Made by a program: the position numbers and the translations under genes
Shown here: in pieces, positions 1-64,000 of the stretch
Position numbering within the stretch: position 1 is the stretch's first letter
Layout: each line of letters starts with the position of its first letter
The notes under the pieces: generated by a model
Database searches by the model: none
Seen by the model: the letters and a program-made list of their open reading frames with translations, nothing else
What the model was told of the DNA's origin: nothing
Assembly: GCF_000526335.1 (NCBI RefSeq)
Contig: NZ_JAFW01000002.1
Location: 43,479-107,478, forward strand
Reading direction: 5' to 3'
Length of the DNA: 64,000 nucleotides
Origin: Arthrobacter sp. 31Y
Lineage (GTDB): Bacteria > Actinomycetota > Actinomycetes > Actinomycetales > Micrococcaceae

Positions 1-745
1 TGAACTCGTTCTCGACACCGATCTTGTTCAGCCAGTACCCGACCATCAGCTGGCCCGGGCTGACGTTCAAGGCCTGCCGGACACCGTAGTTCGTGTAGTA
101 GTAAAGGTATTCGTCAAGCCACTGAAGAGGGTAGTCATTCGGCATTCCCATCCCTCCGAAGTAACCGGCGATGGTGTCAGGGCCACCCAGGTGAACGTTC
201 GATCCATCAGTTCCTTTGGTGTCCAGCGTTTCAACGTAGCTTGCGCCGATGATCTGCATGGCAGCAGCGATTGCAAGCAAGTCACCGCTATCAGCTTCGG
301 ACTCTTTCATGTTTCGAACACGGATGTAACGACCGGGCATGATCGACCGGTCCTTAATGGCCTCCCGTGCCTCATGGATCAGCCAGGGGAAGAAGTTCAC
401 CACACTGATTTCCAAGGTGACCGCGTTGGCGTTATCCGGCACTGGAGTAGCTCCAGGGCCCAGAACACGCTCTGTGTACTCCATCATGCTGACGAAGGCG
501 CCGGCATCACGCTGCTCCTCAAGCCATACCAGATCCTGCAGATACGGTGAGTCCATCTCCTTGAGGCGGCGCTTGATGTTCTCGACATTTCGGGCCTCGG
601 CTGCCTTGGCGTTGATTTCCTCGGCCGACCCATACTTATTGACGACTTCGAAAAATGCTTTGGTCAACGGATTGCTCTCATTCGTCAGGAACGCATTGAG
701 CTGCTCTACTGCTGACGGATTGCACTGAAGTAGGTTGTTATCCAT
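1..745 (-). CDS. Unrecognised protein of the catabolic cluster, C-terminus outside window
   Basis: An open frame runs from an ATG at 745 through the left edge without a stop, giving at least 248 residues. A good ribosome site (AGGAGACC, 751-758) supports the start. The protein is soluble-looking, with no signal peptide or membrane segment. Distinctive stretches are VVNFFPWLIHEAREAI, ETLDTKGTDGSNVHLGG and DEYLYYYTNYGVRQAL; I do not recognise the family. It lies 95 bases downstream of the Ldh2-type reductase on the same strand, so it is probably the distal gene of the catabolic operon and may be an enzyme of that pathway. No function is assigned. Confidence 0.75.
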   Translation of the reverse strand, partial: MDNNLLQCNPSAVEQLNAFLTNESNPLTKAFFEVVNKYGSAEEINAKAAEARNVENIKRRLKEMDSPYLQDLVWLEEQRDAGAFVSMMEYTERVLGPGATPVPDNANAVTLEISVVNFFPWLIHEAREAIKDRSIMPGRYIRVRNMKESEADSGDLLAIAAAMQIIGASYVETLDTKGTDGSNVHLGGPDTIAGYFGGMGMPNDYPLQWLDEYLYYYTNYGVRQALNVSPGQLMVGYWLNKIGVENEF

Positions 746-839
746 TTGCCGGTCTCCTATGACTCGTTGTTTGTTTTCGTTTCAACCACTTGAAGCGCCC
801 GGGGACGTTATCTGCCCCGCCGGGTCTTCCCACACCAGT

Positions 840-1847
840 TCAGTCAGCTGCCGACAATGCAGCCAATGAACGGATCTTTTCCCAGATTTCTGGAGCAATG
901 TTGATACCGGTTTCGTCGCTCGCAGCGCGAGAGAGCTGGGCACGGTCCCCTGGAACACGCACCGGCTTATCTGGATCAGCCGGTGCAGTGGCACGAATCA
1001 GGTCCAGATATCTGGTCACTGCCGTCCGCTCAAGACCAGATTCGGCAACAATGAAAACATCACCCTTGTTACACACATTGGTCGAATCAAGGGTGCCGGC
1101 CACATCACGGCCGAGGGCAGAATTCGTAAGAGTTGCTACAAGAACCTCGAAGGCCAGACCAAGCGCGTAACCCTTGCTGTCACCGAAGGGTGCGATGGCC
1201 CCGGATTTGGCTGCAGAAGCGTCCAGGGTTGGGTTTCCTGCGTGATCGAGGGCCCACCCAGGTTCCAGTGGTTGGTTCCGGTTGGCATAATCGTGGACCT
1301 TTCCCATGGAGATCAGTCCTGTTGCCATGTCCAACACGAAAGGGTGAGGGTCCGCAGGAACCCCGATTGTCACAGGGTTGGTGCCGACCATTGCCTGGCG
1401 CCCACCCCAAGGGTGAACCAGCGCCTCGCTTGTCGTTAGCCCGATCAGTACCTGGCCCTTCCTGGCAATGTCTTCGGCGTAGATGGCCAGCATTCCCAGA
1501 TGGTTGCTGTTGCTGATGGCGGCCATGGCCACACCGGTGGTCTTTGCCCGCGCGGAAATAAGGTCCAATGCCCGCTGGGCCACGACAGGGCCCAGGCCGT
1601 TTCGGCCGTCCACGGACAGGAAGGCATCGCCTTTCCATTGATGGTTTCCTTGACTTGCCGGGTCGGCGACGCCGTTGGCGATTCGCTCGACGATCCGCGG
1701 CAGACGCAGCAGTCCGTGCGAAGGGTGCCCCCGACGCTCAGCTTCTATCCAGAGCCGGACCTGCGTATTGGCGTGTTCTTCGGGAACGCCAGCGTGAACA
1801 AGGGCGAGAAGTGCAGTGTTGTGAACCTCATCGATTGCGAGAAACAT
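840..1847 (-). CDS. Ldh2/malate dehydrogenase-type NAD(P)H oxidoreductase
   Basis: This 335-residue protein belongs to the Ldh2/MDG2 family, which reduces 2-oxo acids or cyclic imino acids such as pyrroline- and piperideine-2-carboxylate. Family signatures are the N-terminal helix ending in HGLLRLPR, AISNSNHLGMLAIY with the conserved histidine, and MVGTNPVTIGVP near the middle. The frame is open to 1955, but an ATG at 1847 preceded by CCCTGGAGACC matches the family N-terminus (MFLAIDEVHNTALLAL), so I take that start. It follows the DapA-like gene on the same strand at about 100 bases. A cyclic-imine reductase beside a DapA-type lyase fits amino-acid catabolism, but the substrate is inferred. 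Confidence 0.85.
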   Translation of the reverse strand: MFLAIDEVHNTALLALVHAGVPEEHANTQVRLWIEAERRGHPSHGLLRLPRIVERIANGVADPASQGNHQWKGDAFLSVDGRNGLGPVVAQRALDLISARAKTTGVAMAAISNSNHLGMLAIYAEDIARKGQVLIGLTTSEALVHPWGGRQAMVGTNPVTIGVPADPHPFVLDMATGLISMGKVHDYANRNQPLEPGWALDHAGNPTLDASAAKSGAIAPFGDSKGYALGLAFEVLVATLTNSALGRDVAGTLDSTNVCNKGDVFIVAESGLERTAVTRYLDLIRATAPADPDKPVRVPGDRAQLSRAASDETGINIAPEIWEKIRSLAALSAAD

Positions 1848-1951
1848 CTGGTCTCCAGGGAATAAGCGACGCTGGGAACGCGAGGCATGCGGGTAGGGGA
1901 TGGGCGGTGGCTGGTGAACTACAGATGTTCTCCGTGCGGCCGGCACTGTAT

Positions 1952-2863
1952 TCAATGGATGATGCTGCCTGTTTTGGAGAGATCATCGCGGATCAGGGCT
2001 GCTTCTTCAGCGTCAGGCTCTACAAGAGGCAAACGAACGATTGCGTTGGGAAGAACACCTTGCCAGTGAAGGATTGTTTTCACTGCCACAGCGCCCTGGA
2101 CATGGGTCATGGTGGAACGGATCAGCGGTGCCAACTCAAAGTTGAGGCGTCGGGCCGTATCGAGGTCCCCTGCCCTGACAGCATCGATCAGCTGACGGAA
2201 CACGGGCGCGGCTACGTTCGCGGTGGTGCTGACCAGCCCCACTGCCCCGATGGCCATGAGCGGTAGGACCAGCCCATCATCGCCTGCGTAAACATCAAGA
2301 TTCGTCTCAGACAGAACCTGGGTTGTAGCAGCAAAGTCTCCCTTTGCGTCCTTCAGCGCCCAGATGTTGGGATGGGAAGCCAGTGCGATAATCGTTTCAG
2401 CGTGTAGAGGGACTCCGCTGCGGTGCGGGATGTCATAGAGCATCACCGGCAGCGCGACCTCGTCAGCGATCCTCTCAAAATGGGCTAGTAGGCCCGATTG
2501 GCTGGGCTTGTTGTAGTAGGGGGTCGCAAGTAAAAGCCCGTCCACTCCCTCGGCAGCAGCCCGCCTGGCCAAGGCAATCGTATGAGCAGTGTCATTGCTC
2601 CCCACTCCCGCGATGACTTTGGCTTTCCCCTCGACTGCGTCGATCACGGCCCGGAACATGGCAACGTTCTCGCTGTCAGTCAGAGTTGAGGTTTCACCGC
2701 TGGTTCCCGTTACAACCAGGCTGTCACTTCCTTCGTTGACGAGCTTCAGGGCCAGTTCAGCGGTCTGGTCCAGATCCAGGCTTCCCTCTTTTGTGAACGG
2801 CGTCACCATGGCGGTGATGAGTTCTCCAAAGCCGCGCGAGCGGGTCTCGGCAGTGGTATTCAT
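1952..2863 (-). CDS. DapA-family lyase/synthase, catabolic paralogue
   Basis: This 303-residue TIM-barrel protein belongs to the dihydrodipicolinate synthase/N-acetylneuraminate lyase family. The Schiff-base lysine is K171 in ALKDAKGD. The family tyrosine lies in YDIPHRSG (about residue 143), the substrate-carboxylate loop is GTSGETSTL (53-61), and YYNKP (116-120) is also conserved. The ATG at 2863 has AAAGGACTTCC before it and is preferred to an ATG at 2878. Motifs resemble true DapA, but the setting between two dehydrogenases and an Ldh2 reductase is unlike lysine biosynthesis, so a role as a pyruvate- or imino-acid-handling lyase is inferred. Confidence 0.85.
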   Translation of the reverse strand: MNTTAETRSRGFGELITAMVTPFTKEGSLDLDQTAELALKLVNEGSDSLVVTGTSGETSTLTDSENVAMFRAVIDAVEGKAKVIAGVGSNDTAHTIALARRAAAEGVDGLLLATPYYNKPSQSGLLAHFERIADEVALPVMLYDIPHRSGVPLHAETIIALASHPNIWALKDAKGDFAATTQVLSETNLDVYAGDDGLVLPLMAIGAVGLVSTTANVAAPVFRQLIDAVRAGDLDTARRLNFELAPLIRSTMTHVQGAVAVKTILHWQGVLPNAIVRLPLVEPDAEEAALIRDDLSKTGSIIH

Positions 2864-2920
2864 GGAAGTCCTTTCCAATGCTCATGTCGACCGAAGCCGC
2901 TGTCCGTTATGGATGCTTAC

Positions 2921-4402
2921 TCACCAGTCCACGGCTATGTACTTCGTCTCAGTGAAGTCCAGCATTCCCTGGTGGGCGCCTTCTCTGCCCAAACCACTTT
3001 GTTTGACGCCGCCGAACGGGGCGGCTGGGTCGGAAACAAGACCTCTGTTGATGGCGACCATGCCGCTCTGAATCTTCTCCGCCACACGTAGCCCCCGTCC
3101 CAGGTCCTCCGTGAATACGTAGGCGGCAAGGCCGTACTCCGTCGAATTAGCGGCTTCGATCGCTTCGTTCTCGGTGTCGAATCCGATTACGGACGCGACC
3201 GGGCCAAAGATTTCCTCGGTGACAATACGCGACCGGGCCGAGACGCCGGTCACCACGGTGGGAGGATAGAAGAACCCGCGTGAGTCCATACGTTTCCCAC
3301 CCAGCACTACTTTGGCACCGTGGCTAACGGCATCTGCGACCAGGTCATTTACTTTCCCTACGCTGGCTTCGTCCACCAGGGGGCCAACTTCCGTTCCCGA
3401 CGCTGTTCCAGGCCCGACGTTGAGACGACTCATTCGTTCGCTGAGACGTCGGGAGAATTCGTCGTGAATTCCGCGTTGGACGTATATCCGGTTTGCGGCC
3501 GTACAAGCCTGCCCGCCGTTACGCATCTTTGCCACCATGGCGCCGTCAACGGCCTTATCGATGTCAGCATCATCGAAGACCAGGAACGGTGCGTTGCCGC
3601 CGAGCTCCATGGAGCACTTGAGCACACTGTCCGCAGCTTGTTTAAGAAGGTGCCGCCCTACGCTGGTTGATCCTGTGAACGAGAGCTTCCGTACCCTGGA
3701 GTCCGTAAGTATGGTGTTCATTACTGCCGCGGTCTGGCGGGTGGTAATGACGTTAACCACCCCGGCCGGGACACCGGCATCGATCATCAGTTGGGCGATT
3801 GCAAGTGAGGTAAGGGGCGTAAGGGTCGCTGGCTTGAGCACCGCTGTGCAACCTGCGGCCAAAGCAGGAGCCAATTTTCGGGTCGCCATGGCTGCTGGGA
3901 AATTCCACGGCGTGATCAGAGCACAGACCCCGATAGGTTCATGCTGAACCAGGATCCGGTTGGTTCCGGACGGAGAAGTTGAGATTTCTCCGATGATCCT
4001 CACTGCTTCTTCGGAGTACCAGCGGAAGAATTCCGCTGCATAGGCTACCTCGGAACGAGCGTCCGGAAGAGCTTTTCCGTTCTCCAGCGATATCAGTTGC
4101 GCCAGCTGTTCGGTGCGGTCGGTCATCAGCTCAAAGCAACGGCGCAGGATATCCGCCCGACGTCTGGGTGATGTCGATGCCCAGCCCGGGAGGGCCGCTG
4201 CTGCAGCATCAACAGCCCTGGTGCCGTCCGCAGGCGTAGCATTCGCGATCGTAGCCAGAACAGTCTCATCCGAAGGATTGACTACCTCGACATCGTCATC
4301 GTCGGAACCGGCGACCCATTGACCGTTGATCAAGAGCCGGCGGGGCACCTCGAGACCGTCGATAATCATGGGCTGTTTGGTGGGTGTTACAAGGATTTCC
4401 AT
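2921..4402 (-). CDS. NAD(P)-dependent aldehyde dehydrogenase, succinate-semialdehyde type
   Basis: This full-length 493-residue ALDH superfamily enzyme oxidises an aldehyde to a carboxylate. Visible motifs in order are ITPWNFPAAM and KPATLTPL (cofactor binding), FTGSTSVGR (Rossmann loop), MELGGNAP with the general-base glutamate, and GGQACTAANR with the catalytic cysteine. EEIFGPV and FGGVKQSGLGREG close the fold. It is closest in style to succinate- or ketoglutarate-semialdehyde dehydrogenases (GabD-like). It starts 16 bases after the stop of the iron-type alcohol dehydrogenase gene, so the two are co-transcribed. The physiological aldehyde is unknown. Confidence 0.9.
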   Translation of the reverse strand: MEILVTPTKQPMIIDGLEVPRRLLINGQWVAGSDDDDVEVVNPSDETVLATIANATPADGTRAVDAAAAALPGWASTSPRRRADILRRCFELMTDRTEQLAQLISLENGKALPDARSEVAYAAEFFRWYSEEAVRIIGEISTSPSGTNRILVQHEPIGVCALITPWNFPAAMATRKLAPALAAGCTAVLKPATLTPLTSLAIAQLMIDAGVPAGVVNVITTRQTAAVMNTILTDSRVRKLSFTGSTSVGRHLLKQAADSVLKCSMELGGNAPFLVFDDADIDKAVDGAMVAKMRNGGQACTAANRIYVQRGIHDEFSRRLSERMSRLNVGPGTASGTEVGPLVDEASVGKVNDLVADAVSHGAKVVLGGKRMDSRGFFYPPTVVTGVSARSRIVTEEIFGPVASVIGFDTENEAIEAANSTEYGLAAYVFTEDLGRGLRVAEKIQSGMVAINRGLVSDPAAPFGGVKQSGLGREGAHQGMLDFTETKYIAVDW

Positions 4403-4417
4403 TATGGTCTTTCGTGA

Positions 4418-5671
4418 TTAGCCGTTGATGCTGTGGTCACCGACGAATGCGGCGCGGACGATGGATTTGATGGCGTTCAGATCAAGTTGGACGGGATTGT
4501 TATCGATCAATCGTTTTGAGTTCATCGACAGTTCGGCAATCCGGGCCAAGTCACCTTCTGCTACTCCAAGTTCAGCAAGGGTGGACGGGATCTCAATACC
4601 GTGAAGGATTCCATCAATGGCCCGGACTCCTGCCAAGGCAGCCTCTCGGGGGTCCAAGCCGTGAATGTTCTCGCCCAGCGCCTCAGCAATCTGAGCCAAT
4701 TGCGGTTGGATTGCCGCAAAGTTGAACCTGACCACGTAGGGAAGAAGCAGCCCGACACCAACGCCATGTGCTGTGTGGGTCAAAGCGCCAACCGGGTACT
4801 GAATAGCGTGGGCGGCCGCGGTTCCGGCGTTGCTTAGTGCGATCCCTCCGTAGAGGGCCGCCAGCATCATTTCTCCACGTGCGCCAGCGTTCTCCGGGTC
4901 CTTGTATGCAGTCAGCAGACTGCTTCCAACAAGCCTGATTCCATCCAGGGCAATGGAATTGGCAAGTGCGTTGCGGCCGACGAAGACGCGCTCATGGACG
5001 AGCGTGGGGGAGGGTACCCGCGGGATGGCGGTCAGTGACTCGACCAAATGAACAAAGGCATCCGCGCCCGTAGCCGCGGTGAGGGATGGCGGGCAGGTGT
5101 AGGTCAGAGACGGATCACATACGGCAGCTTGGGGAATGATGTGTGGACTGGAGATGCCCATCTTCATTCCGAGGTCAGGATCCGAAACTACTGCAATGGC
5201 TGTAGCTTCCGAACCGGTTCCAGCTGTCGTCGGCACGGCAATAACCGGTTTGACCGGCCCAGGAACGGCGAACTCGCCATAGTAATCCCGGGGATGGCCT
5301 CCGTGGGTCAGCAGGATCGAGACCACTTTGGCCATGTCCATACAGCTTCCTCCGCCGAACCCGATGACGACATCGATCTGGCGGCTTCGGAGACCTTCGA
5401 CGCAGGCCGTGATCCCGGGCGTTGGAAGCTCAGCCTCAGTCTCCCCGAAAACCTCGACATCCATCTGCATGTTGCCAAGGTCCCTGACCAGGGCGTGAAG
5501 CTCCTGCGAGGCAGCAAGCCGCCTATCGGTGCAGATCAATACTGACCGCCCAAACTCGCTGGCGAGCTGGGAAATAGCGAGCCGTTGCTCTACGCCGACG
5601 ACGATGGTCCTCGGCAGACGCAACACGCCAAACGGTGCCTGCTCGAGCTCACTGATGTGTGAACACGACAT
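4418..5671 (-). CDS. Iron-containing alcohol dehydrogenase / maleylacetate reductase-like
   Basis: This 417-residue group III alcohol dehydrogenase carries the nucleotide loop GFGGGSCMDMAKV and PTTAGTGSEAT. Metal ligands are expected in ATGADAFVHLVES and AHGVGVGLLLPY. The frame is open to 5725, but TTGAGGAGCGG before the ATG at 5671 supports the shorter start, MSCSHISELEQ. It is followed at 16 bases by the aldehyde dehydrogenase, suggesting an alcohol-aldehyde-acid sequence. The 286-base gap to the permease gene upstream (5672-5957) shows no gene and could hold a separate promoter. Confidence 0.85.
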   Translation of the reverse strand: MSCSHISELEQAPFGVLRLPRTIVVGVEQRLAISQLASEFGRSVLICTDRRLAASQELHALVRDLGNMQMDVEVFGETEAELPTPGITACVEGLRSRQIDVVIGFGGGSCMDMAKVVSILLTHGGHPRDYYGEFAVPGPVKPVIAVPTTAGTGSEATAIAVVSDPDLGMKMGISSPHIIPQAAVCDPSLTYTCPPSLTAATGADAFVHLVESLTAIPRVPSPTLVHERVFVGRNALANSIALDGIRLVGSSLLTAYKDPENAGARGEMMLAALYGGIALSNAGTAAAHAIQYPVGALTHTAHGVGVGLLLPYVVRFNFAAIQPQLAQIAEALGENIHGLDPREAALAGVRAIDGILHGIEIPSTLAELGVAEGDLARIAELSMNSKRLIDNNPVQLDLNAIKSIVRAAFVGDHSING

Positions 5672-5957
5672 AGTGTTCCGCTCCTCAATTGTGGGTTTCA
5701 ATACGGGATGAACCTTGAGTTTCATCCTGTCCTGTACGACTGGTTATCGACATGTCTGTGCACGCCATAGTTCTGGGGATAAAAGGTTTCCAGGGCACAT
5801 ATGCAGTCGTTGATGGCTGCAGGGGTTGTGTCCAAGGGCAGTGGGTTGTGACGCTCCGTCCAGGGCAGTAGGTGGTAGAGCGGAGCGGGATGGGCGGGAA
5901 CGCCTTTGTCCCCACCCATCCCCGTGTGGGTGTCTATCCAGTTCGCTACCACGACTC

Positions 5958-7475
5958 TTAGTCGCCGGAGGGTTCCTTGGGACCGGGGTGTTGAGCCGCT
6001 TTTACCGCCGTGGTGGCCCCTGTGTAGCTATCGCGAGTGGCAGCTATCTGGTGGATTCGTTTCCGGCAGGCATACCACCCACACACCAGCAGTGCACAGA
6101 AGATCGAGGTGACAAAGGCGGTCCACGGCGAGTCGGCAAGGGTCATGATGAGGACGATGACCAGGAATACGAGCGTCGTATAGCCCGTATATGGTGCTCC
6201 AAACATCCGGAAAGCAGGACGCTGAATCCATCCTTTTCGGGACCATCGGAAGAGTTGGAGCTGGCACAGGATGATCGTTCCCCACGTGCTCACCACACCA
6301 ACTGCGGCAATGCTAAGAACGATTTCGAACGCATCCCCTGGAAGTAGGTAGTTCAGCGGAACGCCCAGCAGTGCAACGGCGGCAGTGGCGGCGATCCCAC
6401 CGTACGGCACACCGCTTCTGCTCATAAGCAGGGCGAATTTAGGGGCGGAGCCGGCGAAGGCCATGGAGCGCAGGATCCGCCCGGTCGAGTACAGCCCGGC
6501 GTTCAGAGACGATAATGCCGCAGTGAGCACCACGAGGTTCATGATGACATCCACGCCTTGAATCCCGAGGGTACCGAAGAAGGTTACGAAGGGGCTTTCA
6601 CCCTTGACGTAAGAGGTATAGGGCAGCAGGAGGCTGAGCAGAGCAACTGAACCAACGTAGAAGATTGCAATACGCCAGACAACAGAGTTGATTGCCTTGG
6701 GCATTATTTTTTCTGGGTTCTTGGTCTCGCCGGCGGCTGTTCCAACCAACTCAATGCCGGAGTAAGCAAAGATCACACCTTGCATCAGCAAGATCATTGG
6801 AAGGATACCTGCAGGAAAGAACCCTCCGTTGTCTGAGATGAGCTGAATTCCCGTCACGCCGCCTGTTGGTGTTCCAAAAATCACGAAGAAGATGCCGATA
6901 ACAAGGAACACCAGCAAGGCTCCGACCTTTATGAAGGCAAACCAGAACTCCATCTCACCGAAGACTTTTACTGAGATCAGGTTGAGCCCCAGCACAAGAA
7001 CCAAGGCGATCAACGCCCATGCCCATTGTGGAACAGCTCCTATCCAAGCGACGTACTTGCCGAAGAAGTTCATATACAAAGCAGCTGCTGTGATGTCACC
7101 AATAGTGGTTGTCGCCCACATGATCCAGTAAAACCAACCTGAAACAAATGCGGCCTTTTCCCCGAAAAACTCCCGCGCATAAGATACAAACGACCCGGAA
7201 GAAGGACGATGAAGGACTAGCTCACCCAACGCCCTCATGATCAAGAACGCGAAGAAGCCGCACAGAGCATAGGCGATAACCAAGGAAGGTCCTGCTGCCG
7301 CAAGCCGTCCGCCAGCGCCTAGAAAGAGGCCCGTTCCAATTGCGCCGCCGATCCCGATCATCTGGATCTGGCGAGACTTTAGACCCTTGTGATAGCCCGC
7401 GTCTTCTGCGTGCAAGGCTTGATCTGGTGCTGGACTGGATGTGTCTGTATCAGGTCCCGATAAGGAATTCTGCAT
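5958..7475 (-). CDS. APC-superfamily amino acid permease
   Basis: This 505-residue integral membrane transporter of the amino acid transporter (AAT/GabP-like) branch has about 12 hydrophobic segments. The family signature follows the cytoplasmic N-terminus: KSRQIQMIGIGGAIGTGLFL, then LGELVLHRPSSGSFVSYARE and FAYSGIELVGTAAGE. The track frame begins at 7646, but the ATG at 7475 follows GGAAGGACACCT and gives a normal N-terminus. As first gene of the minus-strand block it likely imports the substrate of the downstream enzymes. The region facing the divergent PLP gene holds its promoter. Confidence 0.88.
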   Translation of the reverse strand: MQNSLSGPDTDTSSPAPDQALHAEDAGYHKGLKSRQIQMIGIGGAIGTGLFLGAGGRLAAAGPSLVIAYALCGFFAFLIMRALGELVLHRPSSGSFVSYAREFFGEKAAFVSGWFYWIMWATTTIGDITAAALYMNFFGKYVAWIGAVPQWAWALIALVLVLGLNLISVKVFGEMEFWFAFIKVGALLVFLVIGIFFVIFGTPTGGVTGIQLISDNGGFFPAGILPMILLMQGVIFAYSGIELVGTAAGETKNPEKIMPKAINSVVWRIAIFYVGSVALLSLLLPYTSYVKGESPFVTFFGTLGIQGVDVIMNLVVLTAALSSLNAGLYSTGRILRSMAFAGSAPKFALLMSRSGVPYGGIAATAAVALLGVPLNYLLPGDAFEIVLSIAAVGVVSTWGTIILCQLQLFRWSRKGWIQRPAFRMFGAPYTGYTTLVFLVIVLIMTLADSPWTAFVTSIFCALLVCGWYACRKRIHQIAATRDSYTGATTAVKAAQHPGPKEPSGD

Positions 7476-7969
7476 AGGTGTCCTTCCAAAGACCGGCCGT
7501 TTGCAGGTGAACGCCGGTGGATGCGGAGTGCTGGGGGTATCTGATGTCTGCGCTGGACTACTCCACGCCGCGCCATGAAGATCGGTAGCGAGGAACACGT
7601 TGGCCTTGGACACAAGATCGCGCCGTTGTAACCTGGCGCGCACCATTCCAGCGATAACATCAAATTAAGCTCCGCCTCAGAGGGTCAAGTCGACGTTGAC
7701 CTGATGGGCTGAAAGCGTCGCATGCCCAGTGTGCCGCAAGTCACATACTAATGGCGCAACAGTTGCAGAAAAAACAATCATTCGACGCGATCGCGACTTT
7801 TCGTAGTCCAAAAGGCCTCGGTCCGTGGCTGTTTATTGCAGGAACATTCCTGTAGGACCACAACTCCCGAATGGTCAGCAGGGATGGACATCTCTCACAC
7901 AATTTCGCTCTGGGAACCATCTTTCCTGGCGCTCTCATAGGTTATTGCGCCCAGGGTTACCCTGAGTCC
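7476..7969. promoter_or_regulatory. Divergent intergenic region with two palindromes
   Basis: About 490 bases without a convincing gene separate the permease from the PLP enzyme. Two dyads are visible: GCAACAGTTGC (7756-7766) and CAGGAACATTCCTG (7839-7852, arms of 6 around CA). Their position between divergent genes fits operators for a catabolic regulator, but no regulator gene is seen nearby. Confidence 0.35.
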
Positions 7970-9187
7970 ATGCATATTTACGATCTTCACGCCTCCGGAT
8001 TGTCGCCAGAAACCATTGTGGTTGCCGCCGGTCGTCCTGAACGCGCCCACGATGAACCGGTGAACCCTCCCATCGTCCTGTCCTCCACATACTTCGGGAC
8101 AGGCAGCCTGGGCAACGGAGATCGTGGCTACGGACGCTACTCAAACCCCACCTGGGATCCATTTGAGGAGGCCTTGGCCAACCTGGAGGGCGCAAGCCTC
8201 CCCGGCCTGCTGTATGCCTCCGGTCTCGCAGCCGTCAGTTCAGCACTTTCCTTGGTACCTGCAGGCGGTGTGGTGGTCATGCCCTCGCACAGCTACGCAG
8301 GTTCGCTGGTCATGGCCACGGAACTGGCAGAGAAGGGCTTCCTGGAACTCCGCACGGTGGACATCACTGACACGGACGCGGTGAAGGCCCTGATCAGCCC
8401 TACGAATGGCAAGAAGGCAGACCTGCTGTGGCTGGAAAGCCCCACCAACCCGATGCTCGGCATCGCCGATATCCGCGCCCTCACCGATGCCGCCCACGCA
8501 GTTGACGCCATCGTTGTCACAGACAACACCTTCTCCACGCCCTTGGTGCAGCAGCCCCTCAGCCTGGGCTCTGACGTCGTGCTTCACTCGGTGACCAAAT
8601 ACCTGTCCGGACACTCCGACGTCATCCTCGGGGCTTTGGTGACATCCAACCCGGTACTGCGCGCCACACTCCTGCACCACCGCACCATCCACGGCGGCAT
8701 CGCCGGCCCGTTCGAGGCCTGGCTCGCCTTGCGCGGCCTGCGCACCCTCGCCCTGCGCATCCAGCGGTCGCAGGCATCCGCCGCTACGCTCGCCGAACGC
8801 CTGAGCACCCACCCCCGCGTCGAGACCATCCGCTATCCGGGTCTGCCCACGGATCCGGGCCACGAGCGTGCCAAAGACCAGATGAAGGGCTTCGGCTCGA
8901 TCCTCTGCATCCAAATCGCCGGCGATCAGCACCGAAGCGGCGCAGAAATTGCCGACGAACTGGTTCGCGCACTTCAACTATGGCTCCCCGCCACGTCCCT
9001 GGGCGGGGTGGAATCCTTGATCGAACGCCGACGCCGGCACACAGCCGAGCCCCTCAGTGTCCCGGAGAACCTGGTCCGCCTGAGTGTCGGAATAGAAAAC
9101 GTCAAAGACCTCTGGTCAGACCTTGAGCAAGCACTGATGTCACTGGACACCTCTCGGGAAAGAGCCCCCTTTATTCCGTCGGTGTGA
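7970..9187 (+). CDS. Cys/Met-metabolism PLP-dependent enzyme (cystathionine gamma-synthase/lyase family)
   Basis: This 405-residue fold-type I PLP enzyme shows YGRYSNPTWDPFEEALANLEG near the N-terminus, ASGLAAVSSAL, TDNTFSTPLVQQPLSLGSD, and the PLP lysine in HSVTKYLSGHSDVILGAL. The C-terminal SLGGVESLIERR is also typical. The frame opens at 7871, but MHIYDLHASGLSPETI at 7970 matches the family N-terminus. The ribosome site is weak. Family members catalyse gamma- or beta-elimination or replacement on Cys, Met, homoserine esters or analogues. Divergent placement opposite the permease operon suggests a shared pathway, for example elimination on an imported amino acid; this is inference. Confidence 0.85.
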   Translation: MHIYDLHASGLSPETIVVAAGRPERAHDEPVNPPIVLSSTYFGTGSLGNGDRGYGRYSNPTWDPFEEALANLEGASLPGLLYASGLAAVSSALSLVPAGGVVVMPSHSYAGSLVMATELAEKGFLELRTVDITDTDAVKALISPTNGKKADLLWLESPTNPMLGIADIRALTDAAHAVDAIVVTDNTFSTPLVQQPLSLGSDVVLHSVTKYLSGHSDVILGALVTSNPVLRATLLHHRTIHGGIAGPFEAWLALRGLRTLALRIQRSQASAATLAERLSTHPRVETIRYPGLPTDPGHERAKDQMKGFGSILCIQIAGDQHRSGAEIADELVRALQLWLPATSLGGVESLIERRRRHTAEPLSVPENLVRLSVGIENVKDLWSDLEQALMSLDTSRERAPFIPSV

Positions 9188-9228
9188 GTCTATCCTCGGT
9201 CCGGGACTCACACCGACGGAACAAAGGG
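9167..9228. terminator. Very long inverted repeat at the 3' end of the PLP gene
   Basis: Arms of 24 bases (9167-9190 and 9205-9228) match at 23 positions around a 14-base loop. The 5' arm overlaps the last codons and stop of the PLP enzyme. It probably acts as a strong transcript end or stabiliser, although no T-run follows. The length is more than a typical terminator needs. Confidence 0.6.
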
Positions 9229-9353
9229 ACTCTCCGTGTGTCCGTAAGCCAGTCCCTAACCGGACTCGGGTCGCTGCCTGGACGATTGGAACCAATTGCA
9301 CACGAGGAACGTAGGGTAGGACCACCCCAGCGCATGCGTGGAATGATGCCAGA

Positions 9354-10139
9354 ATGACACACGAGGGAACCTTAGTTGGAACGGTCCGATCGTTGTACCG
9401 CTATCCCATCAAGTCGACCGCCGGGGAGGCGCTGCGCATAGCCAGAGTGACGGCTGGTGGACTGCAGCACGATCGTAAGTGGGCCGTATACACCGATGAT
9501 GGAGGCATCGCCAGCGGAAAACGTACCCGGCGTTTTCGTCCCGTCCTTGGGCTCATGCAATGGTCCTCCCGAATAGAAGACGGTCACGACATCCCAATAC
9601 TGGTAAGCCCGGATGGCATTCAATATCACGCCGATGACCCCGCGGCCCCGCAGGCGCTGTCCGAGGTGTTGGGCCAGCAGTTGAGATTGCGCCGAGAAAC
9701 AACAATCAAGCACCACGACGAGACACCACTGCATCTGGTGACGACGTCATCCCTGGCAGCGATTGCCGGACTATCGGGACAACCGGTGGACGAGCGCCGA
9801 TTCCGCGCCAACATCATCATCGACACCGGAACCGAACCTGTCTTCCAAGAAGACAATTGGATTGGTGCTGAACTGGTCATTGGTGAGCAGGTACGTGTGC
9901 GTCTGGGCCAAGGTATGCCCCGATGCCTAATGATCGACCAGTCGCAACGCGGCGTCGCCGTCGAACAGAAAATCCTCAAACTGCTCGGCACGCACCACAA
10001 TACGAATCTAGGATTGCAGGCACACACCAGTCGTCCTGGAAAGGTTCGCATTGGTGACAGAGTCATCCTCCGCCGTCCGGAGGTACCGGCAGCCTCAACT
10101 TCGCTGGCTCAAGGCACCTACAAAGTGCGAACGAGCTAG
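9354..10139 (+). CDS. MOSC domain protein
   Basis: This 261-residue protein has an N-terminal beta-barrel (LYRYPIKSTAGEALR, HDRKWAVY) followed by the MOSC sulfur-carrier domain. That domain is recognised by FRANIIIDTG, VRLGQGMPRCLMID with the conserved cysteine, and the closing VRIGDRVILR. MOSC proteins bind or transfer sulfur on molybdenum cofactor or, in YiiM/YcbX types, detoxify N-hydroxylated compounds. It is soluble and seems to be a single-gene unit after the long inverted repeat. It has no evident link to its neighbours. Confidence 0.85.
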   Translation: MTHEGTLVGTVRSLYRYPIKSTAGEALRIARVTAGGLQHDRKWAVYTDDGGIASGKRTRRFRPVLGLMQWSSRIEDGHDIPILVSPDGIQYHADDPAAPQALSEVLGQQLRLRRETTIKHHDETPLHLVTTSSLAAIAGLSGQPVDERRFRANIIIDTGTEPVFQEDNWIGAELVIGEQVRVRLGQGMPRCLMIDQSQRGVAVEQKILKLLGTHHNTNLGLQAHTSRPGKVRIGDRVILRRPEVPAASTSLAQGTYKVRTS

Positions 10140-10240
10140 TGAGCGCCCGGCAAAGGATCGGCATACGGGCGGCGTCTGGACGCCGGATGAGTACGCCGTC
10201 TTCGAATCGGTTCAAAAAGCGAAAGTCTTAGGCTGAATGT

Positions 10241-10864
10241 ATGAGCGGTGAGACACAGACAAAACGCCTTTATCTGCGGGCCATGAGAAGCGGAGACGGC
10301 GAGCTGCTCTACCCCATATTCAGTGACCAGCGATTGTGGTGGTACGAACCGTCCAACCGCCACAAAAACCTGCTCCAGACGGAAACCTACGTCGAGCGGG
10401 CGGCTGAGCGCTGGAACAGTGACGGGCTCAGCTACTGGATCGCGTTCCTTGTCGCGGATCCTTCCGTAGTTGTCGGAAGCGGGGGAGCCCAGCGGCATCG
10501 AAGCGGTAGCTGGAATCTCAACTACCGCATCGACCCTTCGATGCAGCGCCAGGGTTACGCGACCGAACTCGCCATGGCAGGTATTGCGGCCGCTCACTCA
10601 GTCGATCCGATGTCGCCGGTTATCGCGTGGATCGACCCAATCAATGCACCTTCCCGAGCAACTGCCATTAAAGCGGGACTGATTTTCGCCGGCACGGGTA
10701 TCGACAACAGCGACGGTCGTGAACGCGCTGCATATGCCGACAGGAAGTTATCATGGAACCGTTATCCCCCGGCTGGACTGAGAGTCTGGAACGGGACATG
10801 GCCGACACCGAACGCCTTGCCAAGACTCAGATTCTCAACGCCACTCAGGAAGCAGAAGCATTGA
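10241..10864 (+). CDS. GNAT-family N-acetyltransferase
   Basis: This 207-residue protein is related to RimJ-type acetyltransferases. It starts with RLYLRAM and shows NLNYRIDPSMQRQGYATELA, where QRQGYA is the acetyl-CoA pyrophosphate loop, and then NAPSRATAIKAGL, the usual B-motif helix. The acetyl acceptor is unknown. The last 30 or so residues are low in hydrophobic order and overlap a second frame with its own ribosome site (10753), so the natural end may reflect read-through into a neighbouring gene. Confidence 0.8.
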   Translation: MSGETQTKRLYLRAMRSGDGELLYPIFSDQRLWWYEPSNRHKNLLQTETYVERAAERWNSDGLSYWIAFLVADPSVVVGSGGAQRHRSGSWNLNYRIDPSMQRQGYATELAMAGIAAAHSVDPMSPVIAWIDPINAPSRATAIKAGLIFAGTGIDNSDGRERAAYADRKLSWNRYPPAGLRVWNGTWPTPNALPRLRFSTPLRKQKH

Positions 10865-10953
10865 TGAATGACACTGCAACCAAACCTGAACTCCTGCAGC
10901 ACTGGCGGGACCTCGGCGGCTACGAACCGCGTCTGCGTCACAGCGCAAACTAA
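10753..10953 (+). CDS. Small hypothetical protein overlapping the GNAT gene
   Basis: This 66-residue frame starts inside the 3' end of the acetyltransferase gene, with CAGGAAG 6 bases ahead of its ATG. Composition is natural for a helical protein (TERLAKTQILNATQEAEAL, then LLQHWRDLGGYEPRLRH), unlike the overlapping GNAT tail. The overlap is 112 bases. No family recognised. It could instead be the true C-terminal region of a frameshifted larger gene. Bases 10954-11216 downstream hold no gene that I can see. Confidence 0.45.
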   Translation: MEPLSPGWTESLERDMADTERLAKTQILNATQEAEALMNDTATKPELLQHWRDLGGYEPRLRHSAN

Positions 10954-11216
10954 CCGAAGGCCGGCAACTACCTACGGGCTTGTTTCCCATTGTCCAAGAC
11001 CGGCGTTGCCGTCGCACCGTGGGGGCGGGGCTGGGTTCTTTTCAGCCTTGACGACACACACTGGTTGCGCGGGGCCGGGGCATGGCGGGCGCAGGAACCA
11101 CGGGCGCGGGAGGTGTTCTCAAGCGGCAGGGGGATTCACGTCGGGGTACTCCCAGCGATCATCCAAGACCCACCACCCAGCCCACACCAGAAACGACAAG
11201 AAGTTTGGGGACTTAC

Positions 11217-11639
11217 ATGACGTTCAAAGCAGCGCTGGCGCAAATCCGAACCGGGCACCTGATGGTCCGAACGGTCGAGGAATGGGACGCTCTGACGTTC
11301 TCTCTCAGCAGCGCGTACCACGGCAAGGACGATGAACTTATCGACGAGCTGCTGCCGCCCTACCTGCAGTCCTGGCGAACGGTAACCACATATGTCTTGC
11401 GGGATACTTTTGATGCGGCCGGGATCACCGTCACCGCTCCCGAGCATCCGTGGGGAATCGCTACCCTCGCCGCAAACGGCACCACCTGCGAACCACTCCT
11501 ATGCGAAGCAGAAGACTCCGATGAGGGACGAGCTGAAGCCGCCGTCTACGGCGGTCTGCGTCTGCTCCGATTCGAAGAAACCATGAGCGCCTACTCAGCC
11601 AGCCTGGGGAAACTGGAACAGACAAGCGGTATGGATTAG
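11217..11639 (+). CDS. Hypothetical protein, 140 residues
   Basis: The frame opens at 11082, but the ATG at 11217 after TTTGGGGACTTAC gives a well-composed product: MTFKAALAQIRTGHLMVR, then a helical acidic body and LRLLRFEETMSAYS near the end. No membrane segment, signal peptide or recognised motif is present. It is soluble and cytoplasmic by composition. Function unknown. Confidence 0.6.
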   Translation: MTFKAALAQIRTGHLMVRTVEEWDALTFSLSSAYHGKDDELIDELLPPYLQSWRTVTTYVLRDTFDAAGITVTAPEHPWGIATLAANGTTCEPLLCEAEDSDEGRAEAAVYGGLRLLRFEETMSAYSASLGKLEQTSGMD

Positions 11640-11654
11640 CACCTCAGCGATTCG

Positions 11655-11791
11655 AGGCTGTGCACGGCCACCGCTCGCCCTGGTGAGGTTGTTCCGGTGG
11701 TGACGTGGTGGTTGTGTGCAGGCGGTCAGTTGGGTCCCGTCGTCCACATGTGTGCGGGAAAAGCCCGAAGGATTTAGCTTTTGCCGTGCCC
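11655..11791 (-). repeat. Diverged inverted copy of the 27-kb duplicated repeat
   Basis: Read on the minus strand this segment follows the repeat at 26989-27586. It shares CACGGCAAAAGCT, CTTCGGGCTTTTCCCGCAC, GGACGACGGGACCCA and GACCGCCTGCACACA, then a patchier match ending at GTGCACAGCCT. Preservation over a long core argues for a functional DNA or RNA element dispersed on this replicon. The rest of the 11640-11955 gap holds nothing recognisable. Confidence 0.7.
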
Positions 11792-11955
11792 ATGATGCTC
11801 CTATGGCAGTCAAATTGCCGGGGAGGGAGTTCTTAAAGAGGGCGCCTTGTTAGAAGGTGAAATATCCTCGTACTCTCGGCGGAGGCAACATACCAGGTTG
11901 CGTTGGGCTTCTACTTCGGCCTTTTTGACTAGCTGTGCGAGAGCACTCTTCGATG

Positions 11956-12324
11956 CTACTGAGGGAGGACGGCGATCGTGGCGTCGTGTTCGTCGTAGAG
12001 GCTTTCGTGGCCGGAGACGGCCCAGACGCGCATGCTACTGATGAGCGTCCCGCCGTGTGCTGTGTCGTTGAGGGTGACTGTGTAAGAGAACCGACGCTCT
12101 GCGCTGTGCCCGGGTTCTAGGCCTCCGATACTCAGGAACGCAGGGGTCGGCGGCACGGTAAAAGTGAGGTTGTCCAGCCCTTCGTTGGTGAAAGCCCCTG
12201 GGACGAGGGTTACGAGTTCAACCGGGCGGTTTGTTTCATTGATTACCCACGCGGTGAAGTTGACTTTATCTCCGCAAAGGGCCTGTTCCTTGTCAGCTCC
12301 GTAGACAAGCGCAAGGCCGGACAT
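11956..12324 (-). CDS. Hypothetical beta-sandwich (Ig-like) protein
   Basis: This 122-residue product has a beta-rich, alternating pattern: CGDKVNFTAWVINETNRPVE, LEPGHSAERRFSYTVTLND and HDATIAVLPQ. That pattern is reminiscent of the Ig-like/DUF11 beta-sandwich found in surface-associated proteins. No signal peptide is apparent. AAAGGAGCCTT precedes the ATG. It sits 114 bases downstream of the glycosyltransferase gene on the same strand and may belong to the same transcription unit. Function unknown. Confidence 0.65.
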   Translation of the reverse strand: MSGLALVYGADKEQALCGDKVNFTAWVINETNRPVELVTLVPGAFTNEGLDNLTFTVPPTPAFLSIGGLEPGHSAERRFSYTVTLNDTAHGGTLISSMRVWAVSGHESLYDEHDATIAVLPQ

Positions 12325-12438
12325 AAGGCTCCTTTCCTGGTGACCCGCATATCGGGCCGGTCCGGTCAGATACGGGTTTGGTGTGTCCTAGTGGACGTTG
12401 CGGCTTGTGGTACTTGGCAGCGTGTGGGTGGCGGTGTG

Positions 12439-14877
12439 TTAGCGCAGTGATATTCGACGCCGGCGATCTGTGCCGCCGCGGAGGTCTCGGTTGAGTCTGC
12501 GGTCCCCGTGGTAGAGGATGGATTTCCAGTCCACTTCTTCGGCGGTCTTGGGTATCACCGGAGATATTCGCGGTGTCTTTGATTTGGGGGTGACGTAGAG
12601 CCAATTGACGGCTCCTAGGACAACATCCACCACTGAGTTCCAGATTCCGATGTAGGCCTGGATGCAGATCATGGCGAGTACCGCGTTCAAGGTGGCGAAG
12701 GCGACGTTGCCCCAGTTCCCTTGTTGGGCGTCCCGCCACAGAGTGAGTATTGAGAAGGCCACAATTGCGTACGGTATTAGTACGTAGATTGCTGGGGCTG
12801 CTGTCCGGTCTTTGACCTTTGGTGTACGTACAAAGGGTATTTTGTCCCCGGTGAGACCTTGTTGGAGCGATTTGAGGACTCCGGCGAGGTTGACCGGAAG
12901 AAGTATGAGGTTGAATCCGTAGATGCGAAAAATATCGCTGAACCGGTGCCCGCAATCACGTAGGTCTGAGCCCATGCAGAGAAAGTACGGCAGGGCAGCG
13001 ACGAAGACCGCAGGGCTGAGCAGGCGGCTGTCGTAGGGGTATGCCAGTAAGAAGAGCAACCCGAAGCTGGCCCACGTGATGGAGGCCATGTAGTTCACGC
13101 GCAGGAGCACTTCACGGATCAGGACGCGCTGACGCTGGGCGCGTCGCTGGGCGAGTTGGTTCCACAGCTTGGGAAGGATCAGCAGGCCGCCGTTGGCCCA
13201 GCGTCGTCTCTGCACGACCAAGGAACCGAAATCGGGCGGTGTGGCGCTGTAGCTGAGGCGTTCGGGGTAATTGACCAAGGTCCAGCCGTGGGCGCCGAGG
13301 TCGATGCTGGATTCGGTGTCTTCGATGACGGTTCGGTCTTGGATGTAAGTGCGGATTTCGAAGCCGCCAACAGTCTCTACCTCGACGATGTCCTCAAGGG
13401 CCCGCTTCCGGATGATCGCGTTGGCGCCGACCCAGAAGGTGGCCCCGTAGTAGGACATCCCTTGGTGCAGGATGTGTTGAATGTCTGTTGTTGCGCCGGC
13501 GATCCGTTCAATGCGGGTGGGTGCGCCGCGGAAAGAGGAGTAGGGCGTTTGGGTTACAGCTACTCGCTCGTTTCCGGCGGATTCGAGGAAGTAAACCAGG
13601 CGGAGGCAGTAGTCTCTGAGAAGCAGTGAGTCGGCATCGAGAGTCAGCAGGTAGGTGCTGTCGGGGATCACCAGGTCATCGTCGCGCGGGGTCGTGGAGG
13701 GGCGCAGCAGCACATTGTCTGATGCGTCTTCTTTCTTCCATCGTTTACCCATGAGGGAGATGTAGGCGTTGAGGTTCATGGCCTTGTTCGCCTCGTGGGA
13801 AAGGTTGGAGTAGGCCTTGCGTTCGAAAGTGTTCATTCTGACGTTGAAAATCCACGTCAGGCGAAGGAACAACTCTTCCATGCGCTCAGGGCTTGGCGCT
13901 GTTTTCTGGGCTTTTGCTGCTTCGAGCGCCAGGAGTACCAAACGAAGCTCACGGGCCAAGCCCATGATAACCAGATCAACGAAAAATTCATCGACGTGGT
14001 CGTGGACGGTTTCAGCTTCGGCCACCGCTTCGAGCCATTCCACTGCTGCCTCGTATTCGGCAATAAGTTGGTCGAGTTCCTGGGCGGAGGAAGCTTTGAG
14101 CGGGGAGCTCTGTGGGGAGTTGTCATAGCGGGCCCGGAAATCAGCCAAGGCCTTGTTAGCCCGTTCTGCCGGGACGGACATCGCGTTTTCTATCTGTGCG
14201 CCCAAAGCTCTGGTCAGCTCCAGTCGATGGATCTTCTCGGGCTCTGTAGGTTTCGGCGGATCATCGAGCAGCAGCACTACCTGCAAATCCGGAAATTCCT
14301 GGAGCGCGGCGGACCACAGAGTGCCGCGAACCACTCCCGGTTCTTCGGCGTAGGACGGGACCAGGACTGTGATGCCGTCAGAGTAGTGGGCGAAGTGGCT
14401 GTCCAGTTCGCCGCGGGGCACGCGGCGGTGTTCTTTGAATCGGTAAAGGGCGCCCTGCCTCGCCATGAGGTACATCAGGGCCGAGAAAGTCAGGAAGGTC
14501 ACGACGACCAGATAGGAAACTGATTCCAGGCCGAAGCGAAAGCCGAGGTTCGGGTTATCGACGAACTGCCGGATGATGGTCGAGACGACGTAATAAATCC
14601 ATGACGCCACTGTTACGAGTATGGCCACCCGGCCGAGAACGATCTTTCGTTGCGAGGGGGTTGGGTGAACAATCGCCAACGGTTCAGATCGGCGTTCGGA
14701 CCCCCACTGGCGTTTACGTCCTTTTTCGTCGGGACCGTCGGTGAGTGGTTCGTTTGAGTCGCGCACCACGACGGGCGCTGCGGCCAATTGCTCTGTCAAT
14801 TTATCCCCATCAGGCTGCAGGCTAGGCCTTTTTGACCTCACGTCCGGTTGACGTGTCTCATCTATTCCGTGAGTCAC
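12439..14877 (-). CDS. Processive family 2 glycosyltransferase (cellulose/chitin/hyaluronan synthase-like)
   Basis: This 812-residue membrane glycosyltransferase has two predicted helices near residues 80-145 and several at the C-terminus. The catalytic GT-A domain shows VPSYAEEPGVV, LTLDADSLL (DxD-type, about 412), IEDTESS (TED-type base, about 522) and QRRRW (about 556), the signature of processive beta-glycan synthases. An unusual helical insertion of about 170 residues separates the donor loop from the DxD region. It starts at GTG. It is divergent from the GH18 gene, suggesting a synthesis/hydrolysis pair for an extracellular polysaccharide. The sugar is not determinable. Confidence 0.85.
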   Translation of the reverse strand: MTHGIDETRQPDVRSKRPSLQPDGDKLTEQLAAAPVVVRDSNEPLTDGPDEKGRKRQWGSERRSEPLAIVHPTPSQRKIVLGRVAILVTVASWIYYVVSTIIRQFVDNPNLGFRFGLESVSYLVVVTFLTFSALMYLMARQGALYRFKEHRRVPRGELDSHFAHYSDGITVLVPSYAEEPGVVRGTLWSAALQEFPDLQVVLLLDDPPKPTEPEKIHRLELTRALGAQIENAMSVPAERANKALADFRARYDNSPQSSPLKASSAQELDQLIAEYEAAVEWLEAVAEAETVHDHVDEFFVDLVIMGLARELRLVLLALEAAKAQKTAPSPERMEELFLRLTWIFNVRMNTFERKAYSNLSHEANKAMNLNAYISLMGKRWKKEDASDNVLLRPSTTPRDDDLVIPDSTYLLTLDADSLLLRDYCLRLVYFLESAGNERVAVTQTPYSSFRGAPTRIERIAGATTDIQHILHQGMSYYGATFWVGANAIIRKRALEDIVEVETVGGFEIRTYIQDRTVIEDTESSIDLGAHGWTLVNYPERLSYSATPPDFGSLVVQRRRWANGGLLILPKLWNQLAQRRAQRQRVLIREVLLRVNYMASITWASFGLLFLLAYPYDSRLLSPAVFVAALPYFLCMGSDLRDCGHRFSDIFRIYGFNLILLPVNLAGVLKSLQQGLTGDKIPFVRTPKVKDRTAAPAIYVLIPYAIVAFSILTLWRDAQQGNWGNVAFATLNAVLAMICIQAYIGIWNSVVDVVLGAVNWLYVTPKSKTPRISPVIPKTAEEVDWKSILYHGDRRLNRDLRGGTDRRRRISLR

Positions 14878-15008
14878 GCCGATTGCCCTTATAGTAATCG
14901 ACGTTGGGTGCTTGTCGTTTCAAGTTCCAGGTATCGGTTTTAAACTTCATTTCCTCCGTCAATCACTTGCTCGAAATCGTCTTCAGGTCGCCAATCGTTG
15001 GGTGTTTC

Positions 15009-16574
15009 ATGTCGAAGTATTACCCGGGAAGAAAGCTGTCCCTGCCAAGGCTCTTCGTGCTTGTATTCGTTGTTGCAGGTTTAGTAGTAGCTGGAGTCAG
15101 TTACTGGCACAGTTACACCGACGCGCGGGCCGCGGCGGCCTCTCCTTCAGTTTTTGCCGGTTATGTTGACGTTACCGCGACGCCCCGGTACGCGTTTGAG
15201 CAACCCGTCAACGAGAACGCGAAGTCAGTAGTGTTGTCGTTCATCGTCGCTGACGCAAAGGATGGCTGCACGCCCTCGTGGGGAACCTTTTACAGCCTTG
15301 ACGGTGCAGGTTCGGAGCTGGACCTCGACCGGCGGATCGCCCGGCTGCGTCAGCTCGGCGGAAATGTGGCGGTATCCTTCGGCGGTCTTTCCAACAAGGA
15401 ACTGGCCACAGCCTGCACCGACGATTCAAAGCTTAAAGACGCCTATTCAAGTGTTATAGACCGTTATGAATTGACCAGCATAGATCTCGACATTGAAGGC
15501 GCGGCATTGGCTGATGCGACCTCCATCGCGCGACAGGCCAAAGCGGTGGCGGCGCTTCAAAAGGACAGGGCTGCCGCCGGAGAGCAGCTCTCGGTATGGC
15601 TCACCCTTCCCGTTGCGCCCACCGGACTCACCACCGAAGGCGCGGCCGCTGTGAAACAGATGCTGGCTGCAGGTCTGGACCTGGCAGGTGTGAACATCAT
15701 GACCATGGACTACAGTGACAGCCGGCTACCTGGTCAGTCAATGCTTCAAGCCTCCATTGCAGCAGCTGAAGCAACACACTCTCAACTGGACCAAACCTAC
15801 AGGGCAGCGAATCAGGAACTCGGTGCCCAGACTCTCTGGCGCAAAATTGGGCTGACCCCAATGATCGGCCAAAACGACATCGTCGCTGATGTGTTCTCCC
15901 TTGCCGATGCCCAAGGTCTCCACGACTTCGCAGCCGAGAAAGGCATCGGCCGGATGTCCTTGTGGTCCCTGAACCGTGATGCTGAATGTGGTCCCAACTA
16001 CCCCACTCTCACCGTGGTCTCCGACGCCTGCAGCGGTGTTTCCCAAGGTGGAACGCTCTTCTCAACCGTTCTCGGTGCAAGCATAGATGGGAAGAGCACA
16101 ACAGCCCCATCCCAGGCTCCCCCCACAGGATCGACCACAGCAGCTCCCGTCGTTGACGACCCCGCCACAAGCCCGTACCCGATCTGGTCCCCCAATGCTG
16201 CGTACGTGAAAGATGACCGGACGGTGTGGCAAGGAAACGTTTACGAGGCCAAATGGTGGACTAAAAACAACGTGCCCAACGACCCTCTGGCCGCGGGCAC
16301 AACCGCCCCGTGGACGCTCATAGGTCCTGTCCTACCAAGCGACCGGCCCAAACCGGAAGTAACGCTGCCGGCGGGGACGTATCCGCAATGGTCGGCATCC
16401 ACGGTCTACCGCAAAGGCGACCGCGTCATGTTCGACCAGCATGCTTTTGAAGCAAAGTGGTGGGTCCAGACACAAGGCCCCGAGGCCGCGCTCCAAGGAT
16501 CAGCCGACACTGCCTGGGAAAGACTCTCCAACGAAGAGATCATGAAACTCATCCCCGGAATTCCGCAAAGCTAG
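15009..16574 (+). CDS. Membrane-anchored GH18-type chitinase with two chitin-binding modules
   Basis: This 521-residue protein has an N-terminal uncleaved-looking anchor (LFVLVFVVAGLVVAGVSYW), a GH18 barrel with SIDLDIEG matching the DxxDxE acid/base motif (about 159-164), a Pro/Thr linker, and two CBM5/12-type modules. Each module shows the aromatic pattern W-S-x-x-x-x-Y and YEAKWW or FEAKWW. It probably cleaves beta-1,4 GlcNAc polymers outside the membrane. The ATG at 15009 is chosen over the TTG at 14904 because it begins the signal anchor; the ribosome site is weak. It is divergent from the GT2 synthase, and the 131 bases between carry both promoters. Confidence 0.85.
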   Translation: MSKYYPGRKLSLPRLFVLVFVVAGLVVAGVSYWHSYTDARAAAASPSVFAGYVDVTATPRYAFEQPVNENAKSVVLSFIVADAKDGCTPSWGTFYSLDGAGSELDLDRRIARLRQLGGNVAVSFGGLSNKELATACTDDSKLKDAYSSVIDRYELTSIDLDIEGAALADATSIARQAKAVAALQKDRAAAGEQLSVWLTLPVAPTGLTTEGAAAVKQMLAAGLDLAGVNIMTMDYSDSRLPGQSMLQASIAAAEATHSQLDQTYRAANQELGAQTLWRKIGLTPMIGQNDIVADVFSLADAQGLHDFAAEKGIGRMSLWSLNRDAECGPNYPTLTVVSDACSGVSQGGTLFSTVLGASIDGKSTTAPSQAPPTGSTTAAPVVDDPATSPYPIWSPNAAYVKDDRTVWQGNVYEAKWWTKNNVPNDPLAAGTTAPWTLIGPVLPSDRPKPEVTLPAGTYPQWSASTVYRKGDRVMFDQHAFEAKWWVQTQGPEAALQGSADTAWERLSNEEIMKLIPGIPQS

Positions 16575-16581
16575 TACATCG

Positions 16582-17043
16582 CTAAGGGGCCCCCGCGCAG
16601 CCAAACGTCCCGGTTGCAATCTCGTCCGGGAACTCTTTCGTGCCATCTATCATCGGGCTGGCGTTGACTTCAGGTGGTGACGGGGCTTTTAGCCATTCCA
16701 TGGCTTCCATTCGTGAGGTGAAGAAGCGTTTGGGACGGGTCGAATTGTTCATGGCCAAGACGAAATTGACGATGACTTTATCTACGGGCGAGGCGCCCAG
16801 CAGCGCGATGCGTGATGCTTGGCAAGTTTGAGCGAAGACAGCGCGGGCCCCGCGGCTAACGGACGTTGTGGTGGCCATGTCTACCAGAAGTGGACGTACA
16901 GTATTTCCGCACATCTCGTTGACCATTTGCATGGCTGCTTCGGCATCACTTGTTTGGATGATGGTGTTGGGAGTCCACTTCAGTTGAAGAACTCCGTGTT
17001 CGTCCATAAAGAGTTCTGTCTTATCTGTCCTGTTAGACGTCAT
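16582..17043 (-). CDS. STAS/SpoIIAA-like protein
   Basis: This 153-residue protein shows an alternating strand-helix layout: MDEHGVLQLKWTPN, then RPLLVDMATTTSVSRGAR and a final RFFTSRMEAMEWLKAPS. That layout resembles STAS or SpoIIAA-like domains common in Arthrobacter and relatives. There is no catalytic motif. It is convergent with the GH18 gene, their stop codons being about 7 bases apart. A regulatory or scaffold role is possible but inferred. Confidence 0.6.
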   Translation of the reverse strand: MTSNRTDKTELFMDEHGVLQLKWTPNTIIQTSDAEAAMQMVNEMCGNTVRPLLVDMATTTSVSRGARAVFAQTCQASRIALLGASPVDKVIVNFVLAMNNSTRPKRFFTSRMEAMEWLKAPSPPEVNASPMIDGTKEFPDEIATGTFGCAGAP

Positions 17044-17226
17044 TGCCTTTACCCCAGGGTGCCTCGATGAATCCTATTGAGATGGCTGGTAGAGGGTTTG
17101 TCCGGGGGCATTCCTCATCCAATGTCGAGAGCTTATCGTGGCCCTGGCCGGGCTGATGGAAGGCTGTCCATTGCTGGGGTCAATTCAAGTTTTCCACGGC
17201 TGGTTTTGGGGAGTAGTTGGGGGAGC

Positions 17227-18492
17227 TCACTTGTCGGTGGTAGCTGTGGATAACTTGTGGGAATTGTCCCTGGTTGTGGGCAGGTGCTGTTGGGTAAGCC
17301 ATTGTCGGTACGTTTGGGCGACGTGGTCGTTTCTGGCGATTCCTCGTTCTACGCGGGAGAGGTTGGAGGGCCACTGATTGAGATGCTCGCTGGCTTGCTG
17401 CAGCGTGACGCCGAGCTGCTGCCTGAGGGGGCGGAGGTCAGTGATGTCCGGTGCTGCAACTGGTCTGAATATTTGGCGGTAGATTTCCCGGGCGACGTAG
17501 CGTTTAAGGCAGCGCATGGCTTCTCTTTTGCTCTTGCCGTCGGCCATCCGTTTGGCGACGTAGTCCTGGGTTCGTTGGTCTGATTGCATACGGGAGAGGA
17601 CAACGTGGTGGAGGGCGCTGTTGGCTTGGCGGTCACCGCCTTTGCTGAGTCTGTGGCGGTGGGTTTTGCCTGAGGATGCGGGTACGGGCGCGGTGCCGGT
17701 GAGGGCCGCGAATTGTGCTTCGTTGTCAATCCGTTCGGGGTTGTCTCCGACTGTGACCAGGAGTTGGGTGGCGACTTCAACGCCTACGCCTGTCAGTTCG
17801 GTCAGCAGTGGCGCGTATGAGTCAAGGATTTCCTGCAAGAGCTCATCGGTAGCCGCGATTTCGGCTCGGAGACTTTGATATCGCAAGGCCAGGGTTTTCA
17901 ATGTCAACGCCGTGATGTATCCCGTGTCTGCGGGGTGCCCGGAGGGCCGCATACGGGCAAGCGCGGTGATCATCGTCGATGTGGGGAGGCCGCGGTACTT
18001 GGCACGTATCGTTTCCGGTGCGGAGACGAGTAGGCTCCGAATTTGGTTGATAGCAATGGTGCGCGCCTTCATTGCCGAGGTTCGTGCTGTCCGCAGGATG
18101 CGGAGGCATTCCACTGGTCCGTCTTTGCTTTTGGGAGTCGAGATGCCTCGTTCGGCAAGTACCGATTGGGCTGCCTGGTAGGCGTCCAGTGGATCTGACT
18201 TTCCCCGGATTCTGCGCTGCTGACGGTTTGGCCGGTTAACCTCGAAGACCTTCAGTTCTTCCTTGGCTAACACGCGGGACAGTTCGGCCCCGTAGGAACC
18301 TGTCCCTTCCACACCCACGGCGCTCACCGTGCCATGGCTGTTAATGAAGCGGAGCAGTTCGCTATAGCCGGCGGCTGTTGCTGCGAACTTTTGATCCGCG
18401 ATGGGTTTGCCGTATTCGGTGACTACGGCAACGTGGTGGGTGTCGGCGTGGGTATCCACACCGACAATGACTTGGGGTAGTTCCTCGACCAA
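17227..18492 (-). CDS. IS110-family transposase with C-terminal helix-turn-helix tail
   Basis: This 421-residue DEDD transposase has the N-terminal RuvC-like domain (VIVGVDTHADTHHVAVV, VGVEGTGSYG, and RGKSDPLDAYQAA with the paired acidic residues). The C-terminal transposase_20 domain shows LTGVGVEVATQLLVTVGDN and AALTGTAPVPASSGKTHRHR with the catalytic serine. After residue about 350 there is an extra segment, LRPLRQQLGVTLQQASEHL to LSRVERG, that looks like an XRE-type helix-turn-helix. The gene appears intact. IS ends cannot be fixed by eye because IS110 elements lack clear terminal inverted repeats. Confidence 0.92.
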   Translation of the reverse strand: MVEELPQVIVGVDTHADTHHVAVVTEYGKPIADQKFAATAAGYSELLRFINSHGTVSAVGVEGTGSYGAELSRVLAKEELKVFEVNRPNRQQRRIRGKSDPLDAYQAAQSVLAERGISTPKSKDGPVECLRILRTARTSAMKARTIAINQIRSLLVSAPETIRAKYRGLPTSTMITALARMRPSGHPADTGYITALTLKTLALRYQSLRAEIAATDELLQEILDSYAPLLTELTGVGVEVATQLLVTVGDNPERIDNEAQFAALTGTAPVPASSGKTHRHRLSKGGDRQANSALHHVVLSRMQSDQRTQDYVAKRMADGKSKREAMRCLKRYVAREIYRQIFRPVAAPDITDLRPLRQQLGVTLQQASEHLNQWPSNLSRVERGIARNDHVAQTYRQWLTQQHLPTTRDNSHKLSTATTDK

Positions 18493-18836
18493 TATGGCGA
18501 CGGCCCTGCTCTTCCTGGTCCTTGGTGTTGCACGTTGGCCAGGCCGGCAGACAGCACGGTAATGGGACTAAAGCGATTCAGGCTCCTATTAGGTCATGTC
18601 CGCCTGGCTCAACGGGCTTGGTGCTGGTCCTGAACCGGTGGACAAATCATGAGAAAGACAGCGTTCGCACGCGTCAGGTGGGCGACGAGTCACGCCGGTT
18701 CAGGACGTTTACCATCATTACCGCATCTCCTATGATCACAGCGGATCCCCGTATCTGAAGTGGACACAGGCCAAACCGCCTCGGGAGCAGGGGGTCCTTC
18801 GGATTGTACGTGTCCGCTCCACCCCGTCTAGCCCCT
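18493..18836. other. Non-coding flank of the IS110 gene, candidate guide-RNA region
   Basis: No convincing gene is present upstream of the transposase. A perfect 12-base inverted repeat (GTCCTGAACCGG at 18627-18638 and its complement at 18695-18706) brackets 56 bases. IS110-group elements encode a bridge RNA in the non-coding end next to the transposase gene, so this flank and 17044-17226 are where one would be sought. Where the IS ends and backbone DNA begins is not visible. Confidence 0.35.
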
Positions 18837-18917
18837 CCGCAGGCTCCGGGGCCTGCGGTGCAGAAATTTCCCTCCGGCGCTCCTGCGTCGCTTATTTCCT
18901 CCGGGAATTTCCTGCAC
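18837..18917 (+). ncRNA. Structured leader element, copy 1
   Basis: The first hairpin is CCGCAGG (18837-18843), loop CTCCGGGG, CCTGCGG (18852-18858). The second is a 15-base arm pair (18858-18872 with 18903-18917, two mismatches) around a loop containing CGGCGCT and TCGCTTATTTCCT. The same layout recurs at 23774-23846 with different stem bases but the same loops. Downstream sequence to the ATG at 19054 is also alike, including the AAAAACAAC and GCTGGCCGG blocks. It is probably a cis-acting RNA in the 5' leader, about 217 bases ahead of the gene. Confidence 0.6.
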
Positions 18918-19053
18918 CTTGCCCAAGGGTAGACAGGCCTCCGTCGGCCACAGCTCCGCAAGCTTCGCCAGCAGCCAAAAACAACGGGGGAGAGGGGAAG
19001 CTGGCCGGTCACCATTGGCCACCCCACCCACCACCAGCAAAGGACCAAGGACA

Positions 19054-19329
19054 ATGACCGAAAACCGCACCATCGCCAACGGCCCGGCCCAAGCCGTGGT
19101 CTTCCTCGAAACCCTCGCCGCAATCGTTGAGAAGTCCCCCGTGGCCTACAGCGCCAGCGCAGCCGAAGACCTCGCCGCACACATCCGCGGCATGGCCGAA
19201 GCCGTCAACGCCGAGGCCCACGTGAACCCAGCCGTACTGGACACCACCCGGCAATACGCGGCGCTGGACTGGCACAACGAAGCCATAGCCGTCCTGTTCG
19301 CCGCAGAACACCGCCCGACCTTCCACTAA
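19054..19329 (+). CDS. Hypothetical protein, 91 residues, behind leader copy 1
   Basis: The ATG at 19054 follows AAAGGACCAAGGACA. The product is a small helical, Ala-rich protein (QAVVFLETLAAIVEKSP, ASAAEDLAAHIRGMAEAV, WHNEAIAVLFAAEHR) without membrane or zinc motifs. It is the first gene of a plus-strand run with 19395 and 20036. It shares its 5' leader architecture with the ParB-like gene, suggesting co-regulation with partition or maintenance functions. Family not recognised. Confidence 0.65.
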   Translation: MTENRTIANGPAQAVVFLETLAAIVEKSPVAYSASAAEDLAAHIRGMAEAVNAEAHVNPAVLDTTRQYAALDWHNEAIAVLFAAEHRPTFH

Positions 19330-19394
19330 CACCAGCCGATGGACCATTCGCCTTTCGTAGGAGGACGGTCCCCCGGAAATCAGGAGACGAGACC

Positions 19395-19787
19395 ATGGCT
19401 GAAAGCCTAGAAGTACAACAAACCGCCGAAGAGATCGAATGGTTTCCCGCGCGGGAACTGGTGGACGCCATGAAAAACGAAGGTCTGGACCTTCAGGTCG
19501 GACAGACCGGCGGCGGTACAGCCACCTTTTTCCTTCAGGAGGAAGGCAGCCACACCTTCCTAATCGGCCCCGGATCCTTCAACTGGAATGACCCCTTGGA
19601 ATCCCAGTTCACCACGGCAGAGCTCTACTACGGACCGGATCACTACGACGACGCTGGCGAACCGATGGAGTTCGCCGACGATGAAGAGAAGACCATCACG
19701 CCGGGAACTCCGATGACGGATATCGCCGAAGAAATCGCCACCAACTTCCGTCGATTCAACACCCGAGATTCAGCCAGCGCCGCATAA
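19395..19787 (+). CDS. Hypothetical acidic protein, 130 residues
   Basis: AGGAGACGAGACC precedes the ATG. The product is acidic and beta-rich in its centre (GGTATFFLQEEGSHTFLIGP, ELYYGPDHYDDAGEPMEF) and ends in a short helix. It has no signal peptide, membrane segment or known motif. It lies 65 bases after the 91-residue gene on the same strand, so the two are likely co-transcribed. Unknown function, plausible plasmid backbone gene. Confidence 0.65.
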   Translation: MAESLEVQQTAEEIEWFPARELVDAMKNEGLDLQVGQTGGGTATFFLQEEGSHTFLIGPGSFNWNDPLESQFTTAELYYGPDHYDDAGEPMEFADDEEKTITPGTPMTDIAEEIATNFRRFNTRDSASAA

Positions 19788-19816
19788 GCCGGGTGGGCCG
19801 TTCGCCTGTGTGGGCG

Positions 19817-19869
19817 GGCGGTCCGCCGCCCAGGACGAACCACAGCAACCTCACCAGCGGCGGACCGCC
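19817..19869. promoter_or_regulatory. Paired 11-base palindromes GGCGGTCCGCC / GGCGGACCGCC, site 1
   Basis: GGCGGTCCGCC (19817-19827) and GGCGGACCGCC (19859-19869) are each perfect dyads around a central T or A, spaced 42 bases start to start, about four helical turns. An equivalent pair lies at 25504-25558 after the ParB-like gene. They are candidate protein-binding sites, possibly centromere-like or operator. Confidence 0.45.
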
Positions 19870-20035
19870 GTTCAACGCCACCAAGCGCACGGCCGCCAAA
19901 AGGCGCGCCCAACCTACCTCCAGAAAGTCTCTGACATGGGACCCCATCTGAAATCGCAGCACCCGTCCTGTTGCCGACATGCGTTCCGGAGCGTGCTGGC
20001 TGAATAGTCATTCACATCAAGGGAAGGAATGTTTT

Positions 20036-20533
20036 GTGGCCATCGCGACCAGTCTGAGCATCAAGTACAAGTGCGGGCATACCCAGTCCACCGACCTGTC
20101 CAAAGTCCCGGCCGGCAGACGGAAGGCCCATGCCTACGGTTTGGGCAAGAACCGAGTTTGCGGGCGCTGCTTCGCTGCCGGAAACGCTGAGGGCCGGGAA
20201 GCATTTCTAGCCGAACGCAACGCCCAGACCCTGGCCGAAGCGGAATCGTTCGAAACCGACCACGACCTGCCTCCGCTCGAGGGAAGCGAGAAGCAAATTT
20301 CCTGGGCCACTCGAACCAGGTATGAGATGCTTTCCACCGCATTGGAGGAACTTACCGGTAACGGGGCTATGTCCGAGGAGGACTTCGTGACCCGGATCGT
20401 TGAACCTGCCCGGAAAATCCTGAAACCGAGTTGGTGGATCGACAACAAGGACGCCGAACCAGCCGACATCGAAGAACTTGTCACCACCGCCGTGGACGAG
20501 GACGAGCTGGTCGAAACCGAAAACCCCTACTAA
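20036..20533 (+). CDS. Hypothetical protein with putative zinc ribbon
   Basis: A GTG at 20036 after GGGAAGGAATG begins MAIATSLSIKYKCGHTQ. Cysteines in KCGH and VCGRCF near residues 10 and 40 could form a small zinc site. The rest is helical and acidic, ending in DEDELVETENPY, with RIVEPARKILKPSWWIDNK in the C-terminal half. The product is 165 residues. It lies downstream of the first palindrome pair and is followed by a strong terminator. Function unknown. Confidence 0.65.
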   Translation: MAIATSLSIKYKCGHTQSTDLSKVPAGRRKAHAYGLGKNRVCGRCFAAGNAEGREAFLAERNAQTLAEAESFETDHDLPPLEGSEKQISWATRTRYEMLSTALEELTGNGAMSEEDFVTRIVEPARKILKPSWWIDNKDAEPADIEELVTTAVDEDELVETENPY

Positions 20534-20551
20534 CCGCACGCGTCCCCATTC

Positions 20552-20591
20552 GAGGGCCTGACCCAAGCAGCTGCTTTCGGGACAGGCCCTC
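20552..20591 (+). terminator. Rho-independent terminator
   Basis: Nine-base stem GAGGGCCTG (20552-20560) with CAGGCCCTC (20583-20591), a 22-base loop, then TTTCGTTTG. It sits just after the stop of the 165-residue gene and ends the 19054-20533 run. Confidence 0.8.
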
Positions 20592-20635
20592 TTTCGTTTG
20601 TCTCAGCCGCCGCCACGGAAGTGGCCAACCACACG

Positions 20636-20661
20636 GCAGGTGTCCCAAATGGGACACCTGC
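20636..20661. promoter_or_regulatory. Perfect 11-base inverted repeat, probable operator
   Basis: GCAGGTGTCCC (20636-20646) and GGGACACCTGC (20651-20661) are separated by AAAT. The site lies about 120 bases ahead of the membrane-protein gene. It shares the GGTGTC half-site with the palindrome at 32455-32470. Confidence 0.5.
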
Positions 20662-20779
20662 AGCTAGCCGCTACCGGTAGGAAACCCTTCCTCGTCGTGC
20701 CTGGGATACCGGTGACATACGCGTGCGGGTGCTGGGGCGGATACCTCTGGTACGAGTCCGTCCAGGGAAGGGAAGGCAA

Positions 20780-22525
20780 GTGCCTGAGCACACCGTTCAG
20801 GCCCTCATCATGAGGGTCACGCCGCAGGCCAATATCACTGATGGGACCGGGACCACGGTCCCGGCCAAGAGCGCTGCCCAGGCATTGAAGGTCCTGGCCC
20901 GGACCGCCCGCCTGCAGGGCGGTACCATCACCGTCAAACAGCGCGGCTACGATCCTGCCGATCCGGCAGCCGGCACTGTCGTTGCAATCGGCACGGAAGG
21001 TCGGGTTACAGAGCACGAAGAGCTTGGTACCGGTCCGTGCTGGGACGTCAGTTACCACTCGTGGGTGATTGACGTTGAGCTCGAAGGCAGCTACAGCGTC
21101 CCTGGCCTCCCCACTGCCCTGGGTGACGCGCGAATGCTCGCCACCAAACACGGCCGACCGGTCATCGTGCATGTCGAGGACATCAAACCCAGTACCAGCG
21201 CGGACGCTCATATCCGCATCGAACCCGAAGACCCCGCCACCCTTGAATCCATCACGACGCATCAGGCCCCGGACTCGGTGGAAACAGAGACGGAGGCAAC
21301 CCGCACTGACACATCCGACCGGGACGTTTCGGAACCAGATCACGCGGCGGAAGCTCCTGCCAGTGAGGATTCGGTAGAGGACCAGGGCTTCAGGCCGGGG
21401 CCATCTCCTGAACCGGAAACCGCCGTTGTGCCCGGGGAATCACTAGTCGATGGCGGCGCTGTTCAGGTCGACGTCATTCCCGTTAAACAATCGGCCCAGC
21501 CGACCAGGCAGATCACGCGGCGGAGCCGCCAGTTGTTGGTGGTCCTGGTGGCTTCGGTGCTGCTCGCCGGAGGAACTACCGCGGCAGTGACCACGGTCCT
21601 GGACTCCGCAGCGCCGAAGGATGCGGCGTCGGCCGCCGCGCCCGCACCCGCGCTGTGGCAAACAGCTGCGGTCCCTGGGGAAACGACTCTTGCAGCCCAT
21701 GGAGTGCTGGTTAACACAGCACCCGGGAAAATCGAGGTTTTCTCCCTGACCGACGGCAAGAGCCTGGGTGGTGGTGTTCTGCCTGAGGGCCGGGCGCGAG
21801 TCATCTCCGGTGCCGGTGCGGTGTTCGCCGTGGTCACCAGCCCTGACGGCACAAACACCGGCTACGTCGCAAGCACCGAAGGGGTGAAGGATTTCAAAGC
21901 CGTCAAAGGCACCTTGGTAACCCGCGGGAGTGAGCCGTTCCTCCTCACCGGGTCCGGCAAGGATCAAGCCGCGCTGGTTTGGGGCAGCACCGGCTGGAAG
22001 CCGGTAGCAGCCCCGGAGGCGGGCATGGCACCGGTAGCGGCTTCAAGGGCAGGGGTCCTGTGGTTGGGCACCAACGGCAGGCTGGTCAGCGGAGGCAAAT
22101 CCCCCTCGCTGCAAAAGCCCGAGTCAGCCACGAAGATCAGCGCCTGGGTCACTGCCGATGAGACTTCCGTCGCCGTGGTTTGGGACACGCCCCAGGGCAA
22201 GGTTCTGGCCGTTCACGCCGTCGCGGACGGGAAGATCACCGGTCAGGTGCCGGTCCCGGACGGTGAAGTCCGAAAAGACGGCGAGGTCCTGCATGCAGGA
22301 ACCCAGGCGTTCACCGTTGTTTCCGGTGTTCCTGTCGCGGCCGCCTGCGCAAATCCCGTCCCGGCCGGTGGCCGGCTGTGGTGCAGCACCGATAAGACGT
22401 GGGCGGCCGGGAACGACCGCCCGCTGGCACCGGGACATACCCCTGTGCCGTCTCCGGAAGATGTGGTCATCACGGCCACGGACACGGGCTTCACCGCCTA
22501 CCCCGAAGACACAAACAACAACTAA
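20780..22525 (+). CDS. Single-pass membrane protein with cytoplasmic N-domain and external repeat domain
   Basis: This 581-residue product is read from a GTG at 20780 after GGGAAGGGAAGGCAA. Residues 1-160 form a folded domain, followed by an acidic disordered linker and basic RRSRQ. One membrane helix follows at about 250-272 (LLVVLVASVLLAGGTTAAV), then a roughly 300-residue Ala/Val-rich extracellular part with beta-propeller-like repeats (KIEVFSLTDGKSLGGG, KVLAVHAVADGKITGQVPV). It is 13 bases ahead of the LAxTG surface-protein gene. A cell-envelope role on this plasmid is inferred; the family is not recognised. Confidence 0.7.
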   Translation: MPEHTVQALIMRVTPQANITDGTGTTVPAKSAAQALKVLARTARLQGGTITVKQRGYDPADPAAGTVVAIGTEGRVTEHEELGTGPCWDVSYHSWVIDVELEGSYSVPGLPTALGDARMLATKHGRPVIVHVEDIKPSTSADAHIRIEPEDPATLESITTHQAPDSVETETEATRTDTSDRDVSEPDHAAEAPASEDSVEDQGFRPGPSPEPETAVVPGESLVDGGAVQVDVIPVKQSAQPTRQITRRSRQLLVVLVASVLLAGGTTAAVTTVLDSAAPKDAASAAAPAPALWQTAAVPGETTLAAHGVLVNTAPGKIEVFSLTDGKSLGGGVLPEGRARVISGAGAVFAVVTSPDGTNTGYVASTEGVKDFKAVKGTLVTRGSEPFLLTGSGKDQAALVWGSTGWKPVAAPEAGMAPVAASRAGVLWLGTNGRLVSGGKSPSLQKPESATKISAWVTADETSVAVVWDTPQGKVLAVHAVADGKITGQVPVPDGEVRKDGEVLHAGTQAFTVVSGVPVAAACANPVPAGGRLWCSTDKTWAAGNDRPLAPGHTPVPSPEDVVITATDTGFTAYPEDTNNN

Positions 22526-22538
22526 GGAGAAAGACCCT

Positions 22539-23363
22539 ATGGCACGTCATCGCGCCACCCCACCACCATCAGCCTTCAAACGCAAAGCAGGCCTGTCCCT
22601 GGCCGTCCTGGCAGGTGCACCGTTGCTGGCCTTGGGGCCGGTGTCTGCTGCAACTGCAGCGGACACCACCAGCCCGCCGGCAGTGGTTCAAGAGCAGACC
22701 ACCGTCGCAGCAACCGCACCGGTGACCGTAGCAGACGTCTCGGCCAAGGCACTGGCAGAAACGGCCCCCGCACGCACGCCACTCGAAGACGCGCCGGTAA
22801 AACCAGCACTCATCGACCCGGCCCCCGTCCCCGAGGAACCAGTTCCAGTGGATCCCGCACCTGTGCCTGTGGATCCGATACCGGTTGATCCAGTTCCGAC
22901 TCCCGTGGATCCGACGCCTGTTGATCCGATTCCGACTCCGGTGCCAGTGGATCCCACACCCGTCCCAGTGGATCCCACACCCGTCCCAGTTGTCCCTGAA
23001 CCAGTCCAGCCAGCGCCGGTACAGCAAGCGCCGGTACAGCAAGCGCCGGTACAGCAAGCGCCGGTACAGCAAGCGCCGGTACAGCAAGCGCCGGTAGCGG
23101 CCGCACCCGTAACAGGGGTTGCCCCTGTCAACACTGTTCAGCCGCAGCTTGCCGCCGGGCAAGCCAGAGGTACAGCGGTAGGTGCTGTTCCTGGTTCCCG
23201 CGCAGCAGTGGCCCAAACAGTTCCGGTCCAGCAGCTCGCGAACACAGGAGCCTCCGGAACAGACCAAGCCGTAGCCGGTCTGGGTTTGGGTCTGGTTCTT
23301 GCGGGCTCGGCAGCTGTAGCCCTTGGTCGCCGCAGCCATGGACGTAAGGCAGCACGGGCCTAA
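22539..23363 (+). CDS. Proline-rich LAxTG cell-wall-anchored surface protein
   Basis: The ATG at 22539 follows AAGGAGAAAGACCCT. The 274-residue product has a signal peptide (KRKAGLSLAVLAGAPLLALG, cut near AATAA) and a Pro/Val/Asp repeat region built on PVPVDP. Then come identical PVQQA repeats and a sortase signal, LANTG, followed by a hydrophobic helix (AVAGLGLGLVLAGSAAVAL) and a basic tail. LAxTG is the motif preferred by class E sortases of actinobacteria. The Pro repeats would span the wall as a stalk. With the preceding membrane protein it may form a plasmid-encoded surface module, perhaps adhesion or mating contact. Confidence 0.85.
   Translation: MARHRATPPPSAFKRKAGLSLAVLAGAPLLALGPVSAATAADTTSPPAVVQEQTTVAATAPVTVADVSAKALAETAPARTPLEDAPVKPALIDPAPVPEEPVPVDPAPVPVDPIPVDPVPTPVDPTPVDPIPTPVPVDPTPVPVDPTPVPVVPEPVQPAPVQQAPVQQAPVQQAPVQQAPVQQAPVAAAPVTGVAPVNTVQPQLAAGQARGTAVGAVPGSRAAVAQTVPVQQLANTGASGTDQAVAGLGLGLVLAGSAAVALGRRSHGRKAARA
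23013..23096 (+). repeat. 15-base perfect tandem repeat in the surface-protein gene
   Basis: Five consecutive identical units GCGCCGGTACAGCAA (23013-23087) and a partial sixth encode repeated PVQQA. No synonymous differences are seen, which implies recent expansion or ongoing slippage. The copy number probably varies between isolates and would change stalk length without changing frame. Confidence 0.9.
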
Positions 23364-23504
23364 CCACGGCACCGGGACTATTCCGGAGCTTCGAAGAAGT
23401 CAGAACACAACAGCATCAAAAGACGGGGTGCCCGGACGCGATAGTGGCTCACCGTCAAGAATCCTGAGAGCGGGTCCCGGACCAATCAGCCCCGGTCCGC
23501 TTCG

Positions 23505-23543
23505 AAAAGGCCGGCACCAGTTCAGATCTGGTGTCGGCCTTTT
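23505..23543 (+). terminator. Rho-independent terminator after the surface-protein gene
   Basis: Sixteen-base arms (23505-23520 and 23528-23543), paired throughout apart from one G-T wobble, enclose a 7-base loop, with AAAA and TTTT at the base. It lies 140 bases after the LAxTG gene; 23364-23504 contains no gene that I can see. Confidence 0.8.
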
Positions 23544-23773
23544 CGTCTGTGTGGGTAAGCGGCCTGGCCGGCAAGCCGTCCAACAATGCTTTCAAAAGAG
23601 ACCTGGTACTCGCAGGCTCGCACCAGGTAAACGGGCGTCCGCTTCGCGGCCGGCTGATGGGCGCTGCCGGTCCGTCGCAGAGCTCCTGCCCGTCATCACC
23701 TTCTTGTCTACGACGTTTTTGTGGCTGTCCTTCGGATCATATGGTCCTGCTCCGGCTCAAGCTCCTGACCCCT

Positions 23774-23883
23774 CCGTAAACTCCGGGGCCCTACGGTCCC
23801 GGGTTTCTTCGACGGCGCTTCGCTTATTTCCTTTCGAAGAAACCCGACACCTTGCCCTGACGGGAGGAGGCGCCTACGTCAGG
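23774..23883 (+). ncRNA. Structured leader element, copy 2
   Basis: Hairpin 1 is CCGTA (23774-23778) with TACGG (23792-23796) around a loop containing CTCCGGGG. Hairpin 2 is CGGGTTTCTTCGA (23800-23812) perfectly paired with 23834-23846, its loop carrying CGGCGCT and TCGCTTATTTCCT. A third stem CCTGACG/CGTCAGG follows (23856-23862, 23877-23883). Stems differ from copy 1 at 18837 while pairing is kept, and the loops match. It lies 221 bases before the ParB-like start, almost the same distance as copy 1 to its gene. Confidence 0.6.
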
Positions 23884-23994
23884 CCCATAAAGCACTGCGT
23901 GCCAGCAACAAAAACAACAACGGGGAGGAACCAGAGAGCGCTGGCCGGGTCACGCCGCTCTCCCACCCGTGCCAATGAAACAAGGAGAACCATC

Positions 23995-25368
23995 ATGACT
24001 GCCATAGCCGAAAACGCCACCGACTCCGCAGAACTCACGGTCGCGCTGCCGCGCCCGAGACTGGAGATGCTGAACCCCGCCATGCTCACTATCGCTACGA
24101 ACGTCCGCAAGGAACTGGACATGACCCCCGAGTTCCTCGACTCCGTGAAGCAGCACGGGGTGATCGTGCCGATCGTCGCGCAGATCACCGACGAAGGCGA
24201 AATCCATGTCCTTTACGGGCAGAGAAGAACCGTCGCCGCCCTCGAGGGCGGACTGGGCGAAGTGCCGGTGTACGTGTCCGAGTCACAGGCTGACGCGGAC
24301 CGGATCGCCAAACAGGTCGTGGAGAACGACCAGCGCACCGGGTTGAACGAAGCGGACCGGGCCGAGGCGTACCAGCAGCTTGCCTTGCTGGGTGTCTCCG
24401 CGACACAGATCGCGAAGCGCACGGGTGCGAAGAAAGCGGCAGTGGAGGACGCCATCAAGGCCAAATCCACGGTCACCGGGGCCAAGGCCCTGCAAGACGG
24501 TTACACCGTGGATCAGGCACTGGTGCTTGCAGAGTTTGACGGGGACGAGGAAGCCGTTGCGGAGCTTGAATCGGTCATCGCTGATGAACCCGAGTACCTT
24601 GACCACATTGCCCAGAAGCTCCGCGACGACAGGGCATCGCGGGAAGCTTTGGAAGCCCTGAGAACCGAACTCACCGCGCAGGGTAAGACCATCGTGGAGG
24701 ACGCCGGGTACTACGCCGACAGTGAAGCGATCTACGTCGAGCACCTGAACAAGGCAGACGGGGAACAAGCGACCGAAGAGGACGCCAACGCTGTGGTGAT
24801 TCAAACCAACTACCTGCGCCAGCACAAAGCATTGCCCGTGGTCACCGGGTGGGAGGAACTGGGCTTCACCCCGCGCCTTGAACGGTACACCGGAGGGACG
24901 CAGGCCGTGACCGGTCCCATGACCGAGGACCAGAAAGAAGAACGCCGGACCCTGATCGCGAACAACAAAGCGGCCGTATCGGCCGAGACGGTTCGACGGG
25001 CATTCGTGAAGACCTTGCTGTCGCGGAAGGCCGCGCCGAAGGGGTGGCAGTACTTCACCATCCACGCCATCACCCACCACCCCGAAACTGCCAGAACGTA
25101 TGACGGCGACCTCGCGGCAGAGATGATCGGGGCCAAGGCAGAAGAGTCAAAGGGTTGGGGTTGGAACCCGCTCAAGGATCACGTGGCCGGTACGAAAAAC
25201 CGTCCCGAGTTCGCGATGATCGCGCTTGTCTGCGCCGGGTACGAGAAGCAGATGCCGAAGGACGCATGGCGGAACCCGGGCCAAGTCCACAAGGACTACC
25301 TGAACCAACTCGTCACGTGGGGCTACACAGCATCAGAAACTGAGCAGATCATCATCGACGCCAACTAA
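23995..25368 (+). CDS. ParB/Srx-domain protein, plasmid partition-like
   Basis: This 457-residue protein has an N-terminal ParB nuclease-like domain: MTPEFLDSVKQHGVIVPIVA and VLYGQRRTVAALEGG (about residues 73-87, G-x-R-R box). A KorB/ParB-type helix-turn-helix follows (LGVSATQIAKRTGAKKAAVEDAIKA). The long C-terminal part is unlike chromosomal ParB. AAGGAGAACCATC precedes the ATG. There is no adjacent ParA, so it may be a plasmid ParB-like regulator rather than a classical segregation pair. Its leader is the structured element at 23774. A strong terminator follows. Confidence 0.8.
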   Translation: MTAIAENATDSAELTVALPRPRLEMLNPAMLTIATNVRKELDMTPEFLDSVKQHGVIVPIVAQITDEGEIHVLYGQRRTVAALEGGLGEVPVYVSESQADADRIAKQVVENDQRTGLNEADRAEAYQQLALLGVSATQIAKRTGAKKAAVEDAIKAKSTVTGAKALQDGYTVDQALVLAEFDGDEEAVAELESVIADEPEYLDHIAQKLRDDRASREALEALRTELTAQGKTIVEDAGYYADSEAIYVEHLNKADGEQATEEDANAVVIQTNYLRQHKALPVVTGWEELGFTPRLERYTGGTQAVTGPMTEDQKEERRTLIANNKAAVSAETVRRAFVKTLLSRKAAPKGWQYFTIHAITHHPETARTYDGDLAAEMIGAKAEESKGWGWNPLKDHVAGTKNRPEFAMIALVCAGYEKQMPKDAWRNPGQVHKDYLNQLVTWGYTASETEQIIIDAN

Positions 25369-25383
25369 CCCCGGACAAGGAAA

Positions 25384-25426
25384 AAGCGCGGACCCTAGAT
25401 ATTCGAACTATCTAGGCTCCGCGCTT
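25384..25426. terminator. Bidirectional rho-independent terminator
   Basis: Arms AAGCGCGGA-C-CCTAGATA (25384-25401) and TATCTAGG-C-TCCGCGCTT (25409-25426) pair with one C-C mismatch and a 7-base loop. T-rich tails occur on both strands. It ends the ParB-like gene and could also serve the convergent gene at 25667. Confidence 0.85.
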
Positions 25427-25503
25427 CTTTCGTACCCCATCCTACCGTGCACAAGACGTAGCCACCGAACGAGTGGCCGGCAAGTGCACCGTCGATTTAT
25501 GGT

Positions 25504-25558
25504 GGCGGTCCGCCGCCCTGCTAGCAGCTTTCGTCGTGGCCAGGTGCGGCGGACCGCC
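25504..25558. promoter_or_regulatory. Paired 11-base palindromes, site 2
   Basis: GGCGGTCCGCC (25504-25514) and GGCGGACCGCC (25548-25558) occur in the same order as at 19817-19869, spaced 44 bases. Flanking bases partly agree too. The rest of 25427-25666 has no gene. Confidence 0.45.
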
Positions 25559-25666
25559 GTTCCCGCTGGCATTGTTTTGCCCGCCCAGGTGCCGCGGATA
25601 CGGACAAGGTCCTGGTTGGCCGTTGTGGGAGAGGCAGGTGGTGCAAGCAGTCGAGCGCCTAATCCA

Positions 25667-26935
25667 TCAGGACTTGACCGTCGGTATTTTGTCTGCGAAG
25701 TTGCCCAGAATGTCCAAGGCCTTACTTCCCAACACCTGTCCCGCGTCGTCCCCGGCCCCAGCACCGCTCCCATCCGAAGACCGTCCGAACGTTCGCTTGA
25801 GGAAATCAACCTTCGCTTCTTCAGCAATCGTCGTGGTCTTAATGTCGGAGAGGAAGGGCCCGATGGCGCGCAACTCCAGCTCGGTGCGTTTGTAGTCGCG
25901 CGCGGTGGCCTGTGAGTGTTGGCCTCTTCGTATCAGAACCGTCGCCACGCCTCCCAAAGCCAAGGTCAGGGAGATTTTGAGAGCAATCCAGTTCCAATTG
26001 AATTCGCCCCGGACATCGAAGGTTGCGATCGCGACATAGATAAGCCAACCAACACCGATGAGCGCAACAACAACTCCAGCCCAGAACGAAACGTTGCCTG
26101 ACTTGCGTTCCGCATCCGACGACTTCTTGAACTCCTCAGCCAATATATGCCCAGTGGTCTGGCCGGCCGCCACGTCCGTCTGATCCCCAAGACTCCGGAT
26201 CCTCTTGAGGATCTCCGAGCCTTCCAAAGCGGTTGACTTCAAAGCCTCCACATGGGGTTTCGCCAATTCCCCGAAGTTCTCGCGCTGCGTCTTCAACCAA
26301 TTCGTGAATTCCGTGTTCCGTTCAGTCTGGGCCGATCTGAAAATCTCATCATGACCAGTCACCGCATCTTCAAGAATCCGCTTATCAGCCCTAATTGTGG
26401 TCTCGAGATCCACCAGGGACTGTTGCGCCGCTGAAACCTGCATCTCCAGCCCGCTGACTTGATTCTCCAACGCCGACGCATTCTCCCGCGCGGCAACGCG
26501 CTCCTCCTCCAAGAGCGCAAGCAGGCTTTGGTTGACCGATTGGTATGAGGACACCAATGACTCATACTCCTGCTTGGCTTGTCGAGCCAAGGCATTACTG
26601 GAGGCCTGCGGCCGATGCCAGCCGCCAGCGGTCTGAAGCCAAGACTCAGCATAGGAAACAGCTGAACTTTCATAACCCCCAGTGGGATTGCCCCGGTAGT
26701 TCTCCAGATAGTTCAAAACGTTCTGCCACACATCGTCAGCCATCCTCAGCTGATCGGGAACAAAAAAGCCCGGGTCCATGGTTCGGAACTTCTCAAGCTG
26801 AACGGCAATCCACCGCAACCTGGCAAACGCAACCGGTGCAGGATTCTCGAAAGTACCCTCAAACTCATCCAAAACCGCCTGCATCCGCACGGGCTTTTCC
26901 CACAGCGGGTGACTCTCAAACTCAGATGCTTCCAT
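25667..26935 (-). CDS. Coiled-coil protein with two membrane helices
   Basis: The start at 26935 (MEASEFESHPLWEKP) gives 422 residues. A helical N-domain is followed by a long coiled coil (LLALLEEERVAARENASAL, VSGLEMQVSAAQQSLVDLE). Two hydrophobic helices near 290-340 follow (FWAGVVVALIGVGWLIYVAI and ISLTLALGGVATVLI), then a charged C-terminal helix and a Gly-rich tail. No enzymatic motif is seen. The layout resembles membrane-tethered effectors or scaffold proteins; no family is recognised. It is convergent with the ParB-like gene. An accessory or defence role is possible but unsupported by any motif. Confidence 0.7.
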   Translation of the reverse strand: MEASEFESHPLWEKPVRMQAVLDEFEGTFENPAPVAFARLRWIAVQLEKFRTMDPGFFVPDQLRMADDVWQNVLNYLENYRGNPTGGYESSAVSYAESWLQTAGGWHRPQASSNALARQAKQEYESLVSSYQSVNQSLLALLEEERVAARENASALENQVSGLEMQVSAAQQSLVDLETTIRADKRILEDAVTGHDEIFRSAQTERNTEFTNWLKTQRENFGELAKPHVEALKSTALEGSEILKRIRSLGDQTDVAAGQTTGHILAEEFKKSSDAERKSGNVSFWAGVVVALIGVGWLIYVAIATFDVRGEFNWNWIALKISLTLALGGVATVLIRRGQHSQATARDYKRTELELRAIGPFLSDIKTTTIAEEAKVDFLKRTFGRSSDGSGAGAGDDAGQVLGSKALDILGNFADKIPTVKS

Positions 26936-26988
26936 AACCCCATCACTCTTACTTCGGTCCAATGGAGTCGAGACTAGCCGAAAGCCCA

Positions 26989-27252
26989 TCGCCGCTTGCC
27001 GCTGCCGTTAATTTCGTTGGTGTTTGTGTTTGGCCCCTCGCCCACAGGGGCACGGCAAAAGCTCAAACCCTTCGGGCTTTTCCCGCACCCAGGTGGACGA
27101 CGGGACCCAGCTGACCGCCTGCACACAGCCGCCAGGTCACCGCGCTGCTTTCGGCTCACCCTGTTCCTGCCGGCGGTTGTGCACAGCCTGGGCGTCGGGG
27201 TGGTCGGCACCGAAGGGTGCCGCTGTCCTCACCAAAAGGGATCAAGCCACCA
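26989..27252. repeat. 264-base direct repeat, copy 1
   Basis: Identical over its length to 27323-27586 (offset 334). It contains small hairpins such as GGCACC/GGGTGCC around GAA, and CCC/GGG inside AAAAG/CTTTT. Short frames in it (containing NPSGFSRTQVDDGTQL) are also faintly visible in the diverged copy at 11655-11791, but no start or ribosome site supports a protein. Confidence 0.9.
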
Positions 27253-27276
27253 CCCAAAGAAACACCGGCAAACAAA

Positions 27277-27341
27277 GCTGCCGCTTGCCGCTGCCGCTGC
27301 CGCTTGCCGCTGCCGCTTGCCGCTGCCGCTTGCCGCTGCCG
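27277..27341. repeat. TGCCGC-type microsatellite between the two repeat copies
   Basis: Four GCTTGCCGCTGCC units plus partial GCTGCC units form a continuous low-complexity tract that leads directly into copy 2. A short version also precedes copy 1, which suggests the duplication arose by recombination or slippage at this tract. Confidence 0.85.
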
Positions 27342-27586
27342 TTAATTTCGTTGGTGTTTGTGTTTGGCCCCTCGCCCACAGGGGCACGGCAAAAGCTCAA
27401 ACCCTTCGGGCTTTTCCCGCACCCAGGTGGACGACGGGACCCAGCTGACCGCCTGCACACAGCCGCCAGGTCACCGCGCTGCTTTCGGCTCACCCTGTTC
27501 CTGCCGGCGGTTGTGCACAGCCTGGGCGTCGGGGTGGTCGGCACCGAAGGGTGCCGCTGTCCTCACCAAAAGGGATCAAGCCACCA
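27323..27586. repeat. 264-base direct repeat, copy 2
   Basis: Identical to 26989-27252 until divergence at 27587. With the T-free leader that follows, the 26936-27798 interval (about 860 bases) carries no supported gene. It lies just ahead of the mobilisation operon, so oriT could lie in or near it; no nick-site motif was identified. Confidence 0.9.
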
Positions 27587-27612
27587 TCCAGAGGAATCAC
27601 GACACAAGGAAT

Positions 27613-27732
27613 CCAGCCGAGCCACAACAGAACAAGCAGAGGAGAGAACAAGGACAACAGGAGAGAGCAGAACGCACCCAAGGCCAAGACAAAAGAGACA
27701 GCAACGACAACAAAGGCCAAGACAGCAAAAGC
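27613..27732 (+). promoter_or_regulatory. 120-base stretch with no T, leader of the mobilisation operon
   Basis: From 27613 to 27732 the plus strand contains no T at all, only A, G and C rich in CAA, GGA and AAG. An RNA from it would be U-free and essentially unstructured. It ends about 70 bases before the first mobilisation gene. It may be an unstructured leader, a single-strand-prone or R-loop-prone region, or part of a transfer origin. Confidence 0.6.
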
Positions 27733-27798
27733 TACAAACAAGGACTCACACCTCTGGCACCAAGGTGCACTGCCCTGACAACTGTCCAAGCATCTGAC

Positions 27799-28578
27799 AT
27801 GCGTCCCCGATGGCGAAACCGAATAGATGGCATGGACCAAAACGCCCACGCCATCAGAAAATGCGGAAAATGCCATGGAAGCATTCCCGAATCGCGGGAC
27901 AAGCGAGCTGCCTACTGCAGCTCCACCTGCAGGGATGCCGCTGCCAAACGTCGCAGACGCGGCCAGCCCGTAGCCGATCCGATTTCGGCGGCCGAGGCGT
28001 TGGCGTTGATGGCCCGCATGGCCGGGTTGGAGGAGACGCTGCGGCAAACCTCAGCGGCCTTGGTTCGGGCGCGGGCGTCCCGGGACGAGTACAAGGCGCG
28101 GGTCCGGAAGCTGCAAGGAGCGGTCGAGGCCACGCGTAAGCACGCTGACTCGGTCGCCGCGGAACAGGCGGCAAAGACAGCCGCGTTGCGTGAAGAAGCT
28201 GTCGTGGTCCGGCAGCAACTGGCTAACGCTGTTGCCGTGCAGAAGGAACTGCCTGCGGCAAGGGAAGCGGCAACGGATGCTGAGAACGCGGCCGACTACC
28301 TGAGGCGCCTGGCCGAGGGCAACGCCGCCTACGGCCGCTTACGGGCCGAGTGCGAAGAACACAAGAAGTCACTTGAGGTCCACAAAGGCAAGGCGAAAGC
28401 GGACGCACTTCTCCAGCACGACTGGGACCGGCTGTGCCGCTGGTTCTACCAATCCTCCAAAGGACGGCCGGTCACCGAAAGCGAACGTCAGATCCTCACC
28501 CGGTGGGTCACCTGGCGCAGGGAACAAAACCAACAAAAGCAAGCCCAGCAGGCACGGAAGAAAGCAGGAAAGAAATGA
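27799..28578 (+). CDS. Zinc-finger coiled-coil mobilisation accessory protein
   Basis: Read from the ATG at 27799 (259 residues); an ATG at 27832 (MDQNAHAIRKC) is an alternative, and no clear ribosome site decides. Residues near the N-terminus hold KCGKC and YCSSTCRDA, a four-cysteine zinc knuckle, then KRRRRG. The remainder is a long Ala/Glu/Arg coiled coil ending in KKAGKK. Its stop overlaps the relaxase start as ATGA, indicating coupled translation. A DNA-binding relaxosome accessory role is inferred from position and form. Confidence 0.7.
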   Translation: MRPRWRNRIDGMDQNAHAIRKCGKCHGSIPESRDKRAAYCSSTCRDAAAKRRRRGQPVADPISAAEALALMARMAGLEETLRQTSAALVRARASRDEYKARVRKLQGAVEATRKHADSVAAEQAAKTAALREEAVVVRQQLANAVAVQKELPAAREAATDAENAADYLRRLAEGNAAYGRLRAECEEHKKSLEVHKGKAKADALLQHDWDRLCRWFYQSSKGRPVTESERQILTRWVTWRREQNQQKQAQQARKKAGKK

Positions 28579-31500
28579 CCGTCAGCATCGGACGAATCAA
28601 CATCGACTACTACCTCGAATCAGCGGCAGCCGGCGACGGCGCCCAGATAGGGACCCGGGACCTGACCGCCTACTACACAGAAACCCAGGCCCCACCGGGC
28701 CGGTGGCACGGCCGAGGCCTCGACGGCGTCGGACTCGGAGAGGGGCAGCAGGTCACCAAGTGGGAAGCGAAGAGCATTTACGAGGAGTTCAAACACCCCG
28801 AGACAGGGCAGGAACTCGGCGCCCGACCGATCAAGTCCACGAACGCCCCGGAAGGAGCCAAAACCCCGATGGGTGCGGAGGCCAAAACCGGGCGTGAAGC
28901 CGTCGCCGGCTTCGACCTGACGTTCAGCCCTCCCAAATCCGTCAGCATCCTCTGGGCCTTGGCGGACCCGAAAGTGCAGGCAGACCTCTACGAAGCCCAC
29001 CAACAAGCAGTCGCCGAATGCCTGGACTGGCTCGAACGCAACGCCATCCAAGCCCGCGCCGGTCACGCCGGCGTCGCGTGGGTCCCCGTGAAAGGTGCCA
29101 TCGCGTCCTTGTTTGATCACTGGGACTCCCGTGCCGGGGATCCGCAACTGCACACCCATGCCGTGATCGCCAACCGGGTCCAACGCACCAGTGACGGCAA
29201 GTGGGTAACCCTGGACTCCTACACCTTGCACCGTCACATCGTGGCGGTCTCGGAGAAGTACAACAGCATCCTCTTTGACCGGATCCACGAACGCACCGGA
29301 GCCGTCGCGGAACTACGTGACGGGATCGCCGGCATGACCGGGGCCAGCCTCGAAGACCTCGAAGAGCCCGGAACCGACCCGCACAATGCCCGGGCAGAAC
29401 TCGCCGGGATCCCCGATGGGTTGATCACCGAGTTCTCCACCCGTTCCCTGGACATCGAGGCCCGCACCGACGAACTGATCACAGCGTGGGAGGAACAGTA
29501 CGGACGCAGGCCATCCCCGGCAATGATTCTGAGACTGCGGGGTGAAGCGACCCTGGCCACCAGGAAAGCCAAAAAACCGGCCACGGAGTCCTTGCCGGAG
29601 AAAATGATCGGCTGGCGCGAACGGGCCCTGGCTACCGGGTACGCCCCTGCCACCGTGATCAGGGACGCTATCGGGCACGACACGGCCGTGGTGTCCAACG
29701 GCGATATCGCCGCCGACGTCGTGGACCTGTTGGGCAGTTTCGCCCTCCATGACGCAGGGACGCGGCGGACCACGTTCACGCGGGCGAACCTCATCGCCGC
29801 CACCGAACGACTTCTGCGCGGCATCCGCATGGGAACAGCATCGGATCGAGAGCAACTGGTGGACCGCATCGTCGAAAGCGCTGCCGGACAAGCCGAGGCT
29901 CTGAGTCCGGAACGGATGGGCACACCCGAAACGGAGAACCCGTTCCTCACCGTGCGGGGACGCAGCGCCTTTGAGCACGAGGAAACCAAGCGGTACACCA
30001 CCACCCAGATCCTTGATGACGAAGCATTCCTCATCAACCGAGCCACCACCGCAACCACCACGGGCATGGAAGAACACTCGACCGGTGTTGCCTTGGCAGC
30101 GGCCCGCACCCGGGAAGGGCACACCCTCAGCCCGGACCAGGTCCAGGCCGCGCAGAGGGTGCTGACCAGCGGCAAAGCGATCGACGCGATCATCGGCCCC
30201 GCCGGCACCGGCAAAACCACCACCATGAAGGCCGTCAGGGACCTCTGGGAAGACGCCAACGGGCAAGGCTCCGTGGTCGGTCTGGCCCCTTCAGCGGTTG
30301 CCGCGGCCGTCCTCGGAGAAGAAATTGACGCGGCGACGGACAACGTCGCCAAGTGGTTGTACGAATCCGTAGGGGATGGTGCCGCACGCAGGGCGTTGAC
30401 GATCAGCAAACTCGAAACCGAATTAGCCAACTGCGAAGGCATGTTCAGGCAAGCCCCTTCCCGCAGCGGGGCAAGGGCACGGGCTAAGACCCGTGTCAAC
30501 GCCGCCGCTGCTAGGCTCGCCGCCCAATACGCCGAACAAGCCAAATACCGGATGCGGCCCGGACAGCTGGTCATCCTGGACGAAGCCTCCATGATTGGCA
30601 CGGCCGCCGCGGCGGAACTCACCCGCCAAGCCGACACAGCCGGCGCGAAACTCCTGTTCGTCGGTGACCCGGCTCAGATCGACGCCGTCGAAGCAGGAGG
30701 CTTCCTGGGCTGGCTAGAGCGCAACACCGACGCCCCAGTCCTCAGCGTCATCTGGAGATTCAAGAACGAATGGGAAGGAGCCGCATCACTGCGTTTACGG
30801 GCTGGTGACGAAGACGTCCTCAAGGTCTACCAACAGCACGGCAGGATCCAAGACTGCCATGAAGGGACCGCCGCGGACTCGGCCTACCAAGCCTGGATGG
30901 CCGATACCGAAGAGGACATCACTGCGAGCCTGCTCATCGCAGGAGATAACGAGACAGTGAACGATCTGAACACCCGCGCCCAGCTCGACCTCGCCGCAGC
31001 AGGAAGGATCGACCTGAACACCACCACGCAACTGCGCTACGGAGTCGCCGGGATAGGGGATCTGGTCCTCGCCCGCAAAAACAACCGCAGACTGCGTGAC
31101 TCCGATGGACACTTCATCAAAAACGGCACCCGGCTGACCATCACCGGCATAGACCACCTCGGCTCCATCACCGCCAAACGCGCAGATACCGGAGCCACCA
31201 TCAGCCTGGATCTGGATTACCTTAAAGCCAACGTCGAACTCGGCTACGCCTGCACTGCCCACCGCTCCCAAGGCGTCACCGTCAACACCGCCCACACCGT
31301 CGTCGCCTCCGGACAGGCCAGGGAACTGTTCTACGTCGCCATGACCCGAGGCAAGAACGGAAACACCTGCTACGTCGACGTCCCCGACAACGACCAAGAT
31401 GACACCCCCGACCAGTGGGGCATGGTCAAACAGATCGTCCTCGAGAGCGCCCTTGCAGTCCTCAAAGGCGTCCTGGCCAACAAAACCCATGAGATGACGG

Positions 31501-32345
31501 CACACGAAGTACGCGACGCCGAACACGGACAAGCCAACGACTTCGCCCGGCTCATCTTCGAATACGACTACACCGCCGCCGCCGAGAAAACCCTGACACT
31601 GCTCGAATGGCTGGACAAGAACGTCAGCGCTGAACGGAAACAGGAAATCACCACCGACAAACTCTTCCCCGCCCTCATCCACGCCGGACCACCCACCGTG
31701 ATGCCACCGAACTTCGATCTTGAGGCAGCAACGATCAAAGACTTCCTGAAGGCATCCGCGAAAGAACCAACCGAAGGCGCCCTCGTCGGCGACATCGGAA
31801 CCATCACGACGTCATTCACCACGACCAGCGCTGAAGGGCAAAGACTCAAGAACGAGCTCGAAACCCGGATCCGGACCAGACTGAACCAACTCACCCCACC
31901 CCTGGACGGTGATGGCGCCCCGGACTGGGTCACCCAGCTCCGTGCCGAGTACCCGGACGCACCAAACCTCCCGTCCATCGTCCGCGCGGTGACGGCCTGG
32001 CGGGAAGTCTCCGGCCAACAAGATGCTCAAACCCCTTGGGGAGACCCACCAAAGACCACAGACAAAACAATGACCGGCTACTACGAGCTGGCAAGGAAAC
32101 ACCTGCCTCCGCGCCAGTACAACACGATCCCTGGCGAACCAGTTGACCTCTGGGCAAACATCGATGAAGACCTCGCTAAAATCCAACAACTCCAACAGGA
32201 ACTCGAAGACTTCGAGGAGGAACACGAACGCTTCCTCGACAGTTTCGACGAACCGCTCCCCGAGGGCTGGGAAGAAATACTGGCACCCCCGGCCCCAGCC
32301 GAGAACCAACACTCCAGCCCCGCAGACGCGGGCTGGGAACTTTGA
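28575..32345 (+). CDS. MobF-type conjugative relaxase/helicase (TrwC/TraA-like)
   Basis: This 1256-residue protein starts with MTVSIGRINIDYYL. The N-terminal TrwC relaxase domain has two N-terminal tyrosines (DYYL, TAYYTE), FDLTFSPPKSVSILWAL and the metal-binding motif DPQLHTHAVIANR (about 192). An SF1 RecD-like helicase follows: Walker A IIGPAGTGKTTT (about 538), Walker B LVILDEASMIG (about 665), LLFVGDPAQIDAV, and C-terminal YACTAHRSQGVTV and FYVAMTRGK. It nicks one strand at oriT and unwinds the plasmid for transfer. It is translationally coupled to the preceding zinc-finger gene. Confidence 0.95.
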   Translation: MTVSIGRINIDYYLESAAAGDGAQIGTRDLTAYYTETQAPPGRWHGRGLDGVGLGEGQQVTKWEAKSIYEEFKHPETGQELGARPIKSTNAPEGAKTPMGAEAKTGREAVAGFDLTFSPPKSVSILWALADPKVQADLYEAHQQAVAECLDWLERNAIQARAGHAGVAWVPVKGAIASLFDHWDSRAGDPQLHTHAVIANRVQRTSDGKWVTLDSYTLHRHIVAVSEKYNSILFDRIHERTGAVAELRDGIAGMTGASLEDLEEPGTDPHNARAELAGIPDGLITEFSTRSLDIEARTDELITAWEEQYGRRPSPAMILRLRGEATLATRKAKKPATESLPEKMIGWRERALATGYAPATVIRDAIGHDTAVVSNGDIAADVVDLLGSFALHDAGTRRTTFTRANLIAATERLLRGIRMGTASDREQLVDRIVESAAGQAEALSPERMGTPETENPFLTVRGRSAFEHEETKRYTTTQILDDEAFLINRATTATTTGMEEHSTGVALAAARTREGHTLSPDQVQAAQRVLTSGKAIDAIIGPAGTGKTTTMKAVRDLWEDANGQGSVVGLAPSAVAAAVLGEEIDAATDNVAKWLYESVGDGAARRALTISKLETELANCEGMFRQAPSRSGARARAKTRVNAAAARLAAQYAEQAKYRMRPGQLVILDEASMIGTAAAAELTRQADTAGAKLLFVGDPAQIDAVEAGGFLGWLERNTDAPVLSVIWRFKNEWEGAASLRLRAGDEDVLKVYQQHGRIQDCHEGTAADSAYQAWMADTEEDITASLLIAGDNETVNDLNTRAQLDLAAAGRIDLNTTTQLRYGVAGIGDLVLARKNNRRLRDSDGHFIKNGTRLTITGIDHLGSITAKRADTGATISLDLDYLKANVELGYACTAHRSQGVTVNTAHTVVASGQARELFYVAMTRGKNGNTCYVDVPDNDQDDTPDQWGMVKQIVLESALAVLKGVLANKTHEMTAHEVRDAEHGQANDFARLIFEYDYTAAAEKTLTLLEWLDKNVSAERKQEITTDKLFPALIHAGPPTVMPPNFDLEAATIKDFLKASAKEPTEGALVGDIGTITTSFTTTSAEGQRLKNELETRIRTRLNQLTPPLDGDGAPDWVTQLRAEYPDAPNLPSIVRAVTAWREVSGQQDAQTPWGDPPKTTDKTMTGYYELARKHLPPRQYNTIPGEPVDLWANIDEDLAKIQQLQQELEDFEEEHERFLDSFDEPLPEGWEEILAPPAPAENQHSSPADAGWEL

Positions 32346-32454
32346 ACCGTCCCGGACACCACGCAAGCCTCAAGCCCCGGGATCGCCTAGGACATAGGAC
32401 CCCACCGAAGCAAGGGCCCTTCGTGGTCCAACGGATCCTCCGGAGACACCTAGA

Positions 32455-32470
32455 GGGTGTCATGACACCC
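32455..32470. promoter_or_regulatory. Perfect 16-base palindrome GGGTGTCATGACACCC
   Basis: It is located 41 bases ahead of the RHH-like antitoxin/regulator start. Ribbon-helix-helix regulators commonly bind such dyads over their own promoters, so autoregulation is inferred. Confidence 0.6.
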
Positions 32471-32510
32471 CTGTAGAATGGGACTCAAGCACCTTGGAGG
32501 GAGGCCAACA

Positions 32511-33005
32511 ATGTCTGCAGGTACGCCCAGACGTTCGGTCCGTGTTGAGGACGAGCTATGGAACCAGGCGCACGCCAAAGCAGTCAGGGAAGGGACCACC
32601 GTCGCTGAACGCGTCCGCGCCGGACTTCGGGAGTACGTCCACGGACCAGAAACCAGGCACACCATCGAGGACTCGCTCGTCTACCTCGTCCCTGACTCCT
32701 TTGAAGACCTGAAAGGGCCGGCCTCCGGTGTTGTGGAACTGCCCATTCACCTGGACTGGGGACCCGTCCGTCGCTACGATGTCGGCGATGACGCCAGCTG
32801 CAGGACGCTCTATCAGTTGACGCTGCAGAACTCGGGATCCACCGAGGAGATGGCCTGGTTCCTCAACGCCGGCAGACTGCTGGCTTTGTGGCCTTCCATG
32901 AGGCTCCCGGGCCGCTGTCGGCAGCTATGGAACGACGCCTTTACCCAGCTGCCCGCACACCGCGAAAGCAAGGAACATCCCGCATGGACGACGCTCAACG
33001 CGTAG
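32511..33005 (+). CDS. Ribbon-helix-helix-type regulator/antitoxin partner of AbiEii
   Basis: The ATG at 32511 follows TTGGAGGGAGGCC. Residues 5-45 (RRSVRVEDELWNQAHAKAV, then TTVAERVRAGLREYV) fit an RHH DNA-binding domain. The remaining 120 residues are an unrecognised acidic domain with PIHLDWGPVRRYDVGDD. The 164-residue gene overlaps the downstream AbiEii-like gene by 22 bases, and a 16-base palindrome lies upstream. Together these suggest an autoregulated two-gene toxin-antitoxin or abortive-infection unit. It differs from classical AbiEi, which carries a winged helix. Confidence 0.7.
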   Translation: MSAGTPRRSVRVEDELWNQAHAKAVREGTTVAERVRAGLREYVHGPETRHTIEDSLVYLVPDSFEDLKGPASGVVELPIHLDWGPVRRYDVGDDASCRTLYQLTLQNSGSTEEMAWFLNAGRLLALWPSMRLPGRCRQLWNDAFTQLPAHRESKEHPAWTTLNA

Positions 33006-33706
33006 CAACAGAAATAGCCCTTACCGTTCTCGCCGCCGACGGGTTCATCCTCGCCGGTGGACAAGCCCTTGCCGAACACGGTGTCATCCACAGGATGTCT
33101 GATGACATTGACCTCTTCGCCCAATACCGCAGCCACACCCCGGAGACCTTCGCAGCCTCCGTGGACAAAATCACGGACGCGCTTACCGTAGCCGGGTACT
33201 CGGTGCAGGTCACCCGCCAATACGAGGAGTTCGCCAGCCTGACCGTGACCAAGGCTGAAACGGCCGTCGTGATTGATCTTGGCCTGGACTGGTGGGAGAA
33301 CAAACCTGCAATCGTGGACGTCGGACCAGTCCTGTCGCTGAAGGACTCAGTCGCATCGAAACTGCTCACTGTCTACTCCCGCGGCTACGCCCGTGACTAC
33401 CTCGACGCCTACTCCATCCTCAGCAGCAAACGATTCACCCCACGCCGGCTGATCGAGCTCTGCCAGCGTAGAGACCCGCACCTGGACCTTGAAATGTTGG
33501 CCTCGGCCATGACTGGCCACCGTGCACTGGCACCCACTGAGTTCACCAAATACGGGCTCCCCGAAGCTGACCTTCAAAAGCTGGATCGAACTCTCACCGG
33601 CTTCGCAACGACCATCCGGCAGCACGCATCCCGGACAGGATCGCCAGCAGAACCCGTGGACCTAACCGGACTGGGGATCCCCGGGACAGGCCCCGAACTC
33701 GCTTGA
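32984..33706 (+). CDS. AbiEii/AbiGii-family nucleotidyltransferase toxin-like protein
   Basis: This 240-residue protein has the nucleotidyltransferase signature FILAGGQALAEHG followed by MSDDIDLFAQ (the DxD metal motif), then AVVIDLGLDWW and VLSLKDSVASKLLTVYSRGYARDYLD, which contains the conserved K and RDYLD box of the AbiEii family. Such proteins modify tRNA or other targets with nucleotides and act as toxins in phage-defence pairs. AAGGAACATCCCGC precedes the ATG. The short overlap with the RHH gene shows coupling. Confidence 0.85.
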   Translation: MDDAQRVATEIALTVLAADGFILAGGQALAEHGVIHRMSDDIDLFAQYRSHTPETFAASVDKITDALTVAGYSVQVTRQYEEFASLTVTKAETAVVIDLGLDWWENKPAIVDVGPVLSLKDSVASKLLTVYSRGYARDYLDAYSILSSKRFTPRRLIELCQRRDPHLDLEMLASAMTGHRALAPTEFTKYGLPEADLQKLDRTLTGFATTIRQHASRTGSPAEPVDLTGLGIPGTGPELA

Positions 33707-33771
33707 AGAAGATGTTGCATGATCCGGACTTCTGGCCGGCGACGTTGCCAGATTCCTCCCGTTCCGGCTGT

Positions 33772-34293
33772 CTATAGAAGCGGCCCGTACCCGGCGTCCA
33801 AAGTCCCAGGAATCGCCAGACCGCTAACCGGTTCGCCCTGCAGGGGCGTGGATCGTCTTTTAGCTGCGCTGTCAGCGGAGCGAACCTCCCTGACCGCACC
33901 GTCAGGGACTTCCGATTCCCGGCGTTGCGGCACGTCAGGGAGCTCCATCCACGTGAAGCCACTGCCGATCTGGTGACAGGGAACGCCGTCAACCAGCATG
34001 GTCCTGCAATCGCTGCGGTAGTCCTCCTCCTCGTTGAACTCCTGCCAGACCTGCCGAGCAGAGTCATACTCAAACTTGAGGGAGTCGTTGAACTCTGCTT
34101 GTGTAGCTGCCAGACGCAGGCATTCGTCCTGGGAGAAGTACGGCTTCGCCCACCCGTTCCAACGTTCCGCTGGAACATAGGCCGCCGTGAAGATCTCTGA
34201 CGGTTTCTCGCCTCCGGACCAACTCACCTGTTGCGGATCCGCTGAAAGTCTCGGAGGCCGTTCTGACTGGAGGATGAGTGCAGGGTTCTTCAT
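33772..34293 (-). CDS. Hypothetical protein, 173 residues
   Basis: GAAGGAACAATCCC precedes the ATG at 34293. The product is acidic and hydrophilic, with several aromatic residues (EIFTAAYVPAERWNGWAKPY, RLAATQAEFNDSLKFEYD, HQIGSGFTWMELPDVPQ) and a polar tail. There is no membrane segment or known motif. It lies convergent to the AbiEii gene in the accessory island. Function unknown. Confidence 0.6.
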   Translation of the reverse strand: MKNPALILQSERPPRLSADPQQVSWSGGEKPSEIFTAAYVPAERWNGWAKPYFSQDECLRLAATQAEFNDSLKFEYDSARQVWQEFNEEEDYRSDCRTMLVDGVPCHQIGSGFTWMELPDVPQRRESEVPDGAVREVRSADSAAKRRSTPLQGEPVSGLAIPGTLDAGYGPLL

Positions 34294-34352
34294 GGGATTG
34301 TTCCTTCCATTGATTGGTCAAAGGAAGATTCGACCCAGAACCGGCAGGGTGC

Positions 34353-34682
34353 ATGTCAACACCGTTTCCGAGGTCACGCGTAGCTGAAGCAAAGGCGTCG
34401 GGGCGGAACTTGCTGAGAAGGCGTCAGACGCCAGCTGCGGTAATGCCGGCCCCTGAGGCTACGTCCACTCCTCGCGAACCTGGTCCGCTGACGCCTGAGC
34501 AACTGGCCGATCTGGAGGCGGCCAGGGTGGAACTGCGGCAGGCTATGGAAGAGTCTCAGGTGGCTTCGTTCCGTGCCTGTAGCCGGAACGGACGCCATTG
34601 GGCCGAGGACCCGGATGCTATGCGGGCCATGGCAGCCTCGTTCAGGAGCATCAAGGACTTCACGACTGATGAGTGCGACTAG
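34353..34682 (+). CDS. Hypothetical protein, 109 residues
   Basis: Read from MSTPFPRSRVAEAKAS at 34353 rather than the upstream start at 34314, because GGCAGGGTGC precedes it; both are possible. The first third is basic and disordered, the remainder helical (LTPEQLADLEAARVELRQAM, DAMRAMAASFRSIKDFT). No motif recognised. It is divergent from the 173-residue gene. Confidence is moderate because the N-terminal composition is weak. Confidence 0.5.
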   Translation: MSTPFPRSRVAEAKASGRNLLRRRQTPAAVMPAPEATSTPREPGPLTPEQLADLEAARVELRQAMEESQVASFRACSRNGRHWAEDPDAMRAMAASFRSIKDFTTDECD

Positions 34683-34768
34683 CGGGCTGGACCAGACATA
34701 GCAACGACGGGCACGGCAAAAGGGGCCGGCCTTCCGACCTGGCTATCCCTTGAAATGCCGTTAGCGCC

Positions 34769-37700
34769 TCACTTGTTGCCTAAAAGATCGTCGTGCGGGA
34801 CGTCTTGGGTGAAGCCGTATCTGCGATCAAGTAGCCGACGCACTCCGGCCAAGTTCGGAGTGGCGCGGTCTATTTGAAGACCCAGTCGCCGGGCGATCGT
34901 GAGTGTAGCCAGTTGGAATTGCTGTTGGAGATTTCCCTTCGAAAAATGGTGCAGGGGGATGTTTGGGGTATCGGTTGTTTCTGGCCTGTTATGGATCTCC
35001 TGTGAGGCCTTCAGCCATTCTTGTGACCAGCCGCCGCTAACTTCCTGGTTGACGCGGTAGTTGGTAGCGACGTTGTAGATGGCCACCAGCAGGTGCCAGT
35101 CCAGCCAGCCCTCGGCTCGAAGTTCGTCAAGAATCCTACGACAAGTTGTGTTGTGCAGGATTCGAGCCAGCGTGAAACCAATTACTTTTGAAACCTCGTA
35201 GCGTTCCTTGATCATGTCGAGCCATTCAGGCTCTGAGAAGCCGGGGCCGTATGAAGTCGGCTGCTCCAAGGAGATGGCTGGCTTCGGGATAATGGTGTCG
35301 CCCGGCGATATCCGGTGATCGCCTTGAGAGGCGCTTAAGTAATGGGCCTCGTCGAAGAGCCCCGCTGTTTCGTCATATGGGCGCCCAAATGAGAGCTGGT
35401 TGAGGAAGCCTCTCGAGAAGGCATCGCCAAGCATGTCGAGGACTTGTTCCTGGGATAGGGCACTAAGACGAATCAAGAGGACGCCCACTGCGTGGAGAAT
35501 TTCCTGTTCTAAGTCATCCGCGTCCGTGTGATCGGTGTAAGGCAGGAGAGAGATCAAAGCGCTGAGCTGGTGGTTGTCATCCCTGAGCTCGACTCTCTCC
35601 TGATACTGCGGCCCTGCCAGACGAACCTCTACCTGAACGCTTTCATCCAACAGAACGGGGTCCTCTATTGCGAGATCGCACAGAAGAATTTGCGCGGCCG
35701 CCGCGAACCGCTCTGCAGCGAGTACGGTGGCCTTGTCATTGGCGCAGATAATGGTCCAATGCGTGCCGAGAGCAGAGAACGTCAAGGATCGTGTCGAGCC
35801 TGTGTCGCTGAATGGCAAGCTGCCAAGTTCAGTGAAAGATGTCTGGGCGAAGTTATCTTCGTCGAACGCAAACGAATCTTCTAACTCGTTGACGTAAGTC
35901 CAGATGACCTTGTCGTAGTCCGTCGCGGACAAAAGCTGTGTGAGGGTTTCTGCCAGTTCCGGTCTGAACTTTTTGGCGGCCATGCAGATCATGGTTTGGT
36001 GGAAGTCCAAGCCAACGAGATCCGGATGTTGCTCATGGTCAAAAGCGTCCTCCGCATAGGTTCCATGCGCCCTTAGAGCGAGCTGACTCAAGGCTGTGGC
36101 ATCGAGCCATGCGCCTGAGTCATAGCAGGCGGAGAATGCGCGGATCAGACCGTCCCCAACCAGATCAACGACATCTGCGTCCTGGGACGACACGGCAATG
36201 GAGGCGGCCGTGAGTGCGTATTTTTTTGCTGCGTGCGGGAGCTTTAGGTCCGAGTAGACGCTTGAGATGGTGAGCATGGCAAGGACCGAGCCGCGAAGGG
36301 TCTCGCCGTGGAACCAGCTGATCTTTGCCTTATGAAATTCCCGGAGGGCAAGGAGGGGCTTGCCGGAATGAAACAGGCTCAGAGCCCGGCTTCTACAGCG
36401 TTCCGCGACTGCGTTGTCGCCCTCCACGGAAGCGATGGCGTCATCCAGGGCGTTCCGGATCAACTCGTAGCTCTTGTGCGCGGCGAGTACTGGGCTGAAA
36501 GCCTCAAAGAGGTCGCATGTTGATTGCACCGGGAAAATCCGTGCATTGGGCAGGAGCACAGCTAGGTCCGAAAGCGTGGCCATGAGCGGGTCGATTCGAA
36601 TTTTTAGCTCTTCAGCGGATCCGGCCTTGCTAAGAATTTCTTGAAAGGTCATGTCCGATGCTGCTGCATTTTGGACCGGGGCTTCTGGCCGTCGCACCAT
36701 GCCTGTTACATCGGGATGGAACAGAACATGTGCTCGAGCAGCAAGAAGGTGGGCAACCGCATTCGGATAAACGTCCCGATCGGTGTCGGCCAGCAGCTCA
36801 TCAACCCGTGTCAAGACGAGCTGCAATTGGGCCATTAGGTGATCTGAAGTAGTCGTGGCAAGACCCGAAGCCCATGCTCCTTGCCAATACGAAATGAGAG
36901 CGCTGGCGTCCTGAAGGTCACCTGCCGCGGATGACGTGGCCGCGTAGGCCACAAAATCATCGATGTACCCCTCCACATTGGCCAGGGTTTCCTTGCCCCG
37001 AAGAGTCGCAACGACAACCTCGTAGCGCGCTTTCATCTGCACCTCTTCAGGAACAGCAGTTTTTGAGTTCGGAGCGAAGAAGGACTGCGCGTACTCCAGC
37101 CACTCGGCTAGGTCTATTTGAGCGTCCGGATCATGAGTGGCGTGACGGAGACCGGCCCTCACGGCGGCGAAATCGCCGGGGCTGCTCAGCGGATCTTCAG
37201 AGCCTCTGACACGTCGAAGCAGGTCCTGATACCACTGCGGGAGAGATACCTCGTTGGTTGGCACCAAGTGAGATGGCAGATCGAGCATCTTCTCAGCCAC
37301 CCACACCAGATCAGGTTCGACCAGAAACGATGAGATTGCCAGCGCATCAAAAATTTCTAGATCAACCGCATACTCCTGACGCGCAAAGTCCTGAAGCTCA
37401 TGCCGCATACCCACAGGCATGTTTTGGGACAGAAAGTACGCGACCCTCTCTACAGGTTTTCCTTCAGATGCGACCTTCTTCAGATCAGCCTTAACCTTGT
37501 TTTTAAGCTGAGTGCGCTGAATCGTGCAGGCAACGACGAGCGGTTCCGTCGTCGCACGCCCTACGAAGCCAGTAGCCCTTGGAAGCTCTTCGGGAAGCGA
37601 CGAAAAGAAGGTCTCTCCATCGCGGCCCTGATCCCCGCCGCTGCTCACAGGCCCGGTTGCCGGGAGGATATTGCTGCTTATCCTCCGTTGGGCAATACGG

Positions 37701-37795
37701 AAGCAAATGTTCTCGAACTCGTGGTGTCGGTTTTGCGCGCCGAGCTGATCCAGCTGGAAACGAATGAACGTTTCGGTTTCTACACGGGTGACCAT
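34769..37795 (-). CDS. Large protein with N-terminal nuclease-like (PD-(D/E)XK type) domain and helical repeats
   Basis: Read from MVTRVETETFIRF at 37795, preceded by AGGATGGACGC, giving 1008 residues. The first 160 residues resemble a restriction-endonuclease fold: ENICFRIAQRRI, SSGGDQGRDGETF with conserved acidic residues, and VVACTIQRTQLKNKVKADLK in place of the usual E/Q-x-K strand. The remaining 800 residues are predicted mostly alpha-helical, TPR-like, with no P-loop. It starts 57 bases after the Abi_2 stop on the same strand, forming a two-gene operon. A sensor plus nuclease defence effector is inferred. Confidence 0.75.
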   Translation of the reverse strand: MVTRVETETFIRFQLDQLGAQNRHHEFENICFRIAQRRISSNILPATGPVSSGGDQGRDGETFFSSLPEELPRATGFVGRATTEPLVVACTIQRTQLKNKVKADLKKVASEGKPVERVAYFLSQNMPVGMRHELQDFARQEYAVDLEIFDALAISSFLVEPDLVWVAEKMLDLPSHLVPTNEVSLPQWYQDLLRRVRGSEDPLSSPGDFAAVRAGLRHATHDPDAQIDLAEWLEYAQSFFAPNSKTAVPEEVQMKARYEVVVATLRGKETLANVEGYIDDFVAYAATSSAAGDLQDASALISYWQGAWASGLATTTSDHLMAQLQLVLTRVDELLADTDRDVYPNAVAHLLAARAHVLFHPDVTGMVRRPEAPVQNAAASDMTFQEILSKAGSAEELKIRIDPLMATLSDLAVLLPNARIFPVQSTCDLFEAFSPVLAAHKSYELIRNALDDAIASVEGDNAVAERCRSRALSLFHSGKPLLALREFHKAKISWFHGETLRGSVLAMLTISSVYSDLKLPHAAKKYALTAASIAVSSQDADVVDLVGDGLIRAFSACYDSGAWLDATALSQLALRAHGTYAEDAFDHEQHPDLVGLDFHQTMICMAAKKFRPELAETLTQLLSATDYDKVIWTYVNELEDSFAFDEDNFAQTSFTELGSLPFSDTGSTRSLTFSALGTHWTIICANDKATVLAAERFAAAAQILLCDLAIEDPVLLDESVQVEVRLAGPQYQERVELRDDNHQLSALISLLPYTDHTDADDLEQEILHAVGVLLIRLSALSQEQVLDMLGDAFSRGFLNQLSFGRPYDETAGLFDEAHYLSASQGDHRISPGDTIIPKPAISLEQPTSYGPGFSEPEWLDMIKERYEVSKVIGFTLARILHNTTCRRILDELRAEGWLDWHLLVAIYNVATNYRVNQEVSGGWSQEWLKASQEIHNRPETTDTPNIPLHHFSKGNLQQQFQLATLTIARRLGLQIDRATPNLAGVRRLLDRRYGFTQDVPHDDLLGNK

Positions 37796-37851
37796 GCGTC
37801 CATCCTGCACTACGGAAGGGCGGGGGACTGGCATTCACGACTTTGCGGAAC

Positions 37852-38877
37852 CTATTCGGGATTTGCCTCCTGCTGAAGGTAAGGCTGCCAGAATTCATCT
37901 GATCCCCAGTCGGGCGGGAAGCCCATGGGATTCAGCGGGACGGAGTCGAACTCGTCCAGGAGATCCCTCAGCCGTGTGGCCCAGCCCGAGCCGGGACTGA
38001 TGGTGCCTAGAACTGTCTGAAGTGCGACGAGCATGGGGAAGACGCGGGATCGGCGGTACGTTCCTCTGCCTCGGAAGGTTTCAGTGTCGGCCAGCCAGGC
38101 AACGCCTGCTGAACGAGGGATCCGGGGGGCTACACCGAACTGCCTGTTCCATACCCGGCCGTGGTGTGCGCAGAGGTTGCGGGTGTATTGGAAGGTACCC
38201 AGCCATGAGCTGAGGAGCTCGTCTGTGATCCCGAGCTGTCGGGCGATCTCTTTCCGGTCTTCACGGTCAGCGAGGTTCCGGTACAGGTACATGAGATCAC
38301 CGAAGGACAGCATTTCGATCATCATCCACGACGGCGGCAAAGTCGGCTCATCATATGCCGAGAGGTAGTGCCGCATGAAGGACTGCTTTTTGGCGTCTTC
38401 TGTCGCCCTTTGAACGTTTCTGGGTGGATGTTCCTGTAGCCGTTGCAGGTCTCGTTCCAGCCGGTCCTTCTCGTCGTCCCTGGCTTTCGTGAGGGTCTGC
38501 AATAGCCGGTCATGATCAGGTTGGCGTTGAAAGTGGGAAGCGTCTAGATACCAAAAGGGATCAGCACTCTTGAGAGACATGTGGTTTGAGAGGGTGGCAC
38601 GCAGGGCCACTTCGAAGCGTTCCAGCGCGTCCATGATCAGCAAACGCAGCCGTCGGTCGAAAATATAGAGCTGCAGAACGCCGTCAAAGTCCGCACCGCT
38701 ACGGAAGCGATGCGCACCCCCCGGCACCTGGTGCGGGATCATGTAAGGCGACAGCCGGTAATAACCGATCCGCGCTAGGTACCGCAGGGCTTTGTCTTCA
38801 TCGGGTATGAGCAGGCCGCGCGAGCGTAGCTGCTCGAGTTGCTCGATCAGGCCCAGCGCGGGCTTTTCATAGCGCAT
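37852..38877 (-). CDS. Abi_2 (AbiD/AbiF-type) abortive infection protein
   Basis: This 341-residue protein belongs to the Abi_2 family. The N-terminal part shows LEQLRSRGLLIPDEDKALRY and ARIGYYRLSPYMIP; the centre has LYIFDRRLRLLIMDALERFEVALRA. The C-terminal half has the HEPN RNase motif RNLCAH (R-x4-H) followed by HGRVWN. HEPN Abi proteins cut cellular RNA on phage infection. The upstream 38881-39016 region forms several hairpins and hides the ribosome site. The nuclease-like gene follows in the same operon. The protein appears intact. Confidence 0.88.
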   Translation of the reverse strand: MRYEKPALGLIEQLEQLRSRGLLIPDEDKALRYLARIGYYRLSPYMIPHQVPGGAHRFRSGADFDGVLQLYIFDRRLRLLIMDALERFEVALRATLSNHMSLKSADPFWYLDASHFQRQPDHDRLLQTLTKARDDEKDRLERDLQRLQEHPPRNVQRATEDAKKQSFMRHYLSAYDEPTLPPSWMMIEMLSFGDLMYLYRNLADREDRKEIARQLGITDELLSSWLGTFQYTRNLCAHHGRVWNRQFGVAPRIPRSAGVAWLADTETFRGRGTYRRSRVFPMLVALQTVLGTISPGSGWATRLRDLLDEFDSVPLNPMGFPPDWGSDEFWQPYLQQEANPE

Positions 38878-38880
38878 TGG

Positions 38881-39016
38881 ATTCCCCCCAAGAATGTCCG
38901 GGGAATGAAAGATCCCCCAATTTGCGCAGTACCTGTGACGGCCCGAGGCGTGGGGGATATGTTGTTCCCAACTGTATGGTGCTCGAACAGATAATACAAC
39001 TCCGGCTTGTATTATC
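38881..39016 (-). ncRNA. Hairpin-rich leader RNA of the Abi_2 gene, abiF-RNA candidate
   Basis: On the minus strand, from 39016 towards the gene: a perfect 10-base hairpin GATAATACAA/TTGTATTATC (39007-39016 with 38990-38999), an ATCCCCCA/TGGGGGAT long-range stem (38951-38958 with 38912-38919), and ATTCCCC/GGGGAAT (38900-38906 with 38881-38887). The last stem includes the G-run that would serve as the Shine-Dalgarno site. Abi_2 genes are known to be associated with a conserved upstream RNA; whether this is that motif is untested. Confidence 0.55.
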
Positions 39017-39207
39017 CACCGTCGAGATCGGCATCATCAGCTCGCCTGAATGATCGGAACCAAGTAGGACGAGTGAAGAAGGGGCGCGGTCGCGGAGGTT
39101 CGTTTGGCACTGGATTCCGTTGCCAGCCTCGTGTGACTTGCAGCGCTCAGCTTCGCCGCCTAGGGTGGCCGGACCGGCGTGCCTTGGCACTTCGGGAGGA
39201 GGCACGT

Positions 39208-39882
39208 ATGCCCGTTCAGCGGAATGGGCGGATTATTTGGGGGTTGTTCGTGAAGTCTAAAAACATGTTTGACGGCCGGAGACTGCGAGGAATAGGGACG
39301 ATCATTCGTGCTGGCCTCCTGACCGGGGTGGTGATAGTTGCGGGGGTGGCTCTCCCGGTTGCCGCCCATGCAGCGCCTGCGGGATCCGTGGCCGCTGCAG
39401 AGATTGGGCCCGGCCCGGACCACTCGGGCACAGCCGACGAAGTATTTGTTGAGCAAGCTTATGGAGGGCTTGGCACGGCGCCAGCACAACCGGGCGAGGG
39501 CGGGGAACTGAGCACCATGAATGCTCAGGTGGGGCTTAACCCATACGCATGTGCCGGTTACACCCAGCGTGTACACCCGAGTATGGGGTTCGCTTCGCTG
39601 CACGCCGGGATCGTCGATTGCCGCAGCGCACCGAACTACCAGGTTTCAGGCACTGAAATCATGAAAAAGGGCTGGTTCAATGTTTGGCATCGTTCTGCGT
39701 TTTTCAGCAAGGAAGCTGCTTTCCGTCAGGCCAAGCTGGACGTGAACGCAAAGGCAGTGTGCGGCAACACCTCTCAGCAGACGTACCGGGGTAACGGCTA
39801 TCACCGGGTGGAGATTCACGGAACAAACTTCTCCGGACGCACTTCCAGCGATATTGAGACCCGGTTCGGTTGCGACGCCTAG
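39208..39882 (+). CDS. Secreted hypothetical protein, cysteine-containing
   Basis: CGGGAGGAGGCACGT precedes the ATG at 39208. The 224-residue product has a signal peptide (hydrophobic AGLLTGVVIVAGVALPVAA ending AHAAPAG), a disordered stretch, and a folded domain with four cysteines (YACAGYTQRV, GIVDCRSAP, KAVCGNTSQQ, RFGCDA) likely forming two disulfides. It overlaps the start of the lipoprotein gene by 13 bases. No family recognised; an external or mating-surface role is possible. Confidence 0.7.
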   Translation: MPVQRNGRIIWGLFVKSKNMFDGRRLRGIGTIIRAGLLTGVVIVAGVALPVAAHAAPAGSVAAAEIGPGPDHSGTADEVFVEQAYGGLGTAPAQPGEGGELSTMNAQVGLNPYACAGYTQRVHPSMGFASLHAGIVDCRSAPNYQVSGTEIMKKGWFNVWHRSAFFSKEAAFRQAKLDVNAKAVCGNTSQQTYRGNGYHRVEIHGTNFSGRTSSDIETRFGCDA

Positions 39883-40457
39883 CAACACCGGTCACGTTGA
39901 TAGTGATGGCCGTTTTGGCGGCCATCACTATCAACGGCTGTACACCGGAATCTGCACCGGATGCCCGGGAGGAAAGCCGCAACGAAACCCAGCTGAAAAC
40001 CATGCCTGAAGCACTCAACCAGCCGCCGACGTTGACGCTGAACGGTAACCCGGTGGCCCCCTATCTTGTTGATTGGGCCTCGCCCACTGGCACGATCCAC
40101 ACGGACGCCACGGGACACGCAGTGCCAGCACTCAAAGCATCGGGTGATTTGGAATTCTCCGTTGGGTCCTCAGCCGAACCTGCTTCCGTGGAGGTCGTCG
40201 CCTATTCCGGACACAGCACTGACATTGATCCCATGTCAGAACCAACACTTCGATGGGATTGCGGGACAACAAACGGGACAGGATGCACGTACTCCCTCAA
40301 GGGGGAAACTCTGCAAATAATCATCGACGGTGACTCCGTTCCAGCCGCTCAAAGCGTCGTCGGGATAAACCTTGAGTATTTCGCAAGTCCCGAGCTGAAC
40401 AAGAGCCGGTTCGCGAACGTTGCGAGTTGGGTCATGGACATCGAAGTAGCGCCTTGA
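39870..40457 (+). CDS. Putative lipoprotein
   Basis: A TTG at 39870 gives MRRLATPVTLIVMAVLAAITINGC, a basic n-region and hydrophobic core ending in a degenerate lipobox (TINGC). The 195-residue product is beta-rich after the cysteine, with PPTLTLNGNPVAPYLVDWAS and RWDCGTTNGTGCTYSLKGETL. A GTG or ATG inside the signal would remove the charged n-region, so TTG is preferred. It is coupled by overlap to the secreted-protein gene upstream; the pair may act together outside the membrane. Confidence 0.65.
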   Translation: MRRLATPVTLIVMAVLAAITINGCTPESAPDAREESRNETQLKTMPEALNQPPTLTLNGNPVAPYLVDWASPTGTIHTDATGHAVPALKASGDLEFSVGSSAEPASVEVVAYSGHSTDIDPMSEPTLRWDCGTTNGTGCTYSLKGETLQIIIDGDSVPAAQSVVGINLEYFASPELNKSRFANVASWVMDIEVAP

Positions 40458-40486
40458 GCCCAACACCGAGGAATCCAAGAGGAACT

Positions 40487-41140
40487 GTGAATCTAATACC
40501 GCAGGCTGACCTGCCGCCCTCCCTGGGTCGATTCTTCGCTGGATCAGAAGCGAAGGGGCGGACTATCGCCGTGGGCGAATATTTCCCCGCACCCTACGAG
40601 TCTTACGCGCGTGTTCTCAACCCGGCCTTCACCAATGACGGCGCGAGCGTCCGGTGGCAGGATGCAGCCGAATTCGATGTGGACGCCAGCACACGGTGGA
40701 GTGATGTGATCTTCCAAGGCACCCGCGACCAACACATGCTCATCGACCCCGAGCGCGGGGCTCTAGAGATCACCACAGCTACGGCTTTGGCAAAGCTGCT
40801 CTCTCGGCATACAGAAACCCCGGATGACTGTTGGTTCCTCACCTGGGACGGGTACAACCTGTCCTCGCAGGAAAGAGGGGCCGCAACCGTCGTTGTTCCG
40901 TTAGAGAGGACCATGCACGTTTTGCGTGGTTCTTTGAATGCCGACCCGGCCGCTGTCTCGTCCAGAGCTGAGCCATTGTGGTGGATACCGAACGATCGGA
41001 AGTGGTGCGTGGGCAATGACATCTATGCACGGAGCGTCTTCGTAGGTGGATCATTTGCAGCTATCGGAGAGGTCCTCAGCGACCCGCTCCTGGAAGCCTA
41101 CACAGTGTCACCTCGCCAACTGCTCGACACCGAAGACTGA
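40487..41140 (+). CDS. Hypothetical protein, 217 residues
   Basis: A GTG at 40487 with AAGAGGAACT before it starts MNLIPQADLPPSLGRFF. The sequence is soluble, with PFAP-like and Trp-rich patches (DCWFLTWDGYNLSSQERG, SRAEPLWWIPNDRKWCVGND, DIYARSVFVGGSFAAIGEV). The ending GSFAAIGEVLSDPLLEAY resembles proteins of unknown function with immunity-like contexts, but I make no assignment. It is 29 bases downstream of the lipoprotein gene. Confidence 0.65.
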   Translation: MNLIPQADLPPSLGRFFAGSEAKGRTIAVGEYFPAPYESYARVLNPAFTNDGASVRWQDAAEFDVDASTRWSDVIFQGTRDQHMLIDPERGALEITTATALAKLLSRHTETPDDCWFLTWDGYNLSSQERGAATVVVPLERTMHVLRGSLNADPAAVSSRAEPLWWIPNDRKWCVGNDIYARSVFVGGSFAAIGEVLSDPLLEAYTVSPRQLLDTED

Positions 41141-41233
41141 AGGCGAGCCAAGGAGCTACGCGGCATTTCACAATCGGATTGACCTTGGAACCTTACCGGG
41201 CCGAGGAACCCCGAGGCGCTTGTGTGCTGGCCT

Positions 41234-42124
41234 CTATGTTTCTTTCTGCTTCATACGTACCACCGGCACACCGTAGTCCGACTCTTGGTCCACGGCGATG
41301 ACTTCCCAATGGGTATCCGGCGGAAAGATGACCTGGCAGGCGGTGGTGCCAAGATAATCGGCGTTGTAGGTGAGCTCAAAGAGTTCCGCGCTTCGATGAT
41401 CCTTACAGGGAAGACACAAGCCACTCGTTGCCTCCAGCACGACCAGGACCCTTAGCTCGTACGACTCACCTGAACTGTCCAGAGGATATTGCGCAGCAAC
41501 CTCCGGGCTTGTCGAGGCGAAACCGAATCCTCGTTCAACGTACTCGGTGTCCCACGCCGTGCCGTGGGTCAAGTGTCCGCTGATCCCTGCAATATCTGGT
41601 GCGGATTCATCCGGCTCTTTGGGAACGGTAATCCCTCTGAACAATCTCATCGGCTCTTTGAACACCAGGGCTTCTCCAAGATCATCAAAAATGGTCCGAG
41701 CGTCGCTAACGAAGGCTTGATTGGACGGGTAACCGGCCCAATCGATGGCAGCACCAGCTCCCCCTTCCAGGCTGTTCCCACGGCGAATGAGCCGGTTAAG
41801 GTAATAGATGCTGGTGGTCGTCAGCAGACCAACCACGGGTATCTGCCAGGGCCTCAGCGCTGACAGCTGCTGTTCGCCGTGGAAGGAAAGGGCCAATTCT
41901 TCTGCACTGGAAAGTGTTGCTGGGACGTGAGCGGCGACGGCAGCGACCCGCTTGGCATTCTCCTTTTCACGTTCTTGCCTTTCCAGGGTCTCCGGCCACG
42001 TTTCGTAGACATCATTGGATCGCTCTTCCTCTTCGGCGTCCCTGCAACCGTCAATCGAATTCTCTGTGAAGTGCCACCGCACCCCACAGGTATCCGGAAT
42101 CGGACAACGCCTGGGTAAACGCAT
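41234..42124 (-). CDS. ADP-ribosyltransferase-like protein, possibly catalytically altered
   Basis: The start MRLPRRCPIPD at 42124 follows GGAAAGG; an ATG at 42148 is also in frame. The 296-residue product has an N-terminal helical domain with a hydrophobic segment (IPVVGLLTTTSIYYLNRLI). A C-terminal region resembles R-S-E type ADP-ribosyltransferases: FRGITV with the NAD-binding arginine and GFGFASTSPEVA with the STS box. The usual E-x-E before LLPPGT appears as TACQVIFPPDTHW, lacking the first glutamate and with Q in place of the second. It may be an inactive or diverged ART. Confidence 0.55.
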   Translation of the reverse strand: MRLPRRCPIPDTCGVRWHFTENSIDGCRDAEEEERSNDVYETWPETLERQEREKENAKRVAAVAAHVPATLSSAEELALSFHGEQQLSALRPWQIPVVGLLTTTSIYYLNRLIRRGNSLEGGAGAAIDWAGYPSNQAFVSDARTIFDDLGEALVFKEPMRLFRGITVPKEPDESAPDIAGISGHLTHGTAWDTEYVERGFGFASTSPEVAAQYPLDSSGESYELRVLVVLEATSGLCLPCKDHRSAELFELTYNADYLGTTACQVIFPPDTHWEVIAVDQESDYGVPVVRMKQKET

Positions 42125-42175
42125 GAGAGAAAGCCTTTCCGTGGTCATGTGCTCAAGGGATCAGTGAAGCCTAAC

Positions 42176-42203
42176 GTCACGGTCTGACAGCCGTGACTAG
42201 ACT
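42176..42203 (+). promoter_or_regulatory. Promoter and dyad of a possibly leaderless gene
   Basis: GTCACGG (42176-42182) and CCGTGAC (42191-42197) form a perfect 7-base dyad directly before a -10-like TAGACT (42198-42203). The ATG follows 8 bases later (42212) with no ribosome site, as in leaderless actinobacterial transcripts. Confidence 0.4.
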
Positions 42204-42211
42204 GGCCCGCC

Positions 42212-43030
42212 ATGAGTACTTCCCGCTCCGAGGAGCCCAAACCCATCAGGATCCAGGTTTCCCACCCCGAGAGATTCTGGTTCGCTCTCAAAGCGGACCT
42301 TGCGTGGTTGACGATCGACCCCGATGTTGAGGACAACCACCGGAAACACCCCGACCGGGACACCATTCGATGGGCGGCGGTGGGGGAAGTAGTCCAGAAG
42401 TGCGCGACGAAGCTCATGAACCAGGACTACACACCTGTAGAGGACGAAGAACCAAACGCATTTAATCTGTTTTTGCCCGACAACTTCTCCCTCACTCCTG
42501 AGGAACACAACATCGTTCAGAGCTGGTTTTGGGGCGGGGAAATGCTCCGCAACGACCCGTGGTGTGATACCAACTCGAACGGCCGGCACCGCCTGTGGAA
42601 CGTCTGGAAGGCCTCACCGCACCTGATTCTTCCGATCTACTCGGAGCTCCTCCGTATGGAAGACGAAATACCATTCATGAACGAAGAATTCGCCCGAGAC
42701 CTCCCTGTTAATGCAAAAGCAGGGACGCTGAAAGTCCCAGCCGACGCGCCGGTACGGGCCCGCTCAACCGCTTACTTCAAACAGCTGGAAAGTTACGCCG
42801 CAAAGCTTCCAGAGACTTCAGAAGACGACTTTGAGAACCATCCGGTGACCTATGAGAGCCCGGAAGAGGAAGCGCCGGAGCCTGTTGAACGAGAGCCAGC
42901 AGGCAGCCCAGCCTCGCAGCAATATGAACCGGAGAGCGCGGTCCCGCAGCGAGCACCGCAAGAAAGAGCGTTCCAGCATGACAAGCCGAGGACAAAATTT
43001 GCCGGTTGGATAAAGCGGTTGTTCGGCTGA
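42212..43030 (+). CDS. Hypothetical protein, 272 residues
   Basis: The ATG at 42212 is probably leaderless. The first 190 residues are a folded domain rich in Trp and Asp (RFWFALKADLAWLTIDPDVED, SWFWGGEMLRNDPW, LWNVWKASPHLILPIYSELL). A long acidic, Pro/Glu-rich disordered segment follows, then a basic C-terminus ending AGWIKRLFG, which could be an amphipathic membrane-touching helix. Family not recognised. It is divergent from the ART-like gene with a 63-base spacer containing the operator-like dyad. Confidence 0.65.
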   Translation: MSTSRSEEPKPIRIQVSHPERFWFALKADLAWLTIDPDVEDNHRKHPDRDTIRWAAVGEVVQKCATKLMNQDYTPVEDEEPNAFNLFLPDNFSLTPEEHNIVQSWFWGGEMLRNDPWCDTNSNGRHRLWNVWKASPHLILPIYSELLRMEDEIPFMNEEFARDLPVNAKAGTLKVPADAPVRARSTAYFKQLESYAAKLPETSEDDFENHPVTYESPEEEAPEPVEREPAGSPASQQYEPESAVPQRAPQERAFQHDKPRTKFAGWIKRLFG

Positions 43031-43075
43031 TCGGCAGGCTCCCTGCGTAACGATGCCCGCCGTGATCCATGCCTT

Positions 43076-43108
43076 AGTGCCGCCTACACCGAGAATGTAG
43101 GCGGCACT
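43076..43108. terminator. Terminator between convergent genes
   Basis: Thirteen-base arms AGTGCCGCCTACA (43076-43088) and TGTAGGCGGCACT (43096-43108) pair perfectly with a 7-base loop. It ends both the plus-strand gene at 43030 and the long minus-strand methylase/helicase gene. Confidence 0.85.
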
Positions 43109-43116
43109 TTCTCCCG

Positions 43117-46100
43117 CTACAGGGCAGGGCCCGAAGACTCCTGAACGAGGTGGAGTGGGTCCGGCGCGAACTCCACCTCGGGGCCTTCCGGCTTGTCCGG
43201 GGCGGTTGGCTCGGTGGTGGTGCCGGGGGTCAGGGTGGTTACCTCTGGCGCGTAGCCGTGCTGTTCGCCTTGCCTGATGGACACCAGACCCTGGTCCGTG
43301 CGAATGCTCAGATCGTACTCGCCGGATGCCCTTTCGTGGACGCCGGTCAGCGCACCGGTGGCTGTGACGATCTGGTGGTAGCGGTCGTTGTCGGTGGGCT
43401 TGAACCCTGTGGCGCAGACGTCTTCCCCGAGGGGGACGTCGTTGACGTGCCGGATGCTGAACCGTGGAGGCGTGAATCCCTTCCCCGAGGTGGTGGTGGT
43501 CTTGTGGACGGGAACGGTGTCAGCCGCCGTAGCCTCCACCCACACCCTGGTCTGCTCTTGTTCGAGCAGCACGTAACGGATGTGCTCGACAGGTCCCCGG
43601 TGCACAGCCAACACGGTCGCATCGTCGAAGCGTGTCCGCTGGAATGACTTCAGCTCCTGCAGGGAGATTTCCTTCCCGGTCAGGCTCACGCACTGGCCCG
43701 GGTCCAGGTCCCTCACTTTCCTGCCGTAGCGGGCGTCGAGGTCGGTTGAGACCCAGGGCACCATGGCCGGCCCGTATCCGGTCTGCCAGTCCTCAGTCTC
43801 GGACGGGGAGACGACTTCTAAGGCCCCGGATTCGTGGCTGACCTCAAAACTGTGGGAACGGCCCGCGACATTGACCCGTACCGGGACACGGTGGCTGGAA
43901 ATCCGGCCTTCAGCGACTTCCGCGACGAGCTCATAGGACGGGTCGAAGGTTTGGTGGATCCCGAACCCGTCCACGCCGTGGATCACGGCTGTGCCCGGCG
44001 CGATCCTGATCCCGTCTCCTTCTTTCAACAAGGCCATGCGTCGGGTCGGTCCGGGGTCCTCGATGTCGATCGCGATGTCCTTCCGCTCCGCGGCGCTGAG
44101 CAGTTGCCGGACTTTGACGTCCCTGGTCTCCGGTTTCCACGTGCTGTTCAGGTACCAGAGTTCCTGGCGGCGGGAGAACTTGAACCCGGCGTCCTTCAGC
44201 AACCCGTGCAGGACGGTGGCATCCCTGCCAACGCCCGTCATGCTACTGCCATCGGCCGTGTGTTCCAGCACCGGGGCTACTCCCCCACCATCAGCTGAGG
44301 CTGCTGCCGGTGCAGGCGTTTCCGAATGTGCAAGGGCGGGGCCGAGGTTCACAGTGGTGGCGGTGAGGTGGTCGCTGAGGAACGTGCCGCCGTCGATGAT
44401 GGCATCTTCCGGTGCCGCAGGCGGATCGATGGGTCCGACCGGGAAGGATACGTCCATGCCGGTGTGGTCCAGCGGGGTTTCGGGTAGTTCCCCTTCCCAG
44501 AGGAGCACTTCACTGTTTTCCAACAGCGCCCAACGGGTCCTTGCTCCTCCTGGTTCTTCCACCACTACCCGCATGGTGGCCTGGGCGTAGCGGTTTGCCG
44601 CAGGAACCTTAGTGACCTCGACGAGCTGGCCCGTCACGTACAGGCCCTTGTTCCATACGGAGGTTTCGCCCTTGGTCGCGTTCATCCGCACCCAACGGCC
44701 CTGCAACTCAGAGTTCAAGGACCCAGCAGAAATTCCGGTCACCGTGCCGGGGGCTTGCAGGGACGCCTTCTCCAGTTCCGTCAGCGCACCGTAGCGGCGG
44801 GCGTGGACGCTGATCTTCTGGTCACTGCGCCGCCTGCACGTTCCGGTGGCGCCGTCCTCGAACCTGTAGTTCAGGTCCACCATCGTGCCTCCACCGACAC
44901 CGGTCACGGTGACGTTGTCACGCCGGGCCTGGTTACGGTCCAGCTGGTGTGCGCTCACCACATCCCCGCACCGGAGCTCGGCAATCGTGGGCCCGTAGTT
45001 GTCGGGGAAAAGCGTGGTTGTTTCCTCGACGGTGACGAACCGGCCCGGCTGGTAGGCCACCACCCGCGGCACGTAGCGTCCTTGGGTTTCCCGGGCGTCC
45101 CCGGTGACCGGGTCAGCGAACCGGGGCCCGTGGTAGAGGCTCCGGCCGACGGCCACGTCCCCACGCTGGCCAAGCCCGTCGACGTTTTCCAGGAGCACAT
45201 CACCGGGCAGGAACATATCGGCCCTGACCACGGCGGCCTGTGCTGCTTCCTTAGCCGCCTCAGCGGCGAGCTGTTCGGGATCCAGAACGCCGTGACGCAG
45301 CACCGGGCTGCCCGCGTTTCCCCACCGGTTGTATCCGAACGCGTGCTTGGCCCCGTGGTCATCGGTCACGACCCACTCATTGGAGCTGACCTGAACGGTC
45401 CCGGTGACCATGACCGTCCTGCCGGTTGGCAGGCGCGTATCCGGGTTCAGTGCCGGGCGTTGCAGGGTGATCCGCTCCCCCGTCTTCACGTCCGCGTCGG
45501 CGGTGGTGACCGCATCCGTCTCGGGTACGTCCAGGAACACCCGTTCGAATGGGGTCAGTGATGTCTGCGGCCGGCTGACCAGTTCAACGCTGGCATACGG
45601 GCTGAGGTTGAGCGGTTCAGGGGCCTCGTCAGTTTCCGCGAGCTCGTGCACCACGACCTTCTCAAACCGGATAGCTGTTTCTACCCGGAACAACGCCTGC
45701 CCGCGACCTGGGACGCCGGTGACGACGTCCCCGTCCCTCAGGTCACTGGCATGGACGTTGCGCAGGTCCCCGGCCAACAAGCTCAGGGTCTGTCCCATCA
45801 CGGCTGGGGCTTCGGTGTCGGTGTCGTCGGTGTCCTGGTTCAAGCCCATGTCGTTCATCAGGTCCGCGATCTTCAACTGCACACCGGCGAGTTCGGCGGC
45901 GTGGTCGAACGGCCGGGCGATGGTGTCCTCCAACGACGGAACCGCCGCCTCGTGGGCAGCTTGTTTGGCGCGCAGGTCATCCCGGATATCGGCAGTTGCC
46001 GCCGCTGTGTTCTCCAACCGGCGCAGCATCCCCAACGGCTCAGCCGTAACCAGGGCGTCCCAGTCGACATGGACGGTGGCGGCCTCAGAACCACCAATCC

Positions 46101-49100
46101 TGTATTCGAGGCCGCGATGGTAACGGCCTTCAACACTCAGCCCTCCCAGAGTCCCTAGCTTCTGATAGGGCCCGGCCCCTGCAGGCAGGGGCTGAATCCG
46201 GGACAGCACCAGGCGCCGCAACGCCGCACCCGCGTCCGCCCGGGACAGGTGGACGGTGCCATCGACGGTCATCCTGAACCAGTCGCCGCTGGTGCTGGTG
46301 TAGGCGGCGGCCGCGGCGCTGATCACGGGGAGCTCTTGGCTGATGCTTGCCAGCGCTGAGCGTGTAATAGCCAGTTCGCCCTTGCCACGGCGTTGGGCGT
46401 CAAGGTAGGACCGGTGGAGGGATTGGAGGCGGGATTCTTCCATTTGCAGGGACGCCAGTTGCTCGAGGCGGGGATCCCCGGACAGTGCGGCTGCTGCTTG
46501 TCCGGCTGAGAGTTCCAGGTCCCCGAATCCGTCATCCATGGTCCTGCCTTGCACGTCGCCGCGTTTGAGCTGGTTGATGAACTCGGCCTTTCTGGCCACC
46601 ATGTCCCACATGTACACATCGAAGGTTTCCGCGGTGGCGTAGAAGTGGATGGACACGACATCGTTCTGGTTGCCTTGCCGCAGCACCCGGCCCTCACGTT
46701 GTTCCAGGTCCGCGGGCCGCCACGGCACATCCACATGGTGCAGGGCCACGGCCCGGTCCTGGACGTTCGTGCCGGTTCCCATCTTCTCCGTCGAGCCGAT
46801 CAGCACGTTCACCCGCCCGTCCCGGCACCGGGCGAACAATTCTTTCCGCGCCGCATCTGTGGCCGCGTCGTGGATGAACGCGATTCGCTCCGGGTCCATG
46901 CCCAGGCTCACGAGTTCGGCTTTGATGGACTCGTACATGCTGAACCGTCCCTCACTGTTGGGAACGGCCCTGTCACAGAACAGCAGCTGCAACGCACCGG
47001 TAGTCTCCGAAGGGCGGCCATCAGGAGTCGTGAACACCTTCTCGCGGGTTTTCTGGTGGATGCCCCAAACCTCCGCGGCGACCTCGTTGGGCCTGCCACC
47101 GTCAGGATCTCCGGGCAGCCCTTTCAACCGTGGGTCCAGGGCGACCATGCGCCCGTCGTTGGTGATCTTGGGCATGTTGTCCTCTTTAGGGTCAACACCT
47201 GAGAGGTTCTTCGCCCTCTCCCCCAGATCCTTCACGTATTCGACCACGGCGGCCGAGGGGTGGCGTTTTGCCAGCTGCCGGTCCTTGCCTTCGAGGGTGG
47301 GTAGTTTCGCGGTGATGTCCGATACGGTCACGACGTCGGAGAACTGGTTTGTGATCTTCAGCAGCTCGGGCAGGTTGATGTACTTGTTGATCCGCTCGAC
47401 CTGGTCATAGCCTCCCCCGGCCGGGGAGATCCGTAACACCGTGGAACGTTCGGTGAACTGGTTCGCCCAGGAGTTCACATCCTCCAGCCCTGCCCTGGCT
47501 AGCAGGTCAGGGCGGAGGTAATGCTGCATGACCCACATTTCCGACATGGAGTTCGCTACCGGGGTGCCGGTGGCGAACGTGGCCACGGCCGGCAGATACC
47601 CTTCCCGGTAATAACCGCCGCGGATGGCGTCTTCGGTCTTGCTCTCCCTCAAGGATCGTAGTTTGAAGTCCAGGTCCGAGGCGCGGTCCGATCCGGTGCA
47701 TGCCAGTTCGTAAGAGTCCGATTGGCGGAACAGGTTCTTGAAGTGGTGTGCCTCGTCTACGAACAGGTAGTCGATGCCGGTCTCTTCGAACGTGACACCG
47801 ACGTCCTTGCCTGTGGTGATCCGCGCGTGGCGTTCCTCCAAGCGTTTTATGGCCCGTTCAATGGCTTTGATCCGGGCCTTTTCCTCCCCGGACATCTTTG
47901 CCTTGGACGCCCGTAGTTCGGTGATTTGTTCTTCGAGCCAGATCTGGGTTTTGGCCGGGTCAACCTGGATTTTTGCGAACACGGTTTGCGGGATGACAAC
48001 GGCGTCCCAATCCCCTGTCGCTGCTGCGGCGACCCAGAAGGCGCGCTCGGATGCGTTGATGCCGGTCGGGACAGAAAGGACATTGGCGCTGGGGTACCAG
48101 TCCACGAAGTCGCGGCTGACCTGATCGACCAAGTGGTTCGGGACCACAATGGCTGGCTTGTTCGCGATCCCGGTCCGGCGCAGTTCCATCGCACCCATGA
48201 CCATGGTGCCGGTCTTACCGGCACCGACGACGTGATCGATCAGTACGGTTGGTTCGTTCAGGATCCTCGCCACTGCCGAACGCTGGTAATGATGCGGGGT
48301 GTAGTCCGCGTTCAGGCCCGGGAAACTCAACGCCTCCCCCGCAGCCTTGTAGTCCGGGGAGGCTTGGGAGTTGAACATGGCGTTGTACGTGGCGGTGATG
48401 CGTTCGGCCCGGGCGGCGTCGGTGAAGATCCACGTTCCGAAGTCCTCGGCGATCTTGGCGGCCTTGTCGCGGGCCTCCAAGGTGGCTTTGACGTCCTTGA
48501 CCTGCTTTTCGTTGCCGTTCGAATCCGTAATGGTGCGTCGGATCACGATAGTGCGGTTGTTCATGAGCGACTGCAGCAACGCCAGCGGTGTCCTGTCGGC
48601 GGTGGCGTAGGAGAACCGGACTTCGGGGGTGAACTTTGGGCTGCCGTTGGCGCTGCGCAGCTCCCACGCCCCGTCGATCTCGTTCGTGGCCACCGTGGCG
48701 GCGACCCCGAACTTCTCCGCAATGAACTCCTCGTAATCCCCGGCCTCGACATAACGGACCCCCGGTTTGGCGATGATGTCCATCGCGGTGACCTGCTCCG
48801 GCATGGCTGCCTCCAGCGCAGTCACGTTCGCCTCGAACAGGCTCTGATCCTTCGCGGCCGTACGGGCCGCTTCCAGCTTGGCCCGTACATCACCGGAAAG
48901 GTACTTCACGGCCGGCAGCAACTCACCGGTGGCAGGGTCCTCAAAGACCAGGGTGCCCAGCAAGTCCCGCGCCCGGGTTGGGTCAACTTCGAGCAAGCCT
49001 GCGATCCGGTCCAGGTCCACGATCCGTGATTCGTCCAAGCTGATGGCCAGGGCGTCCGCGGCGGAGGCTGCACTTGTGGGGCGTTCCCGGAATGCGAGTA

Positions 49101-50889
49101 CGTCCCGGTCGAACACGGCGGCCTTCCGCGCCAGCCCGGTCTCCTCGTCAAAGTGTTCCAAAGCCAGCAACAGGCCCCGCCCCGGATCCCCCTTCAGTAC
49201 GGCCAAATGTTCCTGTTTCCGCACAGCGTCCTCGGCGATGCTGGCCTCTTCTTTCCAGGCAGCCAGCAAGGACGCGGGGACGGGAACTTCGGATGCCGGC
49301 ACATCGCCGTCGGCGGGTAAGCCAAGCCGCCACGTCTTTTCCAGTGCGGCAAGACGGACACTGACGACCGCGCTGGTTGGAGGCTTTTCCCGCAGGACGA
49401 AGCGGTTGATGGGGCCGTATTTCCAGGAGTACGCATCGTAGGCTGCGTTCAGGTCTCGGCGCAGGGCATCCCGTTCGTCCTCGGGTGCCCCAGAGCGTTG
49501 GGAGTCGATAACAGCCCTGGCTTGGTCGCGTACGGCCAGCAGGGCAACGACTTCCTCCCTACGGGCGGCGGGGACTTTGACGGGTTCCCAAAGGCGGGAC
49601 GCGTTGAACCGTTCGAAGGCCCCGCCCAAGTACCTGACGTGCCCGGTCACGGCCTCTGCCTCTTCACTTCCCCTGTGCAGTCCCGCAGGGAACGTTCCTT
49701 CAGGGGCCGGTACGGGAACGGGTGCGTACCCGTATCCTGCAGTGGTGGCCTCGGCGAGCTGTGTTGTGAGTTTGTCGCGGATCTCATCAGCCAGCACCGC
49801 CCCTGACGGGCCGTCAATGCTGATCGTGGCGTCGTTGTACATGCCCCGGCCCACGGAAAGGACTCCCAGGACCGCGTCGTCGTTGGCTGCGAACCAGCCG
49901 CCGATTGCTACTTGTGTTGGTTCCCCAGTCTCCCGGTGGGTGGCCCAGGTGGTGGAGGGCTGCACCCAGGCGTTGATGCGGTCCTCATCGGGGCGTTCAT
50001 CGGCTTTGCGGCGGCGGAACACCAACAGGTCGGTGGCGACCTCGGTACCGGCGACGGTTTTGAAGGCATTGTTGGGCAGTCGGACCGCGCCGACAAGGTC
50101 CCCGTACTTCGCGATTTCCCGGCGGGCCTTGGTCCCTTGGGCGTCCATGGTGAAGGTCGAGGTCAGCACGGCTACATACCCGCCCGGGGCCGTCAGCCGG
50201 AGGGATTTGGCGATGAAATAGTTATGGATGCTCAACCGGGAAGTGTTGTACCGGGCGTCATGGACTACGAAGTCACCGAACGGCACGTTACCAACCACCG
50301 CCGAAACTGACCCTTCGGGGATCGTGGTGTCTTGGAATCCCGCCGCGCGGACATGAGCGGCAGGGTAAAGGAAAGACGCGATAGCCGCCGTCGTCGAATC
50401 CAGTTCGACACCAGCCATAACAGCCGATTCCGGGGCCTGTCCGATGAAGTTCCCTGCCCCACAACCAGGCTCCAGCACCACTCCACGATCGAACCCGGAT
50501 CCTTGCAGGCAATCCCAGAGAGCCTTGACTACGGCCGGGTCGGTGTAGTGGGCGTTGATCGTGGTCGCGGACGCTTGGGCGTACTCCTCGGCCGAGAGCA
50601 AGGACTTCAGCTCTGCCCGTTCGTGAGCCCATTCCTCACGATGTTCTTCAAAGATCTGCGGAACGGCACCCCAGGAAGACCACCGGGCTAGAACGTCCTG
50701 CTCCGCGCCTGTCGCGTGCCGTCGCTCCGACTGCAGCTGGTGCAGCAGCCGCAGCGCTTCCATGTTCGCCGAGGCACGGGACTTCGCACCCGAGGGCGGG
50801 AGAACCTGGACACCCGGCCGGAAATCGAGCGGGATACCGGCTAATCGTCCAGGTACTGCTCCGCTTGCGGGGACACGATCGAGGTCCAC
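43117..50889 (-). CDS. Giant DNA methyltransferase/helicase, DarB-like antirestriction type
   Basis: This frame is open up to an ATG at 51402, but only downstream of about 50840 does it look like this family (FRPGVQVLPPSGAKSRASANM, RWSSWGAVPQIF). A GTG at 50889 gives about 2590 residues; the true start is unsure. Visible parts are an N6-adenine methylase with VLEPGCGAGNFIG and GNVPFGDF, an SNF2-like helicase with VVGAGKTGTMVMGAMELRR and FVDEAHHFKN, a C-helicase with EKMGTGTNVQDR and REGRVLRQGN, and several C-terminal beta-rich modules. It probably protects incoming plasmid DNA during transfer. Confidence 0.85.
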   Translation of the reverse strand: MDLDRVPASGAVPGRLAGIPLDFRPGVQVLPPSGAKSRASANMEALRLLHQLQSERRHATGAEQDVLARWSSWGAVPQIFEEHREEWAHERAELKSLLSAEEYAQASATTINAHYTDPAVVKALWDCLQGSGFDRGVVLEPGCGAGNFIGQAPESAVMAGVELDSTTAAIASFLYPAAHVRAAGFQDTTIPEGSVSAVVGNVPFGDFVVHDARYNTSRLSIHNYFIAKSLRLTAPGGYVAVLTSTFTMDAQGTKARREIAKYGDLVGAVRLPNNAFKTVAGTEVATDLLVFRRRKADERPDEDRINAWVQPSTTWATHRETGEPTQVAIGGWFAANDDAVLGVLSVGRGMYNDATISIDGPSGAVLADEIRDKLTTQLAEATTAGYGYAPVPVPAPEGTFPAGLHRGSEEAEAVTGHVRYLGGAFERFNASRLWEPVKVPAARREEVVALLAVRDQARAVIDSQRSGAPEDERDALRRDLNAAYDAYSWKYGPINRFVLREKPPTSAVVSVRLAALEKTWRLGLPADGDVPASEVPVPASLLAAWKEEASIAEDAVRKQEHLAVLKGDPGRGLLLALEHFDEETGLARKAAVFDRDVLAFRERPTSAASAADALAISLDESRIVDLDRIAGLLEVDPTRARDLLGTLVFEDPATGELLPAVKYLSGDVRAKLEAARTAAKDQSLFEANVTALEAAMPEQVTAMDIIAKPGVRYVEAGDYEEFIAEKFGVAATVATNEIDGAWELRSANGSPKFTPEVRFSYATADRTPLALLQSLMNNRTIVIRRTITDSNGNEKQVKDVKATLEARDKAAKIAEDFGTWIFTDAARAERITATYNAMFNSQASPDYKAAGEALSFPGLNADYTPHHYQRSAVARILNEPTVLIDHVVGAGKTGTMVMGAMELRRTGIANKPAIVVPNHLVDQVSRDFVDWYPSANVLSVPTGINASERAFWVAAAATGDWDAVVIPQTVFAKIQVDPAKTQIWLEEQITELRASKAKMSGEEKARIKAIERAIKRLEERHARITTGKDVGVTFEETGIDYLFVDEAHHFKNLFRQSDSYELACTGSDRASDLDFKLRSLRESKTEDAIRGGYYREGYLPAVATFATGTPVANSMSEMWVMQHYLRPDLLARAGLEDVNSWANQFTERSTVLRISPAGGGYDQVERINKYINLPELLKITNQFSDVVTVSDITAKLPTLEGKDRQLAKRHPSAAVVEYVKDLGERAKNLSGVDPKEDNMPKITNDGRMVALDPRLKGLPGDPDGGRPNEVAAEVWGIHQKTREKVFTTPDGRPSETTGALQLLFCDRAVPNSEGRFSMYESIKAELVSLGMDPERIAFIHDAATDAARKELFARCRDGRVNVLIGSTEKMGTGTNVQDRAVALHHVDVPWRPADLEQREGRVLRQGNQNDVVSIHFYATAETFDVYMWDMVARKAEFINQLKRGDVQGRTMDDGFGDLELSAGQAAAALSGDPRLEQLASLQMEESRLQSLHRSYLDAQRRGKGELAITRSALASISQELPVISAAAAAYTSTSGDWFRMTVDGTVHLSRADAGAALRRLVLSRIQPLPAGAGPYQKLGTLGGLSVEGRYHRGLEYRIGGSEAATVHVDWDALVTAEPLGMLRRLENTAAATADIRDDLRAKQAAHEAAVPSLEDTIARPFDHAAELAGVQLKIADLMNDMGLNQDTDDTDTEAPAVMGQTLSLLAGDLRNVHASDLRDGDVVTGVPGRGQALFRVETAIRFEKVVVHELAETDEAPEPLNLSPYASVELVSRPQTSLTPFERVFLDVPETDAVTTADADVKTGERITLQRPALNPDTRLPTGRTVMVTGTVQVSSNEWVVTDDHGAKHAFGYNRWGNAGSPVLRHGVLDPEQLAAEAAKEAAQAAVVRADMFLPGDVLLENVDGLGQRGDVAVGRSLYHGPRFADPVTGDARETQGRYVPRVVAYQPGRFVTVEETTTLFPDNYGPTIAELRCGDVVSAHQLDRNQARRDNVTVTGVGGGTMVDLNYRFEDGATGTCRRRSDQKISVHARRYGALTELEKASLQAPGTVTGISAGSLNSELQGRWVRMNATKGETSVWNKGLYVTGQLVEVTKVPAANRYAQATMRVVVEEPGGARTRWALLENSEVLLWEGELPETPLDHTGMDVSFPVGPIDPPAAPEDAIIDGGTFLSDHLTATTVNLGPALAHSETPAPAAASADGGGVAPVLEHTADGSSMTGVGRDATVLHGLLKDAGFKFSRRQELWYLNSTWKPETRDVKVRQLLSAAERKDIAIDIEDPGPTRRMALLKEGDGIRIAPGTAVIHGVDGFGIHQTFDPSYELVAEVAEGRISSHRVPVRVNVAGRSHSFEVSHESGALEVVSPSETEDWQTGYGPAMVPWVSTDLDARYGRKVRDLDPGQCVSLTGKEISLQELKSFQRTRFDDATVLAVHRGPVEHIRYVLLEQEQTRVWVEATAADTVPVHKTTTTSGKGFTPPRFSIRHVNDVPLGEDVCATGFKPTDNDRYHQIVTATGALTGVHERASGEYDLSIRTDQGLVSIRQGEQHGYAPEVTTLTPGTTTEPTAPDKPEGPEVEFAPDPLHLVQESSGPAL

Positions 50890-51323
50890 ACGGTCCAGCC
50901 TGGGACCGGGCTCTTGCCTTGGCTGATCATCCAGTCGAAGACGGTCTCCAGAATCCGGTCGAGCCGGTCTATCGTGATCGCTCCCTCCTTGTGGGTCAGT
51001 GCCATGAATTCGGTCTCGTCGGCCGTCAGAGGCAGCAACGGGCTGTTGTCCCGTTTCAACTGTGCCCAGTACGCCTTCACCAGGTCGAAGAACTCCGGAT
51101 CCGCTTCCGTCAACGGGGCCTTCAACCTGTCCAGGATCGACTTCTCGTCGTACAGGTCCTCGAAGAGGTCCACCAGGGGCGCCATGTAGGGCGGTGAGGC
51201 CTGCGGTTCCTTCCAGGCGTTCGGATCCGTCTCCCACGCCAGAGATGCCTGAACGTCCTCCTCCGGCGGGAACGGCCGTTCGGACATCACTTCGCGCAGT
51301 TGGGCCTGCTCCATCGGGTTCAT
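50841..51323 (-). CDS. Hypothetical acidic protein nested in the methylase/helicase open frame
   Basis: A strong ribosome site, CAGGAGGACCAAA, precedes the ATG at 51323. The 160-residue product is well composed: MNPMEQAQLREVMSERPFPP, LVDLFEDLYDEKSILDRL, RILETVFDWMISQGKSPVPG. In contrast, the giant ORF's frame here reads as Gly/Arg/Asp-rich filler. I therefore take this frame as the real one. Its stop overlaps the likely start of the methylase/helicase gene by about 50 bases, implying coupling. Function unknown. Confidence 0.75.
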   Translation of the reverse strand: MNPMEQAQLREVMSERPFPPEEDVQASLAWETDPNAWKEPQASPPYMAPLVDLFEDLYDEKSILDRLKAPLTEADPEFFDLVKAYWAQLKRDNSPLLPLTADETEFMALTHKEGAITIDRLDRILETVFDWMISQGKSPVPGWTVWTSIVSPQAEQYLDD

Positions 51324-51402
51324 TTTGGTCCTCCTGCTGGTTGAAAAAATCGAAGTCATCGAACAAGCTCGGCTGGTTCGGATCGGCTTTCTTGCGAGCC
51401 AT
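51324..51402 (-). other. Short conserved-looking N-terminal peptide with clamp-binding-like motif
   Basis: An ATG at 51402 with CTGAAAGGCCGCT before it starts MARKKADPNQPSLFDDFDFF. QPSLF resembles the beta-clamp-binding pentapeptide (QLSLF type). The frame has no stop and runs on as the open frame shared with the methylase/helicase. One base fewer in the run CAAAATG would join it to the 160-residue protein; one base more would close it with TGA overlapping that ATG. Its natural extent is unresolved. Confidence 0.45.
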
Positions 51403-51544
51403 AGCGGCCTTTCAGGTTTACATAACGTGGGTATGTCCACGGGGAAGTCAAGTCAGGAAAAAAGTTCAGGGGGGCATTGAGCTGAACAAGGCCGTGGCCC
51501 GCCACCTAGGATGGTGACGGGCCATGAAGGGCGTGGGCAGCAGA

Positions 51545-52012
51545 TCAGGACCTGGTCAGACCCCAGCGGGCATCGACTGATGCTTGGTCGGCAGTGACCG
51601 GAACATCCACACCCGCCGCTTGGGCCTGGGGCGGCTGGGCCGTGTTCGGTTCGATCCGGACAGACGCGAATTCCAAGGACGCGGAAACGTCATCAGCCCA
51701 AATCCGGTGGTTCAACCCGGGAGAACCGTCCTTGGCCACGTACGGGACGGGTTCATAGTTGCCGGCAACGGTGACCCGGTTCCCCTTTGCCAGGGACGCC
51801 ATAACGTTGTCTCCGAACCGGGCGTTCTTTACCGCGACGTCGTAAAACACGGTCTCGCCGTCCTTCCACTCACTCGCGGACCGATCAAAAACCCTGGGAG
51901 TATCAGCGAGCCTGAACGTGGTCAGCTTTCCCGAGGCAACGGCACGCTGTACCGGATCATCGACCAGGTTCCCGGTCGCCGTGTGCTTACCCAAACGAGG
52001 ACTTCCTGTCAT
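51545..52012 (-). CDS. ssb: Single-stranded DNA-binding protein, plasmid type
   Basis: The frame is open to 52567, but the ATG at 52012 with GAAGGAGCATGTC is the natural start (MTGSPRLGKHTATGNLVDDP). The 155-residue product has the OB-fold pattern of SSB: GNLVDDPVQR, TTFRLADTPRVF, VFYDVAVKNARFGDNVMASLAKGNRVTVAGNYEP. It is then followed by a flexible tail without the usual acidic tip DDDIPF. It covers single strands during conjugative transfer and replication. Confidence 0.88.
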   Translation of the reverse strand: MTGSPRLGKHTATGNLVDDPVQRAVASGKLTTFRLADTPRVFDRSASEWKDGETVFYDVAVKNARFGDNVMASLAKGNRVTVAGNYEPVPYVAKDGSPGLNHRIWADDVSASLEFASVRIEPNTAQPPQAQAAGVDVPVTADQASVDARWGLTRS

Positions 52013-52121
52013 GACATGCTCCTTCGTGTGCTGGCTCACCCTTGTGGCAGCCGGTACTCCCGTATTCGCTGCGAAGAAGCTGTCCCGTATGTGACATACG
52101 TGTGTTGCCCTAGGCGGCTGT

Positions 52122-52997
52122 TCACCGGCCTTCTGTGGTGTCGGTGTTATGAGACGGCAGCTGCTGGTTCTCAGGTTCCTGGGCGGGGGTGTGTAGGTTC
52201 CAGCTCTCGGGTTCATCCGCGGGGGTTGTTTCCCAGTGATGTGCCGCTGCTCCGTGGAGGGTGTGCCGGGTGCGGAAGGTGGCGGTGTCGGCGCCGGAGA
52301 GCAGGGTGGTTCCGCTGAACTCTGCCGGGGTGTGGCTGGCGGCCCCGCCGATGAGAAGTTCTCTGCCGGTGATGGTTGTCCCGTCAGCGGCTGTGGTGAC
52401 GGGCCTCCACCGGTGCGCAGTTTTCTCGCGGGGCAGGTCGGTGGTGGTGGTGATGCCGTCCTTCGTCCGCACCCACGCGGCCTGGTCATAGGTGAAGGGC
52501 AGGTCCGGTTCGTCGGCCAGGTGTGTCTTTCTGGCGTTGCACTGGCGGTTGGAGACCATGTCGGCAAGCCGGGCTTTCAAGGCTTGGACATGGGGGTGCC
52601 AGGTTGTCATGGGCGCCAGACCGGGCATGCCTTCGTCCCAGGCTTTGTACTCGGCGCACATAGCGGCGTAAAGCTCGGCAGTCATGTCGGCGTGTTCGTA
52701 CCAGCAGGGCGTGAGGTGGGAGGTGTTGAGGTTGTATTCGCGGATGAACCAGTCCACCCATTGCCGCAGCACGGTCCAGGCTTCGGCCCGGTCGGTAACG
52801 TCAATATCCCGCCAGCGGATTCCCATCCATTCCGGTGGGCCGGCGTCGTCGAGTTCGTCCTCGATGTCAGCGGCAATGAAGGCCGGCAACCCATCAGAGG
52901 ATCCCGCGTCGTCGTTCCACGCGTCCCGGGTGTCGTCGTCTTCGTCGGCGTTGAATGATTCGGCCTTCCAGGCGGTGTCCGAGGCTTCGTGGTTCAT
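52122..52997 (-). CDS. DUF4913-like plasmid protein
   Basis: This 291-residue soluble protein follows GTCGAAGGAGCC. The middle portion (DRAEAWTVLRQWVDWFIREY, HLTPCWYEHADMTAELYAAM, EYKAWDEG) resembles DUF4913, a domain frequent on actinobacterial plasmids near transfer genes. The N-terminus is acidic and disordered, and the C-terminal third is Thr/His-rich. It lies 110 bases ahead of the SSB gene. A role in DNA transfer or replication is suggested only by context. Confidence 0.6.
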   Translation of the reverse strand: MNHEASDTAWKAESFNADEDDDTRDAWNDDAGSSDGLPAFIAADIEDELDDAGPPEWMGIRWRDIDVTDRAEAWTVLRQWVDWFIREYNLNTSHLTPCWYEHADMTAELYAAMCAEYKAWDEGMPGLAPMTTWHPHVQALKARLADMVSNRQCNARKTHLADEPDLPFTYDQAAWVRTKDGITTTTDLPREKTAHRWRPVTTAADGTTITGRELLIGGAASHTPAEFSGTTLLSGADTATFRTRHTLHGAAAHHWETTPADEPESWNLHTPAQEPENQQLPSHNTDTTEGR

Positions 52998-53060
52998 GGG
53001 GTGGCTCCTTCGACTTGAGTACTTAGGTTCGACTAGAGGGGCGGTGCTTGGTCGTGGCGC

Positions 53061-53345
53061 TCAGGCGATAACTGCGGTGGTGAACCTGGTGAACACTGCA
53101 TCCAGACCGGCCCGGGCGGCGCCGGGTGCGCTGTGGGATCGCATCCAGTTGTGCACGGCTGTGTGGCACATCGGGCACAACAGCACACCCTCCCCTGGTG
53201 CTTGAGTGCAGTCCCGGACCGGGTAGTGGTCGGTGTCCAGGGCGTGATGCTGCAGCCGTTGGGAAGGTTGGGAACACAGCCAGCACACGGTGGTTTCAGA
53301 CGTGGAGCCGTTGGGCGTGTCCGGGTTCGGGCCCGTGATGGTCAT
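53061..53345 (-). CDS. Small HNH-like zinc-finger protein
   Basis: Start at 53345 (MTITGPNPDTPNGS); its ATGA overlaps the stop of the neighbouring HNH gene. The 94-residue product has VCWLCSQ, HHALDTDHYPVRDC and LLCPMCHTAVHNWM, the CxxC/CxxC arrangement of small HNH nucleases with histidines in the expected places. It probably binds zinc. Whether it cuts DNA or is only a structural partner is unknown. Confidence 0.65.
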   Translation of the reverse strand: MTITGPNPDTPNGSTSETTVCWLCSQPSQRLQHHALDTDHYPVRDCTQAPGEGVLLCPMCHTAVHNWMRSHSAPGAARAGLDAVFTRFTTAVIA

Positions 53346-53740
53346 GATGTTCTCTTTCGGTGTTTGCGGGCCAGAATGGCAGTGATGACAGTGGTGGCGC
53401 GGCGACGGTCCCAACCCCAGTAGTCGGACCTGCGGTCATCGAGGATTCGGTGCAAGGCCTTGTGGTGGTCTCTGCAGTACGGCAGCAGATCAGCGTGGCG
53501 TTCTGAGGCTTTGAACGTCCCGTCCGGGTTGATGTGCACCCCGGCGTAGCTGGTGTGGTGCAGGTCCAAGGAGCCGGCCGCTGTCAGGGTTTGTTGACAG
53601 ACCTGGCAGGCCGGTTCGGTTCCGGCCTGCCGGCAGTCCCTGAACCAGCGCTGCCGCCGCCACGCCCACGCACCGGAGCGGAGGTACCCGGTGTAGGCAT
53701 GGCGGCCTTTCCCGGTCTTGCGGGCCAGCGAGTAGCCCAC
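53342..53740 (-). CDS. HNH endonuclease-like protein
   Basis: This 132-residue protein has a basic N-terminus (SLARKTGKGRHAYTGYLRSG) and HNH-type motifs: ACQVCQQTL, DLHHTSYAG and LLPYCRDHHKALHRIL, where HH, N/D and H occupy the family positions. It starts 3 bases after the TraG/VirD4-like stop and overlaps the next HNH-like gene, so it is part of the transfer operon. A nicking or DNA-processing role is inferred. Confidence 0.75.
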   Translation of the reverse strand: MGYSLARKTGKGRHAYTGYLRSGAWAWRRQRWFRDCRQAGTEPACQVCQQTLTAAGSLDLHHTSYAGVHINPDGTFKASERHADLLPYCRDHHKALHRILDDRRSDYWGWDRRRATTVITAILARKHRKRTS

Positions 53741-53743
53741 GGA

Positions 53744-55573
53744 TCAGCCTGGGACTTCTTCTTTGGTCCGGCCCTGCGCGGGTGAGGAGACCTTGTCCTT
53801 GGTCAGTTCCTTGAGCAGGTCGTCGCTGAATTCCTTGATGCCGGCCTTGATCCTGTCAGCGTCGGGACGGTCGGTCCAGCGGGTCATCTTCAGCAGGAAG
53901 GGCCTGCCGTTGCGCCCGAAGAACAGACCGTATCCGAACGGGATCCGGCGAAGTTCTGCGACGGTGAGGACGTCCTTTTCGCGTTTGTTCACGGAGAAGG
54001 AGGAACCCTCGGCGGTGTGGGTCTCGGATTTGTCCTTCACCATTCTTGCTCCGAGGAGTTTGACGAACGCTTCGAGGTCCTTGTCGTTGCCGGATCCACC
54101 GAGCTGGATTTTCACGGTGGCGGAGTCGAACACGGCCTGGGCTTCTTCGGCGCCCCAGCCGCCGCGGGCCTGGGCCAGGGACTGCAGGACAACGAGCGAG
54201 CTGATGCCAATACCGCCGCCGTCGGACATGAGGGTGACCAGCCCTGGCCAGGACGCGGTGATGTTCGCGATTTCATCGAGGACCAGAGACAGGGGCGGGT
54301 CCAATCGGTTCCCCGGTAGCCGGATGGCCATTTCACGGGCGGTTTCGGTGATTTCGTCCATCATGGCTACCAGGAACGGGGCAATGGCCCCTCCCCCGGT
54401 TTTGGTCCCGATCAGATACAGGGTGCCGCGTTGGAGCAGGAACTTCTTCGGTATCAATGCCTCTTCCGGGGTCGCTGGATTCAGGGTCTCGCGCACCTCC
54501 GGGATTGCCAGGCCTGAGAGGGCTCCCTTGACGCCGAACCAGTTCGAATCCCGGGACTTAAGGTCGCCGTTGAGTACCGATTCGAGGCTTTCGGCCCACC
54601 CCAGGGCCGCGCCGGGGTGGTCTTTGAGGATCTTCACGGCTGCCTGTGCCGTCGCTGGAGCCGCACCCCACAAGAACAGTTCATCCACGCTGAGTCCGCC
54701 GAGCGCGCAAGCGTGCAGGAGCGCCTGCAGGATGGACACGGCCGCGGCCGCCCATTCCTGGTTGGAACTGGACTTACCCAACCCGGAGGAGCCGATCAGG
54801 GACGACGCGCGACGAGCGGCAATCATGGGGCGTTCGCAGCCGGTGATCGGTGACCACTTCAACGTTGACTTCGCCCCTGTGAGCCCTTGCGGGTCAAAGA
54901 GGGTGGTGGGTCCCAGTTCGCTGCGCAGCGCCTGGGTGGCGGCGTAGTTGTCGGCACGCGTGGAGGTGGTGATGCACGAACCGGGGGCGTCCATGATGGC
55001 CGATATCAGCAAGTGGAAACCCTTACCGGAACGGGGAGGACCAACCAGGACGATGGATTCCTCGCACGAGGCCCGCACAGCCAGGGACAGGTAATGGCCC
55101 AGCTGGATCGAAATGTCCTCGACGATGGGGTGGTCGAGGGTGGGGCGGATGCTTTTGGCGCGTTCGAGGATTTTCTTCACCCCCACCGTGTTCTTGACCT
55201 CTTTGGCCTTGGCAAGCCCGTCTCGGGCCATGATGTCCCGGACCAGGTACTCATCGGACTGTCGCCAGTCCGAAAGCAGTTTCCATACAACGACGGTGAC
55301 CGTGATCGCGAAGACCAGCAGGGTCACCATCCAGAAAACCACAGCACCGGTTTCGGCGGTGCAACCGGTCGCGGTGACCCCGTACGCGGAAGCGTCGCCG
55401 GGGTGGGAGGGGCTCAGGAACCCTAACGGGGACAGGATCGTGGCCGGGGTTGTGAATGACCCGCACCGCACCAGGGCGGCGAGCTGCCCGGGCAGATAGA
55501 TCAAGTACAGCAGTAGCGCCACCATTGCCGCGGCGAGGACCGCCATCTGTGTCTCTTTGTCCATGGCTTTCAT
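53744..55573 (-). CDS. VirD4/TraG-type coupling ATPase
   Basis: This 609-residue protein has two N-terminal membrane helices (ALLLYLIYLPGQLAALV and VVFWMVTLLVFAITVTVVVW), a Walker A VLVGPPRSGKGFHLLISAI (about 176), Walker B LSLVLDEIANI (about 426) and the downstream GIGISSLVVLQSLAQARGGWG typical of the T4CP family. It carries the relaxosome to the secretion channel. The start overlaps the VirB4-like stop by ATGA, showing tight coupling. Confidence 0.92.
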   Translation of the reverse strand: MKAMDKETQMAVLAAAMVALLLYLIYLPGQLAALVRCGSFTTPATILSPLGFLSPSHPGDASAYGVTATGCTAETGAVVFWMVTLLVFAITVTVVVWKLLSDWRQSDEYLVRDIMARDGLAKAKEVKNTVGVKKILERAKSIRPTLDHPIVEDISIQLGHYLSLAVRASCEESIVLVGPPRSGKGFHLLISAIMDAPGSCITTSTRADNYAATQALRSELGPTTLFDPQGLTGAKSTLKWSPITGCERPMIAARRASSLIGSSGLGKSSSNQEWAAAAVSILQALLHACALGGLSVDELFLWGAAPATAQAAVKILKDHPGAALGWAESLESVLNGDLKSRDSNWFGVKGALSGLAIPEVRETLNPATPEEALIPKKFLLQRGTLYLIGTKTGGGAIAPFLVAMMDEITETAREMAIRLPGNRLDPPLSLVLDEIANITASWPGLVTLMSDGGGIGISSLVVLQSLAQARGGWGAEEAQAVFDSATVKIQLGGSGNDKDLEAFVKLLGARMVKDKSETHTAEGSSFSVNKREKDVLTVAELRRIPFGYGLFFGRNGRPFLLKMTRWTDRPDADRIKAGIKEFSDDLLKELTKDKVSSPAQGRTKEEVPG

Positions 55574-57132
55574 GCGGCGATGCCCCCCATTTTGGAGTCG
55601 GTATCAAACGGCCGGATTTCGGCGGTGGTCCTGATGTTGCGGACGTTGATGGCTCTCCGGCCGACTTTCCACAACCCGGTGCCTTGTTCGTTCCGGCGGA
55701 CTTCCTTCAGTTCGGCGTCGGTGAGGCCGAGTTCCTTCTGGGTCGTGGCAAGGTTTGCCGATTCCTGCCGGTAAATGACCTTCACCTCGGTGTCTCCGAG
55801 CAGTGACCTGGCCATGGCGGCCATAGCCGAACCAGCATCCCCGGCAATGTCCAGGTCTCCGAGTTTGTGGACGATGAGGATATTGAAAATGCCGTAATCT
55901 CGGGCCAGTTTCCATGCCTCCACCATCCGGGTCAGGGAGGCCTGATCGGAGATCGAATCCCAGCCCTCTTCGTAGACGCAGAGGCGCTGCCCGGAATCGG
56001 CGTTGGTGACCATTGATTCGGCCCATGATCCGGTGCAGGCGTAGGCGACCTTGCGGGCTTCCGGGGAGGCCCCTGACAGGGCTTTGGTGTTCACGGTGAT
56101 GATCGGGGCGTCCGGGTCGAACACGACGGTGGTGTGCCCGTCGAACATGCCCCGCAGGTCACCTTCGGAGCAGCGACGGTACCCGTGTTCGAGGCGTTCG
56201 GCGGCTTTCCTGGTTTCATCGGAGAACTCCGTCGAGGCAGAGATGCTGTGAAGCTGCTTGGTGAAGTCCGGCAGTGTCGGCGCTTTCTCCCCTGCGATGG
56301 AGACAGCAGCGTCCAACGCTGTGGACATAGCCGTATGCTCGGCCCCTGCGATGGGCCGGGCCAGCAGGATCGCACCCACAGCCAGAAGAACGTTCAACCG
56401 CCGGGCACGGACGATCATTTCCCACTTCGCGTCCGTCATTGGCTCCCCGTCCGGGTCCAGCTTCGGCCGGATACCCTCATCGAGAGGGTTGATACGGGCC
56501 TTCTGGCCGGGGCCGACCTTGATCGTCAGCCCGCCCAGGAAAGCTGCGACGGCGTCCCACTCCCCCTTCCGATCCGCCAGCACCAATGCTTTGCGGCCCA
56601 ACAGAACGAGCCGGGTAACCAGGGATTTCGCACACGTGGACTTCCCCGTGCCCACAGCCCCAAGCAGAATCATCGACATGCCCGTAATCACCTTTTGCCG
56701 GTACAACTCCCAGGGGTCGAACACGAACGCCCCGCCCCCGAAGACGTCATCGCCGATGTAGGCGCCCTCATGGCCCAACGAGGCCCCGGAAAGGAACGGG
56801 TAAGCCACTGCCATGCTGAACGCCGTCTCCCTGAACGGACGCTGCCCGGGTCTAAACGAGAGACGCAGGTTGTTCCTTCGGGCCTGCCCCTTGCCGGGAT
56901 ACGCCCGTTCCGGAAAGCCTTGCGTGTCCAGCGCCTGTGAAACAACGAGTTCATCCCTGACCCGGTGCAACGCTTCACGCTGCGCTCTGCGGGCCGCCCT
57001 GCCACCACCGTGAACATCCATGACACTGGCCTTACCACCGGCGGCTCCGGCATCCAGGCTTAACGTGCGGCCGACGGCTTGGCGGGCGTACGCCCACAAG
57101 CGCCCGATGGGCGTCTTCATCTTGGATTTCAT
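55570..57132 (-). CDS. VirB4/TraC-type secretion ATPase
   Basis: This 520-residue ATPase has Walker A LLGAVGTGKSTCAKSLV (about 156), ADRKGEWDAVAAFLGG, a Walker B-like CVYEEGWDSI (about 385) and IVHKLGDLDIAGDAGSAM as the motif-III region. GAGAGGAACATCCG supports the ATG at 57132. It represents the C-terminal ATPase half of VirB4; the N-terminal half is supplied by the separate SCO6880-like gene upstream, as is usual in actinobacterial conjugative elements. Bases 57133-57253 between them hold only a small GGTGCCC/GGGCACC hairpin. Confidence 0.9.
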   Translation of the reverse strand: MKSKMKTPIGRLWAYARQAVGRTLSLDAGAAGGKASVMDVHGGGRAARRAQREALHRVRDELVVSQALDTQGFPERAYPGKGQARRNNLRLSFRPGQRPFRETAFSMAVAYPFLSGASLGHEGAYIGDDVFGGGAFVFDPWELYRQKVITGMSMILLGAVGTGKSTCAKSLVTRLVLLGRKALVLADRKGEWDAVAAFLGGLTIKVGPGQKARINPLDEGIRPKLDPDGEPMTDAKWEMIVRARRLNVLLAVGAILLARPIAGAEHTAMSTALDAAVSIAGEKAPTLPDFTKQLHSISASTEFSDETRKAAERLEHGYRRCSEGDLRGMFDGHTTVVFDPDAPIITVNTKALSGASPEARKVAYACTGSWAESMVTNADSGQRLCVYEEGWDSISDQASLTRMVEAWKLARDYGIFNILIVHKLGDLDIAGDAGSAMAAMARSLLGDTEVKVIYRQESANLATTQKELGLTDAELKEVRRNEQGTGLWKVGRRAINVRNIRTTAEIRPFDTDSKMGGIAA

Positions 57133-57253
57133 CGGATGTTCCTCTCAGGGTTGGTGTTGGTGCCCGAAGGGCACCCAGCCGGTAACAGACGAAGGGTGCC
57201 GCGTATGATCATTGGATCGTCCGCCCCCACCGGGGTGGATGGAGAGGCGCTTT

Positions 57254-58924
57254 TCATAGCAGCCCTCGTCCCAAGGGCATGGTGGCAGAGACAAACCCTT
57301 CGGCCTGCTGGCCGTACATGCAGCGAAGTTCCAGCTTCGCTTGGGCGGCAGCATTGCGGATTGTGGCCGAGTTCTGTTCCAGTTCGTGCTCCTCGGTGGC
57401 GGAGACGGTGATGTAGGCGCCGATCCTCAAAGCCCCGTATCCTTCGGCGAGTTGGGTTTCGCGGTAGCTCAGGTCGCGGCCTTCGAGGACCTGGTTCAGG
57501 GACACTGGGCGGCCGAGCTTTTCCTGGACTGCGATACCTGCTTCCCAGTCGGCCTTGCCTGTGCCGATCTCCTTGTTCGCTTTCTCAATCGGGTAGGGCC
57601 TGGCTATCAGGGTCACGGTGTGCCGGAAGTCCCCGGCGAAGATCATTCGCCCCATGAATCCGATCGGTGCCCGTTTCCTGGGCCATTCGGACACCCACCA
57701 GGTGCGGTGGATGCCGGTGTCGGTCCGCAGCTCACGCCAGGACGGGATCATGGCCATCGGCCCTGCCGAGGCGGGGGACACCCCGGCGAACTCGCCTGTG
57801 CGTTCACTGATTTCCAGGGCGGATGCCGGGTCCGAAGCTCGGCGGATTACCGAGGAGAGCTCACGCAGGTTCATCCATTTCCTGACGGACGCGCCGGTAT
57901 CGGCCAGCACGGTCGTGATCGCCCCGAGGGTGTTCTGCGAGGCGTCCATGAACCCACCCAAACCGCCGCCGGCGGTCTTTGTGACCCGGTCCAGTTTCTT
58001 CTGTGAGAGCACCACGACGATCCAGCTCTCGTGCTCCTGGATGCCTTTGCCGTTCGCGACCAGGTTCTCGTAGGCCTGGGAAGCGAACGGGTTCAATTCA
58101 GCTGCGGAGAGGTGTTCCACCGGCTCACCCGAAGCGTTTCCTGCCGGTGCCGTGGCTGCCTTGGCACGGTAGTAATCACGGATCTTCGCACCGGAGACTA
58201 CAGAGGTCTGGTCCGTCATTTGCACGAACTCCACGCCCTCCTGTGCGGACAGCGCTGTCAGCGCTGCGGAGAACGCGTCGATCCGGTTGAACTGCTCATC
58301 TTCGGACTCCAGACCGAACGCGTTCTCCGTCCTGATCTGCGCAGCGAGGATGCCGTACCGGTTTACCGGATCGTAGACAAACGCGGTCCCGTCCTCGAGT
58401 TCATAGCCGAGCAGTTCGGCCAATTCGCCCGGGAGCATGAACCGTTCCGGCTTTCCCGGAACCACCCGCCCGGACTTCGGATCACGAGTTGACCTGTACC
58501 CGGGCGCCCCCGTTCCCGGCACGGCCCCCACGGACTCCGTACTCCCGGCGTGTGCATGGGTCTCCTGTGTCTCGTCCAGGTCCGGCATGGGTGGTGCGTC
58601 GGCTCGGACGTCGGCCAGGTATTTACCGTGTCCGGCAGTTTTTCTTGCCCGGGTGCCCTGCCACAGCTTCGTCCACTGGATCAGGGACCGGCCGGCGTAG
58701 CGGGGCAGGAACAACACCCCACCGACGACGACGATGGCCAGGCAGATCAAGGCACCCAGCGGGAATCCGAACACGAACACGAACACGATCCCGACAGCGA
58801 CGCTGATCCCGAACCAGATCAGCTGGTGTGCCTCCAAACCCAGAACGATGCCGCGTTTCTCGGCCCGCCCGTACCGGACCCGTTCCCAGTCCAGTTCCTC
58901 TTCTTCGAACAGTCCTACACTCAC
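57254..58924 (-). CDS. SCO6880-family membrane-associated conjugation protein
   Basis: A GTG start with GGGAAGGAAACCTCAC begins MSVGLFEEEELDWERVRYG. Two hydrophobic helices follow at about 30-75 (FGISVAVGIVFVFVFGF and ALICLAIVVVGGVLFLP), then the PrgI/VirB3-like and VirB4 N-terminal-like part, with RTWWVSEWPRKRAPIGFMGRM characteristic of the SCO6880 group. The length of 556 residues is normal. It is assumed to anchor the VirB4-like ATPase to the membrane. No damage is seen. Confidence 0.9.
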   Translation of the reverse strand: MSVGLFEEEELDWERVRYGRAEKRGIVLGLEAHQLIWFGISVAVGIVFVFVFGFPLGALICLAIVVVGGVLFLPRYAGRSLIQWTKLWQGTRARKTAGHGKYLADVRADAPPMPDLDETQETHAHAGSTESVGAVPGTGAPGYRSTRDPKSGRVVPGKPERFMLPGELAELLGYELEDGTAFVYDPVNRYGILAAQIRTENAFGLESEDEQFNRIDAFSAALTALSAQEGVEFVQMTDQTSVVSGAKIRDYYRAKAATAPAGNASGEPVEHLSAAELNPFASQAYENLVANGKGIQEHESWIVVVLSQKKLDRVTKTAGGGLGGFMDASQNTLGAITTVLADTGASVRKWMNLRELSSVIRRASDPASALEISERTGEFAGVSPASAGPMAMIPSWRELRTDTGIHRTWWVSEWPRKRAPIGFMGRMIFAGDFRHTVTLIARPYPIEKANKEIGTGKADWEAGIAVQEKLGRPVSLNQVLEGRDLSYRETQLAEGYGALRIGAYITVSATEEHELEQNSATIRNAAAQAKLELRCMYGQQAEGFVSATMPLGRGLL

Positions 58925-58978
58925 GTGAGGTTTCCTTCCCTTCGCGGATTCTCGATGCGTTCTTGATTGACGGTCCGT

Positions 58979-60476
58979 TTAGCGGCGCAGCAGCCTGGCC
59001 GGTGCCCGGATGACCTTGGATGCGGTGCGGGTTGCTCCCCGGACAGCGCCGCCGCCATGACGCTCCAGGCGGCGGCCGCCGCTTTGGGCGAGTCCGGATC
59101 CACCGCCGATGATCCCGTCCCCTGCAGAACCGGTCAGGAAGGACGCGAACTTCATCGACGCCAGCGGCATGACCGCTGCCATGCCCATCGCGATCAATCC
59201 GGCGACAAACTGCCACTGCGAGGTTGAGGTCGTGGAGACCAGCATCCCGATCTTCAAAATCAGTGCCGCCAGTGGTTTGGACAGCAGTAACGCCGCGGAA
59301 GTGGAGGCGAACCCGGACATCAGCCCTTTCGCCGCGCCCAGTGGTTGGGACATGACCGCGACGGGGTCAGGGATGCCAGCACGATCAGGGCCATGAGTCG
59401 GAAGACCATGAACCCGGTCAGAATGAAGGCCATGATCCCAGACCAGCAGGACCATTAGCGCCGGCAGCATTACCGCTCCCGGTTTGCCCTGGTCTTTAGC
59501 CATGGCCCACTGCTGGTAGTTCTCATCGAGCAGGACCTTGTTTGCCGTCGGGTCCCAGGACAGTCCGAATAGGCCCATGATCGTGCCCACGGCTTCGTCC
59601 TCACCCCCGGTTCCGGCCTGGAGGATCATCACCGTGACGTTGTCCCCGACAGTGATGAGCAAGTACATGATCCCGGCTACCACATACGTCAACGGGAATC
59701 GCATAGATGGCGGCCGCGACAGCTCGAATCATTCCCAAGGGTGGACTGCCGGAAGAGACAGCTGATCACGACCTGAACCACAGCCAGGATGACCAGCACG
59801 CGGGGCCATGACCTGGACCAGCAGATTCAACATCCCTGGGTGTACGACCTCCGTCGTGGCTCCACCAACATGGGTTACGTACGGTACCTCCGACCACGGT
59901 CACCCACCACGACGCGTTCATGTCCGTAGACGAGAAAGGCCCGGCCAAGGTTTGCCACGAATAAGGTAGCCATCGCCTTCAATGCCTTGGGCGAAGAACG
60001 ACTGGGATGTCCTCCGCCGGTCCCCAACGGCATCAGCCCCTTGTACAGGCCGGTAGGGATCATGTAAGGCACGGCCTAGCCCACCAGCAGGGCCAGCGGC
60101 GCCAGGAAAGACCTGCGCTGCCGGTGGGGCAGCGGCCGGCGGGGGCAGCTGGGGCGATGCTGATCGTGGTCCCCCACATAATGAAACCGGAAACACTAAC
60201 CGGATCACCGGCCGCGGCCGACCAGACCCCAGACCCAGGATCATCGCAACCCGCGGACTGCGCGGACCTGCATCTGCCCGAGCTTGCTGCGATGGCAAGC
60301 ACGATGCCGATGATCACGATGAATCACCGCCGCGATCAGGCGATTGCGGACACCATCACCATGCCCGCAACATCCCGCAGCGCGGTCATCCCACGGGCAG
60401 TGTTGTTCGCCTTTCACCCCAGGGTCGATCGTCTCGACGGGGTAGCAGCAGATGCAACGTGGACAAAAAGGTTCAT
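58979..60476 (-). pseudogene. VirB6/TrbL-like membrane channel gene, split by indels
   Basis: The start MNLFVHVASAATP at 60476 with GAAGGAAAAACC and an end at 58979 bound one probable gene of about 500 codons. Conserved pieces lie in different frames: PVETIDPGVKG, VAGMVMVSAIA, IVIIGIVLAIAASSGR, YMIPTGLYKGLMPLG and MATLFVANLGRAF. An intact C-terminal block of about 180 residues with VAVMSQPLGAAKGLMSGF closes it. Within 58979-59704 two compensating indels near 59343 and 59434 swap a 35-residue segment (correct frame MAFILTGFMVF). The first 85 codons might be a separate small gene. Confidence 0.7.
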
Positions 60477-60850
60477 GGTTTTTCCTTCACTCATTGGTTC
60501 CACTTGCAGCGGCAACTCGGACTTGTTGTTGGAGGGATCAAAGGAGGACGGTACGGGTCGGGTAACTGACCGGCCGTTACCGAGTTGGCTGACGTCTACT
60601 TTCTTGCACGGGTCAGGTTTTGGTGTTTTCCCGAGGTGCAATCCGGACCCTTCGGTGTCCACCGCACGGTAGTGGAAACCGGCGGCGTTGATCGATTCGC
60701 GTTCTGCTCATCCAGCAGAGCGGTTTGAATAACAGCAGCGTCTTCATCTGGTTTCTCCGCAGTGGTGGGTAACTTCGGACGTGGCGAGTGGGATTTGGCA
60801 GGGTTTTCTTGGTTCCACGTTCCCACGCACTGGTGGTCTGGGCGCGGCGG
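60477..60850 (-). pseudogene. Small transfer-region gene, disrupted
   Basis: Fragments in two frames (GTWNQENPAKSHSPRPKLPT, DEDAAVIQTALLDEQNA, then DTEGSGLHLGKTPKPDPC and VSQLGNGRSVTRPVPSSFDP) join into one soluble product that ends just before the VirB6-like start. Neither frame is intact on its own. Function unknown; gene extent is approximate. Confidence 0.4.
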
Positions 60851-60855
60851 AGGGC

Positions 60856-61156
60856 ATCAGGTTTGTCCCGCCGCCGATCCCGGGACCCAAAAATGACCAA
60901 AACCACCCACGGACCCCAAGATGGCCCCGGCAATCACGGCACGGCCCATCCACCCCAAAGCGCCGGACTGGGCTTTGGTGACCTGTCCGATCTTTCCGGC
61001 CAGCCAGATGATCACCGCCCGCGATCGTGGCGATCACCACCAGCACAATGCCCGAGACCAGCACCCAGCCTCCCGAACTGCCGCAACCCCGCTAGCGGAT
61101 CTCCCGCGGCACCTGTTTGCGGTTCCAAAACCCACAGTCATTGCCCTGACGAGCAT
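60856..61156 (-). pseudogene. Small two-helix membrane protein (pilin-like), frameshifted
   Basis: A strong ribosome site, GGGAGGGAGGATTTC, precedes the ATG at 61156. After a frame change the product reads VLVSGIVLVVIATIAG, WLAGKIGQVTKAQSGALGWMG, and VIAGAILGSVGGF to a stop at 60856, in at least three frames. Two helices with a short basic loop resemble VirB2/TrbC-type pilins or small conjugation membrane proteins. About 100 codons. Confidence 0.55.
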
Positions 61157-61255
61157 GAAATCCTCCCTCCCACCGTCCCGCGGTTCGGGACAGCCTTCGC
61201 AAGATGTTTCGCCCCAGGCATGAGTGCGTGCATGTCAGATCTTCCGGGCATGCAA

Positions 61256-61289
61256 AAGGCCCTCCCCACGGAAATCGGGAAGGGCCTTG
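61256..61289 (-). terminator. Terminator within the transfer operon
   Basis: The stem AAGGCCCTCCCC (61256-61267) with GGGAAGGGCCTT (61278-61289) has one mismatch and is followed on the minus strand by TTTT. It may partially end transcription after the 61313 gene, leaving the strong ribosome site at 61156 downstream. Confidence 0.65.
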
Positions 61290-61312
61290 GATCGCGGAGA
61301 TCAGTGCGTGAC

Positions 61313-61960
61313 TAGCGTTTGAGTTCTTTCGGGCGAATCAGATCGATCAGCCACGGTTTGCCCCCGCGCCCTCACGGTAAAGCCTGGACCCGGTAGTCCC
61401 CGTCATTGGTGGGCAGTGTTGCCCAGACCCAGTACGGATTGGATCGGTCAGAATCCAAGGTGGCAATCGCCAGAACCTCAGTGACCGGAATTTTTGTCCG
61501 GCTGCACGTTCGCCCACGCCTGCTGAGCCTTCGGTGTCAGGCAGCCGTTAGCCATGGTGCGTTTCCAGTCCTCTGCACTACGGTCCTTCAATGCGAATAA
61601 CCCCAGACACTCAGAGGCGACGCTGATGGCTGCCTTTTCTGCGGCCGCGTCCCCACACCGGAACGTCCGTTACGACGCCTTGGCCGAGCATGGGCGGTGG
61701 CTGATTCGCCACACCTGTGCCTTCCTTCATGTCCGTGCTGGTCGGGTCCTTGGGCGCAGGACCACCGGAACCACCAATCGCCGAGGTGTCAGCCGCGGGT
61801 GAGGATTCCGCAGTAGCTGGCGCGGCGAAAGACTCTTCCACCACCGGTGCCCCCCGCTACACCCTGCCAACAAACAGCCCGGCAATGAGCGCAGCGGTCC
61901 GCTGACAATACAGGCCGGGCTGACCACTGGTGTGTGGCCGGACGCGGTTCGTTGGGTCAT
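61313..61960 (-). pseudogene. Conserved transfer-associated protein, frameshifted
   Basis: An ATG at 61960 after GGAGAGAAACA begins MTQRTASGHTPVV. Frame pieces then give an N-terminal hydrophobic segment, GGSGGPAPKDPTSTDMKEG, and a C-terminal folded part: SECLGLFALKDRSAEDW, PVTEVLAIATLDSDRSNPYW, WATLPTNDGDYRVQAL and KPWLIDLIRPKELKR before the stop at 61313. It reads as a membrane-anchored extracytoplasmic factor with an NTF2-like domain. Several indels interrupt it, for instance just after YRVQAL. Confidence 0.6.
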
Positions 61961-61972
61961 TGTTTCTCTCCA

Positions 61973-63158
61973 TCAGGGTTTAGCGGCCTCGGGGATGTGC
62001 AGAAAAGCATCAGGGACGCTGTTCGCCCGTTTGATCGTGTAGTACTGGTGATCCCCCCCGGAGGAAGACCAAAGTTGTAGCCCTCCTCAATGTAAGAACC
62101 ATCGGGAAGCACTTCCTTGACGATAGCAACATGGCCGTACCCGGAGGGTGCCAGCGCATTGGTGGGCCCGAACCAGGCGACAGCACCAACTGCAGGTGTC
62201 TTTTATCAACCGGCCAGCCCTTGTTCTCCCCATGCTGAACGGTAATCCCGGGCGTTGCCTAAGACTCCACCGTCGGGCCGGAAGTTTCCGTTCATCACCG
62301 TCCATGGCGCCTGTGGTGTCTCCGAGCTGCTGGTTCATCCGCCACATCACAAAGTCCACGCATTCACGGTTGAAGGCGTTGAATTCTGACTGCGACCCCG
62401 GCAGGACAGCCAGCGTACGAGCCCCGCGGAAGTCAGGAGGCAGTGCGGCAGATCCTTGAAAGGGTAGTCATCGGTACCCGTCGTCGTCCCGCTACCGCTG
62501 CCGCCACCGCCCACACGAATCGGATACCGGAACAGCATTTGCAGTGCCTCCTTGACCTGCACTGCCGGGAGTCTGGGAGTATGCGGCCGCGAAGCCACGG
62601 ATCTTGGAACACGTACTGGGCGGTTTCCCCATTGTCAGGGATTCCGCCCCACTGCCTGGACCCCGCCCCAGCCGGCGTTGTACCCGGCCAACGCCAGATC
62701 CACCGGATCACCCGTCAACCCCGGACGCTTTGGCCTGGCGGTACAGCTCGGCCATGTATTTGCCCCTGCGCCCGCGATTCCAGCATGCGGGTCGAACGGG
62801 TCCTTTCCATCCCCCGTAGCCCCTCCCAAGTGCCAGGCATGAATTGGGCGGATGCCACGTGCCCCGGCATGCGAAACCGCCTTCGGGTTCCAGTTCGATT
62901 CCGCCCGGATCTGACCTGCGATGATCGCCGGAGGCAACCCGGATACCCGTGCCGCGTCCTGAAGATCCTGGACATACTCCGGCGGGATGGTGGATGTGTT
63001 GAACCCCGTATCCACCACCGGCGCACCGCACACGACCCGGGATCGTTTGACCTTGGCCGGCCACCGGAGACAGCGCCGACCATCACCGCCGAGAGGAAAC
63101 CTGCGGCCAGGACCAACGCGAAGAAGGCCGCTACCCCGCTCCGAAACAAACCTCTCAC
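61973..63158 (-). pseudogene. VirB1-like lytic transglycosylase plus CHAP peptidase, frameshifted
   Basis: A GTG at 63158 starts MRGLFRSGVAAFFALVLAAGF (signal/anchor). The SLT domain is readable across frames: STIPPEYVQDLQDAARVSG, IIAGQIRAESNWNPKAVS with the catalytic glutamate, AQFMPGTWEGL and DPVDLALAGYNAGWG. It is followed by a CHAP domain with FNRECVDFVMWRMNQQLG (catalytic Cys), WFGPTNALAPSGYGHVAIV (His) and VLPDGSYIEEGYN, ending AFLHIPEAAKP at 61973. It would open peptidoglycan for the secretion channel. At least six frame changes are needed, so as written it is not expressed whole. Confidence 0.7.
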
Positions 63159-63404
63159 CGGGAACCCCCGCGCAGCGCCAGAATGAACACCAGTCCCGTA
63201 CCCAGCACGGCGACAACGATTGCGGCCGCCAACGGTACTGGCAAGACTCCACCAAGGATCATGCTCCAAAGACCGGCCGATCACCAGAATTGCCGTTACT
63301 GCCGCAAAGGCCGACAGGCTGCGATGCTTGGATGCTTTTGCTGCCAGCCGGCCTGTGAATGTCTCTTGATCGAAGTCGGTGTCTTCATCACGCGGGGGCG
63401 GCAT
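63155..63404 (-). pseudogene. Small membrane protein of the transfer operon, frameshifted
   Basis: ATG at 63404 (MPPPRDEDTDFDQETF), overlapping the previous gene's end. A frame change near 63265 is needed to continue SAFAAVTAILV into MILGGVLPVPLAAAIVVAVLG and the end FILALRGGSR with a stop overlapping the next GTG. Two membrane helices, about 80 codons. Function unknown. Confidence 0.5.
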
Positions 63405-63672
63405 CACGGATGAAGGTCTGTGCCTGTTCGCGGTATCGACGGGGCCCATCCGCGCAAACCGTGCAAACCGCCCGGAAGGTGCCACCGCTGGCGAACATTC
63501 CGTGGAGCTGGGCTATTTGCTCCTCAGTGAAAACCAGAGGGCCGCTGATTCCCTTGGGCGCTCGTCCCTTTTTCGAGCCCTCAAAACTCCCGAAGGCACG
63601 TTCCGGCTGGGCAGCCTCACCCGTCCTCGGGTGAGCTTCCCCCGTGTGCTCTTCGTCGTTCTTCTGTGTCAT
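63388..63672 (-). CDS. Hypothetical hydrophilic protein, 94 residues
   Basis: ATG at 63672 after GACGAAAGGCGGACAGCC (MTQKNDEEHTGEAHPRT). The same frame is open to an ATG at 63780 (MEDTVDKQPPGNQASGK), so the longer 130-residue form cannot be excluded. A disordered N-terminus leads to VFTEEQIAQLHGMFASGG and FRAVCTVCADGPRRYREQAQ; CTVC may bind metal. It overlaps the next gene. The frame is intact, in contrast to its downstream neighbours. Confidence 0.6.
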   Translation of the reverse strand: MTQKNDEEHTGEAHPRTGEAAQPERAFGSFEGSKKGRAPKGISGPLVFTEEQIAQLHGMFASGGTFRAVCTVCADGPRRYREQAQTFIRDAAPA

Positions 63673-63760
63673 GGCTGTCCGCCTTTCGTCCTGTCCTGGG
63701 CGTGCTTGATGTTGGGCGCCGACAGCTCCTTTGCCGGACGCTTGGTTTCCGGGTGGCTGC

Positions 63761-64000
63761 TTATCGACTGTGTCTTCCATGACGGTCCGAGCGACCTGCA
63801 GCAGCCCACAACGCCTCGCCCATGTACTGCCGGCAGGTGTTCAGCGAATACCCGGTTACGGCCACTAAATCGCTGGGAGTAACTTTCCCGAATCCGCCGG
63901 CCCGGACCGTGGCCACGGACAGCGCCCGCGCCCATACCCCGTCCTCCCCCACCTCAGATGGCAGGCATCCCAACAAGGCACCTACCGTCACTGGGGTCCC
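63761..64000 (-). CDS. Helix-turn-helix-like protein, N-terminus outside window
   Basis: The frame enters from the right edge and stops at 63761. The visible 79 residues include VGALLGCLPSEVGEDGVWAR and FGKVTPSDLVAVTGYSLNTC, followed by RQYMGEALW. VTPSDLVAVTGYS-LNTCRQYM looks like a helix-turn-helix recognition unit. It may be a plasmid regulator or a replication-related protein. The start lies outside the window. Confidence 0.6.
   Translation of the reverse strand, partial: GTPVTVGALLGCLPSEVGEDGVWARALSVATVRAGGFGKVTPSDLVAVTGYSLNTCRQYMGEALWAAAGRSDRHGRHSR

Follow-up and report, generated by a model that had tools for sequence, protein, structure and literature searches.

An abiF RNA–Abi_2 unit and a large predicted nuclease-repeat protein in a putative defence cassette of Arthrobacter sp. 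31Y

The window, the whole 64,000-nt stretch analysed here, comes from Arthrobacter sp. 31Y (GCF_000526335.1, NZ_JAFW01000002.1, positions 43,479–107,478, forward strand). Two genes and their leader lie on its minus strand, and all feature coordinates are window positions:

38971..38999, minus strand: candidate promoter-like element, TTGTAT (38999–38994), 17-nt spacer and TACAGT (38976–38971), picked out by eye
38912..38957, minus strand: abiF RNA (RF03085), 46-nt long-loop form
38883..38905, minus strand: putative small hairpin over the likely abi_2 ribosome-binding site, from the minimum free energy (MFE) fold and a three-way comparison
37852..38877, minus strand: abi_2, abiF-like HEPN RNase gene, 341 aa, from Pfam, PADLOC and PDB matches
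38164..38181, minus strand: HEPN motif R233-NLCA-H238
34769..37795, minus strand: large protein, 1008 aa from the start common to relatives; open reading frame readable from 37834
37280..37795, minus strand: N-terminal PD-(D/E)XK-like domain, residues 1–172, from the predicted fold
37613..37633, minus strand: acidic motif D55-x-x-R58-D59-x-E61 (GGDQGRDGE), from the alignment
37496..37519, minus strand: Q93 and invariant K100, from alignments of 39 and 30 sequences
35873..37249, minus strand: predicted TPR-like alpha-alpha repeats, residues 196–654 of the 1021-aa reading frame, from a VIA search and a low-confidence full-length model
35093..35113, minus strand: conserved EGWxDWH motif near the C-terminus (W910 in 25/26, D912 and W913 in 26/26)

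The abi_2 product contains a full-length Abi_2 domain (PF07751, positions 1–184 of 184; 178.3 bits against a cut-off of 25.6, E 2.5e-52) and matches AbiD in PADLOC (9.5e-65) and 8vz6 in the PDB (E 3.3e-51), bearing out its initial annotation as an intact Abi_2 protein with a HEPN motif and placing it in the Abi_2/AbiF family. Its HEPN motif is the sole RxxxxH in the protein. Judged from these sequence features, together with an abiF RNA upstream on the same strand, the unit appears to be of AbiF type. In Clostridioides difficile AbiF/RCd22, toxicity, its neutralisation by the RNA and a requirement for the R and H residues are reported (PMC12373285).

The structured RNA proposed at the start of the operon is real, and does not represent a new family because it matches abiF RNA, the antitoxin in a studied relative. 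With a 701-base query against all of Rfam, cmscan placed it on the correct strand 34 nt upstream of the start codon (30.6 bits, E 0.0019); this score is below the Rfam gathering score of 37 and a default scan misses the RNA. Matches to mir-374 and Atu_L6 in the same search were at chance level. The same 30.6-bit form is present in the two other loci where both genes are paired (L036/L008 and L037/L010). Across the loci at hand, abiF RNA was found in 13 of 16 scanned Abi_2 loci and its stem is nearly invariant. In loop and U-tract, the RNAs of the three paired loci are unlike the rest of those that could be read: the tract 3' of the stem is broken (AUCUUUC), against four to five unbroken U in seven non-pair relatives, and no terminator was called between the RNA and abi_2.

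Upstream of the RNA, the other paired loci also carry TTGTAT followed after 17 nt by TAAGGT or TACAGT. A consensus promoter scan made no call at the TTGTAT/TACAGT pair and instead called TGGATA-N16-TATTAT at 39018–38991. Downstream, the hairpin core UCCCC...GGGGA is kept in all three paired loci and, on the predicted fold, may cover the start region of abi_2. In the MFE structure of the L036 leader the 5' arm of abiF pairs with the downstream GGGGA; the centroid keeps both hairpins. The leaders of the window and L036 were no better folded than shuffled sequences (z −1.06 and −0.71).

The large gene can be read as 1021 aa from the ATG at 37834, but the start MVTR at 37795 is common to the three paired loci, and we therefore give its length as 1008 aa and the gap to abi_2 as 56 nt, close to the 57 bases first noted. 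About 800 residues of helical repeats had been described; repeats are supported for residues ~196–654, with a mixed alpha/beta region predicted at ~680–790 and a poor model from 807 onward. The full-length model was built from 5 sequences with a mean pLDDT of 52, and served only for the repeats. None of 27 scanned members of the family, which spans several phyla and is also found on plasmids, received a Pfam or PADLOC name, and no Pfam domain was found at E 0.01 in the 27 alignment members, the window protein included. The window protein gave no P-loop pattern and no Avs match in PADLOC, and sequence searches of solved structures with it or its profiles returned no useful match.

Structure prediction gave the first ~170 residues a nuclease-like fold, in agreement with the PD-(D/E)XK-like N-terminus originally suggested. 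The model contains the alpha-beta core expected of this fold, which would place a nuclease effector fold at the N-terminus as in Avs/STAND sensors. Residues D55, D59 and E61 are invariant in 39/39 aligned modules, with a pLDDT below 50 for the loop that carries them. The usual place of the catalytic lysine is occupied by Q93 in the window protein, by Q, E, D or N in relatives and by K in a sister branch; K100, seven residues further on, is invariant in 39/39. The best VIA match of the N-terminal model was the N-terminus of Avs4, a nuclease domain, and 27 of 50 VIA rows were RPB5-type polymerase chains, which are not enzymes. Every Foldseek match was above E 0.001, and in a viral fold library the top matches were RPB5-like with none below E 0.001. 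The module appears to be exchangeable: the scaffold carries a Cap4_nuclease domain in L073 (E 4.9e-8) and in L084 (2.2e-5; 25.2 bits, with the cut-off at 26.2), and in L087 and L089 the N-terminal module precedes NB-ARC/AAA_16 and TPR domains. Its sister branch occurs in three viral contigs, and phage records contain a single match of 139 residues (E 4e-9), to the N-terminal part. No phage-borne large protein turned up when viral_contigs was scanned with one sequence as query, a search able to detect close relatives only.

Homologues of the two proteins are adjacent in some genomes; neither this survey nor the predicted N-terminal fold refutes the original proposal. A tandem Abi_2 gene was found in 3/30 genomes carrying the large gene (tblastn check of 29 fetched loci), all within one Arthrobacter/Pseudarthrobacter group. 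Abi_2 frequently occurs without the large gene: matches turned up in 111 of 395 genomes of the family, and among 29 fetched Abi_2 loci only the two paired ones have a large protein within ~1.5 kb. Because the tandem is this rare and Abi_2 often stands without the large gene, a general two-gene system is not supported, and a conserved obligate operon is rejected. L002, whose large protein is nearest to that of the window (82%), and L009 (73%) are without a tandem Abi_2; L002 carries a different Abi_2 in divergent orientation, with no abiF RNA match. In the large-protein tree the window protein joins L002 (100/100), whereas the window Abi_2 is nearest by protein identity to L008 (86% vs 77–78%). 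The two histories disagree, with a switch near the gene junction. In L076 the gene that follows the large gene is annotated HEPN, and its product gave no Pfam or PADLOC match.

The cassette is carried on a 107-kb contig that also encodes a TrwC relaxase, with an AbiEii-type gene alongside; a related plasmid backbone lacks the insert, its blastn blocks ending at 33556 and restarting at 43434. Blocks common to the window and L008/L010 end at 39005/39013 and 34785/34782, near the promoter-like element and at the stop of the large gene, and outside them these loci have no other blastn match to the window. Gene order, strand and short gap are the same across these three differing contexts. Both genes are under purifying selection (dN 0.08–0.19 vs dS 1.1–2.1 by NG86, with dS near saturation); the large gene of L010 has an in-frame stop within the nuclease domain. 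The proposed defence context was upheld: a defence-type Pfam domain is present at 8/16 sampled loci (30 hand-picked neighbour proteins), 7/10 annotated plasmid regions counted as defence context, and relatives of the large protein lie near Avs2 (immediately upstream in L020), restriction systems and Shedu. In open PMC text, which is not sequence-searchable, no publication describing the two proteins together or the large family came up. The DefensePredictor study (PMC13092281) reports 13 validated systems with PD-(D/E)XK domains, and its figure legends name TPR.

On balance we lean towards a plasmid-borne two-part defence cassette read from one promoter, its parts most likely working as two distinct layers behind a shared leader. 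The abiF RNA and Abi_2 would constitute a type III-like unit of RNA antitoxin and HEPN RNase, in which the RNA would bind and silence the RNase until phage infection or plasmid loss frees it to cut RNA, so that growth stops. Toxicity and silencing by RNA are known from relatives; the trigger and action in the window unit we infer. The large protein would be an NTPase-free sensor-nuclease in which a TPR-like solenoid carries an Avs4/MspJI-like PD-(D/E)XK domain, a role suggested by its fold, the domain swaps and the neighbourhoods; the solenoid probably recognises a phage component, upon which the nuclease domain would cut DNA. Both proteins most likely travel together under their common leader; the pair may act as two effectors, and the second gene may be under RNA control. 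From the RNA-controlled two-effector module first put forward, the AbiF unit, nuclease-like fold, repeats and defence context survive; pairing as a general system is not supported, and the RNA is not new. Points against the cassette are the rare tandem, the unpaired L002 and L009, the stop in L010, the glutamine at the lysine place and the weak N-terminal model.

It is possible, if rather unlikely, that a complete AbiF unit and an independent single-gene nuclease are chance neighbours in a defence hotspot, accidentally co-transcribed. The 27/30 large-gene genomes with no tandem Abi_2 and the conflicting affinities of the two proteins would fit this, but order, strand and gap are kept in three contexts with matching block ends, and the pairing has persisted despite recombination at the junction. 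A genuine two-component system, in which the solenoid protein would detect phage and switch on Abi_2, perhaps through cleavage or displacement of the abiF RNA, seems improbable. It would explain the tandem in three loci, the Abi_2 gene adjoining the large gene in a fourth, the HEPN-annotated neighbour in L076 and the distinct RNA loop and U-tract of the paired loci; however, either gene family mostly occurs without the other, one of the three paired large genes is interrupted, and the L076 neighbour is not recognised by Pfam or PADLOC.

A role in plasmid maintenance or competition instead of anti-phage defence, which we consider unlikely, is suggested by the relaxase and AbiEii-type gene and by the type III toxin-antitoxin-like behaviour of abiF-type units (PMC12373285). 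Some other copies of the large protein are nevertheless on megabase contigs (G041, 4.8 Mb; G065, the source of L030, titled chromosome), and relatives lie near the anti-phage genes named above. It is doubtful that the N-terminal domain retains a restriction-endonuclease fold merely as a binding module: the invariance of D55, D59, E61 and K100, the Cap4-like nuclease taking its place in two relatives and the Avs4 match all argue against this. Going beyond the favoured cassette, one might speculate, with little confidence, that the large proteins are an undescribed, widespread class of NTPase-free sensor-nucleases with swapped Cap4-like and Avs4-like effectors, captured in soil actinobacteria by an RNA-antitoxin unit, with a single altered abiF RNA controlling how much RNase and DNase is made. 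If the large protein is active, no NTPase would be needed for the Avs-type plan of nuclease and repeat sensor to work. In the paired form two nucleases would be gated by one RNA antitoxin, offering a natural experiment on how abiF RNA control changes when the terminator U-tract is altered.

Compared with known systems, the window unit shares with AbiF/abiF-RNA (C. difficile AbiF-RCd22 and PbAbiF, 8VZ6) the Abi_2 domain, the RNxCAH motif and an abiF RNA immediately 5' of the gene in the same orientation, but differs in the longer apical loop and broken U-tract of the RNA, the possible start-region hairpin and the second gene downstream. MspJI/AspBHI-type endonucleases have a modified-base-binding domain and a QxK motif, whereas the window protein has no second domain recognised by Pfam and its lysine is not at the QxK place. 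In L073 and L084 the N-terminal place on this scaffold is taken by the Cap4 (DUF4297) dsDNA nuclease, whereas Pfam gives no PF14130 match in the window protein. With Avs4 and other Avs/STAND sensors the large protein has in common a restriction-endonuclease-like domain in the same N-terminal place and a TPR-like sensor part, set apart from them by the lack of a P-loop pattern, Pfam NTPase or PADLOC Avs match.

Both genes of the pair proposed in the initial annotation are intact and lie where it placed them, and the first encodes, as suggested, an HEPN protein of the Abi_2/AbiD type, matching PF07751 (Pfam, E 2.5e-52), AbiD (PADLOC, 9.5e-65) and PDB entry 8vz6 (3.3e-51), which a figure legend in PMC12737573 names as PbAbiF. 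The structured RNA said to open the operon is real. The default Rfam scan gave no match upstream of abi_2, and a permissive scan of the 700 upstream bases identified it as an abiF RNA (30.6 bits, E 0.0019). Start codons common to the three loci where Abi_2 and the large gene stand in tandem (the window, L008 and L010) set the large gene start at 37795, giving the 1008 residues originally read. The features are:

38990-39016: inverted repeat GATAATACAA-N7-TTGTATTATC, overlapping the -35 box
38957-38912, minus strand: abiF RNA
37852..38877, minus strand: abi_2
34769..37795, minus strand: large gene
32888-33706: AbiEii-type nucleotidyltransferase gene, after the relaxase gene (PF08843, E 9.9e-14)

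Of the family's Abi_2 loci, 16 were scanned and 13 gave an abiF RNA match, the exceptions being L039, L042 and L048, and in L039 the motif is visible in the sequence despite the missing match. According to PMC12373285, the abiF RNA of C. difficile is an antitoxin that binds the AbiF protein, and transcription mostly ends before abiF. The RNA is 46 nt long in the three paired loci compared with 36-37 nt elsewhere, and its 3' U-tract there reads AUCUUUC, while four or five unbroken U follow the stem in the seven non-pair loci with the motif printed. The paired loci also have a second small hairpin predicted to be able to mask the abi_2 start region, from which we infer a mixture of weak attenuation and start-site masking. 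Such control is not proven by the fold, because the leaders of the window and L036 (the L008 pair) are no more stably folded than shuffled sequences (z -1.06 and -0.71), while L036 at its lowest energy has the abiF 5' arm paired with a downstream GGGGA instead. The inverted repeat is a possible operator; at its place L037 (the L010 pair) has a shorter palindrome, AATACAAC...GTTGTATT, and L036, in this three-locus comparison, has none.

The proposed adjacency of homologues held only in part. In the set of 30 large-gene genomes, made up of 28 scan loci, G041 and the window genome, Abi_2 is in tandem in three, the window, L008 and L010, but most lack this arrangement: in G041 (locus L002) an Abi_2 of another type adjoins the large gene divergently, four genomes have Abi_2 elsewhere and 22 have none. 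When three Abi_2 proteins were compared by tblastn with 29 large-gene loci (L002, L008-L035) and 17 further regions (L073-L089), Abi_2 was found in L002, L008 and L010 only. Conversely, 29 loci were retrieved for Abi_2 with flanks of about 1.5 kb (L036-L064), and the large protein occurs only in the two paired ones. An Abi_2 ORF in L049 and the next ORF overlap by 4 nt, which hints that Abi_2 also takes part in other two-gene arrangements.

The DNA shared with the window, at window positions 39005-34785 for L008 and 39013-34782 for L010, runs from the promoter region through the large-gene end, and the remainder of these 19-kb loci has no match to the window. Over abi_2 the window and L008 are closest (80% versus 73-74%), whereas over the large gene the closest two of the paired loci are L008 and L010 (78-84% versus 69-78%) and the window groups with L002 in the large-protein tree (100/100). 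These differing histories indicate that the pair has recombined near its junction, yet was retained. The L010 large gene has an in-frame stop inside the nuclease domain, so either L010 may do without this gene or the stop may reflect an error in sequencing.

For the large protein, Pfam yielded only a match at chance level (E 0.092), and PADLOC and NCBIfam yielded nothing up to E 1. None of its 27 alignment members matched Pfam at E 0.01, and one had a weak PADLOC match (CARF-HEPN, E 0.0043). Matches by tblastn limited to residues 245-1017 (L083), 264-1018 (L084) and 413-1016 (L073) show that the scaffold, the protein beyond its N-terminal module, there bears another N-terminus. This scores as Cap4_nuclease in L073 (33.8 bits, above the cut-off) and L084 (25.2 bits, just below the cut-off of 26.2), and L083 has no Pfam match. 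Conversely, the module precedes AAA_16/NB-ARC and TPR domains in L087 and L089 and a part without a Pfam match in L088. Swaps in both directions put the module in the place of an effector nuclease and provide the strongest, if indirect, argument for large-protein function. In L096 a short N-terminal module of the GGDGGRD type precedes a region whose LDTSAVL motif is reminiscent of PIN domains.

Neighbours were scanned as 30 proteins hand-picked from 159 listed ORFs, a non-random sample favouring long, gene-like ORFs close to the large gene and covering 16 of the 28 genome loci; eight of these 16 (L013, L014, L020, L021, L023, L025, L027 and L031) have a defence-type domain, and in L020 an Avs2 gene lies directly upstream of the large-protein relative. 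The two L020 genes (3426-10979, a Blastocatellia bin) are on the same strand with a 42-nt gap. Toxin-antitoxin, HEPN, Shedu, AbiE or ABC-three-component genes occur in seven of ten annotated plasmid regions with the scaffold (L073, L076, L077, L078, L080, L083 and L084) and not in L079, L081 or L082. On the Streptomyces plasmid L076 a gene annotated HEPN (8323-9780) lies 3' of the large protein, its product having no Pfam or PADLOC match. A 180-aa protein is found just upstream of the 31-33% large-protein branch (L018, L019 and L030, near 7390-7942, in Arthrobacter-type genomes); its L018 copy matched neither Pfam nor PADLOC.

The window's contig, 107,478 bases of a two-contig genome, has a TrwC relaxase. 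The related Pseudarthrobacter psychrotolerans plasmid NZ_CP047899.1 retains DNA of the relaxase region, with a fragmented annotation, along with the AbiEii-type gene and the giant helicase gene. Its matches to the window end at 33556 and restart at 43434, and the absence of 33557-43433 marks the cassette as cargo of a variable site. This site lies between the AbiEii-type and giant helicase genes.

Taken as a whole, this composite explanation is one we lean towards. Its AbiF part, judged by homology, is close to certain, the nuclease part is likely, and joint control of abi_2 and the large gene is plausible. The known AbiF unit and an unnamed nuclease-sensor family each supply one half of what is a narrow cassette, mobile and subject to recombination.
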